Assembly: GCF_000243255.1 (NCBI RefSeq)
Contig: NZ_CM001436.1
Span: 1,638,957 to 1,702,956, forward strand
Source: Methanoplanus limicola DSM 2279
GTDB lineage: Archaea; Halobacteriota; Methanomicrobia; Methanomicrobiales; Methanomicrobiaceae
Direction of reading: 5' to 3'
Length of the DNA: 64,000 nucleotides
Below the pieces are notes generated by a model. That model made no database searches, was not told the origin of the DNA, and worked only from the letters and a program-made list of their open reading frames with translations. Below, piece by piece: positions 1 through 64,000 of the stretch (the first letter of the stretch is position 1; every line of letters begins with the position of its first letter). The position numbers and the translations under genes were made by a program.

Positions 1-259
1 CTGCGGTCCGGAGATCATGATGAAGAATGTCCTCAGGATTCTTAATGAGAAGGATCTCTCTGACCGGGCGCAGTTCTCGCTTGTGAGATACATGAAGTGC
101 GGAGTCGGCATCTGCGGTTCATGCTGCCTTGATGACGCCGGGCTTCGGGTATGCAGGGACGGCCCTGTATTCAGTGGTACTGACCTCCTGAAAAGTTTTG
201 AGTTTGGTAATTATTCCAGGGATGCCACAGGAAGAAGAGTGTCGGGTGGCGGGCACTGA
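1..259 (+). CDS. pyrK: Dihydroorotate dehydrogenase electron-transfer subunit PyrK, C-terminal part
   Basis: Partial gene: the reading frame is open from base 2 (Cys-Gly-Pro-Glu-Ile, then Met-Met-Lys at 17), so the start lies upstream of the window. The visible segment is the end of an FAD/[2Fe-2S] oxidoreductase. Counting from the Met at 17, cysteines 28, 33, 36 and 46 form a C-x4-C-x2-C-x9-C pattern, followed by RDGPVF, which is typical of the PyrK iron-sulfur domain. PyrK passes electrons from the dihydroorotate dehydrogenase PyrD to NAD in pyrimidine biosynthesis. A PyrD partner would be expected immediately outside the window. The CGPE segment at the very edge fits the end of the NAD-binding domain. 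A related ferredoxin-NADP reductase-like subunit is possible, but the cysteine spacing and the RDGPVF motif favour PyrK. Confidence 0.85.
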   Translation, partial: CGPEIMMKNVLRILNEKDLSDRAQFSLVRYMKCGVGICGSCCLDDAGLRVCRDGPVFSGTDLLKSFEFGNYSRDATGRRVSGGGH

Positions 260-462
260 AATTAATATAGTAAATTTTTGATTCTGATTCGAGCCCCAAT
301 CAAAATTTTAACTGTTTTTTCCAGGTTTTATAGTGCACTGCATAATGTTTTGCGATAATCGGAGTGTGACGGAGATTATTCCAAACCATGCACTTATACC
401 GCACTTCATAGTAATAAGCAAACTTTCCGGACTATTCTGGAAAGTTCTGCATTATACTATAA
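260..462. other. Intergenic region between convergent genes pyrK and rlmH
   Basis: No gene is supported in these 203 bases. The region is AT-rich and separates two genes that are transcribed towards each other. Its main structure is the hairpin at 421-446, listed separately. Confidence 0.6.
421..446. terminator. Hairpin between convergent genes, possible bidirectional terminator
   Basis: AACTTTCCGGA at 421-431 pairs with TCTGGAAAGTT at 436-446 around a 4-base loop. Ten of eleven positions are complementary and the remaining pair is a G-T wobble in RNA. It sits just after the stop codon of the minus-strand rlmH. There is no long T-run beside it, so a terminator role is only a guess from its position. 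Confidence 0.4.
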
Positions 463-948
463 TTACCTGTGATATTTCTCTTTTCGTGATATTTTAAAAG
501 CCCTGTATATCTGCTCTACAATAAGCAGCCGGACGAACTGGTGCGGGAATGTGAGGCTGGAGAGTTTCCATCTGATATCTGCACGGCTTTTTAGTGCATC
601 CGATACCCCAAGGCTGCCCCCTATGCAGAATATAATTTTTCCACGGCAGGAGAGTTCCTGTTCACTGATTATCTCTGCAATGTTTTCAGAAGAGTACTCC
701 TTTCCCCAAAGGTCAAGAAGGATTACAAAGTCTTCACAGCCTATATATTTTAAGACCTTATCTCCTTCCTTATTGAGAATAGATTTTTCTGTTGCAGGCG
801 ATGCTTTTTCCGGAATGCTCTCATCGGGCACCTGCATAATTTCAGTTCCGGCGTATGGTCGAAGCCTCTTTAAATATTCTTCAATGCCTTCACTGATATA
901 TCTCTCTTTTATTTTTCCTATTGCAATGATACGGACCTGTGCGGGCAT
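463..948 (-). CDS. rlmH: RlmH-type 23S rRNA pseudouridine-1915 N3-methyltransferase
   Basis: This 161-residue protein matches the RlmH family in length (about 155-160 residues) and in its SPOUT (trefoil-knot) C-terminal half. The AdoMet-binding loop IGGSLG is at residues 109-114, LTFPHQ at 132-137, and the family-typical Tyr-His pair lies near the C-terminus (159-160). RlmH methylates the pseudouridine at position 1915 of helix 69 in the large-subunit rRNA in bacteria. Archaeal homologues are assumed to act on rRNA, but their exact target is inference here. The gene is last in a minus-strand operon: mobA ends 1 nt upstream of its start, and mobA in turn overlaps panE. Family assignment is confident; substrate position less so. 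Confidence 0.88.
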   Translation of the reverse strand: MPAQVRIIAIGKIKERYISEGIEEYLKRLRPYAGTEIMQVPDESIPEKASPATEKSILNKEGDKVLKYIGCEDFVILLDLWGKEYSSENIAEIISEQELSCRGKIIFCIGGSLGVSDALKSRADIRWKLSSLTFPHQFVRLLIVEQIYRAFKISRKEKYHR

Positions 949-949
949 G

Positions 950-1579
950 TCAGTGTATTTTATTTACTTCTTCAAGTTTTTCAAGTTCTTCCAATTTATT
1001 GATATTTGTGAATGTCCTGAGATTTGGATCAACATCTCTGAACTCTTCAACGCTGATGAATTTTGAGTTCAGTTCACGAATCATGGCCCTAAGGGAGAGT
1101 GATTTATGGGTTTTAAGATATTTCACAAGGGCGTCACGCCTGTAAATAGCGTGAAGCGGTTCTATCTTATCTTCATCCCATGCCGGAATTATGGCATCAT
1201 GATCATTTATATGCTCAAAAAGCCAGTTAACGGCATCAGGATTTAAAAAAGGCATATCACAGGCAGATACAAATATTACTTCTCCTTTTGCTTCAGGTAC
1301 ACCTGCCTGAAGTCCTCCTATCGGCCCTCTCCCCTTAACGATATCACTTACAATATGGACGTTTTCAATACCATAAAAATGACTGCATTTCTCTTCGTTT
1401 TTGGCAACGATTATTATTTCATCAACGACATTTTCAAGACTTTCAATCAGCCTTTTTATAAATGTCTCTCCCCTGTAAGAAAAAAAGTATTTATCCCTGC
1501 CCCCGGCTCTTTTTCCCTCTCCGCCTGCAAGAATTATTGCTGTCCGGAATGCCGGTTTTGCAGGAGTTTTGTCAGGCAT
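950..1579 (-). CDS. mobA: Molybdenum cofactor guanylyltransferase (MobA family)
   Basis: A 209-residue nucleotidyltransferase with the signature LAGG-x-G-x-R at residues 17-24 followed by Lys30, and an S-x-CDMPF segment near the middle that supplies the metal-binding Asp. The C-terminal D-x-N-x-R-T-F-T-N-I-N motif is also family-typical. MobA joins GMP to molybdopterin (Mo or W), making the bis-MGD-type cofactor needed by formylmethanofuran dehydrogenase and formate dehydrogenase, both central in methanogens. The start ATG overlaps the 3' end of panE by 8 nt and the stop lies 1 nt before rlmH, so the three are probably one transcript. A related MobA-like cytidylyl- or guanylyltransferase for another cofactor cannot be excluded. 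Confidence 0.82.
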   Translation of the reverse strand: MPDKTPAKPAFRTAIILAGGEGKRAGGRDKYFFSYRGETFIKRLIESLENVVDEIIIVAKNEEKCSHFYGIENVHIVSDIVKGRGPIGGLQAGVPEAKGEVIFVSACDMPFLNPDAVNWLFEHINDHDAIIPAWDEDKIEPLHAIYRRDALVKYLKTHKSLSLRAMIRELNSKFISVEEFRDVDPNLRTFTNINKLEELEKLEEVNKIH

Positions 1580-2489
1580 TTTTCAGATTTTCCCTGAATT
1601 TTATCAGATTTACAATTGTTCTGTTTACAGGTGTATCTATATTGTGTTTATTGCCAAGATCAGTTATTGCACCGTTGATAAAATCAATCTCGGTCTTTTT
1701 GCCCATTGATATATCCTGGTACATTGAAGAATGATGATCAGCAGTATCCGGAATCTGCTTTTCTTTAAGGTATTTCAGGTAGCTTTCTGCATTATCCCAG
1801 CCCGGATTAATGCCTTCTTCTTTAAGAACCAGAAAAGCTTCGTTTATGATCTCTTTTATGATATTAAATGCATTTTTATCCAGAAGTTCTTTGTAGGGCA
1901 CCATCATAACTGCTCCAAGTGGATTTAGTGCAGAGTTGTACAGGGTTTTTCCCCACAGAGACCCCCTGACATTATCATCAGCAAGAGCGTTTATTCCGGA
2001 ACTCTGAAGAAGCTTTACGATGGTTTCGACCCTTTCGTCTGTACCTCCCGGAAATCTGCCTAATTTTGCAGGAGCTGCCTCAACTGAGACATGGACTTTC
2101 CCGTCGCCACGCCATTCAAATCCGGTGATTATCATTGCACCAATAACCCTGTCAGTATAACCTGCAATGATTTCTTCATTGCCGATTCCGTTCTGAAGAC
2201 TGATGACATCAGCATCTCCGAACCGGTCACTGAACTGTTCACATATATCCCTCGTTGCAATAGATTTTGATGTGATAAAGATGTAGTCAAAATCAGCACC
2301 CTCAGGCAGATTTTCTGAACATGGAAAGTGAAAAGTTTCACTGCCCCAGATTCCGGTCATGATAAGGCCGTCTTTATTTATTGCATCTGCATTCCTCCGG
2401 CGTGTAACTGCATGTACGTCACATACTTTAGAGAGCATTCCGGCAACGCACAGGCCGACAGCACCGGCACCAAGGACTGCAATTTTCAT
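1572..2489 (-). CDS. panE: 2-dehydropantoate 2-reductase (ketopantoate reductase, PanE/ApbA family)
   Basis: A 305-residue NADPH-dependent reductase. The N-terminal Rossmann motif G-x-G-x-x-G (GAGAVG) is at residues 7-12. The central WGKTLYNSALNPLGA segment carries the Lys and Asn expected at the ketopantoate-binding site, and the C-terminal half is helical as in ApbA_C. The enzyme reduces 2-dehydropantoate to pantoate in coenzyme A synthesis. Archaea then use pantoate kinase and phosphopantothenate synthetase, neither of which is in the window. It is the first gene of the operon panE-mobA-rlmH. On its coding strand a TATA-like CTATTTATGA lies about 25-30 bases upstream of the ATG, so the leader is probably very short. 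Confidence 0.88.
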   Translation of the reverse strand: MKIAVLGAGAVGLCVAGMLSKVCDVHAVTRRRNADAINKDGLIMTGIWGSETFHFPCSENLPEGADFDYIFITSKSIATRDICEQFSDRFGDADVISLQNGIGNEEIIAGYTDRVIGAMIITGFEWRGDGKVHVSVEAAPAKLGRFPGGTDERVETIVKLLQSSGINALADDNVRGSLWGKTLYNSALNPLGAVMMVPYKELLDKNAFNIIKEIINEAFLVLKEEGINPGWDNAESYLKYLKEKQIPDTADHHSSMYQDISMGKKTEIDFINGAITDLGNKHNIDTPVNRTIVNLIKFRENLKNA

Positions 2490-2661
2490 GTATTAATTTT
2501 AGCTTCCGGAATTCATAAATAGAGATCATTTAACACCGGACAATCAGGATATTTTTCAGAAGGTAATATGGCGATTAATTTGAATTATCAACTGAAAGAT
2601 ACTACATCTGCTCTGCCACGTCAATTCTTTCAGATTCATGCAGGAAATAATTCTCACTGTT

Positions 2662-3153
2662 TTATTTATGACCGTCAGGGTGTTTTTCCGTGGTGGAAAT
2701 AATATTGTGGTTTAATATTTTAACTCCTTCCATCCGGAGGAGTGCCTCTTTAATCTCAACAGAAGGATTAAACCCTCCGATTCCGGATTTGGCAACAACA
2801 CGGTGACATGGAACAATCAGCGGTGTCGGATTTCTCTTCATTGCAGTGCCGACAACTCTCGCATTTGTCCCTGCTTTCTCTGCAACCTCACCATAAGCCA
2901 TTGTCTCTCCGTACGGGATCTCTTTCACAATGCTGTAAATTCCGCAGTATGGATGTCCTTCTTCTGTTGCAGCTGATTTAAACATTGAAAGATTCCGGTT
3001 TTTACCGTTGAGGTACAGCATTATCTCCGGCGGGATCTCACCACCTGTCACATCCTGCTTCCTGGAAAAACTGACTCTGATTATTCTCTCATCACTCCAC
3101 CATACATTGACATACCAGTAATTAAATGGGTATCTCCCGGAATTAATCTTCAT
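2662..3153 (-). CDS. ogt: Methylated-DNA--protein-cysteine S-methyltransferase (O6-alkylguanine repair)
   Basis: A 163-residue suicide DNA-repair protein. The active-site PCHRVV is at residues 115-120, with Cys116 as alkyl acceptor. The preceding PYGETMAYGEVA and the Arg of NARVVGTAM provide the helix-turn-helix and Arg finger used to flip the damaged base. It transfers methyl or larger alkyl groups from O6-alkylguanine to itself. Length is normal for the archaeal/bacterial Ogt type. It lies 34 nt downstream of the helicase gene on the same strand, so the two may be co-transcribed as a repair unit. Residues after about 150 (ISTTEKHPDGHK) are an unconserved tail. Confidence 0.93.
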   Translation of the reverse strand: MKINSGRYPFNYWYVNVWWSDERIIRVSFSRKQDVTGGEIPPEIMLYLNGKNRNLSMFKSAATEEGHPYCGIYSIVKEIPYGETMAYGEVAEKAGTNARVVGTAMKRNPTPLIVPCHRVVAKSGIGGFNPSVEIKEALLRMEGVKILNHNIISTTEKHPDGHK

Positions 3154-3187
3154 TATTCCTCAGATGTATCTGAATACCATTTATTTT

Positions 3188-5185
3188 TCATCTCCACCTG
3201 GTCATATCCTTTGAAAACTGTGATATATCACAGACAACCATCTCGTCCTGCATCCATGGCGGAAGTCCTTTCTTCACCCCGGATTCAAGGAAACGTGCCT
3301 CACCAATAAGCAGAACACCTGTATCATCCGGAGTCCTGAGTACTCTTCCAAGAGCCTGAAGGGCTTTGTTTATTGCCGGAAGTGTGTATGATATAAACTC
3401 ACCCTCAGGACCGAATTTACTTCTGAAATAGTCAATGACCATCTTTCTGACATCATTATATGGTGCAAGAGGCAGCCCTATCACTATTGCCCCGTTTAAT
3501 AGATCACCTCTGTAGTCAAGCCCCTCACTCCATTTTCCTCCACATACGCCAAATATTATTCCGGATTTGCCAGTCTCCGGAAGTGACAGAAATTTCCTTA
3601 AATCGCGGTTGGCAACCTGTGCTTCCGGTGATTCTATGAATACCTCCTTTCCGTTTATTTTTTGTGGAATGTCAACTGCAATATTGTTGAGCATATCATA
3701 TGACGGGAAGTACACCGCAAGGTTTCCTTTTACTTTTGCAAATTCCTGAATGTACCTGTGAATTCTCTCAAGGTTATCTCTGTCCTTTCTCTTTGAAAAT
3801 GTGGAAGTAACATCTTTTGAGCAGTAAATCGCCCGGTTTTTTTTAGGGAATGAATTTGGCAGTGAGAGTGTCACCGCCGGAGTGTCCTCAAAATAGAGCT
3901 TTTTAAAGCTCTCAACCGGAGAAAGAGTGCCGCTTATCATTATACATGATGAATGGTTTTTAGCAATTTCTTTTAGGGTTGATGCCGGATCAATATTTCT
4001 GACCTCAAGTGAGATCATATTATCATTTTTTTTGTATATTGTGAGAAATGCCGGATCTTTTGTTGCCTGAATAATTCTGAAGAAAAATTCCATCACTCTC
4101 TCAAGCGGTATTTCTTTAAAATCTCCCTCCTGGATCTTCTTCTCTTTTATTGCTTCATAGATGCGGTTGAGGTCATCATATATATCCTCCATTTTGCTGT
4201 AGAGGGATTCATTGAGTATGAATCTTGAGAACATTGCCGGATCGAAATAGTCCTCTTTTTTAACTGATCTTCTAAGTCCATCCATAAATTTCCTGACCCT
4301 TGGAAGCATTCCCTGTACTGCCTCAACTCCCTTTATTCTGCTCTTCATGTGGGTCAGTTCATTCTGGGCATGATCAAGGGTCTTTTCGCTTATGCTTATA
4401 GTCTGAATGCTCTGCACAGTGTCAGAGCAGTTGTGAGCCTCATCAATAAGGAGCATGGTATTGTTCTCTTCAATCCCGATTGAGAGATACATCTGCTCCC
4501 TTATTGTCTCGTTGAAGAGATGATGGAAGTTGAGAAGTATAATGTCTGCATCCCTGGCTGCCTGAAGCATCACCTCATAAGGGCAGATCTCATTACAGAG
4601 GGTTTTGATCCTGTCAGGGTTTACAAGGCTTTTTGATACTTCCTCACCTTTTGCCCTCAGACCGTTTGATGGTATCATCTTCATGCCGTCATTTTCAACA
4701 AATACTTTGGATTTGATATAATACGGGCATAAGAGCGGGCGATCCGGATCCTGCCTTTTGATCTGATTTTTTATAACCGCATCATTGGCCGGAACGAGAG
4801 ATCCCTTCTGCGCACGGTCTCTCATTATAGATGATGAGAAGGATTTAAGTCCTTCACAAAGGTGATATATGTCTCCTTCTCCGGTCATAGGGCACATATT
4901 CCGTTTGCCTATGAGATAGGCTGCTTTAACTCTTTTCTTCCTTTTAATAAGTTCAATCTCCCGGATAAAAATATTCAGCTGACTCACTGTCCTTACTGCG
5001 ACTACAATTTTCCTTCCGTTTGCGTTTGCAAGCATTGCCGAGATTATGCTTGACTTTCCGCTCCCTGTAGGTGCATCAATAAGGCAGATTTTATTCTCCC
5101 GTGCCGCTTCTGCGGCTGTATTTAACATCGTCTCCTGGTTTGGCCTGAAACTCTCGTAAGGAAACCAGTCTTCAATATTACCCAT
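3188..5185 (-). CDS. XPD/Rad3-family ATP-dependent DNA helicase with Fe-S cysteines
   Basis: A 665-residue superfamily 2 helicase. Walker A DAPTGSGKS is at 38-46, the DEAH box at 248-251, and helicase motif VI (QALGRVLR) near 610-617. Between motif I and the DEAH box lie cysteines at 98, 110, 153, 197 and 201, four of which could ligate the [4Fe-4S] cluster typical of XPD/DinG enzymes. CPYY follows one of them and CPYE another. Such helicases unwind DNA 5' to 3'; in archaea they are assigned to repair, though genetic evidence is limited. The neighbouring ogt gene fits a repair role. The protein is intact and of normal length. DinG and XPD are hard to separate from sequence alone, but archaeal context favours the XPD/Rad3 label. 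Confidence 0.9.
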   Translation of the reverse strand: MGNIEDWFPYESFRPNQETMLNTAAEAARENKICLIDAPTGSGKSSIISAMLANANGRKIVVAVRTVSQLNIFIREIELIKRKKRVKAAYLIGKRNMCPMTGEGDIYHLCEGLKSFSSSIMRDRAQKGSLVPANDAVIKNQIKRQDPDRPLLCPYYIKSKVFVENDGMKMIPSNGLRAKGEEVSKSLVNPDRIKTLCNEICPYEVMLQAARDADIILLNFHHLFNETIREQMYLSIGIEENNTMLLIDEAHNCSDTVQSIQTISISEKTLDHAQNELTHMKSRIKGVEAVQGMLPRVRKFMDGLRRSVKKEDYFDPAMFSRFILNESLYSKMEDIYDDLNRIYEAIKEKKIQEGDFKEIPLERVMEFFFRIIQATKDPAFLTIYKKNDNMISLEVRNIDPASTLKEIAKNHSSCIMISGTLSPVESFKKLYFEDTPAVTLSLPNSFPKKNRAIYCSKDVTSTFSKRKDRDNLERIHRYIQEFAKVKGNLAVYFPSYDMLNNIAVDIPQKINGKEVFIESPEAQVANRDLRKFLSLPETGKSGIIFGVCGGKWSEGLDYRGDLLNGAIVIGLPLAPYNDVRKMVIDYFRSKFGPEGEFISYTLPAINKALQALGRVLRTPDDTGVLLIGEARFLESGVKKGLPPWMQDEMVVCDISQFSKDMTRWR

Positions 5186-5259
5186 TACTTACATATTTGG
5201 TGTTGCCACATTTTGTATTATTGTGCTGTGCCTGTGCAGGCACCGCAGAGGTGAATTTA

Positions 5260-5481
5260 ATGAATAAGATATACAGAAGTAAAGATGACAGGATTTTAGC
5301 TGGTGTATGCAGTGGAATAGGCAGAGGACTGGACATTGACCCGAATATTGTAAGGATAGTATTTGTTGTTATGGCTCTTGCATACGGCGCAGGCATTATT
5401 GCATATGTCGCCGGATGGGTACTGCTGCCGGATGAGGAAGATAAGGACGTTATTGATGCTGAATTTAAAATTAAATCTTAA
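5260..5481 (+). CDS. PspC-domain small membrane protein
   Basis: A 73-residue protein that is essentially one PspC domain: an N-terminal basic stretch with the family motif IYRSKDDRILAGVCSGIGRGLDIDPNIVR, then one hydrophobic segment at about residues 33-56 and an acidic tail. I chose the ATG at 5260 rather than the in-frame upstream ATG at 5197 because the PspC homology begins there and GAGGTG lies about 8 nt before it. PspC proteins in bacteria belong to envelope-stress (phage shock) systems. In archaea the function is unknown, and no other Psp gene is nearby. It is monocistronic as far as can be seen. Confidence 0.8.
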   Translation: MNKIYRSKDDRILAGVCSGIGRGLDIDPNIVRIVFVVMALAYGAGIIAYVAGWVLLPDEEDKDVIDAEFKIKS

Positions 5482-5559
5482 TTTCTCTTTGAATCCTGAT
5501 AATATTTACAGTTTTTATGAGATATTTATCTGAATGTCCGGAACATGACTGAAAACCAA

Positions 5560-5569
5560 TTTTATAAAC
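5560..5569 (+). promoter_or_regulatory. TATA-type promoter element of purB
   Basis: The sequence TTTTATAAAC is centred about 28 bases before the purB ATG at 5592. With the usual archaeal TATA-to-start distance of about 26 bases, transcription would begin at or 1-2 bases before the ATG. This implies a leaderless mRNA. No ribosome binding site is visible upstream of the ATG, which agrees. Confidence 0.5.
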
Positions 5570-5591
5570 GAGTTACATACCAGTAATTACT

Positions 5592-6932
5592 ATGGCAATA
5601 CATCCCATTGATTTCAGATACGGTACACCTGAGATGAAGAAGATCTGGGGCGAAGAAAATCGTTTTGCTGCTGTTGTTCAGGCAGAAGTTGCGCTTGCAA
5701 AGGCAGAAGCAGATCACGGTATGATTCCTGAAAAAGCAGCGGATGAGATCGTTAAACTGGCAAAGAATGCATCACTAACACGCGCCAAAGAGATCGAGGA
5801 TGAGATCAGCCATGACATGATGGCAATAGTCAAAGCTGTAACTGAAGTCTGCGGTGAGTCCGGAAGATGGATTCACTATGGCGCGACATCAAATGATATC
5901 CTTGATACTGCTACGGGTATTCAGCTCAAAGAGAGCATGTTTCTGATAGAGGGAAAACTCAGAAAACTTTTAAGTGTACTTCTTGAAAGGGCAACGGAGA
6001 CAAAAACGCTTGTCTGCGCCGGAAGAACGCATGGACAGATTGGAGTTCCGACAACGTATGGCCTCAGGTTTGCTATCTGGGCGAGTGAGGTTGCAAGGCA
6101 TATAGAAAGGCTTGAGCAGATGAGGCCGCGTGTCGCAGTAGGACAGATGACCGGTGCTGTCGGAACCCAGGCAGCAATGGGAAAATCCGGTCATGAAATT
6201 ATGGTCTCGATGATGGCATATCTTGGACTTCATCCGGTAGATGTCTCAAACCAGATTATTCAGCGTGACAGGTATGCAGAATATGTCATGTTTCTGGCAA
6301 ATGTCTCAACCACACTTGACAAAATAGGGGTTGAGGTCAGAATGATGCAGAGATCTGAGATCGGTGAGATGGAAGAGGCATTCGGCAAAAAACAGGTCGG
6401 ATCATCCACCATGCCCCATAAGAGAAATCCTATAAAATCAGAACAGGTCTGCGGGCTTGCACGTATTGTAAGGGCGATGGTTGAACCTGCACTTATGAAC
6501 AATACTCTGTGGGATGAAAGGGATCTTACCAATTCATCATGCGAAAGGGTAACATTCCCGGAATCATCAATTCTGACAGACCATATCTTAAATCTCATGA
6601 TCGGAGTAATTTCCGGTTTGAAACTCAATGAAGATAACATCCGGAAGAATCTGAATATTCTTAATGGTGTCAATATGGCAGAATCTGTTATGATTGAACT
6701 TACAAAGAGAGGAATGGACAGGCAGGAGGCCCATGAAATTATAAGAATGAGCAGCATGACTGCACTTGAACTGCACAGGCCGCTTGCTGCAATTCTTGCC
6801 GAAAATCCGGGTGTTTCAAAGTATCTGACATTTGAAGAGATTGAAGAGCTTTTACTCCCGGACAATTATATTGGGACGGCAATATCCCAGGTTGAAAGCC
6901 TCGCTGAAAAACTGACACCCTTTGTTCTGTAA
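5592..6932 (+). CDS. purB: Adenylosuccinate lyase
   Basis: A 446-residue member of the fumarase/aspartase superfamily. It has the three conserved regions: TSND at 99-102, AGRTHGQ at 143-149 and the signature GSSTMPHKRNP at 270-280, which carries the catalytic Ser loop. The enzyme works twice in purine synthesis, splitting SAICAR to AICAR and adenylosuccinate to AMP, releasing fumarate each time. Length and motif order are those of the archaeal/Bacillus-type PurB. It appears to be transcribed alone from the TATA element at 5560, and a T-rich stretch directly after the stop probably ends the transcript. No anomalies were seen. Confidence 0.95.
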   Translation: MAIHPIDFRYGTPEMKKIWGEENRFAAVVQAEVALAKAEADHGMIPEKAADEIVKLAKNASLTRAKEIEDEISHDMMAIVKAVTEVCGESGRWIHYGATSNDILDTATGIQLKESMFLIEGKLRKLLSVLLERATETKTLVCAGRTHGQIGVPTTYGLRFAIWASEVARHIERLEQMRPRVAVGQMTGAVGTQAAMGKSGHEIMVSMMAYLGLHPVDVSNQIIQRDRYAEYVMFLANVSTTLDKIGVEVRMMQRSEIGEMEEAFGKKQVGSSTMPHKRNPIKSEQVCGLARIVRAMVEPALMNNTLWDERDLTNSSCERVTFPESSILTDHILNLMIGVISGLKLNEDNIRKNLNILNGVNMAESVMIELTKRGMDRQEAHEIIRMSSMTALELHRPLAAILAENPGVSKYLTFEEIEELLLPDNYIGTAISQVESLAEKLTPFVL

Positions 6933-7384
6933 ATTATTTCCGGCCAAATTTTCTTTTTTTAGCTGGTAATGACCGGTGAATATTGGCAGTGTCCTGATAA
7001 TTATATCCGTAAAATAGTATTTGTACCGCCATAATCTATTTTTTACAATTTTTTTATCTACCCTTACTTTCAGTTCAAATTCCCGGAAATTTAAGCACAT
7101 AGATTTAAAATCAGCCTGAAACTGAATAATGCTGACATATTCTCCGAAATTTATAATATGATGTGCTTATGAATCAGACACATAATTTGAGCTGTTATAT
7201 TTAATTTTCATGTTCTATAAGGCATTTAATCCTAATAAATGAGTCATAAATTAGACATTTCTTAAGATACTGTGCCTAACAATGGCGTGAAGTCAGGTTT
7301 CAGTCGATTTAATTTTAGTTCTTAATAAATTTGATAAACATAAATTATAAGTCTGATCTGGATGATTATAGCATGTGATGGGAG
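6933..7384. other. 452-base intergenic region, purB terminator and catalase operon promoter
   Basis: No gene or RNA is supported here. The first 30 bases hold a T-rich run (6949-6960) suited to ending purB transcription. The last part holds AT-rich promoter-like sequence for the catalase operon, with AAATTATAA near 7341-7350 as the best TATA candidate, and GGGAG at 7379-7383 just before the catalase ATG. The middle is AT-rich without clear repeats. The region is longer than other gaps nearby, so a regulator site or small RNA could be present that I cannot recognise. Confidence 0.45.
6949..6960 (+). terminator. T-rich terminator of purB
   Basis: The 12 bases TTTTCTTTTTTT follow the purB stop codon by 17 bases. 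Archaeal RNA polymerase terminates at T-runs without needing a hairpin. Confidence 0.5.
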
Positions 7385-8833
7385 ATGGAAAAAAACACCC
7401 TTACAACAAATCAGGGAGTGCCGGTTAGTGACAACCAGAATTCCCTTACAGCAGGAGAAAGAGGCGGTGTTCTGCTGCAGGACGTACACCTGATTGAGAA
7501 ACTTGCACACTTTGACCGTGAGCGTATTCCTGAACGCGTTGTTCACGCAAATGGAGCGGGTGCTCATGGATATTTTCAGGTTTACAGGAGCATGGCTCCC
7601 TATACAAAAGCAAAATTCCTTCAGGATCCGGATGTCAGAACCCCTGTTTTTGTACGTTTTTCAACAGTAGTAGGATCAAAAGGTTCTGCTGATTCAGTGC
7701 GTGATCCACGTGGCTTTGCTGTAAAGTTTTATACTGAAGACGGCAATTATGACCTTGTCGGAAATCATCTTCCTGTATTTTTTATCAGGGATGCTATCAA
7801 ATTTCCTGACATGGTGCATTCATTTAAACCTGCACCTGATACAAATTACCCTACAAGTTCGGCTGCAAACAGTCGTTTTTGGGATTTTATATCACTTTCA
7901 CCCGAATCAACCCATATGATAACCTGGCTTTTCTCTGATCGAGGTACGATTAAAAGCTACAGGAAAATGGAAGGTTTTGGTGTCAACACATACATCTGGG
8001 TAAACGAAGAAGGAAAAGGAATTTATATCAAATATCACTGGAAACCTTCCGCCGGCATAGAAACGATTGACCGTTTTGAGTCAACCCGCCTTGCAGGAGA
8101 GGATCCGGACTGCGCAACCCGTGATCTCTACGAATGGATAGCATCCGGAAAAGATGTTGAGTATGAACTATGTGTTCAGATGATGGAATTTGAAGACGAA
8201 GAGAAGCTTGAATTTGACCCTCTTGATGCAACAAAAACATGGCCTGAAGATAAATATCCACTAATGCCGGTCGGAAGGATGATCCTGAATAAAAATCCTG
8301 AAAATTATTTTGCAGAGATCGAACAGGCTGCATTCTGTCCGGCTTCAATTGTTCCCGGGATAGAACCTTCTGCTGACAGACTTCTTCAGGGGAGGATGTT
8401 TTCATATGCTGATACACAGCGGCATCGTCTCGGCCCAAATTACCTCCAGATTCCGGTCAACCGCCCCAAAGTTCCGGTCACCAACCACCAGCAGGACGGC
8501 AATATGCAGATGTCACCACAGTTTACCGGAACTGTTAATTTTGAACCAAACAGCCTTGAAGGCGGATTTCCACGTGAGACTGGCGGGCCAACCTTTCCTG
8601 GACGCTCTCTTCATGGTGTAATGACCAGAAAGAAGATAACCCGTATGAATGATTTTCAGCAGGCCGGTGAGAGGTACAGATCTTTATCGGAATCTGAGCA
8701 GGATCACCTTGTGGGTAATATTGCCGATGCACTGATGCATGCAGATGAAGAAATTCAGAAGAGAATGATTATTAATTTATCAGAGGCTGATCATGAACTG
8801 GGGGAGCGTGTGGCCGAGGGAATGAATAATTGA
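7385..8833 (+). CDS. katA: Monofunctional heme catalase
   Basis: A 482-residue small-subunit catalase. The distal catalytic His54 lies in RVVHANGAGAHG, the catalytic Asn127 in GNHLP, and the proximal heme ligand Tyr341 in RMFSYADTQRHR, with Arg337 four residues before it. It converts hydrogen peroxide to water and oxygen and needs heme b, an uncommon cofactor in methanogens without cytochromes. The gene is directly coupled to a heme biosynthesis operon: the ahbD TTG start overlaps its TGA stop. So catalase synthesis and heme supply are probably co-regulated. All catalytic residues are present. A GGGAG motif sits only 1 nt before the ATG, so initiation may be leaderless or weakly SD-dependent. 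Confidence 0.95.
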   Translation: MEKNTLTTNQGVPVSDNQNSLTAGERGGVLLQDVHLIEKLAHFDRERIPERVVHANGAGAHGYFQVYRSMAPYTKAKFLQDPDVRTPVFVRFSTVVGSKGSADSVRDPRGFAVKFYTEDGNYDLVGNHLPVFFIRDAIKFPDMVHSFKPAPDTNYPTSSAANSRFWDFISLSPESTHMITWLFSDRGTIKSYRKMEGFGVNTYIWVNEEGKGIYIKYHWKPSAGIETIDRFESTRLAGEDPDCATRDLYEWIASGKDVEYELCVQMMEFEDEEKLEFDPLDATKTWPEDKYPLMPVGRMILNKNPENYFAEIEQAAFCPASIVPGIEPSADRLLQGRMFSYADTQRHRLGPNYLQIPVNRPKVPVTNHQQDGNMQMSPQFTGTVNFEPNSLEGGFPRETGGPTFPGRSLHGVMTRKKITRMNDFQQAGERYRSLSESEQDHLVGNIADALMHADEEIQKRMIINLSEADHELGERVAEGMNN

Positions 8834-9906
8834 ACGCCGGATATAATCCTCCGCGCCTGATTTCGTGGAATATTACTCTCAGATGTCCTCTGAAGTGCGC
8901 ACACTGCTATGTGGATGCCGGAAACATGGATCCTGACGATATACTCTCAACAAATGAGGCAAAGGCCGTCATTGATGGGATAAAAGAGACAGGAGACCCT
9001 GTTTTGATCCTGAGCGGGGGAGAACCTCTGCTCAGGGAGGATATATTTGATATTGTAGAGTACGGGAATGAATGCGGACTTACAATGGCTATTGGAACTT
9101 CAGGTTTTCTCCTTGATAAAAAAATAGCTGTTAAACTTAAAAATTGCGGTTTGAAAGCAGCTGCTATCAGTATTGATTCTGTGAATCCTGAGGTTCATGA
9201 TGAATTCCGGGGGGTTAGGGGAGCATGGGATAAGGCAGTGGCAGCAGTTGGGCATTGTCATGATGCCGGAATAAGGGTCAAAATTAATATGACTGTGATG
9301 CAGCCTGAGATTGAATATATTGAAGATGTGATAGATATGGGTACTTCAATGGATGTTTCTGACTATCATCTCTTCTTTCCGGTTCATACAGGAAGAGGAG
9401 GTAAAATGGGACTGCAGAACCCCGATGATTATGAATCCCTTATTCAAAAAGTTCTGTTCAGGTACAGAGATGGCGATATTTCTGTAAGACCAACCTGTGC
9501 CCCGCAGTTTCGCCGTATTGCTGATGAGTCCGGGCTTAAAGATAAAGGATGGGGACGTGGCTGTATTGCCGGAATATCATACTGCCGTATATTTGCAACC
9601 GGAGAAGTGACTCCGTGCCCTTACCTTCCTGTTAGTGCAGGCAGTCTTCGTGAAACTTCTTTTAAAGATATATGGGAACATTCAGTTCTGTTTAATTCCT
9701 TAAGGGATCAGAGTCAGCTTAAGGGGAAATGTGGACAGTGTGGCTATAAAACGGTCTGCGGTGGATGTCGTGCACGGGCGTATGCCAGAATGCAGAATCC
9801 GGGTGCAGGGTGGTGTGACGGTCTTAAAATGCCGGATTATGACGATACAGAAATACTTGGAGAAGATCCCTGGTGCCCGTACGAACCGGATGGGGTGATA
9901 CTATAG
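8830..9906 (+). CDS. ahbD: AhbD heme synthase (radical SAM Fe-coproporphyrin III decarboxylase)
   Basis: A 358-residue radical SAM enzyme with the cluster motif C-x3-C-x2-C at Cys19, 23 and 26 (RCPLKCAHCY). Its SPASM-type C-terminal cysteine region includes PTCAPQF, GRGCIAGISYC, TPCPYLP, GKCGQCGYKTVCGGC and DPWCPYE. The PTCAPQF and GCIAG...YCRI segments resemble AhbD/NirJ-type proteins. AhbD turns the two propionates of Fe-coproporphyrin III into vinyl groups, giving heme b. The start is TTG at 8830, overlapping the catalase stop by 4 bases, which implies translational coupling. The downstream ahbA, ahbB and ahbC genes make the assignment much firmer than sequence alone. Assigning D here and C to the last gene rests on motif resemblance and could be swapped. 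Confidence 0.85.
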   Translation: MNAGYNPPRLISWNITLRCPLKCAHCYVDAGNMDPDDILSTNEAKAVIDGIKETGDPVLILSGGEPLLREDIFDIVEYGNECGLTMAIGTSGFLLDKKIAVKLKNCGLKAAAISIDSVNPEVHDEFRGVRGAWDKAVAAVGHCHDAGIRVKINMTVMQPEIEYIEDVIDMGTSMDVSDYHLFFPVHTGRGGKMGLQNPDDYESLIQKVLFRYRDGDISVRPTCAPQFRRIADESGLKDKGWGRGCIAGISYCRIFATGEVTPCPYLPVSAGSLRETSFKDIWEHSVLFNSLRDQSQLKGKCGQCGYKTVCGGCRARAYARMQNPGAGWCDGLKMPDYDDTEILGEDPWCPYEPDGVIL

Positions 9907-10406
9907 ATTCTGATATTTGCATTGACAGGACTGATCTCATCCTTCTTGATGCCCTTCAGGATGATTTTCCTCTTGTTGCAAAGCCATGGGATCTGATTGC
10001 CACAAGAATCGGGATTTCAGTCGGTGAACTGCTCAGCAGGCTCCTGTCACTTCAGGAGTGCGGCATAATCAGGGGGATTATTCCGGCTCTTGAGTCACGG
10101 AAGTTTGGGCTTAAAGCCGGAACCCTTGTTGCGATTCATATGCCCGATAACCGGCATCATGAGATTACGGAGATTATAAACAGTTATTCAGAAGTATCTC
10201 ACAATTATCTACGTGAGCATTACTACTCTGTCTGGTTTACCATTTCTGCACCGACAGAAGAGAGAATTTCTGAGATATTATCTGATATTATGCAGAGAAC
10301 CGGCGTAATGGCTGAAGACATTATTAACCTCCCAACAATCTGTAAATATAAAATTGACGTTCGTTTCACCTGTTTTACCGGAGATGAAAATTTTGGACAG
10401 GATTGA
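9873..10406 (+). CDS. ahbA: Siroheme decarboxylase subunit AhbA (Lrp/AsnC-fold)
   Basis: A 177-residue protein with an AsnC/Lrp-like winged helix and RAM-type fold but no regulator role expected. DALQDDFPLVAKPWDLIATRIG followed by IIRGIIPALESRKFG matches the AhbA pattern (FPL, basic residue-Pro, then the RRIGAVF-like strand), and HNYLREHYYSVWFTI matches the active-site region. With AhbB it removes two acetate carboxyl groups from siroheme to give didecarboxysiroheme. The only usable start is GTG at 9873, inside the end of ahbD (34-nt overlap), preceded by GGAG about 10 nt upstream. No ATG occurs in frame before the conserved domain. Confidence 0.85.
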   Translation: MPVRTGWGDTIDSDICIDRTDLILLDALQDDFPLVAKPWDLIATRIGISVGELLSRLLSLQECGIIRGIIPALESRKFGLKAGTLVAIHMPDNRHHEITEIINSYSEVSHNYLREHYYSVWFTISAPTEERISEILSDIMQRTGVMAEDIINLPTICKYKIDVRFTCFTGDENFGQD

Positions 10407-10875
10407 TTACATGCTGATTAAGGAACTTGAGAGGGGTCTGCCTTCTGAGGAGGAACCTTTTAACGCAGTAGGGAGAAAAATTGGAATCAGTGGTGAAGAG
10501 GTAATTTTCCGTATTAAAAATCTTAAGGATGAGGGCGCTATAAGAAAAATCAGTGCCAGGATTAATCAGAGGAAAATTGGTATAATGGCGAATGCCCTGG
10601 TTGCCTGGAGTGTCCCACCGGACTGGGATGGTTATGATGAACTTGCTTCGCATGCAGGTGTTTCCCATTGTTATCTCCGGAAATCTGTCCCAGATAAATG
10701 GAATTATACGGTTTATACCGTTCACCACAGGTTCAGCAGGGAAGAAGTACATGAGGAGGTCAAAAAAATTGCAGAAAGTATACCTGTCAGGGATTATGTT
10801 GTAATGTTCAGTTCAGAGGAGCTCAAGCGTGTCCCGGCAGTCAGGATTGATGAAAACGGAGATGGTCTGAGATGA
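10384..10875 (+). CDS. ahbB: Siroheme decarboxylase subunit AhbB (Lrp/AsnC-fold)
   Basis: A 163-residue paralogue of AhbA and its heterodimer partner. ELERGLPSEEEPFNAVGRKIG and AIRKISARINQRKIGIMANALVAW follow the AhbB pattern (GLP, PF, then G-x-x-AN-x-hydrophobic-x-x-W), and CYLRKSVPDKWNYTVYTVHH is the counterpart of the substrate-binding segment. I take the ATG at 10384 as start, which overlaps ahbA by 23 nt. A TTG at 10354 would add ten residues with no homology value. The stop overlaps the ahbC start as ATGA. The decarboxylation product is the substrate of AhbC. Confidence 0.85.
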   Translation: MKILDRIDYMLIKELERGLPSEEEPFNAVGRKIGISGEEVIFRIKNLKDEGAIRKISARINQRKIGIMANALVAWSVPPDWDGYDELASHAGVSHCYLRKSVPDKWNYTVYTVHHRFSREEVHEEVKKIAESIPVRDYVVMFSSEELKRVPAVRIDENGDGLR

Positions 10876-12086
10876 ACAGAATAACGCAGTGTCTGCATGG
10901 AAGGGGAACTGTCAGTGAGATGTCCCGCCACCTTCATGGTTCCAGAAATCAGTCATCAGGGAGAAATATTGCATTTTCAGGGACTGATAAGCCAGTAATA
11001 TTCTGGAATGTCACAAACAGATGTAATCTGTTCTGTAAACACTGCTACAGCAGTTCAGGGTCAGATTCAGGGAATGAAGATTTGTCAAATTCACAGGCTC
11101 TTTCTTTAATTGATGATCTCTCGGGTATGGGTATTCCGCTGATTATATTTACCGGCGGTGAACCTCTGCTCCGTGAGGATATATTTGAACTGGCAGGTTA
11201 TGCTCGCAGTAAGGGAATTGCTACTGCATTAAGCTCTAACGGAACTCTGATTACTGCTAAATCTGCATTTGATATAAAAAACAGCGGTATTGACTATGTT
11301 GGTATTTCCCTTGACGGAGCCAGTGCCGAAACCCATAACCGGTTTCGTGGTTCTTCTGATGCTTTTGAACTCACAACTACTGCATTTAAACATTGCCGGA
11401 ATGCCGGTTTAAGAAGCGGAGTTCGTGTAACTATTAACAAAGAAAATTATGGCGAACTTGAGGATTTGATTGATCTTGCTGTAAATCTTGGTGCATCAAG
11501 GTTCTGCCTGTACTGGCTTGTTCCAAGTGGCAGAGGAGCTGAAGCCTACAATAATTTTCAGCTTGAGGAAAACGAAGTTAATGGTGTGTTAAGTCTTCTG
11601 TACAGAAAAGCAAAAGAGATCAGTCCTGCTGTTATGGAGTTTTTAACCGTTGATGCGCCGCAGGATGCAATTCATCTTCTGGCTTCTATGAACCGTGACG
11701 GTTCAGAGGATCTTGCTGCTGCAAAACATCTTGTTGCATCATTGAATGGCGGGTGCAGTGCCGGAACCAGGGTGGCAAATATCAGTCACAGGGGGTATGT
11801 TTATCCATGTCAGTTTGCACAGTCTGATGAATTTTGTATAGGTGACATAAATGAAATACCTTTCAGCAGTCTCTGGGGTGACGGTAATAATCCTGTAATA
11901 GCACTTTTCCGAAAGAAAACACTCTTGCTTGAAGGGAAATGTAAAAACTGTCAGCATAAAATGCTATGTGGTGGCGGATGCAGAGTCCGCGCTAATTACA
12001 TGAATAATGACTTTTATTCAGAAGATCCTTTCTGTTTCATCAGGGAAGAACTGAATATTAATGACTTATTTTCAGATCGGAAATAG
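10872..12086 (+). CDS. ahbC: AhbC Fe-coproporphyrin III synthase (radical SAM)
   Basis: A 404-residue radical SAM/SPASM enzyme with C-x3-C-x2-C at Cys51, 55 and 58 (CNLFCKHCY). GGEPLL follows, and the C-terminal cysteines lie in GGCSAGTRVANIS, YPCQF, GKCKNCQHKMLCGGGC and EDPFC. AhbC removes the two acetate side chains of 12,18-didecarboxysiroheme to give Fe-coproporphyrin III, which AhbD finishes to heme. An N-terminal extension of about 45 residues precedes the radical SAM core. It is the last gene of the kat-ahbD-A-B-C operon, starting inside the ahbB stop. Other radical SAM/SPASM families share this architecture, so the role is assigned mainly from operon context. Confidence 0.85.
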   Translation: MNRITQCLHGRGTVSEMSRHLHGSRNQSSGRNIAFSGTDKPVIFWNVTNRCNLFCKHCYSSSGSDSGNEDLSNSQALSLIDDLSGMGIPLIIFTGGEPLLREDIFELAGYARSKGIATALSSNGTLITAKSAFDIKNSGIDYVGISLDGASAETHNRFRGSSDAFELTTTAFKHCRNAGLRSGVRVTINKENYGELEDLIDLAVNLGASRFCLYWLVPSGRGAEAYNNFQLEENEVNGVLSLLYRKAKEISPAVMEFLTVDAPQDAIHLLASMNRDGSEDLAAAKHLVASLNGGCSAGTRVANISHRGYVYPCQFAQSDEFCIGDINEIPFSSLWGDGNNPVIALFRKKTLLLEGKCKNCQHKMLCGGGCRVRANYMNNDFYSEDPFCFIREELNINDLFSDRK

Positions 12087-12119
12087 TATTCAGGTGTTAA
12101 ATTAAATTTGAGATAAATA

Positions 12120-13214
12120 TCATATATATTCTTTAAGGCTGTCTGCCCACTCCCCGATAAGCCGCCAGTCTCTGTAGTCTCCGGGAATTTTACCCTCTCT
12201 GAATAGTGAGCTGATCTTTTCTTTTACAGGTATATTTTTTGCATCCAGTTTTCCACCAAAGTAACCGGTTGTTACAAGATCAACATGCCGGGCTAATTTT
12301 TCTGCAAGCTTTTCAGCTTTTTGTATTCCGGCAGGACTTTTATTTCTGAGTGAGTATCCGGTTATGAAAAGTGCAGTATTTTTTTTGTTTAGATAATTTC
12401 TGTGAAGTTTTACGAATTCTTCAGTTTCAGGCATTAATTTACCCTCATAAATAGGAGTTCCGATAATAATGAGTGAATACTGCCTTATATCTTCTGCATC
12501 CTGAATTTTTTTGACATCTGCCTTATATCCGGCATCGAAGAAACTATTTCTTATAGTCCAGGCTATATCTGCGGTTGAGCCGTGTTTTGTAACGTAAGTT
12601 ATCAGGATTGCCGGCTTATTTTCTTTTTTATCAATATTTTTATCCTTTATACTTGTGTTTTTTTTAGCCGGTTCTTTCTTGTTTTCAGTTAATAATCTCT
12701 TAGCCTTGCTTTCTGTAACAGATTTTGATTCTTTTAACTTGTTTTCTTTTAATTTGTGGTCATTATTACTGCTGATCTGTCTCCTGCGGATTGCAATAGC
12801 TCTGAATTTATCTCCTTTTGGGGTTTTTGCCCATCCATATGATGCAATGCCTGAGAGAACTACGAGGTCAGATATGTACAGAAGTGTTTTTTTATTTTTA
12901 CCGCTTTTGGTTTCATCTTCTTCTTTATCTGTTGCAATTTCTTCAATATATGCTGGGATTTCTTCATTCTCTATTGTATCTAGTGCTACAACCGGATTTG
13001 TGAGCAGGAGTTCTATCACCTGTTTCGCATTGGTTATTGATAGAACAAATTCTTCTCCATCTTCTGTTTTTAATATTATACTGCCTGTTTCTCTGCACAA
13101 TTCTGTTATTCCAAATAATTTTTCATCACCTGTTCCAAACAGCGACCTTGGCGAAGATAACGGTTTGCCTGTATTTGACTCTATGAAATCAAGCAAAATG
13201 TCTGTTTTTATCAT
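12120..13214 (-). CDS. Flavodoxin-domain protein with unknown N-terminal domain
   Basis: 364 residues in three parts. Residues 1-150 are a domain I do not recognise, with short beta-rich segments. Residues 150-200 are a very Lys/Glu/Asn-rich, probably disordered linker. Residues 202-364 form a flavodoxin/HemG-like domain: ITYVTKHGSTADIAWTI is the FMN-phosphate loop and IIIGTPIYEGKLMPE the second flavin loop. It is probably a cytoplasmic electron carrier or quinone-linked oxidoreductase. HemG-type protoporphyrinogen oxidases share this fold, but the Ahb heme route does not need that enzyme. The gene faces the ahb operon tail to tail, with only 33 bases between the stops. A second flavodoxin-like gene lies at 14176. 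Confidence 0.7.
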   Translation of the reverse strand: MIKTDILLDFIESNTGKPLSSPRSLFGTGDEKLFGITELCRETGSIILKTEDGEEFVLSITNAKQVIELLLTNPVVALDTIENEEIPAYIEEIATDKEEDETKSGKNKKTLLYISDLVVLSGIASYGWAKTPKGDKFRAIAIRRRQISSNNDHKLKENKLKESKSVTESKAKRLLTENKKEPAKKNTSIKDKNIDKKENKPAILITYVTKHGSTADIAWTIRNSFFDAGYKADVKKIQDAEDIRQYSLIIIGTPIYEGKLMPETEEFVKLHRNYLNKKNTALFITGYSLRNKSPAGIQKAEKLAEKLARHVDLVTTGYFGGKLDAKNIPVKEKISSLFREGKIPGDYRDWRLIGEWADSLKEYI

Positions 13215-13391
13215 TTTAAAGAATTCTCCGGTTTATTCTTCACTATAATTATAAAATTTATCTTTAACATTTCGGTTTTTTATCCCCTGTTCTGTGCAAT
13301 ATAGTTATTGAATTATATGAATCTTTCCTGCTGTAAATATTGCCCGAATTGTCCCTGGCACAATTCGGCGGAATAAATAATATATAGAGTT

Positions 13392-14135
13392 TTAATTCCG
13401 GACAAATATTTCTGCATCTCTGTCAAAAGGATTTGTCCTTATAGCAAGTGAGAAAAGATACGGGAAATTGTCTTTCAGATGTTTTAGGTATGACAGCCAT
13501 TCTGTAACAAGCAGAGGATATACCCGGTTTATGTCCCCTTCAAGATGTCTAATGTCAGTTTCCGGACAGAGGGAGATATCTGTCCTTTTATGAAGTTCTT
13601 CTGCCAGGTGAAATGTGGCCTGCAGGAGATCAGTAAATGACTCATGTTCAAGGAGAACCGGGTTTTCAAGCATTTTTATCAGAAAATCTTCTTTTTCTTT
13701 CATGAAATTTTTAAGATAACAGATGTCAACTCCTGATTCACTTATTTTAAATGAATATCTCTTTATCCTCTCTGTTACCTCTCTGAATTTACTGTCTGTC
13801 CATTCTCCTGATATTTTAAGTTCTTTCCCGGCATCTTCGATATTAGGGTTATCCTTTGAGAAAATCTCAAGCAGTTCAGTCCCAATGACGCTGAAGAATG
13901 TTCCAATGACCATATTCATCTTATCGAGTCTCTTTTTTTTCTCACGGCTCTCAAGCATCCTGTGAATTACAAGTGTAACTATTAATACTTCTATTGGCAG
14001 GAATGCAAGTTCATGCAGTGCAAAAATTTCAATATGGTGAAGATCATGAAATATCAGGAAATGCAGGAAGTAAAGAAGGAAAGAGACAAATATCAGCATA
14101 CCTGCAAGCGATATGAACCATTTTTTGTCTTCCAT
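13392..14135 (-). CDS. Membrane protein of unknown function, two N-terminal transmembrane helices
   Basis: A 247-residue protein that I do not recognise. The first 65 residues hold two hydrophobic helices (about 7-30 and 42-60) separated by a His-rich turn (FHDLHHIEIFALHE), followed by a strongly basic segment (REKKKRLDK). The rest is predicted to be a cytoplasmic, helical, charged domain without recognisable motif. The His-rich loop could bind metal or heme, but this is only suggestive. It lies between two flavodoxin-like genes on the same strand (178 nt after this gene, 40 nt before it), so it may belong to a redox unit with them. Confidence 0.65.
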   Translation of the reverse strand: MEDKKWFISLAGMLIFVSFLLYFLHFLIFHDLHHIEIFALHELAFLPIEVLIVTLVIHRMLESREKKKRLDKMNMVIGTFFSVIGTELLEIFSKDNPNIEDAGKELKISGEWTDSKFREVTERIKRYSFKISESGVDICYLKNFMKEKEDFLIKMLENPVLLEHESFTDLLQATFHLAEELHKRTDISLCPETDIRHLEGDINRVYPLLVTEWLSYLKHLKDNFPYLFSLAIRTNPFDRDAEIFVRN

Positions 14136-14175
14136 TTATTATACACCCAAAATATATTGAATTATCATCTCTGAA

Positions 14176-14694
14176 TTATTCATCTACAAAATATTTATCT
14201 GCGATATCTTTTGTCCATATTATGACAGATACAGTATCTGTGAAATCTCCTTCGCCAACTCCTGCAAGGCGGACAATCTGGCTGTCAGATTCATTTAGAT
14301 CTGAAACTGTCAGTTTTCCGGGGAAAAATCCCTTTTCATCTATCTTTATGTATTCTGAGAATTCATATATTGCAAATTCAGCTTTTTTCAGAATATGCTC
14401 TGTCTTATCTTTGATTGTAATTCCGCATGTAAAAATAAAAACCGGTTTTTTATTCAGGATGTCTCTTCGGAACTGCATGAATTCCTTTGCTTCCGGAAGC
14501 CATTTTCCAAGGTGAAGCGGACTTCCGACAAAAAAGGCATCATAATCAGAGAGGTTTTCAGGGTTGATTGAATTGATATCCATACAGTCCGTTTCAATGC
14601 CCATTTCTCTGATTGTTTTTGAGACTGCTTCGGCTATATCTTTGGTTGAACCGTATCGTGTAGCATATGCCACGAGCACTTTTCCGGGTATCAT
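14176..14694 (-). CDS. Flavodoxin-like (HemG-type fold) protein
   Basis: 172 residues. The FMN-phosphate loop is VLVAYATRYGSTKDIAE at residues 6-22, and the second loop AFFVGSPLHLGKWLPEAKEF is near 54-73. Both are characteristic of the Flavodoxin_5/HemG group. The size matches menaquinone-dependent protoporphyrinogen oxidase HemG, but many archaea lacking that pathway carry such proteins and their role is unknown. Electron transfer to a quinone-free acceptor is a reasonable guess. It is upstream of the two-helix membrane protein on the same strand. It shares the flavodoxin fold with the C-terminal part of the 12120-13214 protein, including the KHGST/RYGST loop. Confidence 0.75.
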   Translation of the reverse strand: MIPGKVLVAYATRYGSTKDIAEAVSKTIREMGIETDCMDINSINPENLSDYDAFFVGSPLHLGKWLPEAKEFMQFRRDILNKKPVFIFTCGITIKDKTEHILKKAEFAIYEFSEYIKIDEKGFFPGKLTVSDLNESDSQIVRLAGVGEGDFTDTVSVIIWTKDIADKYFVDE

Positions 14695-14945
14695 ATATCC
14701 CGGTATTTATGCAGTTTAAACTGTTTATAGTCTGCTATCGTCAGATTGATCTCTTCATGAAATGTCTGTATCGATTATCATAATGTTTCATCTTTTATCT
14801 TTGTACAGGCTGAATTACCAGTACAGGGATGACTATTATAAACTAAGGTTGTTCCCGCAGATTTGTAAAGGGATTCGCCTGCTTATTGTTCCTGAATTAT
14901 TTCAGGCGAAGGTTATTTGGTATTTAAGATCCAATTCAGAATTAC

Positions 14946-15674
14946 ATGAATTATTCCGGTTTGAATAAAAATTCTGTTTTTAGAGTTGCCTCTGTCATAT
15001 TTATTATTATATGTCTGATATTTATTTCTCCTTCGTCAGCAGAAGATTTCTATGCCGGAGATGTCATCAGTCTTGGGGGCAGTTCACCTTCAGATTATGT
15101 ATATCTCTTTGTTGCAGGGCCAAATCTTCCATCCGGCGGTGCAAACCCTGAAGACATTCAGTCTGCGGTTGTTACTGATGATCCCGGCAGTTTTGTAAGG
15201 GTTACAGTAAACAGTGGCAGGTGGAATTATAAATGGGATACTTCCACGGCTTCAGGCACGCCTGATCCGGGATTATACAGGGTTTATGCTGCAAGCAGAC
15301 CTGTAGGTCTGAATGATATTTCATCCGCCGACTATTCCATGACGGTTGTAAAGATTGTACGGCCATATGTGACTGCCGGAGCAGAAGGCGGAATGATTAC
15401 GGCTAAAACGGGGGTGGTTGCAGGAACCGGGGGTGAAAAAACTGAAGATGCTATCTCTGTGATGAAAACTGAATCTGAATCTGAATCCGGTGCCGTTTCT
15501 GTCAGCAGTATGGAAAATATCAGTGATGCGGATGCAGTGGTTACTGGAACCGAAGAAAGCGCCGGAGATGTACAGCCTTCATCTTCTGAAAAATCTGCTC
15601 TTCCGGCAGGTGTTCCTGTACTTGCAATTGGAATTTTATTTCTGGTATTTTTTGTCCTGCGCAAAAAGGACTGA
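14946..15674 (+). CDS. Secreted DUF3821-type surface protein with C-terminal membrane anchor
   Basis: A 242-residue exported protein. It has a hydrophobic signal segment (residues about 11-31, ending SPSSA-ED) and an ectodomain at about 33-145. The ectodomain motifs YLFVAGPNLPSGGA, FVRVTVNSGRWNYKWDT and GLYRVYAASRP fit the DUF3821 repeat found in Methanomicrobiales surface proteins. A Ser/Glu-rich stalk and a C-terminal helix (about 218-238) followed by RKKD complete it. The function is unknown; it is likely a cell-surface or S-layer-associated protein. The ATG at 14946 precedes a plausible signal peptide, but a TTG five codons later would also work. An overlapping short reading frame from 14762 is not considered a gene. 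Confidence 0.75.
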   Translation: MNYSGLNKNSVFRVASVIFIIICLIFISPSSAEDFYAGDVISLGGSSPSDYVYLFVAGPNLPSGGANPEDIQSAVVTDDPGSFVRVTVNSGRWNYKWDTSTASGTPDPGLYRVYAASRPVGLNDISSADYSMTVVKIVRPYVTAGAEGGMITAKTGVVAGTGGEKTEDAISVMKTESESESGAVSVSSMENISDADAVVTGTEESAGDVQPSSSEKSALPAGVPVLAIGILFLVFFVLRKKD

Positions 15675-15750
15675 CTTTACTACATTTTATGGATTATCCA
15701 ACTATCTGCCACAGTTATCCGAATGATTGCATTTTTGCTGATTCAAAATG

Positions 15751-15772
15751 AGAATTATTAATTAATTATTCT
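15751..15772. repeat. AT-rich near-palindrome upstream of the Gate-domain gene
   Basis: AGAATTATTAA is followed directly by TTAATTATTCT. The two 11-base arms match as inverted repeats at all but one position. It ends 25 bases before the ATG at 15798, a place where an operator or promoter element could sit. AT-rich palindromes arise by chance easily, so this is weak. Confidence 0.4.
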
Positions 15773-15797
15773 GACTATAGGGTACATTTAATAAAAT

Positions 15798-16763
15798 ATG
15801 TCTTACTACGTCTCCTTTTTTATTATTCTGGAATATTTAATCAAAGCTGTCGTTCTTATTAGTATTGGAATAATATTTGTGAATATACTGAATGAAACCG
15901 GTCTGATTAGGAAATTTGAGATAATAAGCAGACCTTTAAGCAGGATATCGGGTCTTTCATATGCATCTTCATTATCAATAGTGTCAATGGCCATTAATTC
16001 CACAGCCGGAAAATCAATTCTTGCCGAATATTATCGCGAAGGTAAAATCAGTCAGAAGGAGATTGTTCCGTCTTTGTTAATCGGAACATTTCCAACAGTG
16101 CTTGGTGAATCTCTTTTAAGGGTTCAGTTTCCAACCGCAATAGTTCTTCTTGGCCCTGTTACCGGAATAATATATACTTTGTTGAATCTGTTTTCATCCT
16201 TTATTCAGGCTGCCGGGGCAGTGATATACAGCCATATGTTTGTTGAAAAAAATACTGAGCCTGTAGGTTCAAAATCCATCGTTCGTGATGCAGATTCCGG
16301 TTTGAAAAAAATAAACCGCGTGACTTTAAAAGCAGGGGTTCAGAAATCTCTACCGAGGCTTAAAAAGATAATTCCTATAACTGCGGGTGCAATAATGATA
16401 TTTTATCTTTTATCCCTTGCCGGATTTATGGATATGATAGCTTCCATCTTTGGTCCTGTATTAAATCTTATCGGACTTCCCGGTGAGAGTACAGCGGCTC
16501 TTGTTGCTCAGTTTATGCATTTTTCTGCCGGATATGCAATTGTTGGTACCCTGATGGAAACCGGGGTTCTGAATATGGAACAGGCATTGGTTACTCTCGT
16601 TATGGGTAGTATGGTGGTAATTACAATAATATATCTTAAATATTCTTTCCCACTGTACCTTTCACTTTTTGGCAAAGATGGATTTATTATTACATGTAAG
16701 ACATATGCTGTAAGCATGTTGGCAAAAATAATAACTATTGTTCTGGTTTTTGTCCTCTTTTAA
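15798..16763 (+). CDS. Nucleoside-recognition (Gate) domain membrane protein
   Basis: A 321-residue integral membrane protein with roughly eight hydrophobic helices in two homologous-looking halves, each resembling the nucleoside recognition (Gate) domain of spore maturation proteins SpmA/SpmB and nucleoside transporters. Examples are the SMAINSTAGKSILAEYYREGKIS segment in the first half and the AALVAQFMHFSAGYAIVGTL segment in the second. A basic cytoplasmic loop lies near residues 155-195. The transported substrate is unknown. It appears to be transcribed alone: the upstream gene ends 123 nt before it and a perfect palindrome lies 60 nt after it. Confidence 0.75.
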   Translation: MSYYVSFFIILEYLIKAVVLISIGIIFVNILNETGLIRKFEIISRPLSRISGLSYASSLSIVSMAINSTAGKSILAEYYREGKISQKEIVPSLLIGTFPTVLGESLLRVQFPTAIVLLGPVTGIIYTLLNLFSSFIQAAGAVIYSHMFVEKNTEPVGSKSIVRDADSGLKKINRVTLKAGVQKSLPRLKKIIPITAGAIMIFYLLSLAGFMDMIASIFGPVLNLIGLPGESTAALVAQFMHFSAGYAIVGTLMETGVLNMEQALVTLVMGSMVVITIIYLKYSFPLYLSLFGKDGFIITCKTYAVSMLAKIITIVLVFVLF

Positions 16764-16823
16764 GATCAGTTTATGTACGATTATTTATATTTGTATATCT
16801 ATGGGCGGATATGATTTACTCCT

Positions 16824-16845
16824 ATGAAACAGTTCACTGTTTCAT
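16824..16845. promoter_or_regulatory. Perfect 22-base palindrome upstream of the DUF3344/cohesin gene
   Basis: ATGAAACAGT at 16824-16833, then TC, then ACTGTTTCAT at 16836-16845: a perfect 10-base inverted repeat with a 2-base centre. It lies 77 bases before the ATG of the 1291-residue surface protein and upstream of AT-rich TATA-like sequence near 16870-16882. A 2-base spacer suits a protein-binding operator better than an RNA hairpin loop, although a T-run (ACTTTTTTGA) follows, so a terminator for the upstream gene is the alternative. Confidence 0.6.
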
Positions 16846-16922
16846 GAATGACTTTTTTGAGATTATTTAAAAAATTATATTTGGTATTAATAACTACATG
16901 ATTGTATTCATGATGTGTTAAA

Positions 16923-19900
16923 ATGATTGAAAAAAATATTACTTTGTGTGGGTTAAAAAAAATATCTGTTGATCCCGATATCTCCGGGAACTCATTATTT
17001 TTAAGTAAATTGTTGATATTTCTTATTATTATTGGATTTATCTCAATTTGTGGGGTGGTTTCGGCAGACAGTTATGTCGGAGGAATTGAGCTTTCAGATG
17101 TTAAAACAGGAACTGTTTCCGGCGGAATCTGGTTTGATTCTTACCACGCGATGGAAACTTCAGCAGAGAAGGAATTTACACTCCCGGAAACCACGGATAT
17201 AAAATGGGCAAGACTCTATGCCGTTGTTTACTGTGGAAATATGGAAGATAACAGAAGAGGCAATCTTACGGTTGAATTCGACGGTGACGGAGATGACAGC
17301 TATGATCTGCTGGGCATACAGGAGTTTAATGTACCATATTCTTTCCCTGGTGAAGGTGGCACAGGGCCGGTTGAAGTAAATGACCACTGTAACCGTGTTA
17401 CAAGTGATTATCTTGTCTGGTATGATGTAAAAGATCAGATCTCTTCTGAAAATGTTGGAGTTAAGGCATGGACATCCAAGGTTGACAGCACTTTTGACGG
17501 AAGAATAAAAGCAGTTGTTCTTTTGATTGCCTATGATGACGGAGACGGGGAAGAAGTCATGTACTGGATTAAGCAGGGCCACGATGTTGTTTCACATTAT
17601 GATGAATCATACACAGGTTCAGTAACATATGATTTATCATCTGCTGACGATGGTTTTGCAGGCGCAAATCTTTCGTCAATTTATCTGGTAAGTGAAGACG
17701 GGACATATTCATTTAACAGTGATGTTCTCACTTCCGGAACGCCTGTAGGTGCTTTTTTTGGTAATAATACCTGGGATATTGGTGGAGTAATTAGCGCAGG
17801 TGAATCCAATGCCTTTGAGTATGACAGGACAGGCTCGTATTATAAAATTATTATTTCCGCAATGTGTGTAAGCTATCCGGAATCTGATGTAAATCTTGAA
17901 GTATTGAGCCTTAAGAGCAATGCAAATGAGGTTTTCGCAAGTGAACCGAATACAATTATAGCTGAGATTAAAAACAATGGCACAGATGCTTCAGGGCCAT
18001 TTGAAGTTTCCTTTAATATTGCTGGAAGTGTCACAAAAATTGAAGCAGAAAGCCTTGGCGCCGGAAATTCAACAACAGTGGAAATTCTTGATGAGTCAAT
18101 ATTTTCAGACGGGCAGAGTGTCAATATCTCAGTTTTTGCTGATTCCGGTGAAGCAATCTTGGAAACTGATGAATCAGACAATTATCTTGAAATAACTGAA
18201 ACTGCGGTTTACAACGGTTATAAGGGCAAGAGATACACCGGAGGCGGCGATCTGAATACCACAGCATATTTTGAAGGATATGTTGATGTTTTGTACTCAT
18301 CCGGAAATACTGCCTACAATGGCGCTTACTGGACTGAAAAGACCTATTCCTGGAGTAATGAAGATCTTATGGTTCCGGATAATGCTGAAATTGCTGGTGC
18401 TTACCTTTATCAGGGATATTCCTGGAACAGCATGGAAAGTGATCCTTCCTTTACACTTGAATTTAACAGTGTGAAATATGATCCTGAATCAGAGTATATG
18501 GACAGGAAATATTTTGGCTATTATGATGTTCCTTCCGGTATGTATGTATATAATGTGACAGATTCTTTTGTTAAATCCGGGAACTGTGTCACACTGACTC
18601 CTGAAGCGGAGAATAATTATGCAATCTGGGGCAGTTTCCTTGTTGTGGTCTATCAGCAGGATAATTCCGGACCTTACCAGAAGATCTGGATAAATGAGGA
18701 ATTTGACAATCTTTATTCGTATGCAAAATATGCTGCATCAAGTGAGGAAGCAACCGCTTATTCTAATTTTGAAGATGTTGACTCAGAAAATGTTGATGGA
18801 GCAACTACTATAGCAGTACTTGCAAATGCCGATGAAACCGGTAAAAGTAAATTTTTCTTCAATGGGGATGAATATGCCGGATTCTGGAGTGATTACGACA
18901 GTACTTCACAGATTGGTTTTTCAGTATATGATGTAAAGGATGCTCTTAAGGACGGTGCAAACACCGTAGCAATGCAGAGCTATGACCTGGTAAAGGGTGA
19001 TAACATGTATGCAATGGCATCAATCCTGAAGATTGAGTATTCATCTGCACCATCTGTTGACCTTGAAATTGTGAGCTTATCTTCAAATGCAAATGAGGTT
19101 TTTGCAAATGAACCAAATACAGTTACTGCCGTAGTTAGGAACAATGGTACAACTGCATCAGACTCCTTTAGTGTCTTATTTACAGTAAACGGAAATATGA
19201 CTACAGTCCCTGTTTCAGGACTTGGTGCCGGCAACAGCACAACTATCAGTATAATCGATCCTGAGATCCGTTCCTTTGGAGAGTCTGTAAATATCACTGC
19301 ACTTGCTGACTCGGGTTCATCAGTCACAGAAACAGATGAGACCAACAACCGGATGACTATTTCAGAGACTGTTGTTTACAACGGATATAAAGGCAAGAGC
19401 TATACTGGCGGAAGTGACCTTGAGACGGTATCTTCATTTGAAGGACATTATGATCTTCTGTATTCTACGGGAGATACTGCCTACAGCGGTTCTTTCTGGT
19501 CCGAGATGCAGTTCAACTGGACTTACGACGATCTTCCTGTTCCGGAAGGTGCAACTGTAACTGAAGCACGCCTTTATCAGCCGTACACCTACAACAAGAA
19601 AGGCAGTGACCCGGCTTACACCCTGGCGTTTAATGGCGAGACTGTCTCTCCGGTTGCGAAATATTCTGACCAGAAGAGCTTTGGAAGTTATGACTATCCG
19701 TACGGCCTGTATGTCTTTGACGTGACAGATGAATTTGACACAACCGGCAACAGTATGGTCATAACCAATGATACGGACAACAACTACGGCATCTACGGAG
19801 CCAGTCTTGTTTTAGTCTATGAATCTGCCTCAGAACCGGTGAGAAGCATTATCATAAACGAAGAATTTGACATGATCTATGCCTATTCAAATTATGCTGT

Positions 19901-20798
19901 TACAAGTGAGGAGGCTACAGCCTTTGCTGAATATACCCATGTTGAGTCATCCGGTGTTTCTTCAGCTATATCTGTTGCACTCCTCGCAAGTGCCGGCGAT
20001 GTGAATAAGAGCAGATTCTTCTTCAATGATATGGAATATGAAGGCTTCTGGCCCGAATATGAGAGTAAACCTCAGGTTGGATTTTCAGCATATGATGTAA
20101 AGGATGCTCTTAAGGACGGTGCAAACACCGCAGCAATGCAGAGCTATGACCCTGTAAAGGGTGACAACATGTATGCAATGGCATCAATCCTGAAGATTGA
20201 GTATATTGACAGTTCAGAGCCGTCATTTGTAGTTCCGGATATGAGTATATATGATAATGGAAGTGTTACTATTCCGGTCTTTGTAAGAAATATTACAGAT
20301 GCAGCAGGAGTTGCTGCAACAATAACCTGGGATACTTCAATTGCCAGTATAACTGATATAGTTGTAAATGAATCAGTGATTACAAATTCCTCATTGTATG
20401 CAAATCTCACTTCAGGTTATGCGGAATTTGCTGTTACAAACACAGCGGGAATTACAGCTGCCGGTGATGTACCTGTAATTGACCTTATAGTTAAAGCTGC
20501 GGCAGACAAAGCCGGTAAAACCTGTGTATTTGAAGGCAAAAATGCATCATGGAGTGACAAATCATTTATTTATCATAATATGGGCTTTAAGGATGGGACA
20601 TTCACTGTAACGCAGAGAGGAGATTTCAATAAAAACGGATATGTTGATATTGGTGACGTTTCCAATGTTGCTTATATGGTAGCCGGGAAAACCACTGAGA
20701 TACTGCCGGAAGCTGATTTCAATGACAACGGATATGTCGATACGGGAGATGCAGCAAAGATAGCCTGGTACTTCATTGGCAGGATAAACCAGCTATAA
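16923..20798 (+). CDS. Large surface protein: three DUF3344-type modules, two CARDB, cohesin-like and dockerin
   Basis: 1291 residues. A signal segment lies at about 30-49 (ending VVSADS). A DUF3344 module follows at about 48-320 (SYVGG start, VSGGIWFDS, WARLYAVVYCGNM). Then come a CARDB-like Ig domain at 322-423, a second DUF3344-like module at 426-708, a second CARDB at 710-815 and a third DUF3344-like module at 816-1096. A cohesin-like beta-domain lies at about 1098-1230, and a C-terminal dockerin at 1234-1290 has two Ca-binding loops (DFNKNGYVDIGD and DFNDNGYVDTGD). There is no C-terminal membrane anchor, so attachment may be through dockerin-cohesin contacts. Modules two and three are recent copies: 18927-19040 and 20091-20204 differ at only about four bases. 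The function is unknown beyond surface display; adhesion or scaffold is a guess. Confidence 0.85.
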   Translation: MIEKNITLCGLKKISVDPDISGNSLFLSKLLIFLIIIGFISICGVVSADSYVGGIELSDVKTGTVSGGIWFDSYHAMETSAEKEFTLPETTDIKWARLYAVVYCGNMEDNRRGNLTVEFDGDGDDSYDLLGIQEFNVPYSFPGEGGTGPVEVNDHCNRVTSDYLVWYDVKDQISSENVGVKAWTSKVDSTFDGRIKAVVLLIAYDDGDGEEVMYWIKQGHDVVSHYDESYTGSVTYDLSSADDGFAGANLSSIYLVSEDGTYSFNSDVLTSGTPVGAFFGNNTWDIGGVISAGESNAFEYDRTGSYYKIIISAMCVSYPESDVNLEVLSLKSNANEVFASEPNTIIAEIKNNGTDASGPFEVSFNIAGSVTKIEAESLGAGNSTTVEILDESIFSDGQSVNISVFADSGEAILETDESDNYLEITETAVYNGYKGKRYTGGGDLNTTAYFEGYVDVLYSSGNTAYNGAYWTEKTYSWSNEDLMVPDNAEIAGAYLYQGYSWNSMESDPSFTLEFNSVKYDPESEYMDRKYFGYYDVPSGMYVYNVTDSFVKSGNCVTLTPEAENNYAIWGSFLVVVYQQDNSGPYQKIWINEEFDNLYSYAKYAASSEEATAYSNFEDVDSENVDGATTIAVLANADETGKSKFFFNGDEYAGFWSDYDSTSQIGFSVYDVKDALKDGANTVAMQSYDLVKGDNMYAMASILKIEYSSAPSVDLEIVSLSSNANEVFANEPNTVTAVVRNNGTTASDSFSVLFTVNGNMTTVPVSGLGAGNSTTISIIDPEIRSFGESVNITALADSGSSVTETDETNNRMTISETVVYNGYKGKSYTGGSDLETVSSFEGHYDLLYSTGDTAYSGSFWSEMQFNWTYDDLPVPEGATVTEARLYQPYTYNKKGSDPAYTLAFNGETVSPVAKYSDQKSFGSYDYPYGLYVFDVTDEFDTTGNSMVITNDTDNNYGIYGASLVLVYESASEPVRSIIINEEFDMIYAYSNYAVTSEEATAFAEYTHVESSGVSSAISVALLASAGDVNKSRFFFNDMEYEGFWPEYESKPQVGFSAYDVKDALKDGANTAAMQSYDPVKGDNMYAMASILKIEYIDSSEPSFVVPDMSIYDNGSVTIPVFVRNITDAAGVAATITWDTSIASITDIVVNESVITNSSLYANLTSGYAEFAVTNTAGITAAGDVPVIDLIVKAAADKAGKTCVFEGKNASWSDKSFIYHNMGFKDGTFTVTQRGDFNKNGYVDIGDVSNVAYMVAGKTTEILPEADFNDNGYVDTGDAAKIAWYFIGRINQL

Positions 20799-21255
20799 TC
20801 AATATTTTTTAAAAATAAATTTATTGCCTTCATTTTAGTGCCTTTACTATCAGGAATATTGCTTATGTTGTTATGTCCGTAAGATTCTGATTCATACGTA
20901 TTTGATTTTCTCGGTTCTTCCGGCAGTATATTGTGCGTGATTTAATCCTGAGAGGTTTTCTGAGAACAAAATATGATCTAATAATTGGCTATTGTCTAAT
21001 TTAAGCTCAAATTATGCTTTATTTTCATCTTATTTGATGAACTGCATTGACGATTCCCCCTGGTCAAATAGTCTCTCCTTTCTATATTTAAGCCACGTAG
21101 CTGCATAAAAACTAATATATTTATATGCTGCTGATATGCAGGAATTTCTTTTGAAATGCTGTTAATTTTGATCTTTGCTCCTATAAACCAGTGTACTTTT
21201 TCATTCATTATCTGTGAACCAGCTGGTAATTAATGACTTTTTATGAGATACAATT
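20799..21255. other. 457-base intergenic region between convergent surface-protein genes
   Basis: No gene is supported. A T/A-rich run (ATTTTTTAAAAATAAATTT) starts just after the plus-strand stop and can terminate that gene. Near 21256-21272 the inverted repeat CACCCT...AGGGTG overlaps the stop of the minus-strand gene and could form a hairpin. The rest is AT-rich with no recognisable RNA gene or repeat. Confidence 0.5.
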
Positions 21256-24200
21256 TCACCCTGAAAGGGTGACATTACATCTTGTAAGAGAATAAGGTTC
21301 AATAATAACATCCTCTCTAAGAACTGCATTATTGTCTCCGACAATCCGGATGTCAATCGCACCAAGATCCATATATCTGAATATCTGCGGAGTTACCTCA
21401 CCTGTATTTTTACCATAAAGATAAATTTTAGCGCCGGGAGGTGTGCTTGTCACTTCAAGTGAACCGTACAGATATGGCTTAAGGATAAATTTAACTGATT
21501 TATCAATATCTGAAATATCCGGTGCGAAGAGAATCTCCTTCTCTTCATCAATGTAGCCCGGTCTGGATACAGAAATAATATGCCTGCCGTCAGAGATGTT
21601 ATCTATTGAATAGGGCGTACTGTATCCGGTGGCGAATCCGTCAACATAGATTTCAGCACCTGCTGGTACTGAATCGACAAAAACTTTTCCAAACCTGTAA
21701 TCCCTTGGATTTATCTTTTCGGTTTCATCATCGCTGAATACATTAATGCTGTGTGAGAGATATGTTCCGTTATTCAGAATTGTAATGAATGAGTATCCAA
21801 GGTTTACTTCGGCCGTCTTTGGAATTTCATATTCAGGAGGCCTACCGTTTACTGTAAATGGCAGGTCTTCATAACTATCTGAGACAACCTCTGCATTTAG
21901 ATAGTAATGGTTTGCATTGTCAAACTGAACTCTTGTAATTCGGTTCTTCACAACCTGAATTTTGATTTTGTCATTATTGAACTCAATCTTTCCTTTTTTG
22001 ATTTTAACTGTATGTTTTCCAGAACCAAGCCCATTGAAAACCGCAGGTGTAGTCATGCCGGTATTATAGCCGTCAATATAAACATCAGCACCTTCTATGG
22101 ATGATGTCACATATATTCCGCCAACATCAGGAAGGTCATTATATGTTGCAATGGATTCATCTTTTTTTTCTTCAAGAAGGTGATTGTTTCCGGAATCAAG
22201 GTCAAAAGTCAGTTCAGAATCTCCGGTCAGGAAAATCTTCTCTACAAGTGTTTTATATCCTGATGATATAAGGGATATACTGTGCTTTCCCCCGGCAAGG
22301 TCATTGATAACTACAGGAGTTGTCTTTCCGGTATAGTCACCATCAACATAGATCCCGGCACCTGAAGGATTGGAATAAACCGAGAGATTAAAGAGCTGTG
22401 CAGAGAGATCCAGTCTTTCTCTGACAACAGCTTTTTCATATAAGCAGGATATATTTTCCCGCGTCTGTATGAGAGCTTTATTTCCCTTCTCTTTTGATTT
22501 GTTATATAATATTTCAGTTGCTGAATGATTGCCAATAACATCTTTATTAAACAGATAATTAATTCCATTAAGGAATAAATTTTTGTAAAACTGACTGCTT
22601 TCAGGCGTAGCGTCCTCTTTTTCATCACTTTGATTTATCAGGCTTTTGCTCCGGATCAGTTCATAAGTGCCGAAATTATTAATTAAAGCTGAAAAACTTC
22701 CGTCTATAAATGTGGCACTTATCTCCTCTGTTTCTTCTTCTGAGGAATGCCTCAGAAGAGAATATTTATACTCATATTCTCCTGAATCTGATTCATAATC
22801 TGTTCCGGAATTGCTGGCTCTGAAAGCTCCATTCAGCCTTATAGGAATGTCAGAACCGGATCCTATAGGTCCGATTGTGTATTTCCATAGGGTTTCGTTT
22901 TTGATTGTTTCCTCTCTTATCAGAACCTGATTTACAGTATACCCAAAACTGTCTTCTATCCTGCTTCCCTGACTTATAATCAGAGTCAGGGTGCCATTGT
23001 CGTGAGTTATCTGCACAGGTTCTGAATAACCGTTTTTAGTCGTGATTAGATATTTTGCGGGGTAACTTCCTGGAGATGAAGAGGGTGAAAATTCTGTGGA
23101 TTCGTAATTATACAGATCTTCATATTCATTTTTTATTTCTTCTTCAATACTCTCTGCCGTTTTTGAGTTATCATATTCAACAACTAAAAATGCATTCCTG
23201 TTTTCAAGGTAATCCCCATTTTCTGTTGCTATGTAGCTCTGAATTTCAGCCAGGTTTTCGGTATTTTTAATAAGTGCTTTTGCGTCAAGGGTGGCCTGTG
23301 ATATCGAGGAGGCCCCACCTTTAAGATAATTCTGCCATTCCCAGCCATTGAATATAATTTTATTGTCTTCATCATTTTCCCCTGTTGCAGCAGTGCTTAT
23401 TATAATCAGGCTTGACTGATTTATGGAATTCTGTATTATATTGCCACTGAATTTTGCAGTGGTTGTGCATTGCTCGCTTGTTGTTTCAAATTGATCTGAT
23501 GCTAAAACTGCATCACACCCCTCATCAATCCAGTACGTAATAAGCGGAGCATCAGGATCTTCATATACTACTGCCAGAAGTGCCCCGTACACAGCAAAGG
23601 CTGTATCCTCTCCTCCCTGATTTTTAACCGAAATCAGGTTTCCGTTTTCGGGGTCAAATTTTTCAGTAACGTCAAAACACTCAGTCTGAACCAGATAATC
23701 ATATACTCCTTCCCCTTTTCTGTCAGAATATGAAGCATCTTTCAGCAGCAGTGAACCATCAAAGAGAACTTCAGCAGAAGGTTTAAGGCCGGTTCTCTTA
23801 TCCGTATCATGTGACCAGGTATAATAGATGTAAAGCCTTGCTTCCTTTAATGAAGCATTTTCTGGAATACTGGCTTTAATTTGATAATCTTTTGAATCAC
23901 CATTATCCAGAAGTCCACTGTAGCTGCCTGAATCTGCTATAATCAGTCCGCCGTTAAGAGTCTCTGTCTTCCATTCATTCAGTTTTTTTCCGGAATATCC
24001 GTATGTACCATCTTCGTTTCCGTTTGTTATTGGCGTGAGAGTAAAGGAAACATCTGTGGTTTCATCTTCATCAACTGTAATCTCTTTTGATGAAGGTTCA
24101 TACCCTCCAAGACTTACTGAGACAGTATGCTCACCAACTAATATCTCTTCTAATTCCGAATCTGTTATTTTTCCGGTGTCAGTACCGTCAAGATATATTT

Positions 24201-25476
24201 TTGCTCCGGAAGGTTCTGAAGAGACGCTGACTGAACCGGTCAGGGGCACCAGTTTAAATACGGATACGCTCTCTTCTCCTCTCTGAACGTTAACTGTTCT
24301 CTCATCTGGTTCTTTATAACCTTCAAGACTTACCGACACTTTGTGTTCGCCGGTTTCAACTGATTTTATTGTGAAGTTTGTATTAAATCCGGTCTTATCT
24401 CCGTCAAGAATAATTTCAGCTCCGGAAGGAATAGACTGTACAGTTATATCCCCTGCATCTTCTCCGGGATAGCGTACAGAAAGCATTGCAAGAATTATCT
24501 TATAAAATGCCCCCTCGTCAACATCTCTTGAATAGGTCATTACGCTGTTTCTGAAATCAGTTACAGAATCCGTAACATCCCATGTCTGAGAACCGCTGTA
24601 ACCTCCCTGTGATGGATTGGAATCAAGGTAACCGTTGTTGAATGTATATATCCCGTTTTCGCTTGCAAGATGGACTGCTGAAAGATATGCTGCCGGATCT
24701 TCACTGAATTCTTCAGGAAGATCTGTTGTATCAAAGGAGGTTTTGCCTTCGTATGTCTTTCCATCATCTTCAACATAATAGGAATGAACATCATGTCCCT
24801 GATTAACCCAGTAATACACCTCGTCATTATCTCCGTCATTGTATGCCACAACAAGCGTCAGGATTTTAATTCTCCCGTCAAATGTACCAGTATATCCCGG
24901 AGCCTTATCAGTGCTTACGTATGCTGTTACATCTCCTGATTTAATTGCATCTGCAACATCATACCACATCAGATAGTCACTTGAAACGCGGTTACAGTGT
25001 CCGTTTACTTCTACAGGGGTTGTTCCGCCATCCATCTCAAATACATATTCCCTGTCCAGTATTTCAGTACCCAGGATTCTGGTCCCTTCTCCGCCGTTGA
25101 AGCTGACCTCGGCAATACCCTCATAATTCTTCTGCATATTGCCGCAGTAAACTACAACATAGAGGCGGGCCCATTCAATGTTATCAAATTCCGGAATGCT
25201 GAACTCTTTTTCTATGCTGTTTGGCTGCCCGGATGAGCCTGCGGGACCATGCAGGGAATCAAACCATAGTCCGCCGGAAACAACACCGTCATGTATTGTT
25301 TCAGGAGGTTTACCGCCCACATAACTGTCAGCAGAGACTGCCTGAGGGAATAAGAGAAGTGTGGCAAAAAAAACAGAAAATAATAAAATTATTTTTGAAT
25401 TCTGTATCTCACGTGAATTTCCGAATTTGTGGGAATGACTTGTTTTTTCACTTTCTGCTTTGATATCCCGGGTCAT
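21256..25476 (-). CDS. Giant surface protein with two DUF3344 modules and six PEGA domains
   Basis: 1406 residues from the ATG at 25476, chosen over the GTG at 25485 because AAGGTGA lies 10 nt before the ATG. A signal segment (ending AVSADS) precedes a DUF3344 module to about 333. Two PEGA domains follow (about 336-480; each has S-x-P-S/A-G-A-x-I-x-hydrophobic-D-G-x-x-T-G), then a second DUF3344-like module (about 485-770), an unassigned stretch, and four PEGA domains between about 1025 and 1406. No C-terminal transmembrane helix is present. PEGA domains are found on archaeal and bacterial surfaces and may bind envelope polymers. It is the last gene of a five-gene operon; the ABC permease stop is 10 nt upstream of this start. 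The ligand is unknown. Confidence 0.85.
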   Translation of the reverse strand: MTRDIKAESEKTSHSHKFGNSREIQNSKIILLFSVFFATLLLFPQAVSADSYVGGKPPETIHDGVVSGGLWFDSLHGPAGSSGQPNSIEKEFSIPEFDNIEWARLYVVVYCGNMQKNYEGIAEVSFNGGEGTRILGTEILDREYVFEMDGGTTPVEVNGHCNRVSSDYLMWYDVADAIKSGDVTAYVSTDKAPGYTGTFDGRIKILTLVVAYNDGDNDEVYYWVNQGHDVHSYYVEDDGKTYEGKTSFDTTDLPEEFSEDPAAYLSAVHLASENGIYTFNNGYLDSNPSQGGYSGSQTWDVTDSVTDFRNSVMTYSRDVDEGAFYKIILAMLSVRYPGEDAGDITVQSIPSGAEIILDGDKTGFNTNFTIKSVETGEHKVSVSLEGYKEPDERTVNVQRGEESVSVFKLVPLTGSVSVSSEPSGAKIYLDGTDTGKITDSELEEILVGEHTVSVSLGGYEPSSKEITVDEDETTDVSFTLTPITNGNEDGTYGYSGKKLNEWKTETLNGGLIIADSGSYSGLLDNGDSKDYQIKASIPENASLKEARLYIYYTWSHDTDKRTGLKPSAEVLFDGSLLLKDASYSDRKGEGVYDYLVQTECFDVTEKFDPENGNLISVKNQGGEDTAFAVYGALLAVVYEDPDAPLITYWIDEGCDAVLASDQFETTSEQCTTTAKFSGNIIQNSINQSSLIIISTAATGENDEDNKIIFNGWEWQNYLKGGASSISQATLDAKALIKNTENLAEIQSYIATENGDYLENRNAFLVVEYDNSKTAESIEEEIKNEYEDLYNYESTEFSPSSSPGSYPAKYLITTKNGYSEPVQITHDNGTLTLIISQGSRIEDSFGYTVNQVLIREETIKNETLWKYTIGPIGSGSDIPIRLNGAFRASNSGTDYESDSGEYEYKYSLLRHSSEEETEEISATFIDGSFSALINNFGTYELIRSKSLINQSDEKEDATPESSQFYKNLFLNGINYLFNKDVIGNHSATEILYNKSKEKGNKALIQTRENISCLYEKAVVRERLDLSAQLFNLSVYSNPSGAGIYVDGDYTGKTTPVVINDLAGGKHSISLISSGYKTLVEKIFLTGDSELTFDLDSGNNHLLEEKKDESIATYNDLPDVGGIYVTSSIEGADVYIDGYNTGMTTPAVFNGLGSGKHTVKIKKGKIEFNNDKIKIQVVKNRITRVQFDNANHYYLNAEVVSDSYEDLPFTVNGRPPEYEIPKTAEVNLGYSFITILNNGTYLSHSINVFSDDETEKINPRDYRFGKVFVDSVPAGAEIYVDGFATGYSTPYSIDNISDGRHIISVSRPGYIDEEKEILFAPDISDIDKSVKFILKPYLYGSLEVTSTPPGAKIYLYGKNTGEVTPQIFRYMDLGAIDIRIVGDNNAVLREDVIIEPYSLTRCNVTLSG

Positions 25477-25486
25477 ATTACACACA

Positions 25487-26704
25487 TCACCTTACAGAGC
25501 GGATTGCTTCAACGGGGTTTAGCCTTGATGCCTTTATTGCAGGATAAATGCCTGAGGCAATTGCAAGGAAGACGGCTATTATTATTCCGGCAGCGAGCAG
25601 CTCAGGAGTTATCAGGGTGATGTCAGTTTCTGCAAACCCTGAAAAACCCTCACCCATCTGTGAGATGACAAATGGTTTTCCAATTGTGTTAATTCCGGCA
25701 GATAGAATAATTCCGGCAACATCTCCGAGAATTCCGCCTATTATTCCGATGTACAGGCACTCAAGGAGAATGAGTAATATGACATCCCTGTGCGAAGCTC
25801 CGACTGCCATAGTTATCCCAATCTCCCGTGTTCTCTCAAATACTGATATAACCATTGTGTTGATGATCATAAGGGCACCAATAATCAGTGAAATTCCTGT
25901 AAAAAACGAGAGGACAAGAATAACCGTATCCATCAGCCTGTTTACCGATTCAATCTCTTCAAATGAACCTGTGACTCCAAGGCCCATCTCTTTTATACTG
26001 TCTGCAACAGGGAATACATCTTCAGGTGAAACGGCTCTTGCATAGACAGAATCATAATAATCACCGGACTCTATAATCTCATGGAGAGTATTCCTGTCCA
26101 TAATAACCAGATTGTCAGTATCATCACCTCTCTCCCGAAGTATTCCTGCAACAGTCAGCTCTTCTTTTAGATCTTCAGGCATTCCTGATTCATCATATCC
26201 TCTTATAAGAACAGTGAAAGTATCCCCATATCTTATTCCTTCGTACCGCCTTAACTTTTCAGCAATATCACTTCCAAGAATAACTTCATAACTATTCTCT
26301 TTATAAATCTCCCCACTCTGGAATTCCGGTGAAAAAAGTTCTTTAAAGCCTCCCGGATCTATGCCGGTCACACTCAGATATGTCTGCCTTTCAGATGCAA
26401 AGGACCCTTTCAGAACCGGTTCTGAATATGAAATTCCCGGAACTGATGATATGGCACTTAGTTTTGAATCTGTAAGCGGTATTATAGTTCCTCCACGCAT
26501 ATCTCCGGTGATTTCAATGAATGTAAGATCTGACTGGTCCTTGATCATCTCGACAGACTGGTATCTTATTCCCTCTCCGAGTGACACAATACCGATTACA
26601 GCCGCAACTCCTATGGCAATACCCAGTGCGGTAAGGAAAAGCCTTGCCCGTTTTCTTAACACCTGCCTTGCAGATATTACTGCAAAGTCAGCAATTCGGG
26701 ACAT
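25487..26704 (-). CDS. MacB/FtsX-type ABC transporter permease
   Basis: A 405-residue permease. It has an N-terminal helix (about 22-45; RARLFLTALGIAIGVAAVIGI), a large extracytoplasmic MacB_PCD-like domain (about 46-260), then three helices in the FtsX domain (about 270-400). It ends in PAIKASRLNPVEAIRSVR, the classic MacB/LolE tail. Such permeases do not form a normal channel. In bacteria they use cytoplasmic ATP hydrolysis to move or extract substrates outside the membrane (MacB, LolCDE) or to control hydrolases (FtsX). Its ATG overlaps the ATPase stop by one base (TAATG). Its operon partners are DUF3344 and PEGA surface proteins, so those are the likely substrates or partners. That is inference. 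Confidence 0.9.
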   Translation of the reverse strand: MSRIADFAVISARQVLRKRARLFLTALGIAIGVAAVIGIVSLGEGIRYQSVEMIKDQSDLTFIEITGDMRGGTIIPLTDSKLSAISSVPGISYSEPVLKGSFASERQTYLSVTGIDPGGFKELFSPEFQSGEIYKENSYEVILGSDIAEKLRRYEGIRYGDTFTVLIRGYDESGMPEDLKEELTVAGILRERGDDTDNLVIMDRNTLHEIIESGDYYDSVYARAVSPEDVFPVADSIKEMGLGVTGSFEEIESVNRLMDTVILVLSFFTGISLIIGALMIINTMVISVFERTREIGITMAVGASHRDVILLILLECLYIGIIGGILGDVAGIILSAGINTIGKPFVISQMGEGFSGFAETDITLITPELLAAGIIIAVFLAIASGIYPAIKASRLNPVEAIRSVR

Positions 26705-27429
26705 TAAGCACCTCCATCCGGTTCACGGCTGAAAGGATGTTCTTTATTGTCATTCTCTCTTTTTTCATCTGAGATCATTTTTCCGTCTGCAAGGGTGATC
26801 ACCCGGTCAGTATAGGAAGCACAGTCTTTGTCATGTGTAACCAGAAGAAATGTAGTATTCTGCGTCCTGTTTATCTCACGCATCAGCCCGAGTATTTCCT
26901 GTCCGGTTCTAAGGTCCAGATTTCCGGTTGGCTCATCGGCAAGCACAATTAACGGGTTATTAATTAGTGCTCTTGCGATAGCGACCCTCTGCTGTTCTCC
27001 TCCGGAGAGTTCTGACGGATAATGCTTTGCCCTGTCTGAAAGTCCGACTCTTTCAAGAAGAACTGTTGACCTTTTAGATCTGCTCTTTTTGTCATGGTAG
27101 TTAAAGAGCAGCGGATATTCGATATTCTCTTTTGCAGTAAGATTTGGTATCAGGTTAAACTGCTGAAAAATAAATCCAAAAACTGTTCTTCTGAGATGTA
27201 CAAGTTTTCCTGTATCTGAATAATTCACAGTTTCTGAATTAATATATATACTGCCGGATGTGGGCCTGTCAAGGCAGCCAAGAATATTCATTAATGTACT
27301 TTTCCCGCTTCCACTCCGTCCGGAAATTGCCGTAAATTCACCTTTTTCAAGTGTAAAACTAACTTCTGAGAGGGCATTCAGGGAATTGTTATAGGTTTTT
27401 GATATTTTTTCAGTTTTTAAGAGCTGCAT
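26704..27429 (-). CDS. MacB/LolD-type ABC transporter ATP-binding protein
   Basis: 241 residues from the ATG at 27429 (MQLLKTEKISKTY). A longer frame from 27495 would run into the upstream DUF3344 gene and adds unrelated residues. Walker A GRSGSGKS is at 37-44, the signature LSGGEQQR lies near 140, and Walker B LADEPTGNLD is about 160-170. The TGNLD ending is typical of the MacB/LolD/FtsE group that pairs with FtsX-fold permeases. It powers the permease encoded immediately downstream. The start lies 4 nt after the stop of the upstream DUF3344 gene, so all are translated from one message. Confidence 0.9.
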   Translation of the reverse strand: MQLLKTEKISKTYNNSLNALSEVSFTLEKGEFTAISGRSGSGKSTLMNILGCLDRPTSGSIYINSETVNYSDTGKLVHLRRTVFGFIFQQFNLIPNLTAKENIEYPLLFNYHDKKSRSKRSTVLLERVGLSDRAKHYPSELSGGEQQRVAIARALINNPLIVLADEPTGNLDLRTGQEILGLMREINRTQNTTFLLVTHDKDCASYTDRVITLADGKMISDEKRENDNKEHPFSREPDGGA

Positions 27430-27433
27430 CTCT

Positions 27434-28456
27434 TTATGTCTCCTCTTCAGTAAACAGTATCGCGTTTGTGAAAAGCATGTAATCTCCCTGATCACGGACT
27501 TTTACAAAATTCCCGCTCTCCTTTAACCACGGCGTCACATCACGGGTGTCAATGCCTATCTGCTGTATTTCATCTGAATCAAATGCATCAGTCCAGGTTT
27601 TTCCGTTGTATCCCGGAAAGAGCATGAGTAAAATTGATTCAAAGAAACCGGGCATCTTATTTTCATCTTTCCTGTTGAAATAAACAGCATTTTTTTCAGG
27701 AGTGTCAGTTCTGGTATATCCGCCGGAAGGTGCAATAAGATGCATCTTTGCAGAATTTACCCTGCTTTTCTCAATGTTTCCCTCAAAGAATGCAGTTCCG
27801 GTTGCCATCTCCGGAGTAATCCCATATGTTGCAGAGAGCATATCGCACCCTTCATTTATCCATATAGTCCCGGTTTTCCCGGAAGGATCTTCATATACAG
27901 CCAGGATGCCAATTCCCTGTATTACAAATGTACTCTCATTATCGCCGGTGTTTTCTGCTGTCAGGATAAATTTATTTATACCTGGAGTAATGTCTCCTGT
28001 TTCAAAGGCATAAACACCTGAGAAGAAATCATTTGAGCTGACAAATCCTTTGCTGTCTGTATATTCAGATACTTTGTTCAGTTCTGCTGCGATATCTCCG
28101 GAATTATCAGTGCTGATATCTCCCGTTATTTCATCTGTTCTTGATAGTGAGATGTCCGGATAAACTGCTGACTGTCCGTTTTTGCTCCATCCCCAGTACA
28201 CATATGCCCTGCTGAATTTCACTTCGGAATTTTCCGGAAGTGCTGTATCAAATGATACAGAGTAACTGTCATCCGGGTTCAACTGTCCGCTGTAAGTGCT
28301 GTTTCCGGTTGAGAAGATATAACCTCCGTTGATCTTTTCATTATATACGGTAGTTATAGGATTGTCACCGGCATATGTTGCTGATGATGCAGCTGCAAAA
28401 GAGATTAGAATTAAAATTACTGCCTCATATTTAATCAAATTCAAAATATCCCTCAA
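27434..28456 (-). CDS. Secreted DUF3344-type protein
   Basis: A 340-residue exported protein: signal segment at about 10-29 (ends SSATYA) followed by a single DUF3344-like module (INGGYIFSTGNSTYSG, FSRAYVYWGWSKNG, IWINEGCDMLSA, FVIQGIGILAVYEDPSG). The pattern matches the second DUF3344 modules of the two giant proteins nearby. No C-terminal anchor is visible. The first 26 bases overlap the 3' end of the 613-residue gene upstream, implying coupled translation. With the MacB-type ABC pair directly downstream it may be the accessory or MacA-like extracellular partner, or the exported substrate. The sequence does not decide which. Confidence 0.8.
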   Translation of the reverse strand: MRDILNLIKYEAVILILISFAAASSATYAGDNPITTVYNEKINGGYIFSTGNSTYSGQLNPDDSYSVSFDTALPENSEVKFSRAYVYWGWSKNGQSAVYPDISLSRTDEITGDISTDNSGDIAAELNKVSEYTDSKGFVSSNDFFSGVYAFETGDITPGINKFILTAENTGDNESTFVIQGIGILAVYEDPSGKTGTIWINEGCDMLSATYGITPEMATGTAFFEGNIEKSRVNSAKMHLIAPSGGYTRTDTPEKNAVYFNRKDENKMPGFFESILLMLFPGYNGKTWTDAFDSDEIQQIGIDTRDVTPWLKESGNFVKVRDQGDYMLFTNAILFTEEET

Positions 28457-30272
28457 AGATGTTATTTGAAGTGTCAGATTCTTTCATGGAACTGTCTTCA
28501 TTAATTATTGCCTTAAGTTTATGATTTCCCGGAACAGTAAATACGAAGAGATCTACTTTCGTGCTCTCACCCGGCTGAATCGGTTCTGAAACTATCTTAA
28601 ATGCAGCTTTTTCATCGTCCATATACAGGGTTATGGTATATTCATCAACACTGCTTCCTCCACTGTTGGTAATCTCTATAGGAAGTGTATATTCAGAATA
28701 TGTCTGACTTTCAGCTGAAACAGGCAGTGCTATTGCAGCAAATGATATAACAACCAGTAATGCCATAATCAGTGCTGTTTTTTTCCGGCCATTATTCCGG
28801 AGCATAAAAAATCCAATAAGTCCGCCTATCAGAGGCAGAGGCGATAATGGAGTTTTCTCGGTTTCTTCATTATCTTCACCTTTTTTGTATGGCTTCTGTA
28901 TTTTTACAGAAAGGTCCGGAAGTGTGCCAATGGTAATCTGTTTTTCAGAGATATGGTTTTTAGAATTATCTCCGGCTAATACATCAGTACCTCTAATCTC
29001 AGCCGTCAGTTTATGATCACCTTTTTTTGCATTCCATCCGGTTTGTGCATTAAATATGCCTGTCTTTTCAGGAGTTATGGTTTCACTGCCTATTTCAACT
29101 CCATTTATACTGAATATAACAGTGACAGGTTCTGCTGAATAAAATCCATAATTTCGTATTTCTGCTTTGATTACTGCATCTTCTCCATCGTAGGCATTCT
29201 CTGTAGTAACAGAATCTATTCTATAATCCGGAAATTTTGGTGATAAATCGTCTTTTGTTTTTATAGCCAGGATGGCGCTGCATGCATGGATATAGTCTTC
29301 TCCTTCAGGTATTGTACCTGATGTATCCATCTTACCATCACCATCTGAGTCTCTTCCCCTCTCAAAAATAACGGTATTATCTCCACTGATAAGTCCGGTT
29401 ACATCGAATATTTCAGCATCGACATATCTGCTTTCAGTTCCGGTACCACCATTGGCATCCATTGATATTTCATTTCCTATGTCTCTAGCACCTGCCGGAT
29501 AAGCATCTGCATTATTTGGTTCAATGCCAAGATCCTGCCCGTTAAAAATTATATAATCCGGTTGCCCTTTATTTGTTGCAAGCATAACCGCAGTAAGTTC
29601 TGCCGATTCAAGACCATTCAGATTTGCTCCATCAAATACATATTCTGTGAAATCATGTCTTGTGGGATTAGTTCCGGACCATCCTTCTCCATGAAGGTTT
29701 TCATTCCCTTCGGCAATCCAGTACTGGGTGATATAACCGCTGTTATCCTCAACTGCCGCAACCACAAATACACAGTACAGTCTGCCATCAAGTTTATTTC
29801 CCTCTTCACCACGGCTTGTATTAATATATATGTGATTTTCTCCGGGATGGAGCGATTCTGAAATGTCATCTGCAATCCAGTAAACTCCATGGCCGGAAAC
29901 ATAGATATTTCCGGTTTTATCGCGTTCACCAAAGAGTCTGTATGTTATCTTTTCGAGATTATTGACATTAATCTCTGCGCTGCCGGTATATTTTTCAGTC
30001 CCACCCCATACTCCTACATAAATTCTGGCCATTTCCGGATTGGACGGGAGGTTAAAAGACAATTCTGCCGGAGGTTCTCTCACTCCATAATCTCCGAACG
30101 TAAGAATTTCACCGCTGACTTTGCCCTGAGCTGATATCTCCAGCGGTATGCCTTCAAATTCAAATACCGCAGCCACAGGGACAGTAAATAATAACAGGCA
30201 CAAACATAATAATATTGTTGTTGTTATGGCAAAGTTAGCAACTATCTTTTTTTCCCTCATATTAAGTATCAT
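28431..30272 (-). CDS. DUF3344/CARDB surface protein fused to a second secreted CARDB-like domain
   Basis: 613 residues (an ATG four codons later at 30260 is also possible). A signal helix lies at about 15-36 and a DUF3344 module at about 40-340 (VYWIADDISESLHPGENH, YITQYWIAEGNENLHGEG). A CARDB-like domain follows at about 350-445, then a Pro/Glu-rich stalk. Next is a hydrophobic anchor (PLPLIGGLIGFFML), a basic break (RNNGRKK), a second hydrophobic helix that looks exactly like a signal peptide (ALIMALLVVISFAAIALPVSA) and a second CARDB-like domain (525-613). The anchor-then-signal arrangement suggests that two neighbouring surface-protein genes fused. The topology would be outside, two membrane passes, outside. 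First gene of the DUF3344-ABC-PEGA operon. Confidence 0.8.
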   Translation of the reverse strand: MILNMREKKIVANFAITTTILLCLCLLLFTVPVAAVFEFEGIPLEISAQGKVSGEILTFGDYGVREPPAELSFNLPSNPEMARIYVGVWGGTEKYTGSAEINVNNLEKITYRLFGERDKTGNIYVSGHGVYWIADDISESLHPGENHIYINTSRGEEGNKLDGRLYCVFVVAAVEDNSGYITQYWIAEGNENLHGEGWSGTNPTRHDFTEYVFDGANLNGLESAELTAVMLATNKGQPDYIIFNGQDLGIEPNNADAYPAGARDIGNEISMDANGGTGTESRYVDAEIFDVTGLISGDNTVIFERGRDSDGDGKMDTSGTIPEGEDYIHACSAILAIKTKDDLSPKFPDYRIDSVTTENAYDGEDAVIKAEIRNYGFYSAEPVTVIFSINGVEIGSETITPEKTGIFNAQTGWNAKKGDHKLTAEIRGTDVLAGDNSKNHISEKQITIGTLPDLSVKIQKPYKKGEDNEETEKTPLSPLPLIGGLIGFFMLRNNGRKKTALIMALLVVISFAAIALPVSAESQTYSEYTLPIEITNSGGSSVDEYTITLYMDDEKAAFKIVSEPIQPGESTKVDLFVFTVPGNHKLKAIINEDSSMKESDTSNNIFEGYFEFD

Positions 30273-30563
30273 TATTGTAAGTTTTATGGTATTAATTTAT
30301 ACGGTTTAAGCTACATTTATCAGTTATAATCTAATCAGATGATACAATCTGAAATTTACATTCTTCTGTTTAAATCATGTTATTCATATACGAAGAGATT
30401 TCCAGAAAATATAAATATTCTATGGTTTTTTGTTTTTTGCAATATGAATTATCCATAATATAATTAATGATAACACTTGATTTTAAAAAAATCTATTTAT
30501 GTTTAATCTGTAACACTTTTAAAAAATTTATTAATAGTTAAAATCATATCAGATATTGTCATA
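30273..30563. other. Divergent promoter region between the DUF3344 operon and the importer/chelatase cluster
   Basis: A 291-base AT-rich region separates oppositely transcribed genes. It must hold the promoters of both the minus-strand DUF3344-ABC-PEGA operon and the plus-strand cluster that begins at 30564. AT-rich TATA-like stretches are abundant (for example TTTATTAATAGTTAAAAT near 30525-30543 for the plus strand), so no single element can be chosen. No clear palindrome, riboswitch or RNA gene was recognised. Confidence 0.4.
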
Positions 30564-31100
30564 ATGAGATTCAGATATTTTGAACTTTTAATACTGCTGA
30601 CTTTCTGTATTGCAGGAGTTTCGGCAGGTACTGGGGCTGATGATATTAAATATTCAATATATCCCGTTTCCGGTGGGGAAGATGAATATGAAATTACAGT
30701 TACAGGTTCCAATGATTTTTTGTCTGCTCTTGCAGTCTGTTTTCCCGGAAATTTTGAACTTATCAGGTCCGGTATGCCGGATGATATGTACCGAATTACA
30801 GGAAATAGTCTGTTAATCACTCTTCCCGGAGACGAAATATTCTCTTTTAATGTAAAATGTCCTGATATTTGTGATAATCCGGTTACAGTTATAGTGGAAG
30901 ATATTGAAAATTCCAGAGCATTTACTGCAATTTATGATAAATCAGGAAATTGTATGTCAGGTGATAATTCTAATTTTGTAAATGATATTAATTCTGACAA
31001 ACCAGCAGAGGCAGAAAAGAGTCCTCTGAATATTTCGCTCTTATCATTTCTGATCATTCCGGGTTTAATTGCATTTATTGTAAGAAGAGGTGGTAAATAA
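30564..31100 (+). CDS. Small secreted protein with C-terminal membrane anchor, unknown function
   Basis: A 178-residue protein I do not recognise. A signal segment lies at residues 5-21 (ELLILLTFCIAGVSAG). A short beta-rich ectodomain at about 25-130 has two cysteine pairs worth noting (Cys in LAVCFPGNF and CPDICDNP). An Asn/Asp-rich stalk, an anchor helix (about 153-173) and a basic end RRGGK complete it. Its stop overlaps the ATG of the binding-protein gene by one base (TAATG), so it is the first gene of the importer operon. It may help capture the substrate at the cell surface, but there is no homology evidence. Confidence 0.65.
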   Translation: MRFRYFELLILLTFCIAGVSAGTGADDIKYSIYPVSGGEDEYEITVTGSNDFLSALAVCFPGNFELIRSGMPDDMYRITGNSLLITLPGDEIFSFNVKCPDICDNPVTVIVEDIENSRAFTAIYDKSGNCMSGDNSNFVNDINSDKPAEAEKSPLNISLLSFLIIPGLIAFIVRRGGK

Positions 31101-32338
31101 TGAACTGTATCCGGGCAATATTAATAACTGCATTTATTACACTGATTATGTCATGCTCTGTCCACGGAGTTATGGCTGTAGCATCTGTTCTTCCGGAAGA
31201 TACGGACAATAACGGAGTAATAAGCGAAAATGAGATAAGCAGGGCCATATTAAATTACCTGTCAGATAAATATTCTGTAAATAACGGAACCGGTTCTCCT
31301 GATTATTCACTTGCAGATGGGGTATATATCTATAATCACTGGGACGGGATGCCAAAGACAGTCGCAGATACATCCGGGCAGGAAATTACCCTGTACAAGC
31401 CGATAAGAAAGGCTGTTATAATGAATTCTGAAATTCTTGAGACCCTCCGGTCACTTGATTATGATGATGAAAAGATAGCGGGAGTCGGGAAGTATATTCT
31501 TGAAGATGATATCTTTTTCCCAGAATATGCAGATCTTCCAAATGTCGGGAGCGTATGGTCTTCCGATACTGAGAAAATAATATCTTTGGAACCTGACTCG
31601 GTATTTATATATGCAGATTTTATGAAGGATAAATCTGATGAAATTCAGGAGAATATACAATCCCTTAACCCTGATATACGGGTTTTCCGTTTTGATTTAT
31701 TCAATCCGGAAAATTATGCAGATGAGGTCAGGTTATTATCTGTCATTGCTGACCGTGAGGAGGAAGGCGAAGAATTTGCAGAATTTTATGAAAAACAGAT
31801 GAACACAGTACAGGATATTGCAGATTTAATTCCTGAAGATGAGAAAGTCAGGGTTTATTTTGAAAGCTGGGATGATTATAAAAGCTGTGCCGAAGGGTCC
31901 GGTTATGATGAAAAGATAACAATTGCCGGTGGTAAAAATATTTTCAGTAATGCGACACCTGAATATCCGGTGGTTAACCCTGAGTCCATATTATTTGGCA
32001 GTCCGGAAATAATAGTAAAACTTACAGGCTCAGGAAAGCTTGCTTTTGGAGGTTATGCTGATGATGACAATTCTAAAACCCTTCAGGTGTATAATGATCT
32101 TAAAAGCAGAACCGGATGGAGCACACTTCCGGCAGTAAAGGATAACCGCTTTCATATAATCAATAATGACATATTTGGGGGGCCTGAGCATTTTATCGGT
32201 ATTCTTTATCTTGCAAAATGGTTCTACCCGGAGAAATTCTCAGATATAGATCCGCAGGAGATTCACCAGAAATATCTTTCTGATTTTCAGGGCCTTGACT
32301 ATGACTTAAATGAGCACGGGGTTTTTGTCTCTCCTTAA
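31100..32338 (+). CDS. BtuF/FecB-type ABC substrate-binding protein with N-terminal dockerin-like EF-hand
   Basis: 412 residues. A signal segment lies at about 5-27. An EF-hand/dockerin-type calcium loop is at residues 34-45 (DTDNNGVISENE), followed by a helix. The periplasmic-binding-protein fold at about 83-405 is class III, as in cobalamin, heme and siderophore binding proteins (YKPIRKAVIMNSEILETLRSL, PNVGSVWSSDTEKIISLEPDSVFIY). No lipobox cysteine or C-terminal helix is seen, so cell-surface retention is unclear; the dockerin-like loop may tether it to a cohesin. It is followed by a BtuC-type permease and BtuD-type ATPase, forming a complete importer, and then by cobN. The ligand is probably a metal chelate or corrinoid, not determined. 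Confidence 0.85.
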   Translation: MNCIRAILITAFITLIMSCSVHGVMAVASVLPEDTDNNGVISENEISRAILNYLSDKYSVNNGTGSPDYSLADGVYIYNHWDGMPKTVADTSGQEITLYKPIRKAVIMNSEILETLRSLDYDDEKIAGVGKYILEDDIFFPEYADLPNVGSVWSSDTEKIISLEPDSVFIYADFMKDKSDEIQENIQSLNPDIRVFRFDLFNPENYADEVRLLSVIADREEEGEEFAEFYEKQMNTVQDIADLIPEDEKVRVYFESWDDYKSCAEGSGYDEKITIAGGKNIFSNATPEYPVVNPESILFGSPEIIVKLTGSGKLAFGGYADDDNSKTLQVYNDLKSRTGWSTLPAVKDNRFHIINNDIFGGPEHFIGILYLAKWFYPEKFSDIDPQEIHQKYLSDFQGLDYDLNEHGVFVSP

Positions 32339-32359
32339 AATATCGGCAAATCTGTTATC

Positions 32360-33451
32360 ATGACGACCAATGAAGACCAATTCAACCAGAAATGCCGGGA
32401 GTTAAAAGCAAAAAAGAAGATATTTTTTTTAGTTGCTATTGCTCTGATAATATTCCTTGCCGGATATGGCATAACTATAGGCTCAGGTGATCTCTCAATT
32501 ATTGATTCATACAGGGCATTTTTAAACGGTCTTTCTGAAAGATTATCCTCTTTGATTTCCGGAACTGTTACGGGACAGCAGGGTACAGCAGAGATAGTGG
32601 TGTGGGATATCAGGCTTCATCGAATCCTTTTTGCAATAGCTGCCGGGTTTGGCCTTGCAATTGCCGGAACTGTTATGCAGGGAATACTGAGAAACCCGCT
32701 TGCAAGCCCTTTTACGCTTGGTATAGCATCTGCTGCATCATGTGGTGCTTCTGTTGCCATTGTTCTTTTTGGTAGTATTGCATTCCTGTCAGGCAGCATG
32801 TTTGTTGTAATTCTTGCCTTTCTCTTCTCAATGCTCGCATCATTTGGAATTTATGCAATGGCAAGGCAGAAAGGGCTTGATTCATCTTCAATGATACTTG
32901 CCGGAATTGCCATTATGTATCTCTTTTCTGCTGTAACTTCACTTCTTCAGTATTTTGGAACATCTGATCAGGCTGCGGCTGTTGTTTACTGGATGTTTGG
33001 GTCGCTTGACCAGACGACATGGATGAAATTAGGCATTGTCTCGGTTGTTCTTCTGATCCTTACACCGTATGTTATCTATAGAGCATGGGACCTGAATGCC
33101 CTTGCGGAAGGTGATGAAATTGCAAAGAGCATTGGTGTTCCTGTTGAGAGGTCAATGACTGTATTTATGTTCATTGCATCAGTAATTACAGCTGTAATTA
33201 TTGCTTTTACCGGAACAATCGGCTTTATAGGACTTGTTGCACCGCATATTACCAGAATGATCACCGGAAGTGATCACAGGGTACTTATCCCTGCTTCAGG
33301 ACTTGTAGGATCAGTAATTCTCCTGGGTGCCGACAATTTAAGCAGGATAATTATATATCCTTCTGTAATTCCGGTTGGGATAATGACAGCATTTCTCGGT
33401 GTCCCGTTCTTCCTTTATCTCTTTCTTAGAAGGAGTGATTCCGGATGGTAG
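32360..33451 (+). CDS. BtuC/FecD-type ABC transporter permease (importer 1)
   Basis: A 363-residue FecCD-family permease with about nine to ten hydrophobic helices. Family motifs are WDIRLHRILFAIAAGFGLAIAGTVMQGILRNPLASPFTLGI (about 75-115) and the C-terminal GTIGFIGLVAPHITRMITGSDHRVLIP, with the coupling-helix region just before it. It imports metal chelates, heme or corrinoids together with the binding protein and ATPase on either side. It lies 21 nt after the binding-protein gene and overlaps the ATPase gene by 7 nt. The second copy at 40351 is a paralogue, so the cluster carries two separate type II importers. Confidence 0.9.
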   Translation: MTTNEDQFNQKCRELKAKKKIFFLVAIALIIFLAGYGITIGSGDLSIIDSYRAFLNGLSERLSSLISGTVTGQQGTAEIVVWDIRLHRILFAIAAGFGLAIAGTVMQGILRNPLASPFTLGIASAASCGASVAIVLFGSIAFLSGSMFVVILAFLFSMLASFGIYAMARQKGLDSSSMILAGIAIMYLFSAVTSLLQYFGTSDQAAAVVYWMFGSLDQTTWMKLGIVSVVLLILTPYVIYRAWDLNALAEGDEIAKSIGVPVERSMTVFMFIASVITAVIIAFTGTIGFIGLVAPHITRMITGSDHRVLIPASGLVGSVILLGADNLSRIIIYPSVIPVGIMTAFLGVPFFLYLFLRRSDSGW

Positions 33452-34218
33452 CACTAGCTGTAAGAGATCTGTCCTTCTCATACCGGGAAAAACCTGTATT
33501 TTCCGGAATATCTTTTGAAGCGGAAAAAGGAGAGGTTTTAGGTCTTGTAGGGCCCAATGGTTCGGGTAAAACCACTCTGATTAAGTGCATTGACGGGATA
33601 TTAAAACCTGAGGGTGAGATCAGCATTTTTGGCTCTCCCATATCATCCATGGACAGAACAGATATTGCAAGACAGATTGCATATGTCCCGCAGTCACTCC
33701 CCGACGGTCTTTCATCAAGAGTTTTTGAGACCATTCTTATGGGCAGAAAGCCTCATCTGAACTGGAATATAAGTCCGGAAGATTCTGAGAAAGTTTACAG
33801 AGGGATGAAACTGCTGGGAGTTGAGGATTATGCATTCAGAAAAGTTAAGGAACTCTCCGGCGGTGAACGGCAGAGGGTTATGATTGCAAGGTCGATTGTG
33901 CAGGAGACACCTGTAATTCTGATGGATGAACCTACGAGCAATCTTGATATCCGGCACCAGATGGAAGTTATGGATACTGTAAGCAGGCTGGCAGATGAAA
34001 AGGGCCTGACCGTCATTGTCTCGGTGCATGATTTAAATCTTGCTGCACGCTACTGTGACAAAATAGTCATGCTCTCCGAAGGGTCAATGAAATGTTTCGG
34101 AACACCTGCTGATCTTTTAAAGGATGATATTATCAGAGATGTGTACGGAATTGAGGTTAAAATAAATATGGAATTTGACAGGCCGTATATTATTCCTGTA
34201 AAGCCTGTTTTAAAATAA
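33445..34218 (+). CDS. BtuD/FecE-type ABC transporter ATPase (importer 1)
   Basis: 257 residues. Walker A GPNGSGKT at 36-43, Q-loop VPQSL, signature LSGGERQR near 138-145 and Walker B VILMDEPTSNLD about 156-167. The overall sequence is that of type II importer ATPases (FecE/BtuD/HmuV). AAGGAG lies a few bases before the ATG inside the permease gene, and the 7-nt overlap implies coupling. After the ABC domain only a short regulatory tail is present, unlike the ATPase of importer 2, which carries an additional domain of about 140 residues. The cobN-like gene follows 18 nt downstream. Confidence 0.9.
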   Translation: MVALAVRDLSFSYREKPVFSGISFEAEKGEVLGLVGPNGSGKTTLIKCIDGILKPEGEISIFGSPISSMDRTDIARQIAYVPQSLPDGLSSRVFETILMGRKPHLNWNISPEDSEKVYRGMKLLGVEDYAFRKVKELSGGERQRVMIARSIVQETPVILMDEPTSNLDIRHQMEVMDTVSRLADEKGLTVIVSVHDLNLAARYCDKIVMLSEGSMKCFGTPADLLKDDIIRDVYGIEVKINMEFDRPYIIPVKPVLK

Positions 34219-34236
34219 TATCCGGATAATTCAGAC

Positions 34237-37200
34237 ATGGTTAATATTACATTAATTTCATGGGGGAGTGAGATATCACTCCTGAAGAAGGCTGCTGAGA
34301 GAATAGACTTTAATCTGACTTCATGGAATGTTTATGAATTAAAGGCGGATGATAGTAAGGTTAGAGCGTGTATTGAATCATTTGCTGATTCTGATCTTGT
34401 TCTCATCCACCCCTCTCATGATTCTTACTGGGATGATATTATTGAAGGATTTCCAAAAGATCTTCCCGTGATCTCCTATGGTTTTTCTGACCTTTTCTGG
34501 TCGGCGTCTACAGTTCCCCTTTCTGTTGTATCTGCGGTGAGCACATATTTTCTCTACGGCGGGCTTGAGAATCTGTACAATATGCTTGCATTCTGTGCAG
34601 TAAAAGTTCTTGGGATGGATCTGCATTATGATGAACCCACAGTCACACGCTGGGAAGGCATATATCACCCCGACAGCCCTTTTATTTTTGACAGTTCTGA
34701 TGAATATTTTATGTACAGGGGAAAGGTGCATGAATATAATGTCGGAATTATTTTCCTGAGGTCCCAGTGGATCTGCGGAGATTTAAGAAGTGTGGATGCC
34801 CTAATCAGGGAGTTTGAAAAGTTCTCAAATGTTACTGCTGTCTTCTGCTTTAGCAGCAGTGATGATGATCTCGGTGCTCTTTCAGGAGAGGAATGTATAA
34901 AAAGGTATATGCCTGAAAAGCTTGACGCTTTAATTGATCTGAGATCTTTCATCCAGAGCCGGGATCGGGATGCTCTTATCAGATGCTATAAAGAGCTTAG
35001 TATTCCGGTATTTCATCCACTCACATTTTATCATGACACTGAGGAAGAATGGCACAGTTCCAGATCCGGCATGTCAGGTTCGGAGGCGGCATGGACAGTT
35101 GCCCTTCCTGAGTTTTCAGGGATGACAGAGATGATCCCTGTATCATTTGCCGAGAAAGATGCTGAATCCGGAGCTGAGACAAATCTTCGCCTCCCTTCAG
35201 AAGAGCGAATAGTCCGGTTTTCAAAACGCATTTTCAGGTGGATGAGGTTATCGAAAAAATCAAATGCAGAGAGAAAAATTGCAATTATTCTGCATAACAA
35301 ACCCTGTGCATCATCTGAAGGGACTGTTGGATCAGGTGCAAATCTTGATACCCTTGAGAGTGTATCCAATGTTCTCAGGGCACTGAAGAGGGAAGGCTAT
35401 AATGTAAGAGCGCCTGAATCAGGTGAAGATCTGATAAATGAAATTATGTCAAAGAAGGCAGTATCAGAATTCCGGTGGACATCAGTGGATGAGATCGTCA
35501 AAAAAGGTGGTGCTCTGGCCCTTATAGCTCCTGATGATTACATGCAGTTTTTTTCTGCCCTTCCTGAGAAAGTCCGGTCAGATATGATTAAAACCTGGGG
35601 CAATCCTCCGGGTGAGGAGATAGATGGTGTCCCGCCTGCAATGGTTTACAATGGAAAAATTGTTGTGAGCGGGTTGAATTTTGAAAATGCCATAGTGTGT
35701 GTTCAGCCCAAAAGAGGGTGTGCCGGTTCGCGTTGTGATGGGAAGGCCTGCAAATTACTCCATGACCCGGAGATTCCCCCGACCCACCAGTATCTTGCAA
35801 CTTACAATTACATTGGTGAAACCTTTGATGCAGATGTTATAATCCATGTCGGCACTCATGGAAATCTTGAGTTCCTTCCCGGAAAAAGCATAGGTCTTTC
35901 CGGTTCGTGCTATCCGGACATAGCAATCGGCAATATCCCGCATTTATATATCTACAATTCTGACAATCCTCCGGAAGGAACAACGGCAAAGAGGCGTGCC
36001 TGTGCAACAATTGTCAATCATATGCAGACTGTCATGGCAAACAGCGAATTATATGGCAGTTTAAAGGAGCTTGAAGATCAGATCTCCGAATATCGCCGGG
36101 CTGCTGTGACTGACAAGGCACGTGCACATGCCCTGACACATACTATAGAAGATCTCCTTGAAGAGACGGGAATCGGGTTATCCATCAATTTAAGAGGTCT
36201 GAAGTACATGGAAGCTTCCTTTGATGAGATCATTGAGGCTGCCCACAAGGTGGTATCTGAGACATATGAGACTAAAATTCCGGATGGCATGCATATATTT
36301 GGGCATCTTCCTGAAGGTGACAGAAGGACGGAGATGATTTACTCCATACTTGAATATGAAGGAGAACTGCTGGAGTTTATATATAAGGCAAAAGCGGAGA
36401 CTGGTGCTCCGGGAAATGATAATCCTGCTTCTGCCGTGGATCCTGAGATTAAAAAGGAATCTGAAGGGATTGCAAAATCTTTTATTTCATATACAATATC
36501 CAGGGAAATACCTGAAATAATTTCCAGAAATCTCTTTGGAGTTGCTCTTTCTCCGGGACTTGAACCTGAATTCAGGCTGCTTTATGAGAAAATAAATGAC
36601 ATAAATCAGAGAATTGAGAATACTGACGAGATTGGTTCGCTTCTGAACGGAATTTCCGGTGGTTTTATTGAGCCTGGTCCTTCAGGACTTGTCACAAGAG
36701 GAAATCCGGAAATTCTCCCGACAGGCAGGAATATGTACTCTCTTGATCCATACAGGGTTCCGACAAAGGCAGCCTGGAGAATAGGCAGCCGTCTTGCTGA
36801 AGAGGTCATTAACAGGTACATTAATGATAATGGGAAATATCCAGAAAATATTGCATTTTACTGGGTTTCAACTGATGTTATGTGGGGTGACGGTGAGGTA
36901 TTTTCACAGATTCTGAAACTTATAGGTGCTGAGCCGGTGTGGAAATCCGGCAAGGTAGTCTCTTTCAGGATCATTCCATATGATGAGTTGAACAGACCAA
37001 GAATTGATGTAACAATTAAGATCAGCGGAATAATGCGGGATAATTTCTACAACTGCATTGAATTTATGGATGATGCTGTAAAAGCAGTTTTAAACCTTGA
37101 TGAGCCGGATGAGATTAATTTCCTGAGAAAACATGGCAGGGAAAATCCCTCCACATCAAGGATATTCGGCAACCGCCCGGGGACCTATGGAAACGGAGTA

Positions 37201-37953
37201 AATCTGGCTGTTTATTCTTCCGCCTGGAAAGAAGAGGCGGACCTTGCAGATATTTTCCTTGAGTGGAACAGCTATTCTTACGGGAGGGATAATTTTGGAA
37301 CTCCGGCAGGAGATGATATGGTTTTAAGCCTGAAATCCGTAGATATGACTTTCAATGTTGCAATGACGGATGAATATGATCTGCTTGGGTGCTGCTGTTA
37401 TTTCGGCAATCACGGCGGGCTTACAATTGCAGCAAGGTCAGTATCACATAAGGATGTTCCTGTTTATTATGGAGATACGCGGCACCGGGATGAGGTTGAG
37501 GTGAGAACAATTGCCGATGAAATCCGGCGTGTTGTCAGGACAAAACTGTTAAATCCAAAATGGATTGACGGAATGAAGAGACATGGATATAAAGGTGCCG
37601 GGGATATTTCAAAGAGAGTAACACATGTTTACGGATGGGAAGCAACAACCGGAGAAGTGGATGATTCAATATTTGATAATATTACAGAGACATTTGTTCT
37701 TGATGAGGATAACAGGAGTTTTTTCTCGGAAAAAAATCCATGGGCACTTGAGGAGATCTCAAGAAGACTTTTAGAGGCAGAAGCAAGAAATTTATGGAAT
37801 GCAGATCCCGATGTTCTGGACCGGTTAAAAGAGGCATACATGGATATTGAAGGCGATATTGAAGACCGGATGGATGATTCCGGGGGTAATATTCAGGGTG
37901 GTTCCATAGATGTATATTCATTGAAGGAGCTTAACATCCACAGAGAAAGGTAG
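34237..37953 (+). CDS. cobN: CobN/BchH-type large chelatase subunit
   Basis: 1238 residues, close to the usual length of cobaltochelatase CobN and magnesium chelatase H. It aligns with the CobN/Mg-chelatase family along most of its length: [25 protein letters not shown] in the middle, [23 protein letters not shown] in the C-terminal half, and [18 protein letters not shown] and YGRDNFGTP further on. The large subunit binds the tetrapyrrole and the metal, while an AAA+ ChlI/ChlD motor (encoded next, at 38080) drives insertion. Methanogens make corrin by the early-cobalt route, which does not use CobN, and their nickel chelatase for F430 is the small CfbA. So the role here is open. It sits between two BtuCD-type importers, suggesting salvage or re-metallation of imported tetrapyrroles (inference). 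Confidence 0.88.
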   Translation: [1238 protein letters not shown]

Positions 37954-38079
37954 TACTTATTCATGCTCCAGTTAGCAAAATTTAAAACAATTTTTGTGCG
38001 TAGCCATTATTTTTTATTTGTGCTAATGATTAACAAATAATAACATATTTTTATTAACTCGTGTGCCAAAACTGAATTG

Positions 38080-40197
38080 ATGTCTTATCCGATAAAACGG
38101 AGAATATTACCTTTTTCAGCAATTGTGGGGCAGGAATATATGAAAAAAGCCCTGCTGTTAAATGCTGTTAATCCGGCAATAGGTGGAGTTCTTATAAGGG
38201 GAGACAAGGGAACAGCAAAATCAACGGCTGTACGTGCATTATCAGAAGTGCTTCCGGAAATTTCTGTGATGAAAAACTGCCCTTTTAACTGTAATCCGGA
38301 AAATGAAGAAGAGATGTGTGAGTCATGCCGGAAGAGGGATGGCAGAGATGATTATACCATAAGGCAGGTTAAGATTGTTAATCTCCCTCTCGGCGCTACG
38401 GAAGACCGGGTAGTTGGTACAATAGATATCGAGAAGGCAATTAAAGAAGGTACAAAAGCTGTAGAACCTGGCATTCTTGCGGAAGTAAATCGTGGCATAC
38501 TGTATATAGATGAGGTTAACCTCTTGGATGATCATGTTGCAGACATTCTTCTGGACTCTGCTGCAATGGGAGTTAATGTTGTTGAAAGGGAGGGCATTTC
38601 GCTCTCACATCCCTCCAAATTCATTCTTATAGGGACCATGAACCCTGAGGAGGGTGAATTAAGGCCACAGCTTCTTGACCGCTTTGGTCTTCAGGTAACT
38701 GTTGAGGGAATACTCAATCCAGATCTCAGGATGAACATTGTAAGGGCTGCGGAGCTTTTTGAAAGAGATCCTGAAGGATATTGTGCTTTATTCTCTGAAA
38801 TGCAGGACAAACTCCGGGAAATAATAGTTTCTGCAAAAAAGATCCTCCCTGTTACTGAAATTTCGGATGAAAAAATCAGACTTATCGTTGATACCTGTAT
38901 AAGTCTTGGAATCAAGACACACAGGGCAGAGATCACTATTATGAGAACTGCAAAGACAGTAGCCGCTCTTGACGGAAGGAAGACTGTATCTGATGAGGAT
39001 ATCAGAGAAGCCATGAAGCTTGCCCTTCCTCACAGGATGAGGAGAAAGCCATTTGAAGAGCCTGAGCTGGATGAGGAGATGCTTGATGATCTTTTTAATA
39101 ACCGGAATGATGACCATCCGGATGATGAAAAAGCCCCTCCTGAAAGCAGAACTTCCGGTTCAGAACCGGAAAAATCCGTAAATAGTGGTGATAACCGGAA
39201 AAGCGGAACAGAAGAAAAATCTGAAAATTCGGGCAATAGTGGCGGTGCTGATTCCAATAACGGGAATTCCGGGAACTCGGGAAGGGAACCTTCTGAAAAT
39301 AGCTGTGGTGACATAAGTGGTGAGGCAAACTCTTCTGAAAAAATACATCTGGCGGGAGAACCTGTGGATTCGGATAAGATTAAATATATTTCAGTAAGAG
39401 ACCGGTTAAAAAGAAGAAATTCCGGCGGTAAAAGAAGTGAGTCTTTATCTTCAACAGGCCATTACAGGTCATCAAAAAGTTCTTCTTCTGGTCTGGACCT
39501 AGCCTTTGACGCTACATTAAGGGCTGCTGCGCCATATCAGAACCAGCGCAGTAGTGCTGGTATTGCGGTGAGTATCAATAAATCGGATCTGATGGAAAAA
39601 GTCAGGGTTGGAAAAGTATCTGCTGCATGTGTTTTTGTTGTGGATGCAAGCGGATCTATGGGTGCAATGAACCGGATGGAATCTGCAAAAGGTGCTGTAA
39701 TGTCAATGCTTGGTGATTCCTACATAAACAGGGACAGGGTTGGTCTTGTGGCGTTTAAGGGCGATAAGGCAGACCTTCTTCTTCCGCTCTGTTCAAGTGT
39801 CGATCTTGCAAAAAAATCTCTTGAAGAACTCCCAACCGGGGGGAGGACGCCCCTGTCTGCCGGACTTTTTAAAGGTCTTGAAACTTTATTAAGGGAAAAA
39901 AGGAAGAACAGCAGAATAATGCCAATGCTTGTATGTATTACTGACGGCAGGTCAAACAGGTCACTCTCCGGAAATATAAAAGAGGAACTTGTAAAAGTTT
40001 CAGAAGAGATCAGAAGCAATGGCATTCACGCTGTATTTATTGACACTGAAAATTCAGAGAATAATTTTTTAAAGATGCAGATTGGTTACTGCAAAATGCT
40101 GGCCGAGCATTCGGGTGGCAGCTACTATTCACTTGCAGAACTTAGTAGGGACAGTCTGTATGATATTGCCTCTTCGGAGATAGACCTTCTTAACTGA
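38080..40197 (+). CDS. Fused ChlI-ChlD chelatase AAA+ ATPase with VWA domain
   Basis: 705 residues from the ATG at 38080 (the in-frame TTG just before is less likely). The N-terminal AAA+ (ChlI-like) domain has Walker [11 protein letters not shown] at about 40-49 and a Cys-rich insert (NCPFNC...MCESC) near 66-86 that may bind zinc or an Fe-S cluster. Walker B-like [12 protein letters not shown] follows. A Ser/Gly/Asn-rich linker at about 345-445 leads to a VWA domain with the MIDAS motif DASGS near 524 (ChlD-like). It is the motor partner of the CobN-type subunit 124 nt upstream. The I and D subunits are fused in one chain, as is common in archaea and anaerobes. ATP hydrolysis drives metal insertion into a tetrapyrrole held by CobN. 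Confidence 0.9.
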
Positions 40198-40350
40198 AGA
40201 GAAGCCGGTCAGAATTAGAAATTATTGACAGCACATAATTGTCCTACAATATTTCATTCGGAAGTGTTGTGAATAAAATGATTTGTCTTCAGATCAACTT
40301 ACAGATACAAAATAATTTTACTTAACACAACATAATATTTTACAATTGTA

Positions 40351-41325
40351 ATGAAGAAAAAAAATATTCTGATAATCCTGATTCTTCTGATAATATCAAT
40401 AGTCAGTATTATCTTCTCAATAACCCTCGGGCCGACAGAGGTAGAACTGTCCACCCTTCTGGGCATTTTTCTAAATCCTTCAGGTGCAGATCAGACTGCA
40501 AATCTGATAATACTGGACATCCGGCTGCCAAGAATACTCTCTGCATTTCTTGTAGGCTGCGGTCTGGCTGTTGCCGGTGCTGTGATGCAGGGGCTGTTTA
40601 AAAATTCAATGGCTGACCCTTATATTATAGGTACATCCTCAGGCGGTGCGCTTGGTGCTGCGATTTCAATAGTAATCTTTGCAGGTGCCGGTCTTCCGTT
40701 CTTTGCATTCGCAGGTGCAACCGGGGCGACACTTATGGTTTATGTACTTGCAACAAAAAAAGGGCGGGCTCCTGTTGAGACTCTTCTTCTCTCCGGAGTT
40801 GCATTATCTATGTTTTTCTCGGCCATACTCTCATTTCTTATGTATAATGCCGGGAAAAGTCTTCACCAGATAGTCTTCTGGCTGATGGGTGGATTCTGGA
40901 ATGTGGGGTGGACAGATGCACTTACCGGCCTGATAATTATCCTTGCATCAGTATTTCTGCTCTTCTTCTCAAGGGATTTGAATATCCTTTCCCTCGGTGA
41001 GGATGATGCCGGCACTCTTGGAGTTGATGTTGAACTGCTGAAGAAAGTTCTTCTTATTGCAAGTTCACTTGTTGCCGGAATTGCGGTTGCGATTGCGGGT
41101 GCGATAGGTTTTATCGGCCTTATTACACCACATGTTATGCGCCTCATTGTCGGGCCTGATCACCGGGTGCTTATACCTTCATCACTGTTTGCCGGAGGAT
41201 TATTCCTGCTGTGGGCTGATAATATGACAAGAACATTTTTCAATGAAATGCCGGTCGGAGTAATTACTGCATTCGTTGGAGCGCCATTCTTCCTGCTCCT
41301 GCTCAGAAAGAGGATGAAAGCATGA
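40351..41325 (+). CDS. btuC: BtuC/FecD-type ABC transporter permease (importer 2)
   Basis: A 324-residue FecCD-family permease with nine to ten helices. Motifs are LDIRLPRILSAFLVGCGLAVAGAVMQGLFKNSMADPYIIGTSSG (about 55-98) and GAIGFIGLITPHVMRLIVGPDHRVLIPSS near the end. The DPYIIGTSSGGALGA form is frequent in archaeal cobalamin permeases. It overlaps the ATPase gene by 4 nt (ATGA). Its probable binding protein is the BtuF domain of the 47782-49788 protein, because no free binding-protein gene accompanies this pair. The ATPase's halobacterial-BtuD-like C-terminal domain favours a corrinoid substrate. Confidence 0.88.
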   Translation: MKKKNILIILILLIISIVSIIFSITLGPTEVELSTLLGIFLNPSGADQTANLIILDIRLPRILSAFLVGCGLAVAGAVMQGLFKNSMADPYIIGTSSGGALGAAISIVIFAGAGLPFFAFAGATGATLMVYVLATKKGRAPVETLLLSGVALSMFFSAILSFLMYNAGKSLHQIVFWLMGGFWNVGWTDALTGLIIILASVFLLFFSRDLNILSLGEDDAGTLGVDVELLKKVLLIASSLVAGIAVAIAGAIGFIGLITPHVMRLIVGPDHRVLIPSSLFAGGLFLLWADNMTRTFFNEMPVGVITAFVGAPFFLLLLRKRMKA

Positions 41326-42542
41326 TAATTGTAGATGATATCTCTTCTGGATACGGTGGTGAGGAGGATATAATCCATGACATCTCTTTTTCATCGGGAG
41401 AAGGGGAATTTGTAGGGATTATTGGACCAAATGGTTCGGGTAAGAGTACTCTTCTTAAATCCATTGCAGGTATTTTAAACCTCTCCAAAGGAATTGTGAA
41501 TATTAATGATCTTAATATATCAAAGGTTTCGCCAAAAGAGATGGCAAAAACCCTTGGTGTTGTCCCACAGGAGACTGCAGTATCCTTTGATTATTCAGTC
41601 TTTGATATTGTGATGATGGGCCGTCATGCCTACATAGGCAGATTCAGCCAGGAATCTGCCACTGATACTGAAATTGTGAATCAGGCAATAGATAAATGCA
41701 ATATCAGACATCTTGCAGAGAGATCTGTAAAAGAGATAAGCGGTGGTGAGAGGCAGAGGGTGATTATAGCAAGGGCGCTTGCGCAGCAGCCAAAAGTGCT
41801 TCTGCTGGATGAGGCGACATCACACCTTGATATCAATCACCAGATGGAGATACTGAACCTGATAAAGGGTCTTTCCGGTGTGACAAAGATAGGAGTATTT
41901 CATGATTTAAATCTTGCATCCCAGTACTGTGACAGGTTAATTTTATTGAATAAAGGAAAAATATGCTTGTCCGGTCTGCCAAATGAAGTCATTACACAGA
42001 AAAATCTCTCGGAATTTTATGACATTAATGCAGTTGTAGCTGTAAATCCTATAACAAAGAAACCAAGGATAGTGTCCTTAATTGAATCAGGTGAAAAATC
42101 AGCTAAAAAACTTAAAATTCATATCATCTCCGGCGGAGGTTCGGGCTGTGAGATAATGTATGCCCTTTATGAATGCGGACATGAACTGACTGCCGGAATT
42201 CTCTCAATTGATGATTCGGATTATTCTGCAGCCAGATCAGTTGGGATCGAAGTGCTGTCGGTTATGCCTTTCTCTCCTCCCGATGGTGCAATACTGGCTA
42301 AACTCTCTGAAGTTATTTCACAGTCCGATGCGGTCATAGTTGCCGGCATGTGTGTCGGCGACAGTAATATTGTAAATATTGAAGCTTTATCGATGAATAA
42401 TAATATTCCTGTATATCTCTTCGGTGAATTTTCTGATTTTACTTCAGAAAAGAAACTGCCTGATACACTGGGAGCCATAGCTAACGGAATATATTATTCC
42501 GGAGATATCTCGGGGTTGTGCGCAAAAATATCATGCAAATGA
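41322..42542 (+). CDS. btuD: BtuD-type ABC ATPase with extra C-terminal nucleotide-fold domain (importer 2)
   Basis: 406 residues. The ABC domain covers about 1-250: Walker A GPNGSGKS at 35-42, signature ISGGERQR near 139-146, Walker B LLLDEATSHLD. Residues about 262-406 form an additional domain with a Rossmann-like start (KIHIISGGGSGCEIMYALYECG), then SDAVIVAGMCVGDSN and IPVYLFGEF. Similar long BtuD proteins occur in haloarchaea, where a BtuCDF cobalamin importer has been shown genetically in Halobacterium. The extension's function is unknown; nucleotide or corrinoid sensing would fit the fold (inference). An intergenic gap of 89 nt with a palindrome separates it from the surface-protein genes downstream. 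Confidence 0.87.
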   Translation: MIIVDDISSGYGGEEDIIHDISFSSGEGEFVGIIGPNGSGKSTLLKSIAGILNLSKGIVNINDLNISKVSPKEMAKTLGVVPQETAVSFDYSVFDIVMMGRHAYIGRFSQESATDTEIVNQAIDKCNIRHLAERSVKEISGGERQRVIIARALAQQPKVLLLDEATSHLDINHQMEILNLIKGLSGVTKIGVFHDLNLASQYCDRLILLNKGKICLSGLPNEVITQKNLSEFYDINAVVAVNPITKKPRIVSLIESGEKSAKKLKIHIISGGGSGCEIMYALYECGHELTAGILSIDDSDYSAARSVGIEVLSVMPFSPPDGAILAKLSEVISQSDAVIVAGMCVGDSNIVNIEALSMNNNIPVYLFGEFSDFTSEKKLPDTLGAIANGIYYSGDISGLCAKISCK

Positions 42543-42553
42543 ACCAAACTTAT

Positions 42554-42569
42554 TTTTAGTTATCTAAAA
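42554..42569. promoter_or_regulatory. Inverted repeat TTTTAG-N4-CTAAAA before the surface capture genes
   Basis: TTTTAG, TTAT, CTAAAA is a perfect 6-base inverted repeat with a 4-base centre. It is 63 bases upstream of the chosen ATG at 42632 and directly before a TATA-like TTATATAT near 42579-42586. Operator-sized palindromes touching the TATA/BRE region often bind repressors in archaea. The half-site loosely resembles those of DtxR-type metalloregulators, but no consensus can be claimed. Confidence 0.45.
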
Positions 42570-42631
42570 TTAGGGTGAATTATATATCTTCTGAATTCCA
42601 ATATTATGAAATTAATTCCGGAGTTTATTTT

Positions 42632-45600
42632 ATGATATTTGGTACGAATACACGGACATTTAATTCAGTAATAGTATTTTTTTTAATTATTACACTATTG
42701 TCAGGGACAGTTTCAGCGTCAGACACTGATTATATGAACTCTTCTTTATGCATACAGGATACTGAATCAGTAATTTGTCCGGAAGATTTTACAGGTGATA
42801 TCCTGAATAACACCGGTGAAGAAGAGTTATATTCTGCAAATTCAGGTATTTTTGAATCTTTCAGTCCGGATTCTTCAGATACTAATCAGGTTATAAATCC
42901 GGTTGTACAGTCTGAACCAGAGAGCGATAATCTCTTTTATAATTATGAGGATAATACAGCAGATGAATGCGCCGGACCTGTAAGTGGAGAACTTTTGTGG
43001 AATACAACCCCTGTCTCCGGCGATGTTGAAACTCCGCCTGTAATTGCGGATGGCAAAGTCTTCTTCTCCACCTGGTGGACGACAAACAAAAAGGATGACT
43101 ATTACCTCTACTGCTATAACCAGAGTGACGGTATGTATCTCTGGAAGAACACACTTGCCAGCGGAGTCGGCTCTTACCTGGCAGCCGCTGCAACAGGTGG
43201 GGGCAGAGTATTTGTCAGAGGCATAAACGGAGTATTGTATGCTGTTGATATGGATACAGGGGTGACAGAATGGACAAAAACCCTTGATAATTCGCCTCAG
43301 TGGTGGAGCCAGGCAACTTCTTCTCCTGTAGTTTCAGGAGACTGTATTCTTGCAGTCTCCCAGACAACGGGAATACTAAAAAAGTTTGATTTTGAAGGAA
43401 ATGAGATTCAGACCTACAGCGGCGGAGGAACTCTTGAACACAGGAGTTCTCCGGTTGTATCCGGAGGAAATGTTTATTTCGCTGCCGGAGATTCTCAGAA
43501 ACTTTACTCTTTAAATTATGAGACCTTTGATGAGAACTGGAATTTTGTATCACCTGAAAAGATACTCTCGTCCCCTGTTATGGGCACTGATGCAGTTTAT
43601 TTCACCACTTCATCGTACCTTTATGCAGTAAATAAGAGTTCAGGTGAAGAACTCTGGAAAACTGACATCAGTTCACCAAACGGTGCAGGCACGCCTGCAT
43701 TCATGGACGGGTATCTCTATGCCGGCGAGAAAGACGGTCTGCACAAATACAATTCGGCAGACGGATCTGAGGAATGGTCTTATTCATCAGCAAGCGTTGC
43801 AGCATCTCCTGCTGTTGCAGAGAACGGTGTATATTTTGCCACCAATGAGAAAGGCGGAAAAGTAATCTGTCTGAATCCCGGTGACGGCACTTTGATCTGG
43901 GAATATGCACAGGCAGCACCTGCCGGTGGTTACTTCGCAGCATTCTGGGGTTCATCTCCGGTGATTAATGATGAAAAGCTCTATATTGGTGGTGCATATT
44001 ACAATACTCTTTACTGCTTCGGTAAAGATAATTTCAGCTGGAACGGTGCAGTTACACTTGAGGAAGGGCCGGATTTCAGATATTCACCTAAAAACAACCC
44101 TTCAGCAGAGTATGAAGTAAATGCGACGTCTGATCTTGCAGCACTGAAACAAGCATCAGAGACAGGAGGGTTTGAATTTTATACAGATGATTCGTCATAC
44201 CTTCTGCATAAGACTTTTGAGCTTACCGGAATTCAGGGGATAAACCGGACAGATGATCTTTCTTACTGCTGGTCTGAATACATCAACGGTGAGAGAAAAA
44301 CAGAAGGGCTTGCCGGTAATGTTTTAAAAGACGGGGACAATCTCCAGTTTGTCTATGGGTTCTGTGATTCAGGGAAAGGAATATATCCGGCACCGGGAGA
44401 CTCAGAAAATTCAGTCAATATTACGGTTTCTGTTCTAAAAAAACAGATCAAAGGTCCACAAACCTCCAACATCCGCTGGAGTACAGCTCCTGTCTCCGGC
44501 GATGTTGAAACTCCGCCTGTAATTGCGGATGGCAAAGTCTTCTTCTCCACTTGGTGGACGACAAACAAAAAGGATGACTATTACCTCTACTGCTATAACC
44601 AGAGTGACGGTATGTATCTCTGGAAGAACACACTTGCCAGCGGAGTCGGTTCTTACCTGGCAGCCGCTGCAACAGGTGGGGGCAGAGTATTTGTCAGAGG
44701 CATAAACGGAGTATTGTATGCCATTGATATGGGTACCGGAAAAACCAACTGGACAAAAACACTTGATAACTCACCCCGGTGGTGGAGTCAGGCAACCTCA
44801 TCTCCCGTAGTCTCAGGAAATTATCTTCTTGCAGTTTCCCAGACTACGGGAATACTGAGGAAATTTGATTTTGATGGCAATGAGGTTAAGACCTACAACG
44901 GCGGAGGAACACTGGAATACAGGAGTTCTCCTGTTGTGTCCGGCGGAAATGTCTATTTCGCTGCCGGAGATTCTCAGAAACTTTACTCTTTAAATTATGA
45001 GACCTTTGATGAGAACTGGAATTTTGTATCACCTGAAAAGATACTCTCGTCCCCTGTTATGGGCACTGATGCAGTTTATTTCACCACTTCATCGTACCTT
45101 TATGCAGTAAACAAGAGTTCAGGTGAAGAAATCTGGAAAACTGACATCAGTTCACCAAACGGTGCAGGCACGCCTGCATTCATTGACGGATATTTGTATG
45201 TCGGTGAAAAGGACGGTCTTCATAAGTACAGTTCAGAAGACGGGACTGAAGAATGGTCCTATTCATCTGCCGGCGTTGCAGCATCTCCTGCTGCTGCAGA
45301 GAACAGTGTATATTTTGCCACCAATGAAAAATCCGGCAGGGTGATCTGTTTAAGTCCTGTCAACGGAAGCAGGATATGGGAATATGCACAGGCAGAACCT
45401 GCCGGTGGTTACTTTGCGGCATTCTGGGGTTCATCTCCGGTAATTGACAATGAGATGCTCTATATCGGCGGTGCATATTACGATTCTCTCTACTGTTTCG
45501 GCCCGGAAATGCCACTTGGAGAACCACATCTGTATGCATCCCCTGAAGGCGGAAAATCACCACTTAATGTAAGTTTTTCTGCAACAGGGTGCGAAAATGT

Positions 45601-47785
45601 AAAGAAGTTTGTCCTTGATTTTGGAGATGGTTCCGGCAATCATATCTCCGGCAGTCTTTCAGGTGTTTCCGTACTGCATACGTACACAAATGTCAGTGAA
45701 TATACTGCAAAACTTACAGTATATAACAGTGATGAAACTGAATCACGCTCTGTTAGTCTTAAAATAAACGTAATCACTGCACCGGTGAATAAAACAGCCG
45801 AAAATTCTGTTTCGGCTGATGTTCCCGGTGTAAAAATTTCAGGTTCACAGTCCGGGAAACAGGATATAAAGATTAATCTCTCTGGCTGGAATGAGTCAGG
45901 CGGACTTGCAGAATATACAAAACCCGACGGGACAGGGGTGATGATTCAGACCGGAAATTATACCAGATCAGGTGATGTACTTTCAGGTGAAGTTACTTCA
46001 GTGATAATATCTTCTCCGGGAATAAACGGCAGTGAAATTAGTCCTGATGTTGGCAATGCCTCAGTGAACTTTAATTTTACAATGAGTGACTACCAGGGGA
46101 ATGCCACAGTTGAGACTAACATCTCTCCGGATGTGATGCCCGATGCAGAGAATGCTTTCTCTGTTGCATGCACAGATTCAAATCTTGTGTGTGACAGTAT
46201 TGCATATACTGTCTATTTCACAAAAACAGGATTTACAAATGAATCATCAATTTCGGGAGTAAACCTCACATTTACTGTAAAAAATACCTGGATTGACAGT
46301 CAGGGCGGGATTTCAAAGGTCAGGATAATAAGGTGGAAGGATGACGGAGAGAGTGAGATTCTGTCACCTTCTTCATATGCGACTGCCGGAAATTATACCA
46401 GAATATATGTCCGTTCCACTGGATTTTCAGTTTATGGTCTTATTTCAGCCCACGCAAAATCCAGCGGAGGCGGCGGCAGTGGAGGAGGAAGTGGCGGTGG
46501 AAGTTCGCTCACATATACTCCTGTAACTCTGACATCAGGTACATTTAATGTAACTGCTGTTAACAGCGGAAAAGTCTATGCTGTAGAAACAGGTACTGCT
46601 CTTGGTATCCTCCACGTGCAGGGAATTCCGTTTGTCGTTGATGATGACTGGTTTTCCGAATATGGTACGCTCTTTGTTAAATCAGTGCAGGGCAGGGATA
46701 ATGAAGGAAGTTCCGGCTGGATGTATCAGGTAAACGGGAATTCTCCAAGTGTTGGTGCCAATGTCTATAAATTAAGCAACGGGGATGAAGTATTATGGTA
46801 TTACAGCGAGAGCATGGAGACTGTACCTGAAGAATCGGCTCAGAAGATTGCACTTAAAGCCAGTATTTCCTCATCTTCTTCCGGCGGATCAGGCTCTTTC
46901 AGCGGAGGTAGTGCAGCTGCAACTACATCCGGGGGAAAAGTTTCTGAAGGAACCGGTTCAGTCGATGTGGTAATCGGACTGCCGGAGGATTCCTCCCTTA
47001 CTCTTGAAGGCAGCAGGATCTATTTATCAATAGATATCATTTCTGCAATATCCTCCGGAGAGGATATTGTACAGGATAAAAATACGCTGATAATTACGCG
47101 GGGCGATTTAACTCTAAAAATAAGGTTTAAGGATTATAATGTCCGTGATGGTGTAACTTCCGGTGAGATAGAATCCATACTAATGTCTACATCTCCGGTG
47201 GTCAAAGATTCCATAACCGGAGCTGAAGCTTACCTTGATATGGAGATGAACAGCATACCTGTTGACGGCCAGCTTGTTCTGTCAATACCTGATAAAATAG
47301 ACTCTGAAAATATTAACCGGATGCTGAAGAACTCAGGAACAGGAAAAATCATCGGCAATGCGGTCTATGAGCTTGATGCTGAAAAAGAGAATATTGAAAA
47401 CGGTGTGGATATTGAATCTGCGACTGTATACATGACAGTGTCAGAAGAACTTCTGAACAGTAAAGGCAGCATCTCTGAATTCAGAATAATTCATATACTG
47501 AATGATGGCAGTACCGAGATAATTACACCCGAAATCCTCAATGATGATGAGAGAGGTATGGTGACATTTAAGGGTACATCCAAAAAGGGTGTATCTTCAT
47601 TCATTCTTGCAACGATCTCATCAGAGAGTGACTCTTCTGCAATTTCCGCAGCAGAGAAAGATAATCTGCCCGGGGAAAATCAGAATCCGGAAAAATCCGG
47701 TTCATCTGTAATGCCGGTATTTGCTTTAATGTCAGTTCTTTCTGCTGCAATTATTCTGAAATATAAAAGAGGACATCATAAATGA
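42632..47785 (+). CDS. Giant surface protein: two PQQ-type beta-propellers, two DUF4430-like domains, PKD and PGF-pre-PGF-like modules
   Basis: 1717 residues from the ATG at 42632, preceded by GGAG 8 nt upstream and followed by a good signal peptide (about 10-30); the upstream in-frame GTG at 42575 lacks both. Domains in order: PQQ-like propeller 1 (about 123-466), DUF4430-like domain (467-603; ALKQASETGGFEFY, then NGERKTEGLAGNVLKDGDNLQFVYG), propeller 2 (610-962), PKD (964-1048), PGF-pre-PGF-like (1057-1275), Gly/Ser linker (1279-1293), a clear DUF4430 (1294-1395; GTALGILHV, SSGWMYQVNG, NGDEVLWYY), a second PGF-pre-PGF-like region (1440-1667) and an anchor helix (about 1690-1710) with KYKRGHHK. 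DUF4430 is the C-terminal beta-domain type of transcobalamin and intrinsic factor. The stop overlaps the next gene by 4 nt. Probably binds a ligand at the cell surface; corrinoid is inferred. Confidence 0.85.
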   Translation: MIFGTNTRTFNSVIVFFLIITLLSGTVSASDTDYMNSSLCIQDTESVICPEDFTGDILNNTGEEELYSANSGIFESFSPDSSDTNQVINPVVQSEPESDNLFYNYEDNTADECAGPVSGELLWNTTPVSGDVETPPVIADGKVFFSTWWTTNKKDDYYLYCYNQSDGMYLWKNTLASGVGSYLAAAATGGGRVFVRGINGVLYAVDMDTGVTEWTKTLDNSPQWWSQATSSPVVSGDCILAVSQTTGILKKFDFEGNEIQTYSGGGTLEHRSSPVVSGGNVYFAAGDSQKLYSLNYETFDENWNFVSPEKILSSPVMGTDAVYFTTSSYLYAVNKSSGEELWKTDISSPNGAGTPAFMDGYLYAGEKDGLHKYNSADGSEEWSYSSASVAASPAVAENGVYFATNEKGGKVICLNPGDGTLIWEYAQAAPAGGYFAAFWGSSPVINDEKLYIGGAYYNTLYCFGKDNFSWNGAVTLEEGPDFRYSPKNNPSAEYEVNATSDLAALKQASETGGFEFYTDDSSYLLHKTFELTGIQGINRTDDLSYCWSEYINGERKTEGLAGNVLKDGDNLQFVYGFCDSGKGIYPAPGDSENSVNITVSVLKKQIKGPQTSNIRWSTAPVSGDVETPPVIADGKVFFSTWWTTNKKDDYYLYCYNQSDGMYLWKNTLASGVGSYLAAAATGGGRVFVRGINGVLYAIDMGTGKTNWTKTLDNSPRWWSQATSSPVVSGNYLLAVSQTTGILRKFDFDGNEVKTYNGGGTLEYRSSPVVSGGNVYFAAGDSQKLYSLNYETFDENWNFVSPEKILSSPVMGTDAVYFTTSSYLYAVNKSSGEEIWKTDISSPNGAGTPAFIDGYLYVGEKDGLHKYSSEDGTEEWSYSSAGVAASPAAAENSVYFATNEKSGRVICLSPVNGSRIWEYAQAEPAGGYFAAFWGSSPVIDNEMLYIGGAYYDSLYCFGPEMPLGEPHLYASPEGGKSPLNVSFSATGCENVKKFVLDFGDGSGNHISGSLSGVSVLHTYTNVSEYTAKLTVYNSDETESRSVSLKINVITAPVNKTAENSVSADVPGVKISGSQSGKQDIKINLSGWNESGGLAEYTKPDGTGVMIQTGNYTRSGDVLSGEVTSVIISSPGINGSEISPDVGNASVNFNFTMSDYQGNATVETNISPDVMPDAENAFSVACTDSNLVCDSIAYTVYFTKTGFTNESSISGVNLTFTVKNTWIDSQGGISKVRIIRWKDDGESEILSPSSYATAGNYTRIYVRSTGFSVYGLISAHAKSSGGGGSGGGSGGGSSLTYTPVTLTSGTFNVTAVNSGKVYAVETGTALGILHVQGIPFVVDDDWFSEYGTLFVKSVQGRDNEGSSGWMYQVNGNSPSVGANVYKLSNGDEVLWYYSESMETVPEESAQKIALKASISSSSSGGSGSFSGGSAAATTSGGKVSEGTGSVDVVIGLPEDSSLTLEGSRIYLSIDIISAISSGEDIVQDKNTLIITRGDLTLKIRFKDYNVRDGVTSGEIESILMSTSPVVKDSITGAEAYLDMEMNSIPVDGQLVLSIPDKIDSENINRMLKNSGTGKIIGNAVYELDAEKENIENGVDIESATVYMTVSEELLNSKGSISEFRIIHILNDGSTEIITPEILNDDERGMVTFKGTSKKGVSSFILATISSESDSSAISAAEKDNLPGENQNPEKSGSSVMPVFALMSVLSAAIILKYKRGHHK
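43011..44027 (+). repeat. Intragenic repeat copy A (beta-propeller 1)
   Basis: This segment recurs 1479 bases downstream at 44490-45506. Two blocks, 43011-43242 and 43475-43704, are almost identical to their counterparts; I see two mismatches in each. The stretch between them (43243-43474) and the part after 43704 differ at many, mostly silent, positions. Confidence 0.85.
44490..45506 (+). repeat. Intragenic repeat copy B (beta-propeller 2)
   Basis: Copy of 43011-44027 in the same reading frame (offset 1479 bases, 493 codons). Near-identical blocks are 44490-44721 and 44954-45183. The other parts are clearly diverged. Such patchy identity is expected from gene conversion or recombination between two older repeats. 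Confidence 0.85.
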
Positions 47786-49788
47786 GAAAAAAATTATTAT
47801 CAATATTTTTAACCGTACTTTTGTTAGTACTGGTCTGCCCGGCAGACAGTTACCCTATGGGTCTTTCAGACCAGGAGATAACAGGATCGATAAATTACAT
47901 GAAGTCATGCCAGAAATCTGACGGCGGCTTTGGTGAATCAGACCGAGATTCAAACCCAGGTACTTCAACATGGGTTATGTTGGCTCTTTCTGCTGCCGGA
48001 GATGACCTGTCTGAATGTAAGTCCGGAGGTGTTTCTGCTATAGATTACCTGAAGTCAATTGCACCTGAGACTGTTGCGCTGGATGGTACATCAGAGACAT
48101 CAAAGATGATTCTGACTCTGATTGCTGCCGGTGAAGATCCACGCAGTTTTGAAGGAGCGGATTTTGTCTCTCTCCTGAAAAGTAAAGAGAAAGATTCCGG
48201 GCAGTACGGTGATCATATCTATACTACCAACTGGGCTGTTATGGCACTTTCAGCTGCCGGAGAAGACGTTTCAAAGTCAATACAGTGGCTTGAATCACAG
48301 CAGAATGATGACGGAGGCTTTGGGTGGACAATTGATGCTGAAAGTGACAATGATGATACATCCTCTGCTGTTATGGCCCTTTGCTCAGCAGGCAGGAGTT
48401 CATCTGATTCATCAGTCAAATCAGCGATGAAATTCTTCAGGAACAGTCAGGGTGAAGACGGTGGTTTTAATTACGGCGGATCGAGTTCATCAAATACTGC
48501 ATCTGATTCATGGGTTATACAGGCACTTATCGCCGCCGGGGAAGATCCAACCAGTTTTATAAAGAACGGCAAATCTCCGGTGGACAACCTCCTGACATAC
48601 AGAACAGATGATGGTTATTTCATGTGGACATCACTCTTAACTGACAATCCGTGCAGAATGACCTCAGCCGCAGTCCCGGCACTCCTTGGACTTCCATATC
48701 CGATAAAACATGATGACCACCTCTCAGTTGCAAAAACATCAACAGGCAGCCAGTCGGGAAGTACTCCGGCGGCTCTTTCATCAGATTCAGATTCTGCATC
48801 CGGTTCAGGACCTGCTGTATCTCCGGAGGACAGTGACAGGGTAGTGACTGTAATTGACGACTTTGGAAAGGAGATTGAAATTAAAGGTTATCCACAGAGA
48901 ATAATCTCTCTTGCTCCGGCCAACACTGAGATACTGTATGCACTTGGCCTTGGAGATAAAATTGTAGGTGTCACTGACTACTGCAATTACCCGGCAGAAG
49001 CGGTAAATGTTGAAAAAGTCGGTGGATATTCCACGCCAAATGTTGAAAAAATAGTGGCTGCAAAACCAGATCTTATTGTTGCATCGTTTGGGAATACTGA
49101 AGAGGTGGCAAATAAACTCAGGAATATGGGCTTTGTTGTGATCTCAACCAATCCTACCGATATTTCAGATGTCTTAAATGATATTACAATTATCGGAGAG
49201 GCAACCGGAACTGAATCAAAAGCTAAAGAAATCGTAAGTGATATGGAAAGCCGCATTAATTCCATACGGACAAAGGCCGCCGGAGCAGATGAACATCCGA
49301 CAGTTGCGCATATAGTCTGGTATGATCCTGTCTGGGTAAGCGGAAGCGACACCTTCCAGAACGAGATGTTTGAGATAATCAGTGCAAAGAACGCATTCCC
49401 TGAAGTTAAAGGATGGGGTACTGTAAGCCTTGAAGAGTTTGTTGTCACAAATCCGGATGTGATTGTCGTAAGTTCAGGTACCGGCATGGGTGAAGAAGGA
49501 AGGGATGTAATCTATAATTACCTCATGGAAGAATCACGATTCAAAAATATGAATGCGGTGAAGAATAACCGTGTATATGTTGTTGATGCAGATATTATTG
49601 ACCGGGGCGGGCCAAGAATTGTTGAAGGACTTGAGGAGGTTGCAGCTGATGTTTATCCTGACCTCTTCACATATACAGAAAAAAGTGAAAATAATACCTC
49701 TGAATCGGCACCTCTTGGTATATCGGTTGTAATGTCATTAATTGCAGGTCTGTCCGTTGTTTTCCTGCGGAGAAGGGAGAAAGCCTGA
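47782..49788 (+). CDS. Prenyltransferase/terpene-cyclase-like repeat domain fused to a BtuF-type binding protein, membrane-anchored
   Basis: 668 residues. A signal peptide lies at about 5-24. At about 30-315 are alpha-alpha barrel repeats of the prenyltransferase/squalene-cyclase type (QKSDGGFGES, QQNDDGGFGW, SQGEDGGFNY, each followed by a W/A-V-x-A-L helix with AAG). A Ser-rich linker follows, then a BtuF-like class III binding protein at about 349-630 (YPQRIISLAPANTEILYALGLGDKIVGVTDYCNYP, VKNNRVYVVDADIIDRGGPRIVEGLEEVA). A C-terminal helix (about 643-663) ends in RRREKA. No catalytic DxDD or QW set for cyclisation is visible, so the barrel is probably a binding module. Animal transcobalamin and intrinsic factor use the same barrel type to bind cobalamin. 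It starts 4 nt inside the DUF4430 gene and ends 1 nt into the next. Likely the binding protein for importer 2. Confidence 0.85.
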   Translation: MRKKLLSIFLTVLLLVLVCPADSYPMGLSDQEITGSINYMKSCQKSDGGFGESDRDSNPGTSTWVMLALSAAGDDLSECKSGGVSAIDYLKSIAPETVALDGTSETSKMILTLIAAGEDPRSFEGADFVSLLKSKEKDSGQYGDHIYTTNWAVMALSAAGEDVSKSIQWLESQQNDDGGFGWTIDAESDNDDTSSAVMALCSAGRSSSDSSVKSAMKFFRNSQGEDGGFNYGGSSSSNTASDSWVIQALIAAGEDPTSFIKNGKSPVDNLLTYRTDDGYFMWTSLLTDNPCRMTSAAVPALLGLPYPIKHDDHLSVAKTSTGSQSGSTPAALSSDSDSASGSGPAVSPEDSDRVVTVIDDFGKEIEIKGYPQRIISLAPANTEILYALGLGDKIVGVTDYCNYPAEAVNVEKVGGYSTPNVEKIVAAKPDLIVASFGNTEEVANKLRNMGFVVISTNPTDISDVLNDITIIGEATGTESKAKEIVSDMESRINSIRTKAAGADEHPTVAHIVWYDPVWVSGSDTFQNEMFEIISAKNAFPEVKGWGTVSLEEFVVTNPDVIVVSSGTGMGEEGRDVIYNYLMEESRFKNMNAVKNNRVYVVDADIIDRGGPRIVEGLEEVAADVYPDLFTYTEKSENNTSESAPLGISVVMSLIAGLSVVFLRRREKA

Positions 49789-50936
49789 TGGAAAAATATT
49801 CAGTTCTTTTTTTTTCTCTCCTTTTCATACTGACAATCCCTTCTGTTGCTTCTGCCGTAAATAATGCAGTCAGTGCCGATGAAATATCCTTTGAAAAGCT
49901 CTGGGAGATCATTACTGTCCCCGGCACAGCAGAAGTTTCAATATCCGGAGACGGCGGAACAGTCGCAGGTGGAGGCACGGGCGGTTTTTTCTGCTGTGAC
50001 AATAAAGGCAGTATATTATGGACAAAAGAACTTGGACTGTCAGATAATGCCGCTGTCTCAGATGATGGCAGGAAGATACTCTCCGGCGGTGTTTCACTCG
50101 ACCTCTTTGACCATGACGGAAGTTCATTATTCAGGAAAAATTACGGGTATGTCATAAGATCCACTGCAATATCTCATGACGGTAATCTTCTCTATTTTGC
50201 AACAGATAATCAGGATTTGAATATTTATAATACAACAGATAAAACAGCGGTCAGTTTTGATGCAGGATATGACCTTGATTCGGTTGCTGTATCAGAAGAC
50301 GGCAGTTATATTGCAGGCGGATCCTCAATTGGTGATCTGATATTCATGGACGATGGTGGCAGTATCATCTGGACGAGGAAATCCCATTCAGTGAAACCTG
50401 TAATTGACCTTGCTCTCTCTTCAAAGGGTGATTTTATTGTTTATACCGTTGATGACACCTTAAACGCCCTGTCACGTACAGGGAATATCCGCTGGGAGAA
50501 GTTAATTGCAGGTGCAAAAGGAGTTGCACTCTCTGCCGATGGTTCCTGCACAGCAGTTGCACATGATAACCGGATATCTGTATTTAACCGGAATGGTGAT
50601 CTGATTGCAGATATCCCGGATGTTAATGGTGTAAAGGATCTCTCATTTTCTGATGACGGTGAATATCTTGCATTCTGCACTGATGATACTTCCGGATTAT
50701 TTCAGATGGTAACCAAAAGTTCATCCGGTGATATGGGTAATAATTTCAGTTTAAAAGGTTCTGAACCATCTGATAATCTTTCAGAAGATAAGAATAAATC
50801 CGGTTTGCCGGATGGAAATAATAGCAATGAAGAAGTGACAGATAACATCAGGCAGTCGGGGAGCCCTGTAACTGCCCTGACAGGAATATTTTTATTATTG
50901 CTTATTATCGGTTACATCTCCGGCAGAAAAGATTAG
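49788..50936 (+). CDS. Anchored surface beta-propeller (WD40/PQQ-like) protein
   Basis: 382 residues. A signal peptide lies at about 4-24. Repeated beta-blades follow at about 35-315, with the recurring pattern hydrophobic-S-x-D-G-x-hydrophobic-hydrophobic-A-G-G (VSISGDGGTVAGG, VSDDGRKILSGG, VSEDGSYIAGG, LSADGSCTAVA, FSDDGEYLAFC). A Ser/Asn-rich stalk, an anchor helix (about 358-376) and SGRKD complete it. The blades resemble WD40/PQQ-like propellers of unknown ligand. The ATG overlaps the stop of the preceding gene by one base, so it belongs to the same transcript as the two DUF4430/BtuF-fusion genes and closes the cluster. It may scaffold the surface complex; there is no direct evidence. 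Confidence 0.8.
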   Translation: MEKYSVLFFSLLFILTIPSVASAVNNAVSADEISFEKLWEIITVPGTAEVSISGDGGTVAGGGTGGFFCCDNKGSILWTKELGLSDNAAVSDDGRKILSGGVSLDLFDHDGSSLFRKNYGYVIRSTAISHDGNLLYFATDNQDLNIYNTTDKTAVSFDAGYDLDSVAVSEDGSYIAGGSSIGDLIFMDDGGSIIWTRKSHSVKPVIDLALSSKGDFIVYTVDDTLNALSRTGNIRWEKLIAGAKGVALSADGSCTAVAHDNRISVFNRNGDLIADIPDVNGVKDLSFSDDGEYLAFCTDDTSGLFQMVTKSSSGDMGNNFSLKGSEPSDNLSEDKNKSGLPDGNNSNEEVTDNIRQSGSPVTALTGIFLLLLIIGYISGRKD

Positions 50937-50949
50937 ATCAGTATAGTTT

Positions 50950-51012
50950 AATATATTTTTTTACCCGGATTAAATAATCCGGAAACTAAAATAATAAAAA
51001 AAAGTGTTATTC
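50950..51012. terminator. Bidirectional terminator between convergent genes
   Basis: A perfect hairpin CCGGATT, AAAT, AATCCGG (50965-50982) is flanked by a T-run before it (50954-50962) and A-runs after it. It lies between the stops of a plus-strand gene (50936) and a minus-strand gene (51018). T-runs are therefore available on both strands. Confidence 0.65.
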
Positions 51013-51017
51013 TTTTT

Positions 51018-51656
51018 TTAAGCACTGTCATATATGAGGCATATATAACGTGAAGAAAATATTGCAACTGCCGGCATGAGTATGAAAATTAAAAGCCATC
51101 CGATTACAGGGATCATTTCAAGTATAGTATAAAATACTGCTATTGCAATCCAGAGAATAAAGAGCATTATGAAATATTTTGCCCATCCGATTTTTCCGAT
51201 TTTTGCCATAATCTCAGAAAAATTAAATGCCTCAGTAAATTTGCCTTCTCTTGCAAACCGGATGATTCCTGCAATGGCTATAAGTTCGATAATTACTGCA
51301 AGAATTAATACTATGATGAGTCCTATTCCAAATGCACCAATCAGGGCAACGGGGCTTGTTATATCACCTGCACCCAGCGCCATAAATGATCCGCCAATAA
51401 TTATAAATCCGACAATCATCACCGGAATCATGTAAATTATTGAAATGATAAGATATACAATTCCGTCAACAAACATTTTTACCCAGTTGTCTGCTTCAGG
51501 TGCAGGTTTTTCACCCCTCATAATTCTTAACTGGTATCCCATAATCAGCGGAAAAATAACAGATGCAATAATAAGCAGAATCCACTTTGTCCATTTACCC
51601 ATCAGTCCTTCCTTTGTATATTCAAAGGAATCATTAAACATATCTCCAATATCCAT
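51018..51656 (-). CDS. DUF4013 membrane protein
   Basis: A 212-residue protein with about five hydrophobic helices and a short charged N-terminus (MDIGDMFNDSFEYTKEG). The opening motif, GYQLRIMRGE and the C-terminal SSRYICLIYDSA region match the DUF4013 family, common in methanogens and other archaea. The function is unknown. A strong ribosome binding site, GGAGGT, lies 7 nt before the ATG, better than most genes here, which suggests ordinary leadered expression. No operon partners: the neighbour on the left converges and the gene on the right is 196 nt away. Confidence 0.8.
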   Translation of the reverse strand: MDIGDMFNDSFEYTKEGLMGKWTKWILLIIASVIFPLIMGYQLRIMRGEKPAPEADNWVKMFVDGIVYLIISIIYMIPVMIVGFIIIGGSFMALGAGDITSPVALIGAFGIGLIIVLILAVIIELIAIAGIIRFAREGKFTEAFNFSEIMAKIGKIGWAKYFIMLFILWIAIAVFYTILEMIPVIGWLLIFILMPAVAIFSSRYICLIYDSA

Positions 51657-51852
51657 AGAATGTACCTCCTTTTAAAGTAACAATTCACATATAGAGACTG
51701 GGTTCTATTTAATACCTCCCGGAGAATTACGAAAATCCGGGCCGCATATCAACCGGAAAAGGTATGAAATTAATAATGAAATCAGCAACAGATGCAAATA
51801 AAAAAAGTATGTTTATTATGGATTAAAACCGTCATAAGCAGGTGTTAATCAC

Positions 51853-52305
51853 TCAGTCGCCATTAACTTTATTTTTAATTGAAAGCCCGTTTAGATCGCA
51901 TGAACCTTTGCAGGTCTCTTCTCCTGAATCAATAACCCTGTATGCATCAGCAAGAACCGATGCCTGAGCAAGAGAACCGGCAATAAGAACAACCTCAAGA
52001 ATTTCATCCTTTGTTGCACCTTTTTTCAATGCAGCCCTCATATGATATTCAGTGCAGTGCTTGCAGTTGAGTGCAGCACCGACTGCAAGTGAAATTAATT
52101 CCACATATTTTGGATCAAGGGTGCTGGTATCAGTTACAGCACCTTTGTAGAGCAGATGAGAGAGGAGAACTTCAGGTCTTTTAGACATTCTCTGAAATAT
52201 CAGAGGAACTTTGCCATATTCCTTTTCAATCTCATCCAGCCACCCTTCTGCAAATTCTTCCTTACCGATCTCTGCAATGTCCTTTAACAGCTTTTCAAAT
52301 TCCAC
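51853..52305 (-). CDS. Carboxymuconolactone decarboxylase/AhpD-like protein
   Basis: 150 residues from the GTG at 52305, chosen because AGGTG lies about 9 nt upstream; the GTG at 52317 leaves no room for a ribosome binding site. The AhpD/CMD core has the redox motif C-x-x-C at Cys81 and Cys84 followed by His88 (LNCKHCTEYHMR), and ALKKGATKDEILEVV follows. A Cys-rich tail (ETCKGSC) is present. Members act as peroxidase partners or decarboxylases. In strict anaerobes a thiol redox or oxidant-defence role is more likely (inference). It is 68 nt downstream of the marker protein 7 gene on the same strand, so read-through from the methyl-CoM reductase activation operon is possible. Confidence 0.8.
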   Translation of the reverse strand: MEFEKLLKDIAEIGKEEFAEGWLDEIEKEYGKVPLIFQRMSKRPEVLLSHLLYKGAVTDTSTLDPKYVELISLAVGAALNCKHCTEYHMRAALKKGATKDEILEVVLIAGSLAQASVLADAYRVIDSGEETCKGSCDLNGLSIKNKVNGD

Positions 52306-52373
52306 AGCTAAAAACACCTGTCATAGTTAAATTATATTGTATTATATTCAAAATATTTGGTTTGTGGATAATA

Positions 52374-53315
52374 TCAAACCATAATATTCGTATCTGAAAA
52401 AGGTTTGATCTTTACCCATATGTAATTGCGCATACGGGAAGGGGCAATATCACAGATATCACCGATTTTAACTCCGTCTTCGATCTCTACCGCACTGACC
52501 TCATCTGCATATTCTCCGTATGGGATTTTCACTCTCAGTCCTGCTGTCTGCACAGTGATAGGAGTCGGGTGGGTTGAACCTTTTGTAATCTGCATCTCTT
52601 CATCTAGTGTGGACATTAACTTCGCCGGTGATATAGAGAGGGGATCCTTTGCTATCTCCTCCCTTTTTTCATCAAGAACTCCGGATATGACATCCACAAG
52701 ATCATCAAGATATTCAATCTCACCCTCCTGTTTTTTCATCCTGTGCCCAATCCTGCCGATATTGCCGACATATCCTTCAAGAGGCGGATCTGCAAGGACG
52801 GAGAGTGATTCAGTGTCAGGACCACCGGTTAGAATAATCGGTACTTTAATGCCACGCCTCAGCGCCGGAAGTTTATGCCGGATACATGATTCAAAATTGC
52901 CAAGCATTAGAACCGCACAGTCATGCTCGTTGATGATATCCCTCTCCTCAATATTGAGGTTTGCAATTCTCTTCCCAAAACCTCTTGCAAGGCCAATCAT
53001 ATTGGTCTTGGCACCGGCACTTCTGAGATATTCCGCCACATCGCAGGATGTATGCGGGAGATGATGTATCTCAAGGCTTGGCGAAATTACTGCGATCTCT
53101 GTGCCTACCAGTGGTGACTCAAAAACTTCACTTCCAAAAGGCCTGCCAGTCTCTTTTATCAGTGGAATGTCTTCTTTAGGTACAAGACACTGTAGTACAA
53201 CATCCTGTGCAATCATATGCTTCTGAACAATATGCCCGCCGAGATCATCTATCAGGTCAAGTATAATGTCATGCTTATATACTCCTCCTTTGTATGTAAT
53301 CGGAACAAATGTCAT
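52374..53315 (-). CDS. Methanogenesis marker protein 7
   Basis: A 313-residue protein matching marker protein 7 in length and sequence (FVPITYKGGVYKHD, HLPHTSCDVAEYLRSAGAKTNMIGLARGFGKR, VPIILTGGPDTESLS). Marker 7 has been recovered biochemically in the complex that activates methyl-coenzyme M reductase by reducing its nickel cofactor F430, together with McrC, AtwA, and markers 3 and 17. Its exact job is not known. It is cytoplasmic, with no signal or membrane segment. It lies 3 nt after the marker 17 gene and is the last marker gene of the operon. Confidence 0.92.
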   Translation of the reverse strand: MTFVPITYKGGVYKHDIILDLIDDLGGHIVQKHMIAQDVVLQCLVPKEDIPLIKETGRPFGSEVFESPLVGTEIAVISPSLEIHHLPHTSCDVAEYLRSAGAKTNMIGLARGFGKRIANLNIEERDIINEHDCAVLMLGNFESCIRHKLPALRRGIKVPIILTGGPDTESLSVLADPPLEGYVGNIGRIGHRMKKQEGEIEYLDDLVDVISGVLDEKREEIAKDPLSISPAKLMSTLDEEMQITKGSTHPTPITVQTAGLRVKIPYGEYADEVSAVEIEDGVKIGDICDIAPSRMRNYIWVKIKPFSDTNIMV

Positions 53316-53318
53316 ATA

Positions 53319-53894
53319 TTAACCCTCCAGTTTCTGAAAAGCCTTTGATATCTCCTTTTCAACAAGCTCATCGGTCAGAATATTCTCAGTTGCAATATAA
53401 TAGAAACGGTTGCCTTTTGTGCATTCTCTTCGCACTTTAAAACCTTCAGGGGCTATCCACTGCATAGCATATATGATGTCTTTATATACCCCTGTCCCGG
53501 CATCAAAGACAACAAGGTTTTCTATCTCTTTCACTTTTGCAATGCCGGCATCAATGGTTATTGTAAAACGGTCAGGCTGAATGATATTGTCACGGCCGTA
53601 GAGATCCCAGAGTTTTCTGAGAAGGAATGACAGATAAGTTTCATCCCCAATCTCTATTGTAATCTTACCTTCGTCATTCAATATTCCTGTAAAATCCCCG
53701 GCACGTATTTTCCCCGGCATCTTCCTGATCTCTCCCGCAGCAACAAAGAACGGAAACTCCGGATCAATTTTGATGTAAAATCTGCTGATAATCTGCAGCA
53801 GATTTAGGTCCATCAGAATATCTCCGGCTATCTCTTCATAGGCTTTTCTGCCTTTCTTCTCTGTGCATTCAACCTGAAAATAATCAAGAGCCAT
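53319..53894 (-). CDS. Methanogenesis marker protein 17
   Basis: A 191-residue protein of the marker 17 family (LDYFQVECTEKKGRKAYEEI, FPFFVAAGEIRKMPGKIRAGDFTGIL, WIAPEGFKVRRECTKGNRFYYIATEN). It is found only in methanogens and related alkane-oxidising archaea. It is part of the activation complex of methyl-coenzyme M reductase in published purifications; its molecular role is unknown. No cofactor motif is evident beyond isolated cysteines. It starts 4 nt after the marker 15 stop and is followed 3 nt later by marker 7, so these are strictly co-transcribed. Confidence 0.92.
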   Translation of the reverse strand: MALDYFQVECTEKKGRKAYEEIAGDILMDLNLLQIISRFYIKIDPEFPFFVAAGEIRKMPGKIRAGDFTGILNDEGKITIEIGDETYLSFLLRKLWDLYGRDNIIQPDRFTITIDAGIAKVKEIENLVVFDAGTGVYKDIIYAMQWIAPEGFKVRRECTKGNRFYYIATENILTDELVEKEISKAFQKLEG

Positions 53895-53898
53895 TGTC

Positions 53899-55146
53899 TC
53901 ATCTGTCCTTATTTTCTATGAATCCGGATGCAAGAAGTGCAGATCCAACTGAACCGATATACTGTGAATGATGCGGAACGACAATATCTGTCTGTAGAAG
54001 TTTGCCCATCTCATGTACAAGGCCCTGAATAAGTGACGTACCTCCGACCATTATCACCGGTTCTTTAATGTCAACTTCCTGGAGCTGCTGTTCAAATACC
54101 TGCTCGGCAACACTCCGGCATGCGGCTGCGGCAACGTCCTGTTTTGTGTGACCTTCCGCAAGGGCGTTTACAAGGCTCTGGGTTCCAAAGACAATACAGT
54201 AGCTGTTCATTGGAACTTCACCTGACTGTCCCCCCATCGCAAGCGGACCGAGTTCTGTAATATCAACTCCAAGCCTCTTTGAAGTCATCTCAAGGAACCT
54301 TCCGGAAGCTCCGGCGCATATTCCTCCCATTGTAAAAGTGCCAGGAATTCCGTCCTGAACAGAGATTGCCTTATTATCCATCCCTCCAATATCAATGACA
54401 GTTGCTTCACCTTTCTGCCGGTCAGCAAGATATACAGCACCTTTTGAATTTACAGTTAGCTCTTCCTGAATCAGGTCTGCTTTAAGCTTATTGCCTATAA
54501 GATACCTGCCATATCCTGTTGTGCCGATTGCATCGACATCAGAGAGCTTAATTCCTGCTTCTTCAAGGGCATTTTCCATAACAGTTTTTGCACTGCCTAA
54601 TACCTCAGTTGTAGCTGTCCACCCTGTGCCGACAATCTCATTGTCTTTCATAACAACAGCTTTTGTCGTTGAAGAACCGGAATCAATGCCAAGAGTTATT
54701 CCTTCCTGAACTTCCCTTGCTAAAAGTGCCCTTCTTCTTGCAATTGTTGTTAAAGCTTCCATTCTTGTCAGGAGTGTTCCGGAAGTTGTCCTTTCAGTAA
54801 ATGAATAACTTACCACCGGAAGACTGGAGTTATTGTGGATATACCTTCTCAGTTCATTTCTGACGATTGCAGCTTCTGAGCATCTGAAGCATGTGGCAAT
54901 GAATACCGCATCTGCTTCCACGGATCCTTCCACAAGAGCCTTTGCCCTTGCAATTGCAAGTTTTAAGTCCCCGGACTTTGCCTCAAGACCGAATTCCTCA
55001 TATGCCTCTCTGATATCCTTTAATGTGACATCCGGAAAGAACATCTCTGCATTGACCATCTCGGCTGCATCATAGATCTCCTTCTGCACTCCGCTGTGTT
55101 CAGGGCCGCATGACAACTGCGCCACTCTTACAGGTTGATCATTCAC
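53899..55146 (-). CDS. Methanogenesis marker protein 15 (ASKHA ATPase/activator-like)
   Basis: 415 residues. An N-terminal domain (about 1-145) has conserved Cys in [13 protein letters not shown] and CFRCSEA. An actin/hexokinase-like ATPase domain resembles the 2-hydroxyacyl-CoA dehydratase activator: [10 protein letters not shown] at 153-162, DIGGMDNKA about 252-260, and CAGASGRF with Cys277, which in the activators binds a bridging [4Fe-4S] cluster. This points to ATP-driven electron transfer at very low potential, as needed to reduce Ni in F430 to Ni(I). The start is GTG at 55146 with GAGGTG 8 nt upstream; an ATG nearby is out of frame. It abuts the marker 5 stop codon directly. Confidence 0.92.
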
Positions 55147-55635
55147 TTATTCTTCACCTCTGGAATTTTCCTTACCGGCTGATTTCTCACCGGGCACCTC
55201 CAGGCTGTCAAGGAAGCCCTTAATATCTGCAACAAACTGTATCCCTTCCTCTTCATTCGACGGATAATTGAGGTCAAGCACAGGGATGTCTTCCCTTGTC
55301 CGTACCAGGTATTTTACAAGTTCATTTGTTCTGGCACATCCCATACAGCCAAAAGACAGGTCTGCGTCATTGATAATTATCGCAGCCTCTGCCTCATCAA
55401 TCATCGGGCCAAAGAGAGCCATTCTTCCCCTGACTCCGGCAGGAACTTCAACTGCTGCATATTTCAGGCCTTTTTTTGGGTCTTCCGGAGTCATCTGCAT
55501 AGGGGGTGAATCAAGTCCCGGAGTCTGTATCTTTTCCCTTACTGCAACTGCTGCTCCAAGGGGCTGATGTCCGAATCTCTCGACCATATCTGATAATATA
55601 AGGCTTGTTGATGGGTATATGAAAACTTTTGCCAT
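55147..55635 (-). CDS. Methanogenesis marker protein 5
   Basis: A 162-residue protein with the marker 5 pattern VFIYPSTSLILSDMVERFGHQPLG, EVPAGVRGRMALFGP and DLSFGCMGCARTNEL. The last contains a C-x-x-C pair at residues 97 and 100 that could ligate a metal cluster together with a partner. The gene occurs in nearly all methanogens but its function is unknown. It is cytoplasmic, with a Glu/Lys-rich C-terminal tail. It lies between marker 6 (2 nt upstream) and marker 15 (no gap) in the activation operon. Confidence 0.9.
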   Translation of the reverse strand: MAKVFIYPSTSLILSDMVERFGHQPLGAAVAVREKIQTPGLDSPPMQMTPEDPKKGLKYAAVEVPAGVRGRMALFGPMIDEAEAAIIINDADLSFGCMGCARTNELVKYLVRTREDIPVLDLNYPSNEEEGIQFVADIKGFLDSLEVPGEKSAGKENSRGEE

Positions 55636-55637
55636 TG

Positions 55638-56108
55638 TCAGGGCACCTCTGAATTAATAATATTTACAAGTTCTTCTGCCGGAAGCTTCTTCTTTTCAGT
55701 CAGAGTTTTTTCAGGATTATAATGATACTGATTACCATCTCTGCCGAGTTCCTCAAGACCTTTTGATATATATCTGACCAGACCGATTTCAAACTCATGG
55801 CCATAATATCCAGGTCTTGCACCTCCAAGATTTGCCCTGCATCTTCTTTTGTCTCCGGGCGGGTAGCCACGATCCTTGACAAAAATATGTGCCGGATCTT
55901 TTTTTCTTATTTCAGTTATAATCCTGGATACTTTGTTCTGCGGCCCTGTAATCTGAAGACCAAAGCATGTTTCTTTAATCATAACTCCTTCTGAGATTTC
56001 ATATGCAGCTGTTACAAGCATCTGGGGAGTCACATCCGGAGATTCAACAAATACATACTTTGTAACAGTACCTACAAATTCCGGGGTGTAATGTTTATCA
56101 GGAGGCAT
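55638..56108 (-). CDS. Methanogenesis marker protein 6
   Basis: 156 residues from the ATG at 56108 (MPPDKHYTPEFVG). A longer frame starting at TTG 56150 was rejected because GGAGG lies exactly 9 nt before the ATG at 56108 and the extra residues overlap marker 3 coding sequence. Family motifs are KYVFVESPDVTPQMLV, GLQITGPQ and the basic PPGDKRRCRANLGGARPGYYGHEFEIG. The start overlaps the end of the marker 3 gene by 11 nt, so translation is coupled. The function is unknown; it belongs to the set of proteins conserved with methyl-coenzyme M reductase. Confidence 0.9.
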   Translation of the reverse strand: MPPDKHYTPEFVGTVTKYVFVESPDVTPQMLVTAAYEISEGVMIKETCFGLQITGPQNKVSRIITEIRKKDPAHIFVKDRGYPPGDKRRCRANLGGARPGYYGHEFEIGLVRYISKGLEELGRDGNQYHYNPEKTLTEKKKLPAEELVNIINSEVP

Positions 56109-57651
56109 CTGATTTTTCCTCCATAATGTAAATCCGACTGCCTTCTTCAATAAATTTTAATTTATCTGTGTCAATCAGGCGGCCGATGACGTTTGTGGCA
56201 TTGAACGGCTCTGATGTAGGGCCAAAATCGCTGTTCGGTGCGGTTCTTATCCCAACAAGACCGCTGTTTTTCCTTGAGTCGTTTGTCATGGCAAGGGTAT
56301 AAGCCGGAATTTCACCTGACGGGTTGTTCTCGATATTAATCTTAGTGGTTTTGGGTATCTTTGGACTGAATAGATAAACATCTTCAAAATTGAGTGTTAC
56401 GGGCAGTTTTCCAATGCGGTACCACTTCAGCCCGGTCACTTCACGGAATATTTCGCATGTTTTTGGTGCATTCTCATCCCAGAGTTCAATTTTAAGAACC
56501 GATGACAAAGGAACGGTTTTAACTTCCACTGACCCTTCCTTTAACACCTCAAGTGTTGTAGCAGGGTTCTGGTCTGTTACAGCCCTCTCTTCATCTTCAG
56601 AATCAGAACTGAATGATATGCCGTATTTCAGTGCAGTCTCTTTTGCTTCTGTAAGGTTCATTCCGCGAAGGTCAATCTGGTCAGGGATGACTTTTACTGA
56701 AAACTGTTCATCCATGCCGGCAAGTTTTGCAATTTCAATACCATGTTCAACCTCTCCTACATGGGTATGTGACGGGCTGCTTGCAACACTTTTTTTATAG
56801 ATATATATACTGCCCTTCTGTTTTCCAGCTGTTCTGACAGTCACAGAACCTTCAAGTCTTGTTTTTTTAAACTCAAACGGGACGATGCTCTTCTTCATTC
56901 TCTCGTCCCTTATGAATGCACCTGCACTGAGGTTATTGACAAATCTGCCATCAGAATATGTCAGAAGGAGATGTTCAACACTGTTTGCTGATCTTGTGTC
57001 GATATTGTCATCAGAATACCCGGACGCACGTATGACTATTCTGGAAATTATCTCCATACCGTCTTCCAGTATCAGGTCCATATCCTGTGTGGTAAAAGAA
57101 GAAGACCTGTCAACCCTGCTGATTATCCTTTCAGCATTAATAATTCTGTCATTGACAGTCAGTTTTTCAACAACTGCCTTTCCGCTGACAATTTTTCCGA
57201 TAACTCCACCGGAGACATCTGATCCATGATCTGCAAAGTGAGGTATTTTTGAGAGAATAAGGAAGGATTTTTTCGGGTCATAGCCGGCACATCCCAGTAT
57301 TACATCATTATGGGCATATCTGTGATGCTTTTTATCCGGAATTATTCCGGCTGAAAAATTTCCGGCTGAAACACCATATCTGTCAGACCATCTGACAGGG
57401 TGAACATTTTCCGGTTCTGAAAAAAGATTTATAAAGCCTGCATCACCTGTGAGTTTATCAGCAGTCTCATTTAACTCAACTACTATCTCTCCGGCGGTAG
57501 TCAGAAGTCTGATACTTGCTGTTTCACTTTCATGAATGCCTGCTGGTTTAATTATGGCTACAGAAAACCCTTCCCTGAAATCAGGAAGTAAATCCCTGAG
57601 CCTGGATCCTTCTTTTATTTCTCTTATCTCACCGTCAAGGTGAATTTTCAT
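56098..57651 (-). CDS. Methanogenesis marker protein 3
   Basis: A 517-residue protein of the marker 3 family. A ubiquitin/ThiS-like N-terminal segment (about 1-60; MKIHLDGEIREIKEGSRLRDLLP) precedes a long central part with VGEVEHGIEIAKLAGMDEQFSVKVIPDQIDLRGM. The C-terminal half carries LWDENAPKTCEIFREVTGLKWYRIGKLPV, which resembles a cyclophilin-like fold. Marker 3 has been found with McrC, AtwA and markers 7 and 17 in the enzyme complex that activates methyl-coenzyme M reductase. It starts 12 nt after atwA and its end overlaps the marker 6 start, consistent with one transcript atwA-3-6-5-15-17-7. Confidence 0.92.
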   Translation of the reverse strand: MKIHLDGEIREIKEGSRLRDLLPDFREGFSVAIIKPAGIHESETASIRLLTTAGEIVVELNETADKLTGDAGFINLFSEPENVHPVRWSDRYGVSAGNFSAGIIPDKKHHRYAHNDVILGCAGYDPKKSFLILSKIPHFADHGSDVSGGVIGKIVSGKAVVEKLTVNDRIINAERIISRVDRSSSFTTQDMDLILEDGMEIISRIVIRASGYSDDNIDTRSANSVEHLLLTYSDGRFVNNLSAGAFIRDERMKKSIVPFEFKKTRLEGSVTVRTAGKQKGSIYIYKKSVASSPSHTHVGEVEHGIEIAKLAGMDEQFSVKVIPDQIDLRGMNLTEAKETALKYGISFSSDSEDEERAVTDQNPATTLEVLKEGSVEVKTVPLSSVLKIELWDENAPKTCEIFREVTGLKWYRIGKLPVTLNFEDVYLFSPKIPKTTKINIENNPSGEIPAYTLAMTNDSRKNSGLVGIRTAPNSDFGPTSEPFNATNVIGRLIDTDKLKFIEEGSRIYIMEEKSDAS

Positions 57652-57663
57652 TTAATTTACACC

Positions 57664-59274
57664 TCATACTTCAGAACGGGACATAATTTCGCGTTCTTCA
57701 TTGGTAAGGTATTCCAGAACTTCTTCCGTTTTTCCGATAGTTACTATCTTACCATGTCTCATCAACATCGCCCTGTCACATATATCCCTTACAAATTCCA
57801 TATCGTGGGAAACAACAATAAATGTCTCGTCCATCTCTTCACGTGCGTGCATTATGGAATGTTTGACATCTATCTTTGTAATTGGATCCATTGTTCCGGT
57901 TGGCTCATCAAGAAGAATAATTCTTGGTTCACGGATAAGCACCTGTGCAAGTGCAACACGGTGTTTCTCTCCTTCACTCAGCTGACTTGGGAGACGGTTC
58001 AGAATGTCCCTGCTCTTATCCTCGGTAAAACCGGCCATTTTAAGAGTGATTATTGCCTTTCTCATGGCAAGTTCTTTCGGGAATTCAAGGCCGATTGAAT
58101 CTGTCAGGTTATCCAGAATATTCCTGTGCGGGTAAAGATCATATTCCTGGTGAAGCAGACCAATGTAGCATTTTGCCCGACCGCGGAATTCTATTCCGGG
58201 CTTTGTCATATCTATCCACTGATCACCGATTCTGACATCCATGTTTCCGCCGGTAGGCTCAATAATCCCCGATATTATTCTTGACAGTGTAGTTTTTCCT
58301 GCGCCGCTTGTTCCTATTATACCAAAGATTTCTCTTTCGGCAACCTCAAAAGACACCCCGTCAACGGCTTTAATCATACCCCTGTCAACAGTAATATAGC
58401 GTTTGGTAACATCTTTTGCTTTAAGCAGATCTTTGCCGATATCAGGTTTATCAAAGCTCTCTTCATCGTTTGCATCTTTCAGAAACTCCCTGACAATTTC
58501 TTTGGAGTCGCCGATTCTTTTGATCTTACCATCTTCAAGAAATATTGCGCGTTTGCAGATGTCTTCAATTATCTCAGAGAAGTGAGAAGATACCACCATA
58601 CTCATACCGTTATTTACGGATGCCTCATGAAGCATCTCATGGACGATATTGGCAGTTCTGGGGTCAAGAGTTCCGGTAGGTTCATCTGCACATAATAAGA
58701 GTGGCTCTTTTGCAAGCTGCCTTGCAAGAACCACACGCTGTTTTTCTCCACCGGAGAGATCGCGGGCAATGTGCATCATCCTATGCGAGAGTCTTACTTC
58801 ATCAAGAAGATCTGCAGCTCTTGAAACCTGTTTTTCTGAAGGATAATTTACATCACTTAATGCGTGCATGACATTTTCTATTACCCTGTCATCACCATAA
58901 AGTGCAAATGACCTCTGAAACATTATCGCACTGCGGCGCATAATCCTTCTCTTCATCCCTGCGTTATTTTCATCCCAGAGATCAAAATCGCCTGAAATTA
59001 ATTTACTACCACATTTTGGGCATTTACTCCCTGCTTTGCTTTGCAGATCTGTATGTGGACATTTTTCACAGTATGATATATGGAAAATAATTCTGCCGGA
59101 AGTCGGCGGTGTGTCTACGCCCCTTATAAGATGCATCAGCACTGTTTTGCCTGCACCGCTTCTGCCTATTATTCCGACAATTTCCCCTTCTTCTATATCA
59201 AAATTTATATTGTCCAGAACCCTATGTCCATCAAAGTCCTTGCAAAGATTCTCAACCGTAACAAATGGTGCCAT
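57664..59274 (-). CDS. atwA: Methyl-coenzyme M reductase activation component A2 (AtwA), tandem ABC ATPase
   Basis: A 536-residue soluble protein with two ABC ATPase domains. The first has Walker A GRSGAGKT at 37-44, a zinc-ribbon-like insert with Cys69, 72, 85 and 88 (YCEKC...KCPKC), signature LSGGEKQR and Walker [12 protein letters not shown]. The second has Walker A GTSGAGKT near 319-326, signature LSEGEKHR and [10 protein letters not shown]. There are no membrane helices and no permease gene, so it is not a transporter. This architecture with the Cys insert is specific for AtwA, which supplies ATP-dependent activation of methyl-coenzyme M reductase. It heads the operon of marker proteins 3, 6, 5, 15, 17 and 7. 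Confidence 0.95.
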
Positions 59275-59458
59275 AAGATTAATCCTCTAAATAATAACTG
59301 TTTTATGATAATAATAATACTACTCCTTCTGGATTGTCTGTTAACATCAGTCTGATGTGTCAGTGTATCAAAATAATTCCGGAGAGTATCAACTTATCTT
59401 TTGTAGATGAAAAATTGTCTTTAAAATTTAAAATAGTTTATATTGGACTCTGAAGAAT

Positions 59459-60289
59459 TCAATTTTTTTTGAAATCCCGCCCATTGATTGCATTTTCTGC
59501 GATATTTTTAATTTCACTCACATCATTTATAATAATGTCTGCTGCTTCAATAAGTTTATTTGGCTTATTCTTATTTTGCTGACATGTAAGAACTGAAATA
59601 TCTGCTTCTCTTAGTGCTGGAATATCATTTACTCCGTCCCCAACCATAATTACAGTATCATATTCACATTTCAGATCTTTTATGACCTGTGCTTTTATTG
59701 ACGGCGTAGCAACACCGTGTATATTGTCATGGGCAATACCAAGATAGTCAGCCATTCTGACCAGTTTGTCTGTTCTGTCTCCTGATGCTACATATGTTGC
59801 AACTCCCATCTTATGTAAATCGGAGACTGCCTCTTTTGCATTTGAAAAAGGCCGCCCTCCGGAAGTTATAGTAAATTCAATTCCCTTAAGGTTCCGGTTA
59901 ACGATAACACCACTGTTCATAGCAACAATCGGTAGTTTTTTGCAACAGTTCCAGACTTTTTTTATACATACCTGGAGATCTGAAATTCTGGCGAATTCAT
60001 CATTCAGAAGATATTCTGAGACTTCTTCATGCGTAACTATACCGTTTGAACAGGCAATTCCAAATTTTATACCTTCTTTTTTCATATAATCAGAGAGAAG
60101 TGTATCAGACGGCGTCTCAAATATATTCAGCGAGTGTGCGTAAAGAAGAATCAGTGATCGTCCCTCTTTGGAACATGTGAGCATTGTACTTTCTACACCC
60201 GTCTTCATTTTCCTGGACCTTACATCCATCGCTACACGGTAAGTATATAATAGAGTGCCTGCACTGTCAAAAACAATAGCGACTTTCAT
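59459..60289 (-). CDS. HAD-superfamily hydrolase, soluble P-type-ATPase-like
   Basis: 276 residues. Motif I FDSAGTL is at about 7-13, where Asp8 is the nucleophile but the usual second Asp is Ala. Motif II VASGDRTDK is near 169-177, a Lys-containing stretch follows (IKAQVIKDLK), and motif III GDGVNDIPAL is near 217-226. The GDGVND form and the overall layout resemble the phosphorylation and nucleotide-binding part of P-type ATPases without membrane helices, like archaeal proteins described as soluble P-type ATPase-like. The loss of the acid/base Asp in DxD is also seen in P-type ATPases (DKTGT). The substrate is unknown. It is divergent from rbcL and 184 nt from atwA. Confidence 0.82.
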   Translation of the reverse strand: MKVAIVFDSAGTLLYTYRVAMDVRSRKMKTGVESTMLTCSKEGRSLILLYAHSLNIFETPSDTLLSDYMKKEGIKFGIACSNGIVTHEEVSEYLLNDEFARISDLQVCIKKVWNCCKKLPIVAMNSGVIVNRNLKGIEFTITSGGRPFSNAKEAVSDLHKMGVATYVASGDRTDKLVRMADYLGIAHDNIHGVATPSIKAQVIKDLKCEYDTVIMVGDGVNDIPALREADISVLTCQQNKNKPNKLIEAADIIINDVSEIKNIAENAINGRDFKKN

Positions 60290-60423
60290 AAAAATTCCTG
60301 TAATATTAAAGAGTCTGTTGGAATACTAATCATTCTTTTCATTATTCCGCGTGAATTTATACGCATCAGTAATCTAAGGTGTTTTGTATTTTCAGGAAGT
60401 GATATTTTTGCAGAACCTCAATA

Positions 60424-60434
60424 ATATTTTAATA
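60424..60434 (+). promoter_or_regulatory. TATA-type promoter element of rbcL
   Basis: ATATTTTAATA lies about 30 bases before the rbcL ATG at 60459, and no convincing ribosome binding site precedes that ATG. This fits an archaeal promoter producing a leaderless or nearly leaderless mRNA. Confidence 0.45.
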
Positions 60435-60458
60435 CCTTGCCGGTAATGGTAAATTACT

Positions 60459-61664
60459 ATGTCTGATCTATTCTCATATTATTACTTCAGGCCACGCAGC
60501 GATACAAAACCTGAGGATGCGGCAATAGCAATTGCTGAAGAAGAGACAACAGGTACATGGACTGATCTTAAAACAAGAAAGGATTATGTAAAAGCTCTTG
60601 ACGGGAGCGTTGAGGAACTTCATGCAGAGGGAGACGGGTATGTCGCAAAAATACGCTATCCTGCTGAGATTTTTGAACCTGGAAATATACCTCAGTATCT
60701 AAGTGTTTTTGCCGGAAATCTTTTTGGACTTGGAAGACTTGACGCTGTGCGTCTTCTGGATATTGACATTCCTGAAAAACTTGCCTGCTTTGAAGGACCT
60801 CTTTTTGGTATGAAAGGTGTCAGGAGGCTTATCGGTACAGATAAATCCGGAAGACCGCATGTCGGAACTATTATTAAACCAAAGGTTGGCCTGACTCCAA
60901 AAGATACTGCTGAAGTTGCATATAATGCCGCTGTTGGTGGTGTAGATTTCATTAAAGATGATGAAACACTGACAGACCAGGCATTTTGTCCAATGGATGA
61001 GAGAATTGAGGCAGTTATGGGGAAAATTGACAGGGCACAGGGTGAAACAGGCAGGAAAATCCTTTATGCTGTCAATATCTCTGACCGTGCTGACAGAATA
61101 GTAGAGCGTGCTGAAAGAGCACTTGAGCATGGTGCAAACACACTTATGGTTGATGTAATCACCTGCGGTTATTCGGCGCTTCAGGCACTATCAGAAGAGA
61201 TGAAAATAAATGTACCGGTTCATGTTCACCGGACAATGCATGGTGCAATGACCAGAATGCCAGAACACGGTATTGCAATGAGGCCGCTTGCAAGACTTGT
61301 CCGCCTTTCAGGCGGGGACCAGCTGCATACCGGAACTATAAGTGGAAAGATGGGCCATTCACCCGAAGAGCTTAAAAGGGACAACGAAATATTGAAAGAA
61401 GATTATTTCGGGCTGAAACCTGTTTTTCCGGTGGCAAGCGGCGGGTTGCATCCGGGAAAGGTTCACGCTGAAATATCAGGACTTGGCTGTGATATTGTTC
61501 TGCAGGCCGGAGGTGGTATTCACGGGCACCCTGATGGGACTGAATCAGGTGCGCGTGCAATGAGGCAGGCAGTGGATGCATATATGGAGGGTTTAACGGC
61601 ACAGGAATATGCAAAAGACCACACAGAACTTAGAAAGGCTCTGGAGAAGTGGGGTGTTCGTTAA
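60459..61664 (+). CDS. rbcL: Type III ribulose-bisphosphate carboxylase large chain
   Basis: A 401-residue archaeal (form III) RuBisCO, shorter than plant forms. Active-site elements: GTIIKPK at 136-142 (catalytic Lys140), GGVDFIKDDE at 160-169 with Lys166 as the carbamylated residue, HVHRTMHGAM with substrate-binding residues, and loop 6 GTISGKMGH with the mobile Lys. In archaea this enzyme takes ribulose-1,5-bisphosphate made from AMP through AMP phosphorylase and ribose-1,5-bisphosphate isomerase, or joins a reductive hexulose-phosphate route in some Methanomicrobiales. It yields two 3-phosphoglycerate. No small subunit or phosphoribulokinase gene is nearby, as usual. It is transcribed alone. 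Confidence 0.95.
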   Translation: MSDLFSYYYFRPRSDTKPEDAAIAIAEEETTGTWTDLKTRKDYVKALDGSVEELHAEGDGYVAKIRYPAEIFEPGNIPQYLSVFAGNLFGLGRLDAVRLLDIDIPEKLACFEGPLFGMKGVRRLIGTDKSGRPHVGTIIKPKVGLTPKDTAEVAYNAAVGGVDFIKDDETLTDQAFCPMDERIEAVMGKIDRAQGETGRKILYAVNISDRADRIVERAERALEHGANTLMVDVITCGYSALQALSEEMKINVPVHVHRTMHGAMTRMPEHGIAMRPLARLVRLSGGDQLHTGTISGKMGHSPEELKRDNEILKEDYFGLKPVFPVASGGLHPGKVHAEISGLGCDIVLQAGGGIHGHPDGTESGARAMRQAVDAYMEGLTAQEYAKDHTELRKALEKWGVR

Positions 61665-61867
61665 TTCAGAACCACAGAACATTATCATAATCTACATTAT
61701 TATTTTACGACATTATATTCTTGCTTTAGTATTTTGGCGGCACCTGTATGTTTTTTTCTGTATTGACAAGTGTCCATCTGTGGATGCCGGCACTATAAAT
61801 ACTGAAAAAAAAGTATGTAAATAAATTGATTAATTTTAGGGACAAATACGTAAACAGGGTTTTTTAA

Positions 61868-62692
61868 ATGGAGATATTCTTTACAAAACTGCAGGGTAAC
61901 GGTAATGATTTCATTTTAATTGATGAGATGAAAGAGAATATAATTCCGGATCTGATGAAGGGGCAGTTTGCCGGATTATACTGCGACCGCAGGTATGGTA
62001 TAGGTGCAGACGGAGTCTTATTTGTATCCGGATCTGAAGTTGCAGATGTAAGAATGAGACTTTTTCAGCCCGATGAAAGTGAGGCCGAGATGTGCGGCAA
62101 TGGCATCCGCTGCCTTGCAAAATATGCCTTCGATATGGAATATGTTAAGGCTAACTGCACAATTGAGACTGAGTCCGGAGTTCTCTCTGTTGATATGGAG
62201 TATGATTCCGAAGGTGAATTTTCGGCAGTTATAGACATGGGTGAAATTATCTTTGAGAGAACACGGATACCGGCAGCAGGATCAGGAAACTATTGCGAGG
62301 AGATTGACGGCAGGACCGTGTATGCTGTGAATACAGGAGTGCCCCATGCCGTAGTCTTCACCGGGGACCTTAACATTCTGCCCGTGTGTGAAATAGCACC
62401 AAAGATAAGACACCATGAATCATTTCCAAAAGGGGCAAATGTAAATTTTGTAGAGATCACAGGCAAAGATGAAATTGCCATCCGGACATTTGAAAGAGGC
62501 GTTGAGGACGAAACATTCAGCTGCGGTACAGGATCAACAGCCTCTGCCGCAGTTGCAAATTATCTTAACAAAACCGGGAATGTGGTCAGTGTCACAACAA
62601 AAGGCGGTCCGCTGACGATATTTATAGATGACGGAAGGGCAAGAATGAAGGGGCCTGCTGTTACAGTATTTAAGGGTTCGATATCTTTTTAA
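61868..62692 (+). CDS. dapF: Diaminopimelate epimerase
   Basis: A 274-residue cofactor-free epimerase of two similar halves. The two catalytic cysteines are Cys76 in EMCGNGIRC and Cys219 in FSCGTGST. The N-terminal FFTKLQGNGNDFILID and PDESEAEM are standard. It converts LL- to meso-diaminopimelate, the last step before decarboxylation to lysine. Most methanogens lack peptidoglycan, so lysine is the purpose. A TATA-like CTATAAATAC near 61790 suggests a leader of about 50 bases. The last 23 bases overlap the 3' end of the convergent radB gene. Confidence 0.95.
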   Translation: MEIFFTKLQGNGNDFILIDEMKENIIPDLMKGQFAGLYCDRRYGIGADGVLFVSGSEVADVRMRLFQPDESEAEMCGNGIRCLAKYAFDMEYVKANCTIETESGVLSVDMEYDSEGEFSAVIDMGEIIFERTRIPAAGSGNYCEEIDGRTVYAVNTGVPHAVVFTGDLNILPVCEIAPKIRHHESFPKGANVNFVEITGKDEIAIRTFERGVEDETFSCGTGSTASAAVANYLNKTGNVVSVTTKGGPLTIFIDDGRARMKGPAVTVFKGSISF

Positions 62693-63347
62693 TCCCTTTT
62701 TCTGTTATTTCAAACCGAAAAGATTCTCCCTCCGGTTTTGAGCGGTGTTTTTCAAGAACAGCTTTTCTTGAGTTATTATCCCTTTCTATTCTGACGATCA
62801 CCTTTGAAATATGTCTTAGTGATGTCCCTCCAAGGCCTGACAGCCTGTCTGTATCAATGTCAGTATAGACCTGATTTGTTACAATTACGGGGATATCATA
62901 TCTTCTTGAATAAGCCAGAAGTTTAATCAGCTGCTGCGACAGCTGCCTCTGCACATCTCCGGAACCTGCGGCATTCACCCTGTACAGTGCCGTAATAGAA
63001 TCAAGAATAATCAGCCCGGTGCTTTTTTTCTCCAGGATTTCCCTGCACTGGTCGATCATAATACTCTGCTCCCTGAAGTCACATGGTTCAAATAAAATGA
63101 TATTAGCAGCCATTTCAGTGGCATTTTCTCCGGCAATCTGCCTGTACCGCTCTGCTGAAAAACCTTCCGAGTCTATGTATATAACTGAACCCCCGGACTT
63201 AAGGACACTTACAGCACTCATGAGACAGAAGGTGCTTTTACCTCCTGCAGGTTCGCCATAATATTGTGTAATTACTCTTTTCTCCAGACCTCCGCCTATA
63301 AGTTCGTCAAGTACGTCTGAGCCTGTATGTATCTTTGAAATATCCAT
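62670..63347 (-). CDS. radB: DNA repair and recombination protein RadB
   Basis: A 225-residue RecA/RadA-family paralogue consisting of the ATPase core only. Walker A GEPAGGKS is at 31-38, Walker B LIILDSITALYRV about 105-117, QLSQQLIKLLAYSRRYDIPVIVTNQVY about 133-160, and L2-like SGLGGTSLRHISKVIV. The missing N-terminal helix-hairpin-helix domain and the start at ISKIHTGSDVLDELIGGGLE distinguish it from RadA. RadB is a euryarchaeal accessory factor of homologous recombination that assists RadA. Its gene is 34 nt downstream of the larC-like gene on the same strand, and its 3' end overlaps dapF. Confidence 0.95.
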   Translation of the reverse strand: MDISKIHTGSDVLDELIGGGLEKRVITQYYGEPAGGKSTFCLMSAVSVLKSGGSVIYIDSEGFSAERYRQIAGENATEMAANIILFEPCDFREQSIMIDQCREILEKKSTGLIILDSITALYRVNAAGSGDVQRQLSQQLIKLLAYSRRYDIPVIVTNQVYTDIDTDRLSGLGGTSLRHISKVIVRIERDNNSRKAVLEKHRSKPEGESFRFEITEKGIKKISNP

Positions 63348-63381
63348 GGTTTACTTTCCGTTAAAAAAATATATTATTCAT

Positions 63382-64000
63382 TTAGTTCAGTTCTGTACTG
63401 CTGAATCTCTGCTTCAATGTCTGATAACCTTTCTCTGTGGCAATTCTTCTGACTTCCTGCAGTGGAATTCCGGTATTTTCAGCAATGATTTTAATATCAT
63501 CATATTCAGGTTTAAGTGAAATAATTCTGTTCTCCTTTATGCCGGCTTTTATGGTTACAGAATATTTATTTTCCCCGGAATTTAACTCAATCTTTTCAAA
63601 CATCCTCTTTATAGCAGTCCTGTGAACAGACTTAAAGTGCCTTATACCCAGTGTGCCTAGTTCATCACATAAAATCCCTACAAACTTTTCAGAGTCTTTT
63701 GGGCTGCATATTACTTTTAACAGGTGTCCGGGCCTGCCTTTCTTCATTATTGCCGGAATTGCGGATACATCCCTTGCCCCGGAATTCATGAGTTTCCGGA
63801 TAAGATATGCAATATTTTCACCGGTTGTATCATCCACATTTGTCTCCAGAATGTCCACAACATTCTCTTCATTTTGCTCAGATTCAACTGTATATAATCT
63901 GAGCACATTTGGTATATCTTCTGTATCAGCAGTTCCTGCACCATATCCTGTTGATAATATCCTGCCCTCAGGTGGGTGGTCAGTTCCGGCATATGAACTG
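63382..64000 (-). CDS. larC: LarC-like (DUF111) protein, C-terminal half
   Basis: Partial: the reading frame is open to the window edge, and upstream of the GTG at 63906 it continues with STGYGAGTADTEDIPNVLR, a typical LarC segment. The gene therefore starts outside the window. The visible 206 residues include ETNVDDTTGENIAYLIRKLMNSGARDVSAIPAIMKKGRPGHLL and SVHRTAIKR, typical of the DUF111/LarC C-terminal domain. In lactobacilli LarC inserts nickel into the pincer cofactor of lactate racemase. Methanogen homologues are widespread, and their nickel-linked role is likely but unproven. It is followed by radB on the same strand. Confidence 0.87.
   Translation of the reverse strand, partial: SSYAGTDHPPEGRILSTGYGAGTADTEDIPNVLRLYTVESEQNEENVVDILETNVDDTTGENIAYLIRKLMNSGARDVSAIPAIMKKGRPGHLLKVICSPKDSEKFVGILCDELGTLGIRHFKSVHRTAIKRMFEKIELNSGENKYSVTIKAGIKENRIISLKPEYDDIKIIAENTGIPLQEVRRIATEKGYQTLKQRFSSTELN

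Follow-up and report, generated by a model that had tools for sequence, protein, structure and literature searches.

Animal transcobalamin, intrinsic factor and haptocorrin are built from an alpha/alpha toroid and a C-terminal beta-grasp domain, and both of these module types are found at a locus of the archaeon Methanoplanus limicola DSM 2279 that also encodes a BtuFCD-type importer. The question raised by this locus is whether the two modules might together capture a corrinoid at the cell surface and pass it to the importer. The DNA studied, referred to here as the window, is a stretch of 64,000 nt (GCF_000243255.1, NZ_CM001436.1, positions 1,638,957-1,702,956, forward strand), and all of the module genes described below lie on its + strand. 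A sequence-only reading of the window had placed the two module types in a pair of translationally coupled, membrane-anchored surface proteins, and the ORF overlap, Pfam domains and hydrophobic termini detailed below agree with that description.

The module begins with a gene for a BtuC-type permease of the FecCD family (40351-41325; PF01032, E=4e-92), which overlaps by 4 bp the gene for a BtuD-type ATPase with a C-terminal extension (41322-42542). Downstream lies the gene for a large surface protein (42575-47785), for which ORF calls, Pfam and our own profiles indicated two PQQ-type beta-propellers, PKD, DUF4430 and a C-terminal anchor. Its length is 1736 aa if translation begins from the GTG at 42575 and 1717 aa if it begins from the alternative ATG at 42632. 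Propeller copy A (42971-43993, residues 133-473 by profile match) is followed by a weak first DUF4430 (44153-44356, residues 527-594), which was detected by our own iterated profile (E=6e-13) and scores 22.4 bits with Pfam, slightly under the cut-off. Propeller copy B (44450-45472, own profile) comes next, and the main DUF4430 that had been predicted for this protein was identified at 46598-46804 (PF14478, E=9.3e-20). The two propeller copies, which together span 42971-45472, share 85% of their protein sequence and 88% of their DNA sequence; this within-genome similarity is about that of orthologous copies between the two congeneric species and is compatible with either gene conversion or duplication in the recent past. 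The large protein ORF shares 4 bp with that of a 668-aa surface protein with a C-terminal anchor (47782-49788), in which an alpha/alpha-toroid barrel (47866-48705, residues 29-308 by profile) is fused to a BtuF-type periplasmic-binding domain of the Peripla_BP_2 family (48901-49593; PF01497, E=7e-43), as the earlier reading had supposed. After a further overlap of 1 bp, the module ends with an anchored WD40/PQQ-like beta-propeller protein of 382 aa (49788-50936; Pfam and own profile), which is likewise the last module gene in most Methanomicrobiales loci. Judged by eye, each of the three surface proteins has a hydrophobic N-terminus as well as a hydrophobic anchor at its C-terminus.

A comparison of the DUF4430 profile with the PDB yielded human haptocorrin as the top match (4kki, E=7e-4). 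The AlphaFold model of the main DUF4430 of the window is confident (pLDDT 91.6), and the nearest PDB entries found with Foldseek were transcobalamin beta-domains, haptocorrin, intrinsic factor and one bacterial DUF4430, with a transcobalamin beta-domain nearest of all (prob 1.00). These nearest entries (prob 0.95-1.00) were clearly apart from unrelated ones, with E-values of only 0.009-0.13. Model and search thus both assign this DUF4430 to the transcobalamin beta-domain type of fold. DUF4430 by itself is nonetheless no marker of corrinoid capture, because it also occurs in tandem-repeat proteins without a nearby barrel (loci L045 and L116). The L045 protein (8805-10955) has no barrel in its 20-kb locus and belongs to a genome with three DUF4430 copies, and the same absence of a barrel from the 20-kb locus was seen for further DUF4430 proteins, many being tandem arrays, in L044, L057, L060, L061, L075-L077 and L116. 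Corrinoid uptake might then proceed without any joint site, with BtuF alone or the propellers binding the ligand and with the barrel and DUF4430 serving assembly or surface attachment. Arrays of 3-6 DUF4430 copies lacking a nearby barrel fit such a generic surface domain, and surface proteins often use PKD and propeller domains as scaffolds, but exactly these two modules are recurrently linked or fused, lineage by lineage, and the same pairing of barrel and beta-domain forms the binding cleft of transcobalamin, as described by Burroughs et al. 2007 with reference to a crystal structure (PMC1796856). Overall, we regard uptake without a joint site as unlikely.

The repeats of the second protein had been interpreted as a barrel of the terpene-cyclase/prenyltransferase type, and they do score as a toroid (PF13243, E=1e-13; PF00432, E=1.4e-11) rather than as some other fold; Pfam returned a toroid for all 23 barrels tested. 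The anticipated resemblance to known families was only partial, however, as the prenyltransferase and cyclase families were matched by the window barrel, whereas the animal Cobalamin_bind family (PF01122) was not and was reached by just 4 of the 23 barrels (best E=3.5e-5). Terpene cyclases and prenyltransferases are the sequence neighbors of the barrel in the PDB, and its sequence is nearer to class II terpene cyclases than to the animal carriers. Moreover, a DxDDT motif (DNDDT in the window, 48346-48360) is retained in 70 of 73 barrels and aligns with the class II DxDD motif of drimenyl diphosphate synthase, including D303, which is the position mutated in the deposited structures of that enzyme. 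Such a motif, together with the fact that class II cyclases head the Foldseek fold matches, would be expected if the barrel were itself a working, class II terpene-cyclase-like enzyme at the surface. We consider this very improbable given the predicted extracellular site, the fusion to BtuF or DUF4430 and the position within a transporter operon, and isoprenoid genes are not recurrent nearby. The DxDDT motif may instead cap a helix, contact a ligand or be left over from cyclase ancestry. The Foldseek query was a model of an Archaeoglobus DUF4430-barrel fusion (pLDDT 87, pTM 0.65), and its best 50 matches comprised only cyclases, prenyltransferases and TED-type proteins, so this search neither supports nor excludes a transcobalamin arrangement. 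A pTM of 0.65 likewise does not fix the placement of the domains, which leaves room for a barrel and a DUF4430 that do not share a site.

Among 199 genomes of Methanomicrobiales, the barrel family is present in 51, DUF4430 in 65 and both in 46, a co-occurrence with a Fisher p=4e-24 when the relatedness of the genomes is ignored. DUF4430 lies within 6 kb (<=6 kb) on the same contig at 44 of the 53 barrel loci. Several of the remaining nine are at contig ends, and in the two that were inspected (G098 and G094) a short DUF4430 gene falling under the survey threshold adjoins the barrel. The two genes co-occur with btuCD across this order: the 20-kb loci share a block of BtuC, BtuD, PQQ-DUF4430, barrel-BtuF and usually the last propeller, with PQQ-DUF4430 split into two genes in some loci. 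The linkage spans three archaeal lineages. Archaeoglobi combine DUF4430 and barrel in one chain at ~28 loci, found first by profile search and then in named genome contigs; a separate BtuF gene comes next in most of these loci, and FecCD and ATPase genes are present in many. In the ANME-1 loci seen, which are mainly from Methanophagales (L106, L107, L119, L137, L139 and L144), DUF4430, barrel and BtuF are encoded separately by three genes in direct succession. The barrel fusions are independent ones, and each gene arrangement groups by lineage in the barrel tree. Because the layout is conserved across lineages, an artefact or chance co-occurrence of barrel, DUF4430 and BtuFCD was rejected. It should be noted that an ANME-1-like barrel and BtuF were also present in a MAG titled Candidatus Nitrosotalea (L152), whose barrel falls with ANME-1 in the tree; this contig is probably misbinned.

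The FecCD permease, ATPase and Peripla_BP_2 domain are encoded together in the window, as in a BtuFCD importer, but the binding domain differs in that it is tethered to the membrane and shares its chain with a toroid barrel, and the NCBIfam equivalog cut-offs lie above all three scores. The highest-scoring models for the permease and ATPase genes are nevertheless corrinoid/vitamin B12 models, namely BtuC (PRK09535, E=3e-100) and "corrinoid ABC transporter ATPase" (PRK09536, E=1e-95), while the BtuF domain, under the cut-off of the BtuF equivalog model, has weaker matches to IsdE, F420-0 and Fe-dicitrate models as well. The suggestion that BtuCD lacks a binding-protein gene of its own holds for this pair, which has no stand-alone BtuF, but it has to be qualified for the window, where a second complete BtuF/C/D-like set is encoded upstream at 31100-34218. 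That set is followed by two chelatase-subunit genes, one of CobN type (34237-37953) and one of ChlI/D type (38077-40197), and a similar neighborhood, with CobN/BtuD/ChlID plus barrel/DUF4430, was observed in L114. Farther away, positions 16923-30272 are occupied by clustered genes for large DUF3344/PEGA/CARDB proteins with a MacB/ABC exporter pair. An additional stand-alone BtuF gene sits beside the barrel-BtuF gene in L047, L054, L059, L069, L070, L071 and L081, and the fused BtuF is thus not always the sole binding protein. No Rfam RNA, cobalamin riboswitch included, was found in 30000-52000 at gathering thresholds.

What the captured ligand would be can be approached through the gene context. 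In four Archaeoglobi loci, although only in these four of the loci examined, a gene for the corrinoid-salvage enzyme CbiZ (E=1e-43 to 5e-48) separates btuD from the propeller-DUF4430 gene. Together with the corrinoid models for BtuC and BtuD, this makes a strong contextual case for a corrinoid ligand, though one that falls short of proof. The same architecture could conceivably serve a tetrapyrrole such as F430 or heme, a metal chelate or some other metabolite, since the BtuF and FecCD families carry heme and siderophores too and the weaker models matched by the BtuF domain (IsdE, F420-0, Fe-dicitrate) are of other specificities. Burroughs et al. 2007 also questioned the need for B12 uptake in B12-making archaea and suggested that something else might be scavenged (PMC1796856). 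Against this stand CbiZ within four operons, the corrinoid models at the top for both BtuC and BtuD and the transcobalamin fold of DUF4430, and we judge a different ligand to be quite improbable. The host genome encodes both CbiZ and the biosynthetic CbiC. On the strength of CbiC, the host probably makes corrinoids itself, so that its need for uptake is not obvious; given both genes, corrinoids would probably be taken up for salvage or remodelling.

Since both module types of the human B12 carriers are fused or linked here to a B12-type importer, the module is probably a B12-family scavenging system. More specifically, we find it likely that it traps corrinoids at the surface in the manner of transcobalamin and is coupled to BtuFCD, with a two-chain clamp that hands its ligand to BtuCD. 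According to this model, the large protein with the propellers would contribute its DUF4430, and the protein encoded next its barrel, to one transcobalamin-type receptor on the membrane's outer face, split over two chains in the window and contained in a single chain in Archaeoglobi. The receptor would capture its ligand, a cobamide or cobinamide, on the extracellular side, and the barrel-tethered BtuF domain would then take the corrinoid and dock on BtuCD for import, with the propellers providing a scaffold or extra binding surfaces. The domains, their folds, the conserved linkage, the independent fusions and the gene context of corrinoid metabolism are observed, whereas corrinoid as the ligand, a site formed jointly by the two modules, transfer to BtuF and the function of the propellers are inferred. 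On balance, we lean slightly towards the broader proposal that archaea evolved a transcobalamin-like envelope receptor, split in two anchored proteins and hard-wired to its importer via the barrel-BtuF fusion, such that transfer from trap to transporter would be direct.

Several differences set the archaeal module apart from the animal carriers. Toroid and beta-domain reside in one chain in the latter and in two membrane-anchored chains in the window; the Archaeoglobi share the one-chain form, but with the module order reversed. The archaeal module also adds propellers, BtuF and an ABC importer. Bacteroides BtuG/BtuH/BtuJ (PMC12751083) are comparable in that several surface binders are proposed to pass corrinoid to a transporter and a BtuGH fusion exists, but they have other folds and belong to an outer-membrane system; in the sole homology comparison with these proteins, BtuG was absent among the PDB sequence matches of the propellers. 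Closest in concept are the systems of Burroughs et al. 2007, who defined a transcobalamin-like SLBB clade, reported toroid and SLBB fusions in bacterial surface proteins, some with propellers, predicted B12 scavenging for them, linked transcobalamin-like SLBB proteins to CbiO/CbiQ (ECF-type) operons and described euryarchaeal members as occasional and scattered (PMC1796856). The general concept has consequently been known since 2007. Their importer-linked surface proteins likewise combine a toroid with a transcobalamin-like domain, but the partner there is CbiO/CbiQ, whereas the archaeal module is conserved, comprises BtuFCD and CbiZ and contains a barrel-BtuF fusion. In the available text of that paper, we found no mention of BtuF or BtuC, nor the BtuFCD linkage, the barrel-BtuF fusion or the CbiZ-containing archaeal operon, and the titles and abstracts of the DUF4430 papers that we found do not describe an archaeal barrel/BtuFCD system. 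As far as checked, the BtuFCD-coupled archaeal module with its barrel-BtuF fusion and CbiZ is new. If the proposed function is true, it would tie an importer operon that is widespread in archaea to the vitamin B12 carriers of animals, provide a concrete archaeal case of a transcobalamin-type clamp linked to its delivery partner, and help to explain corrinoid scavenging and remodelling by methanogens and Archaeoglobi. With both modules in a single chain, the Archaeoglobus version offers a direct way to test whether they share a site. A related gene order was found in the bacterium Latilactobacillus curvatus, in which our own profile recognized a diverged barrel (E=6e-22) in an LPXTG protein that is followed by a DUF4430 protein and then by an EcfT/EcfA/S-component set.
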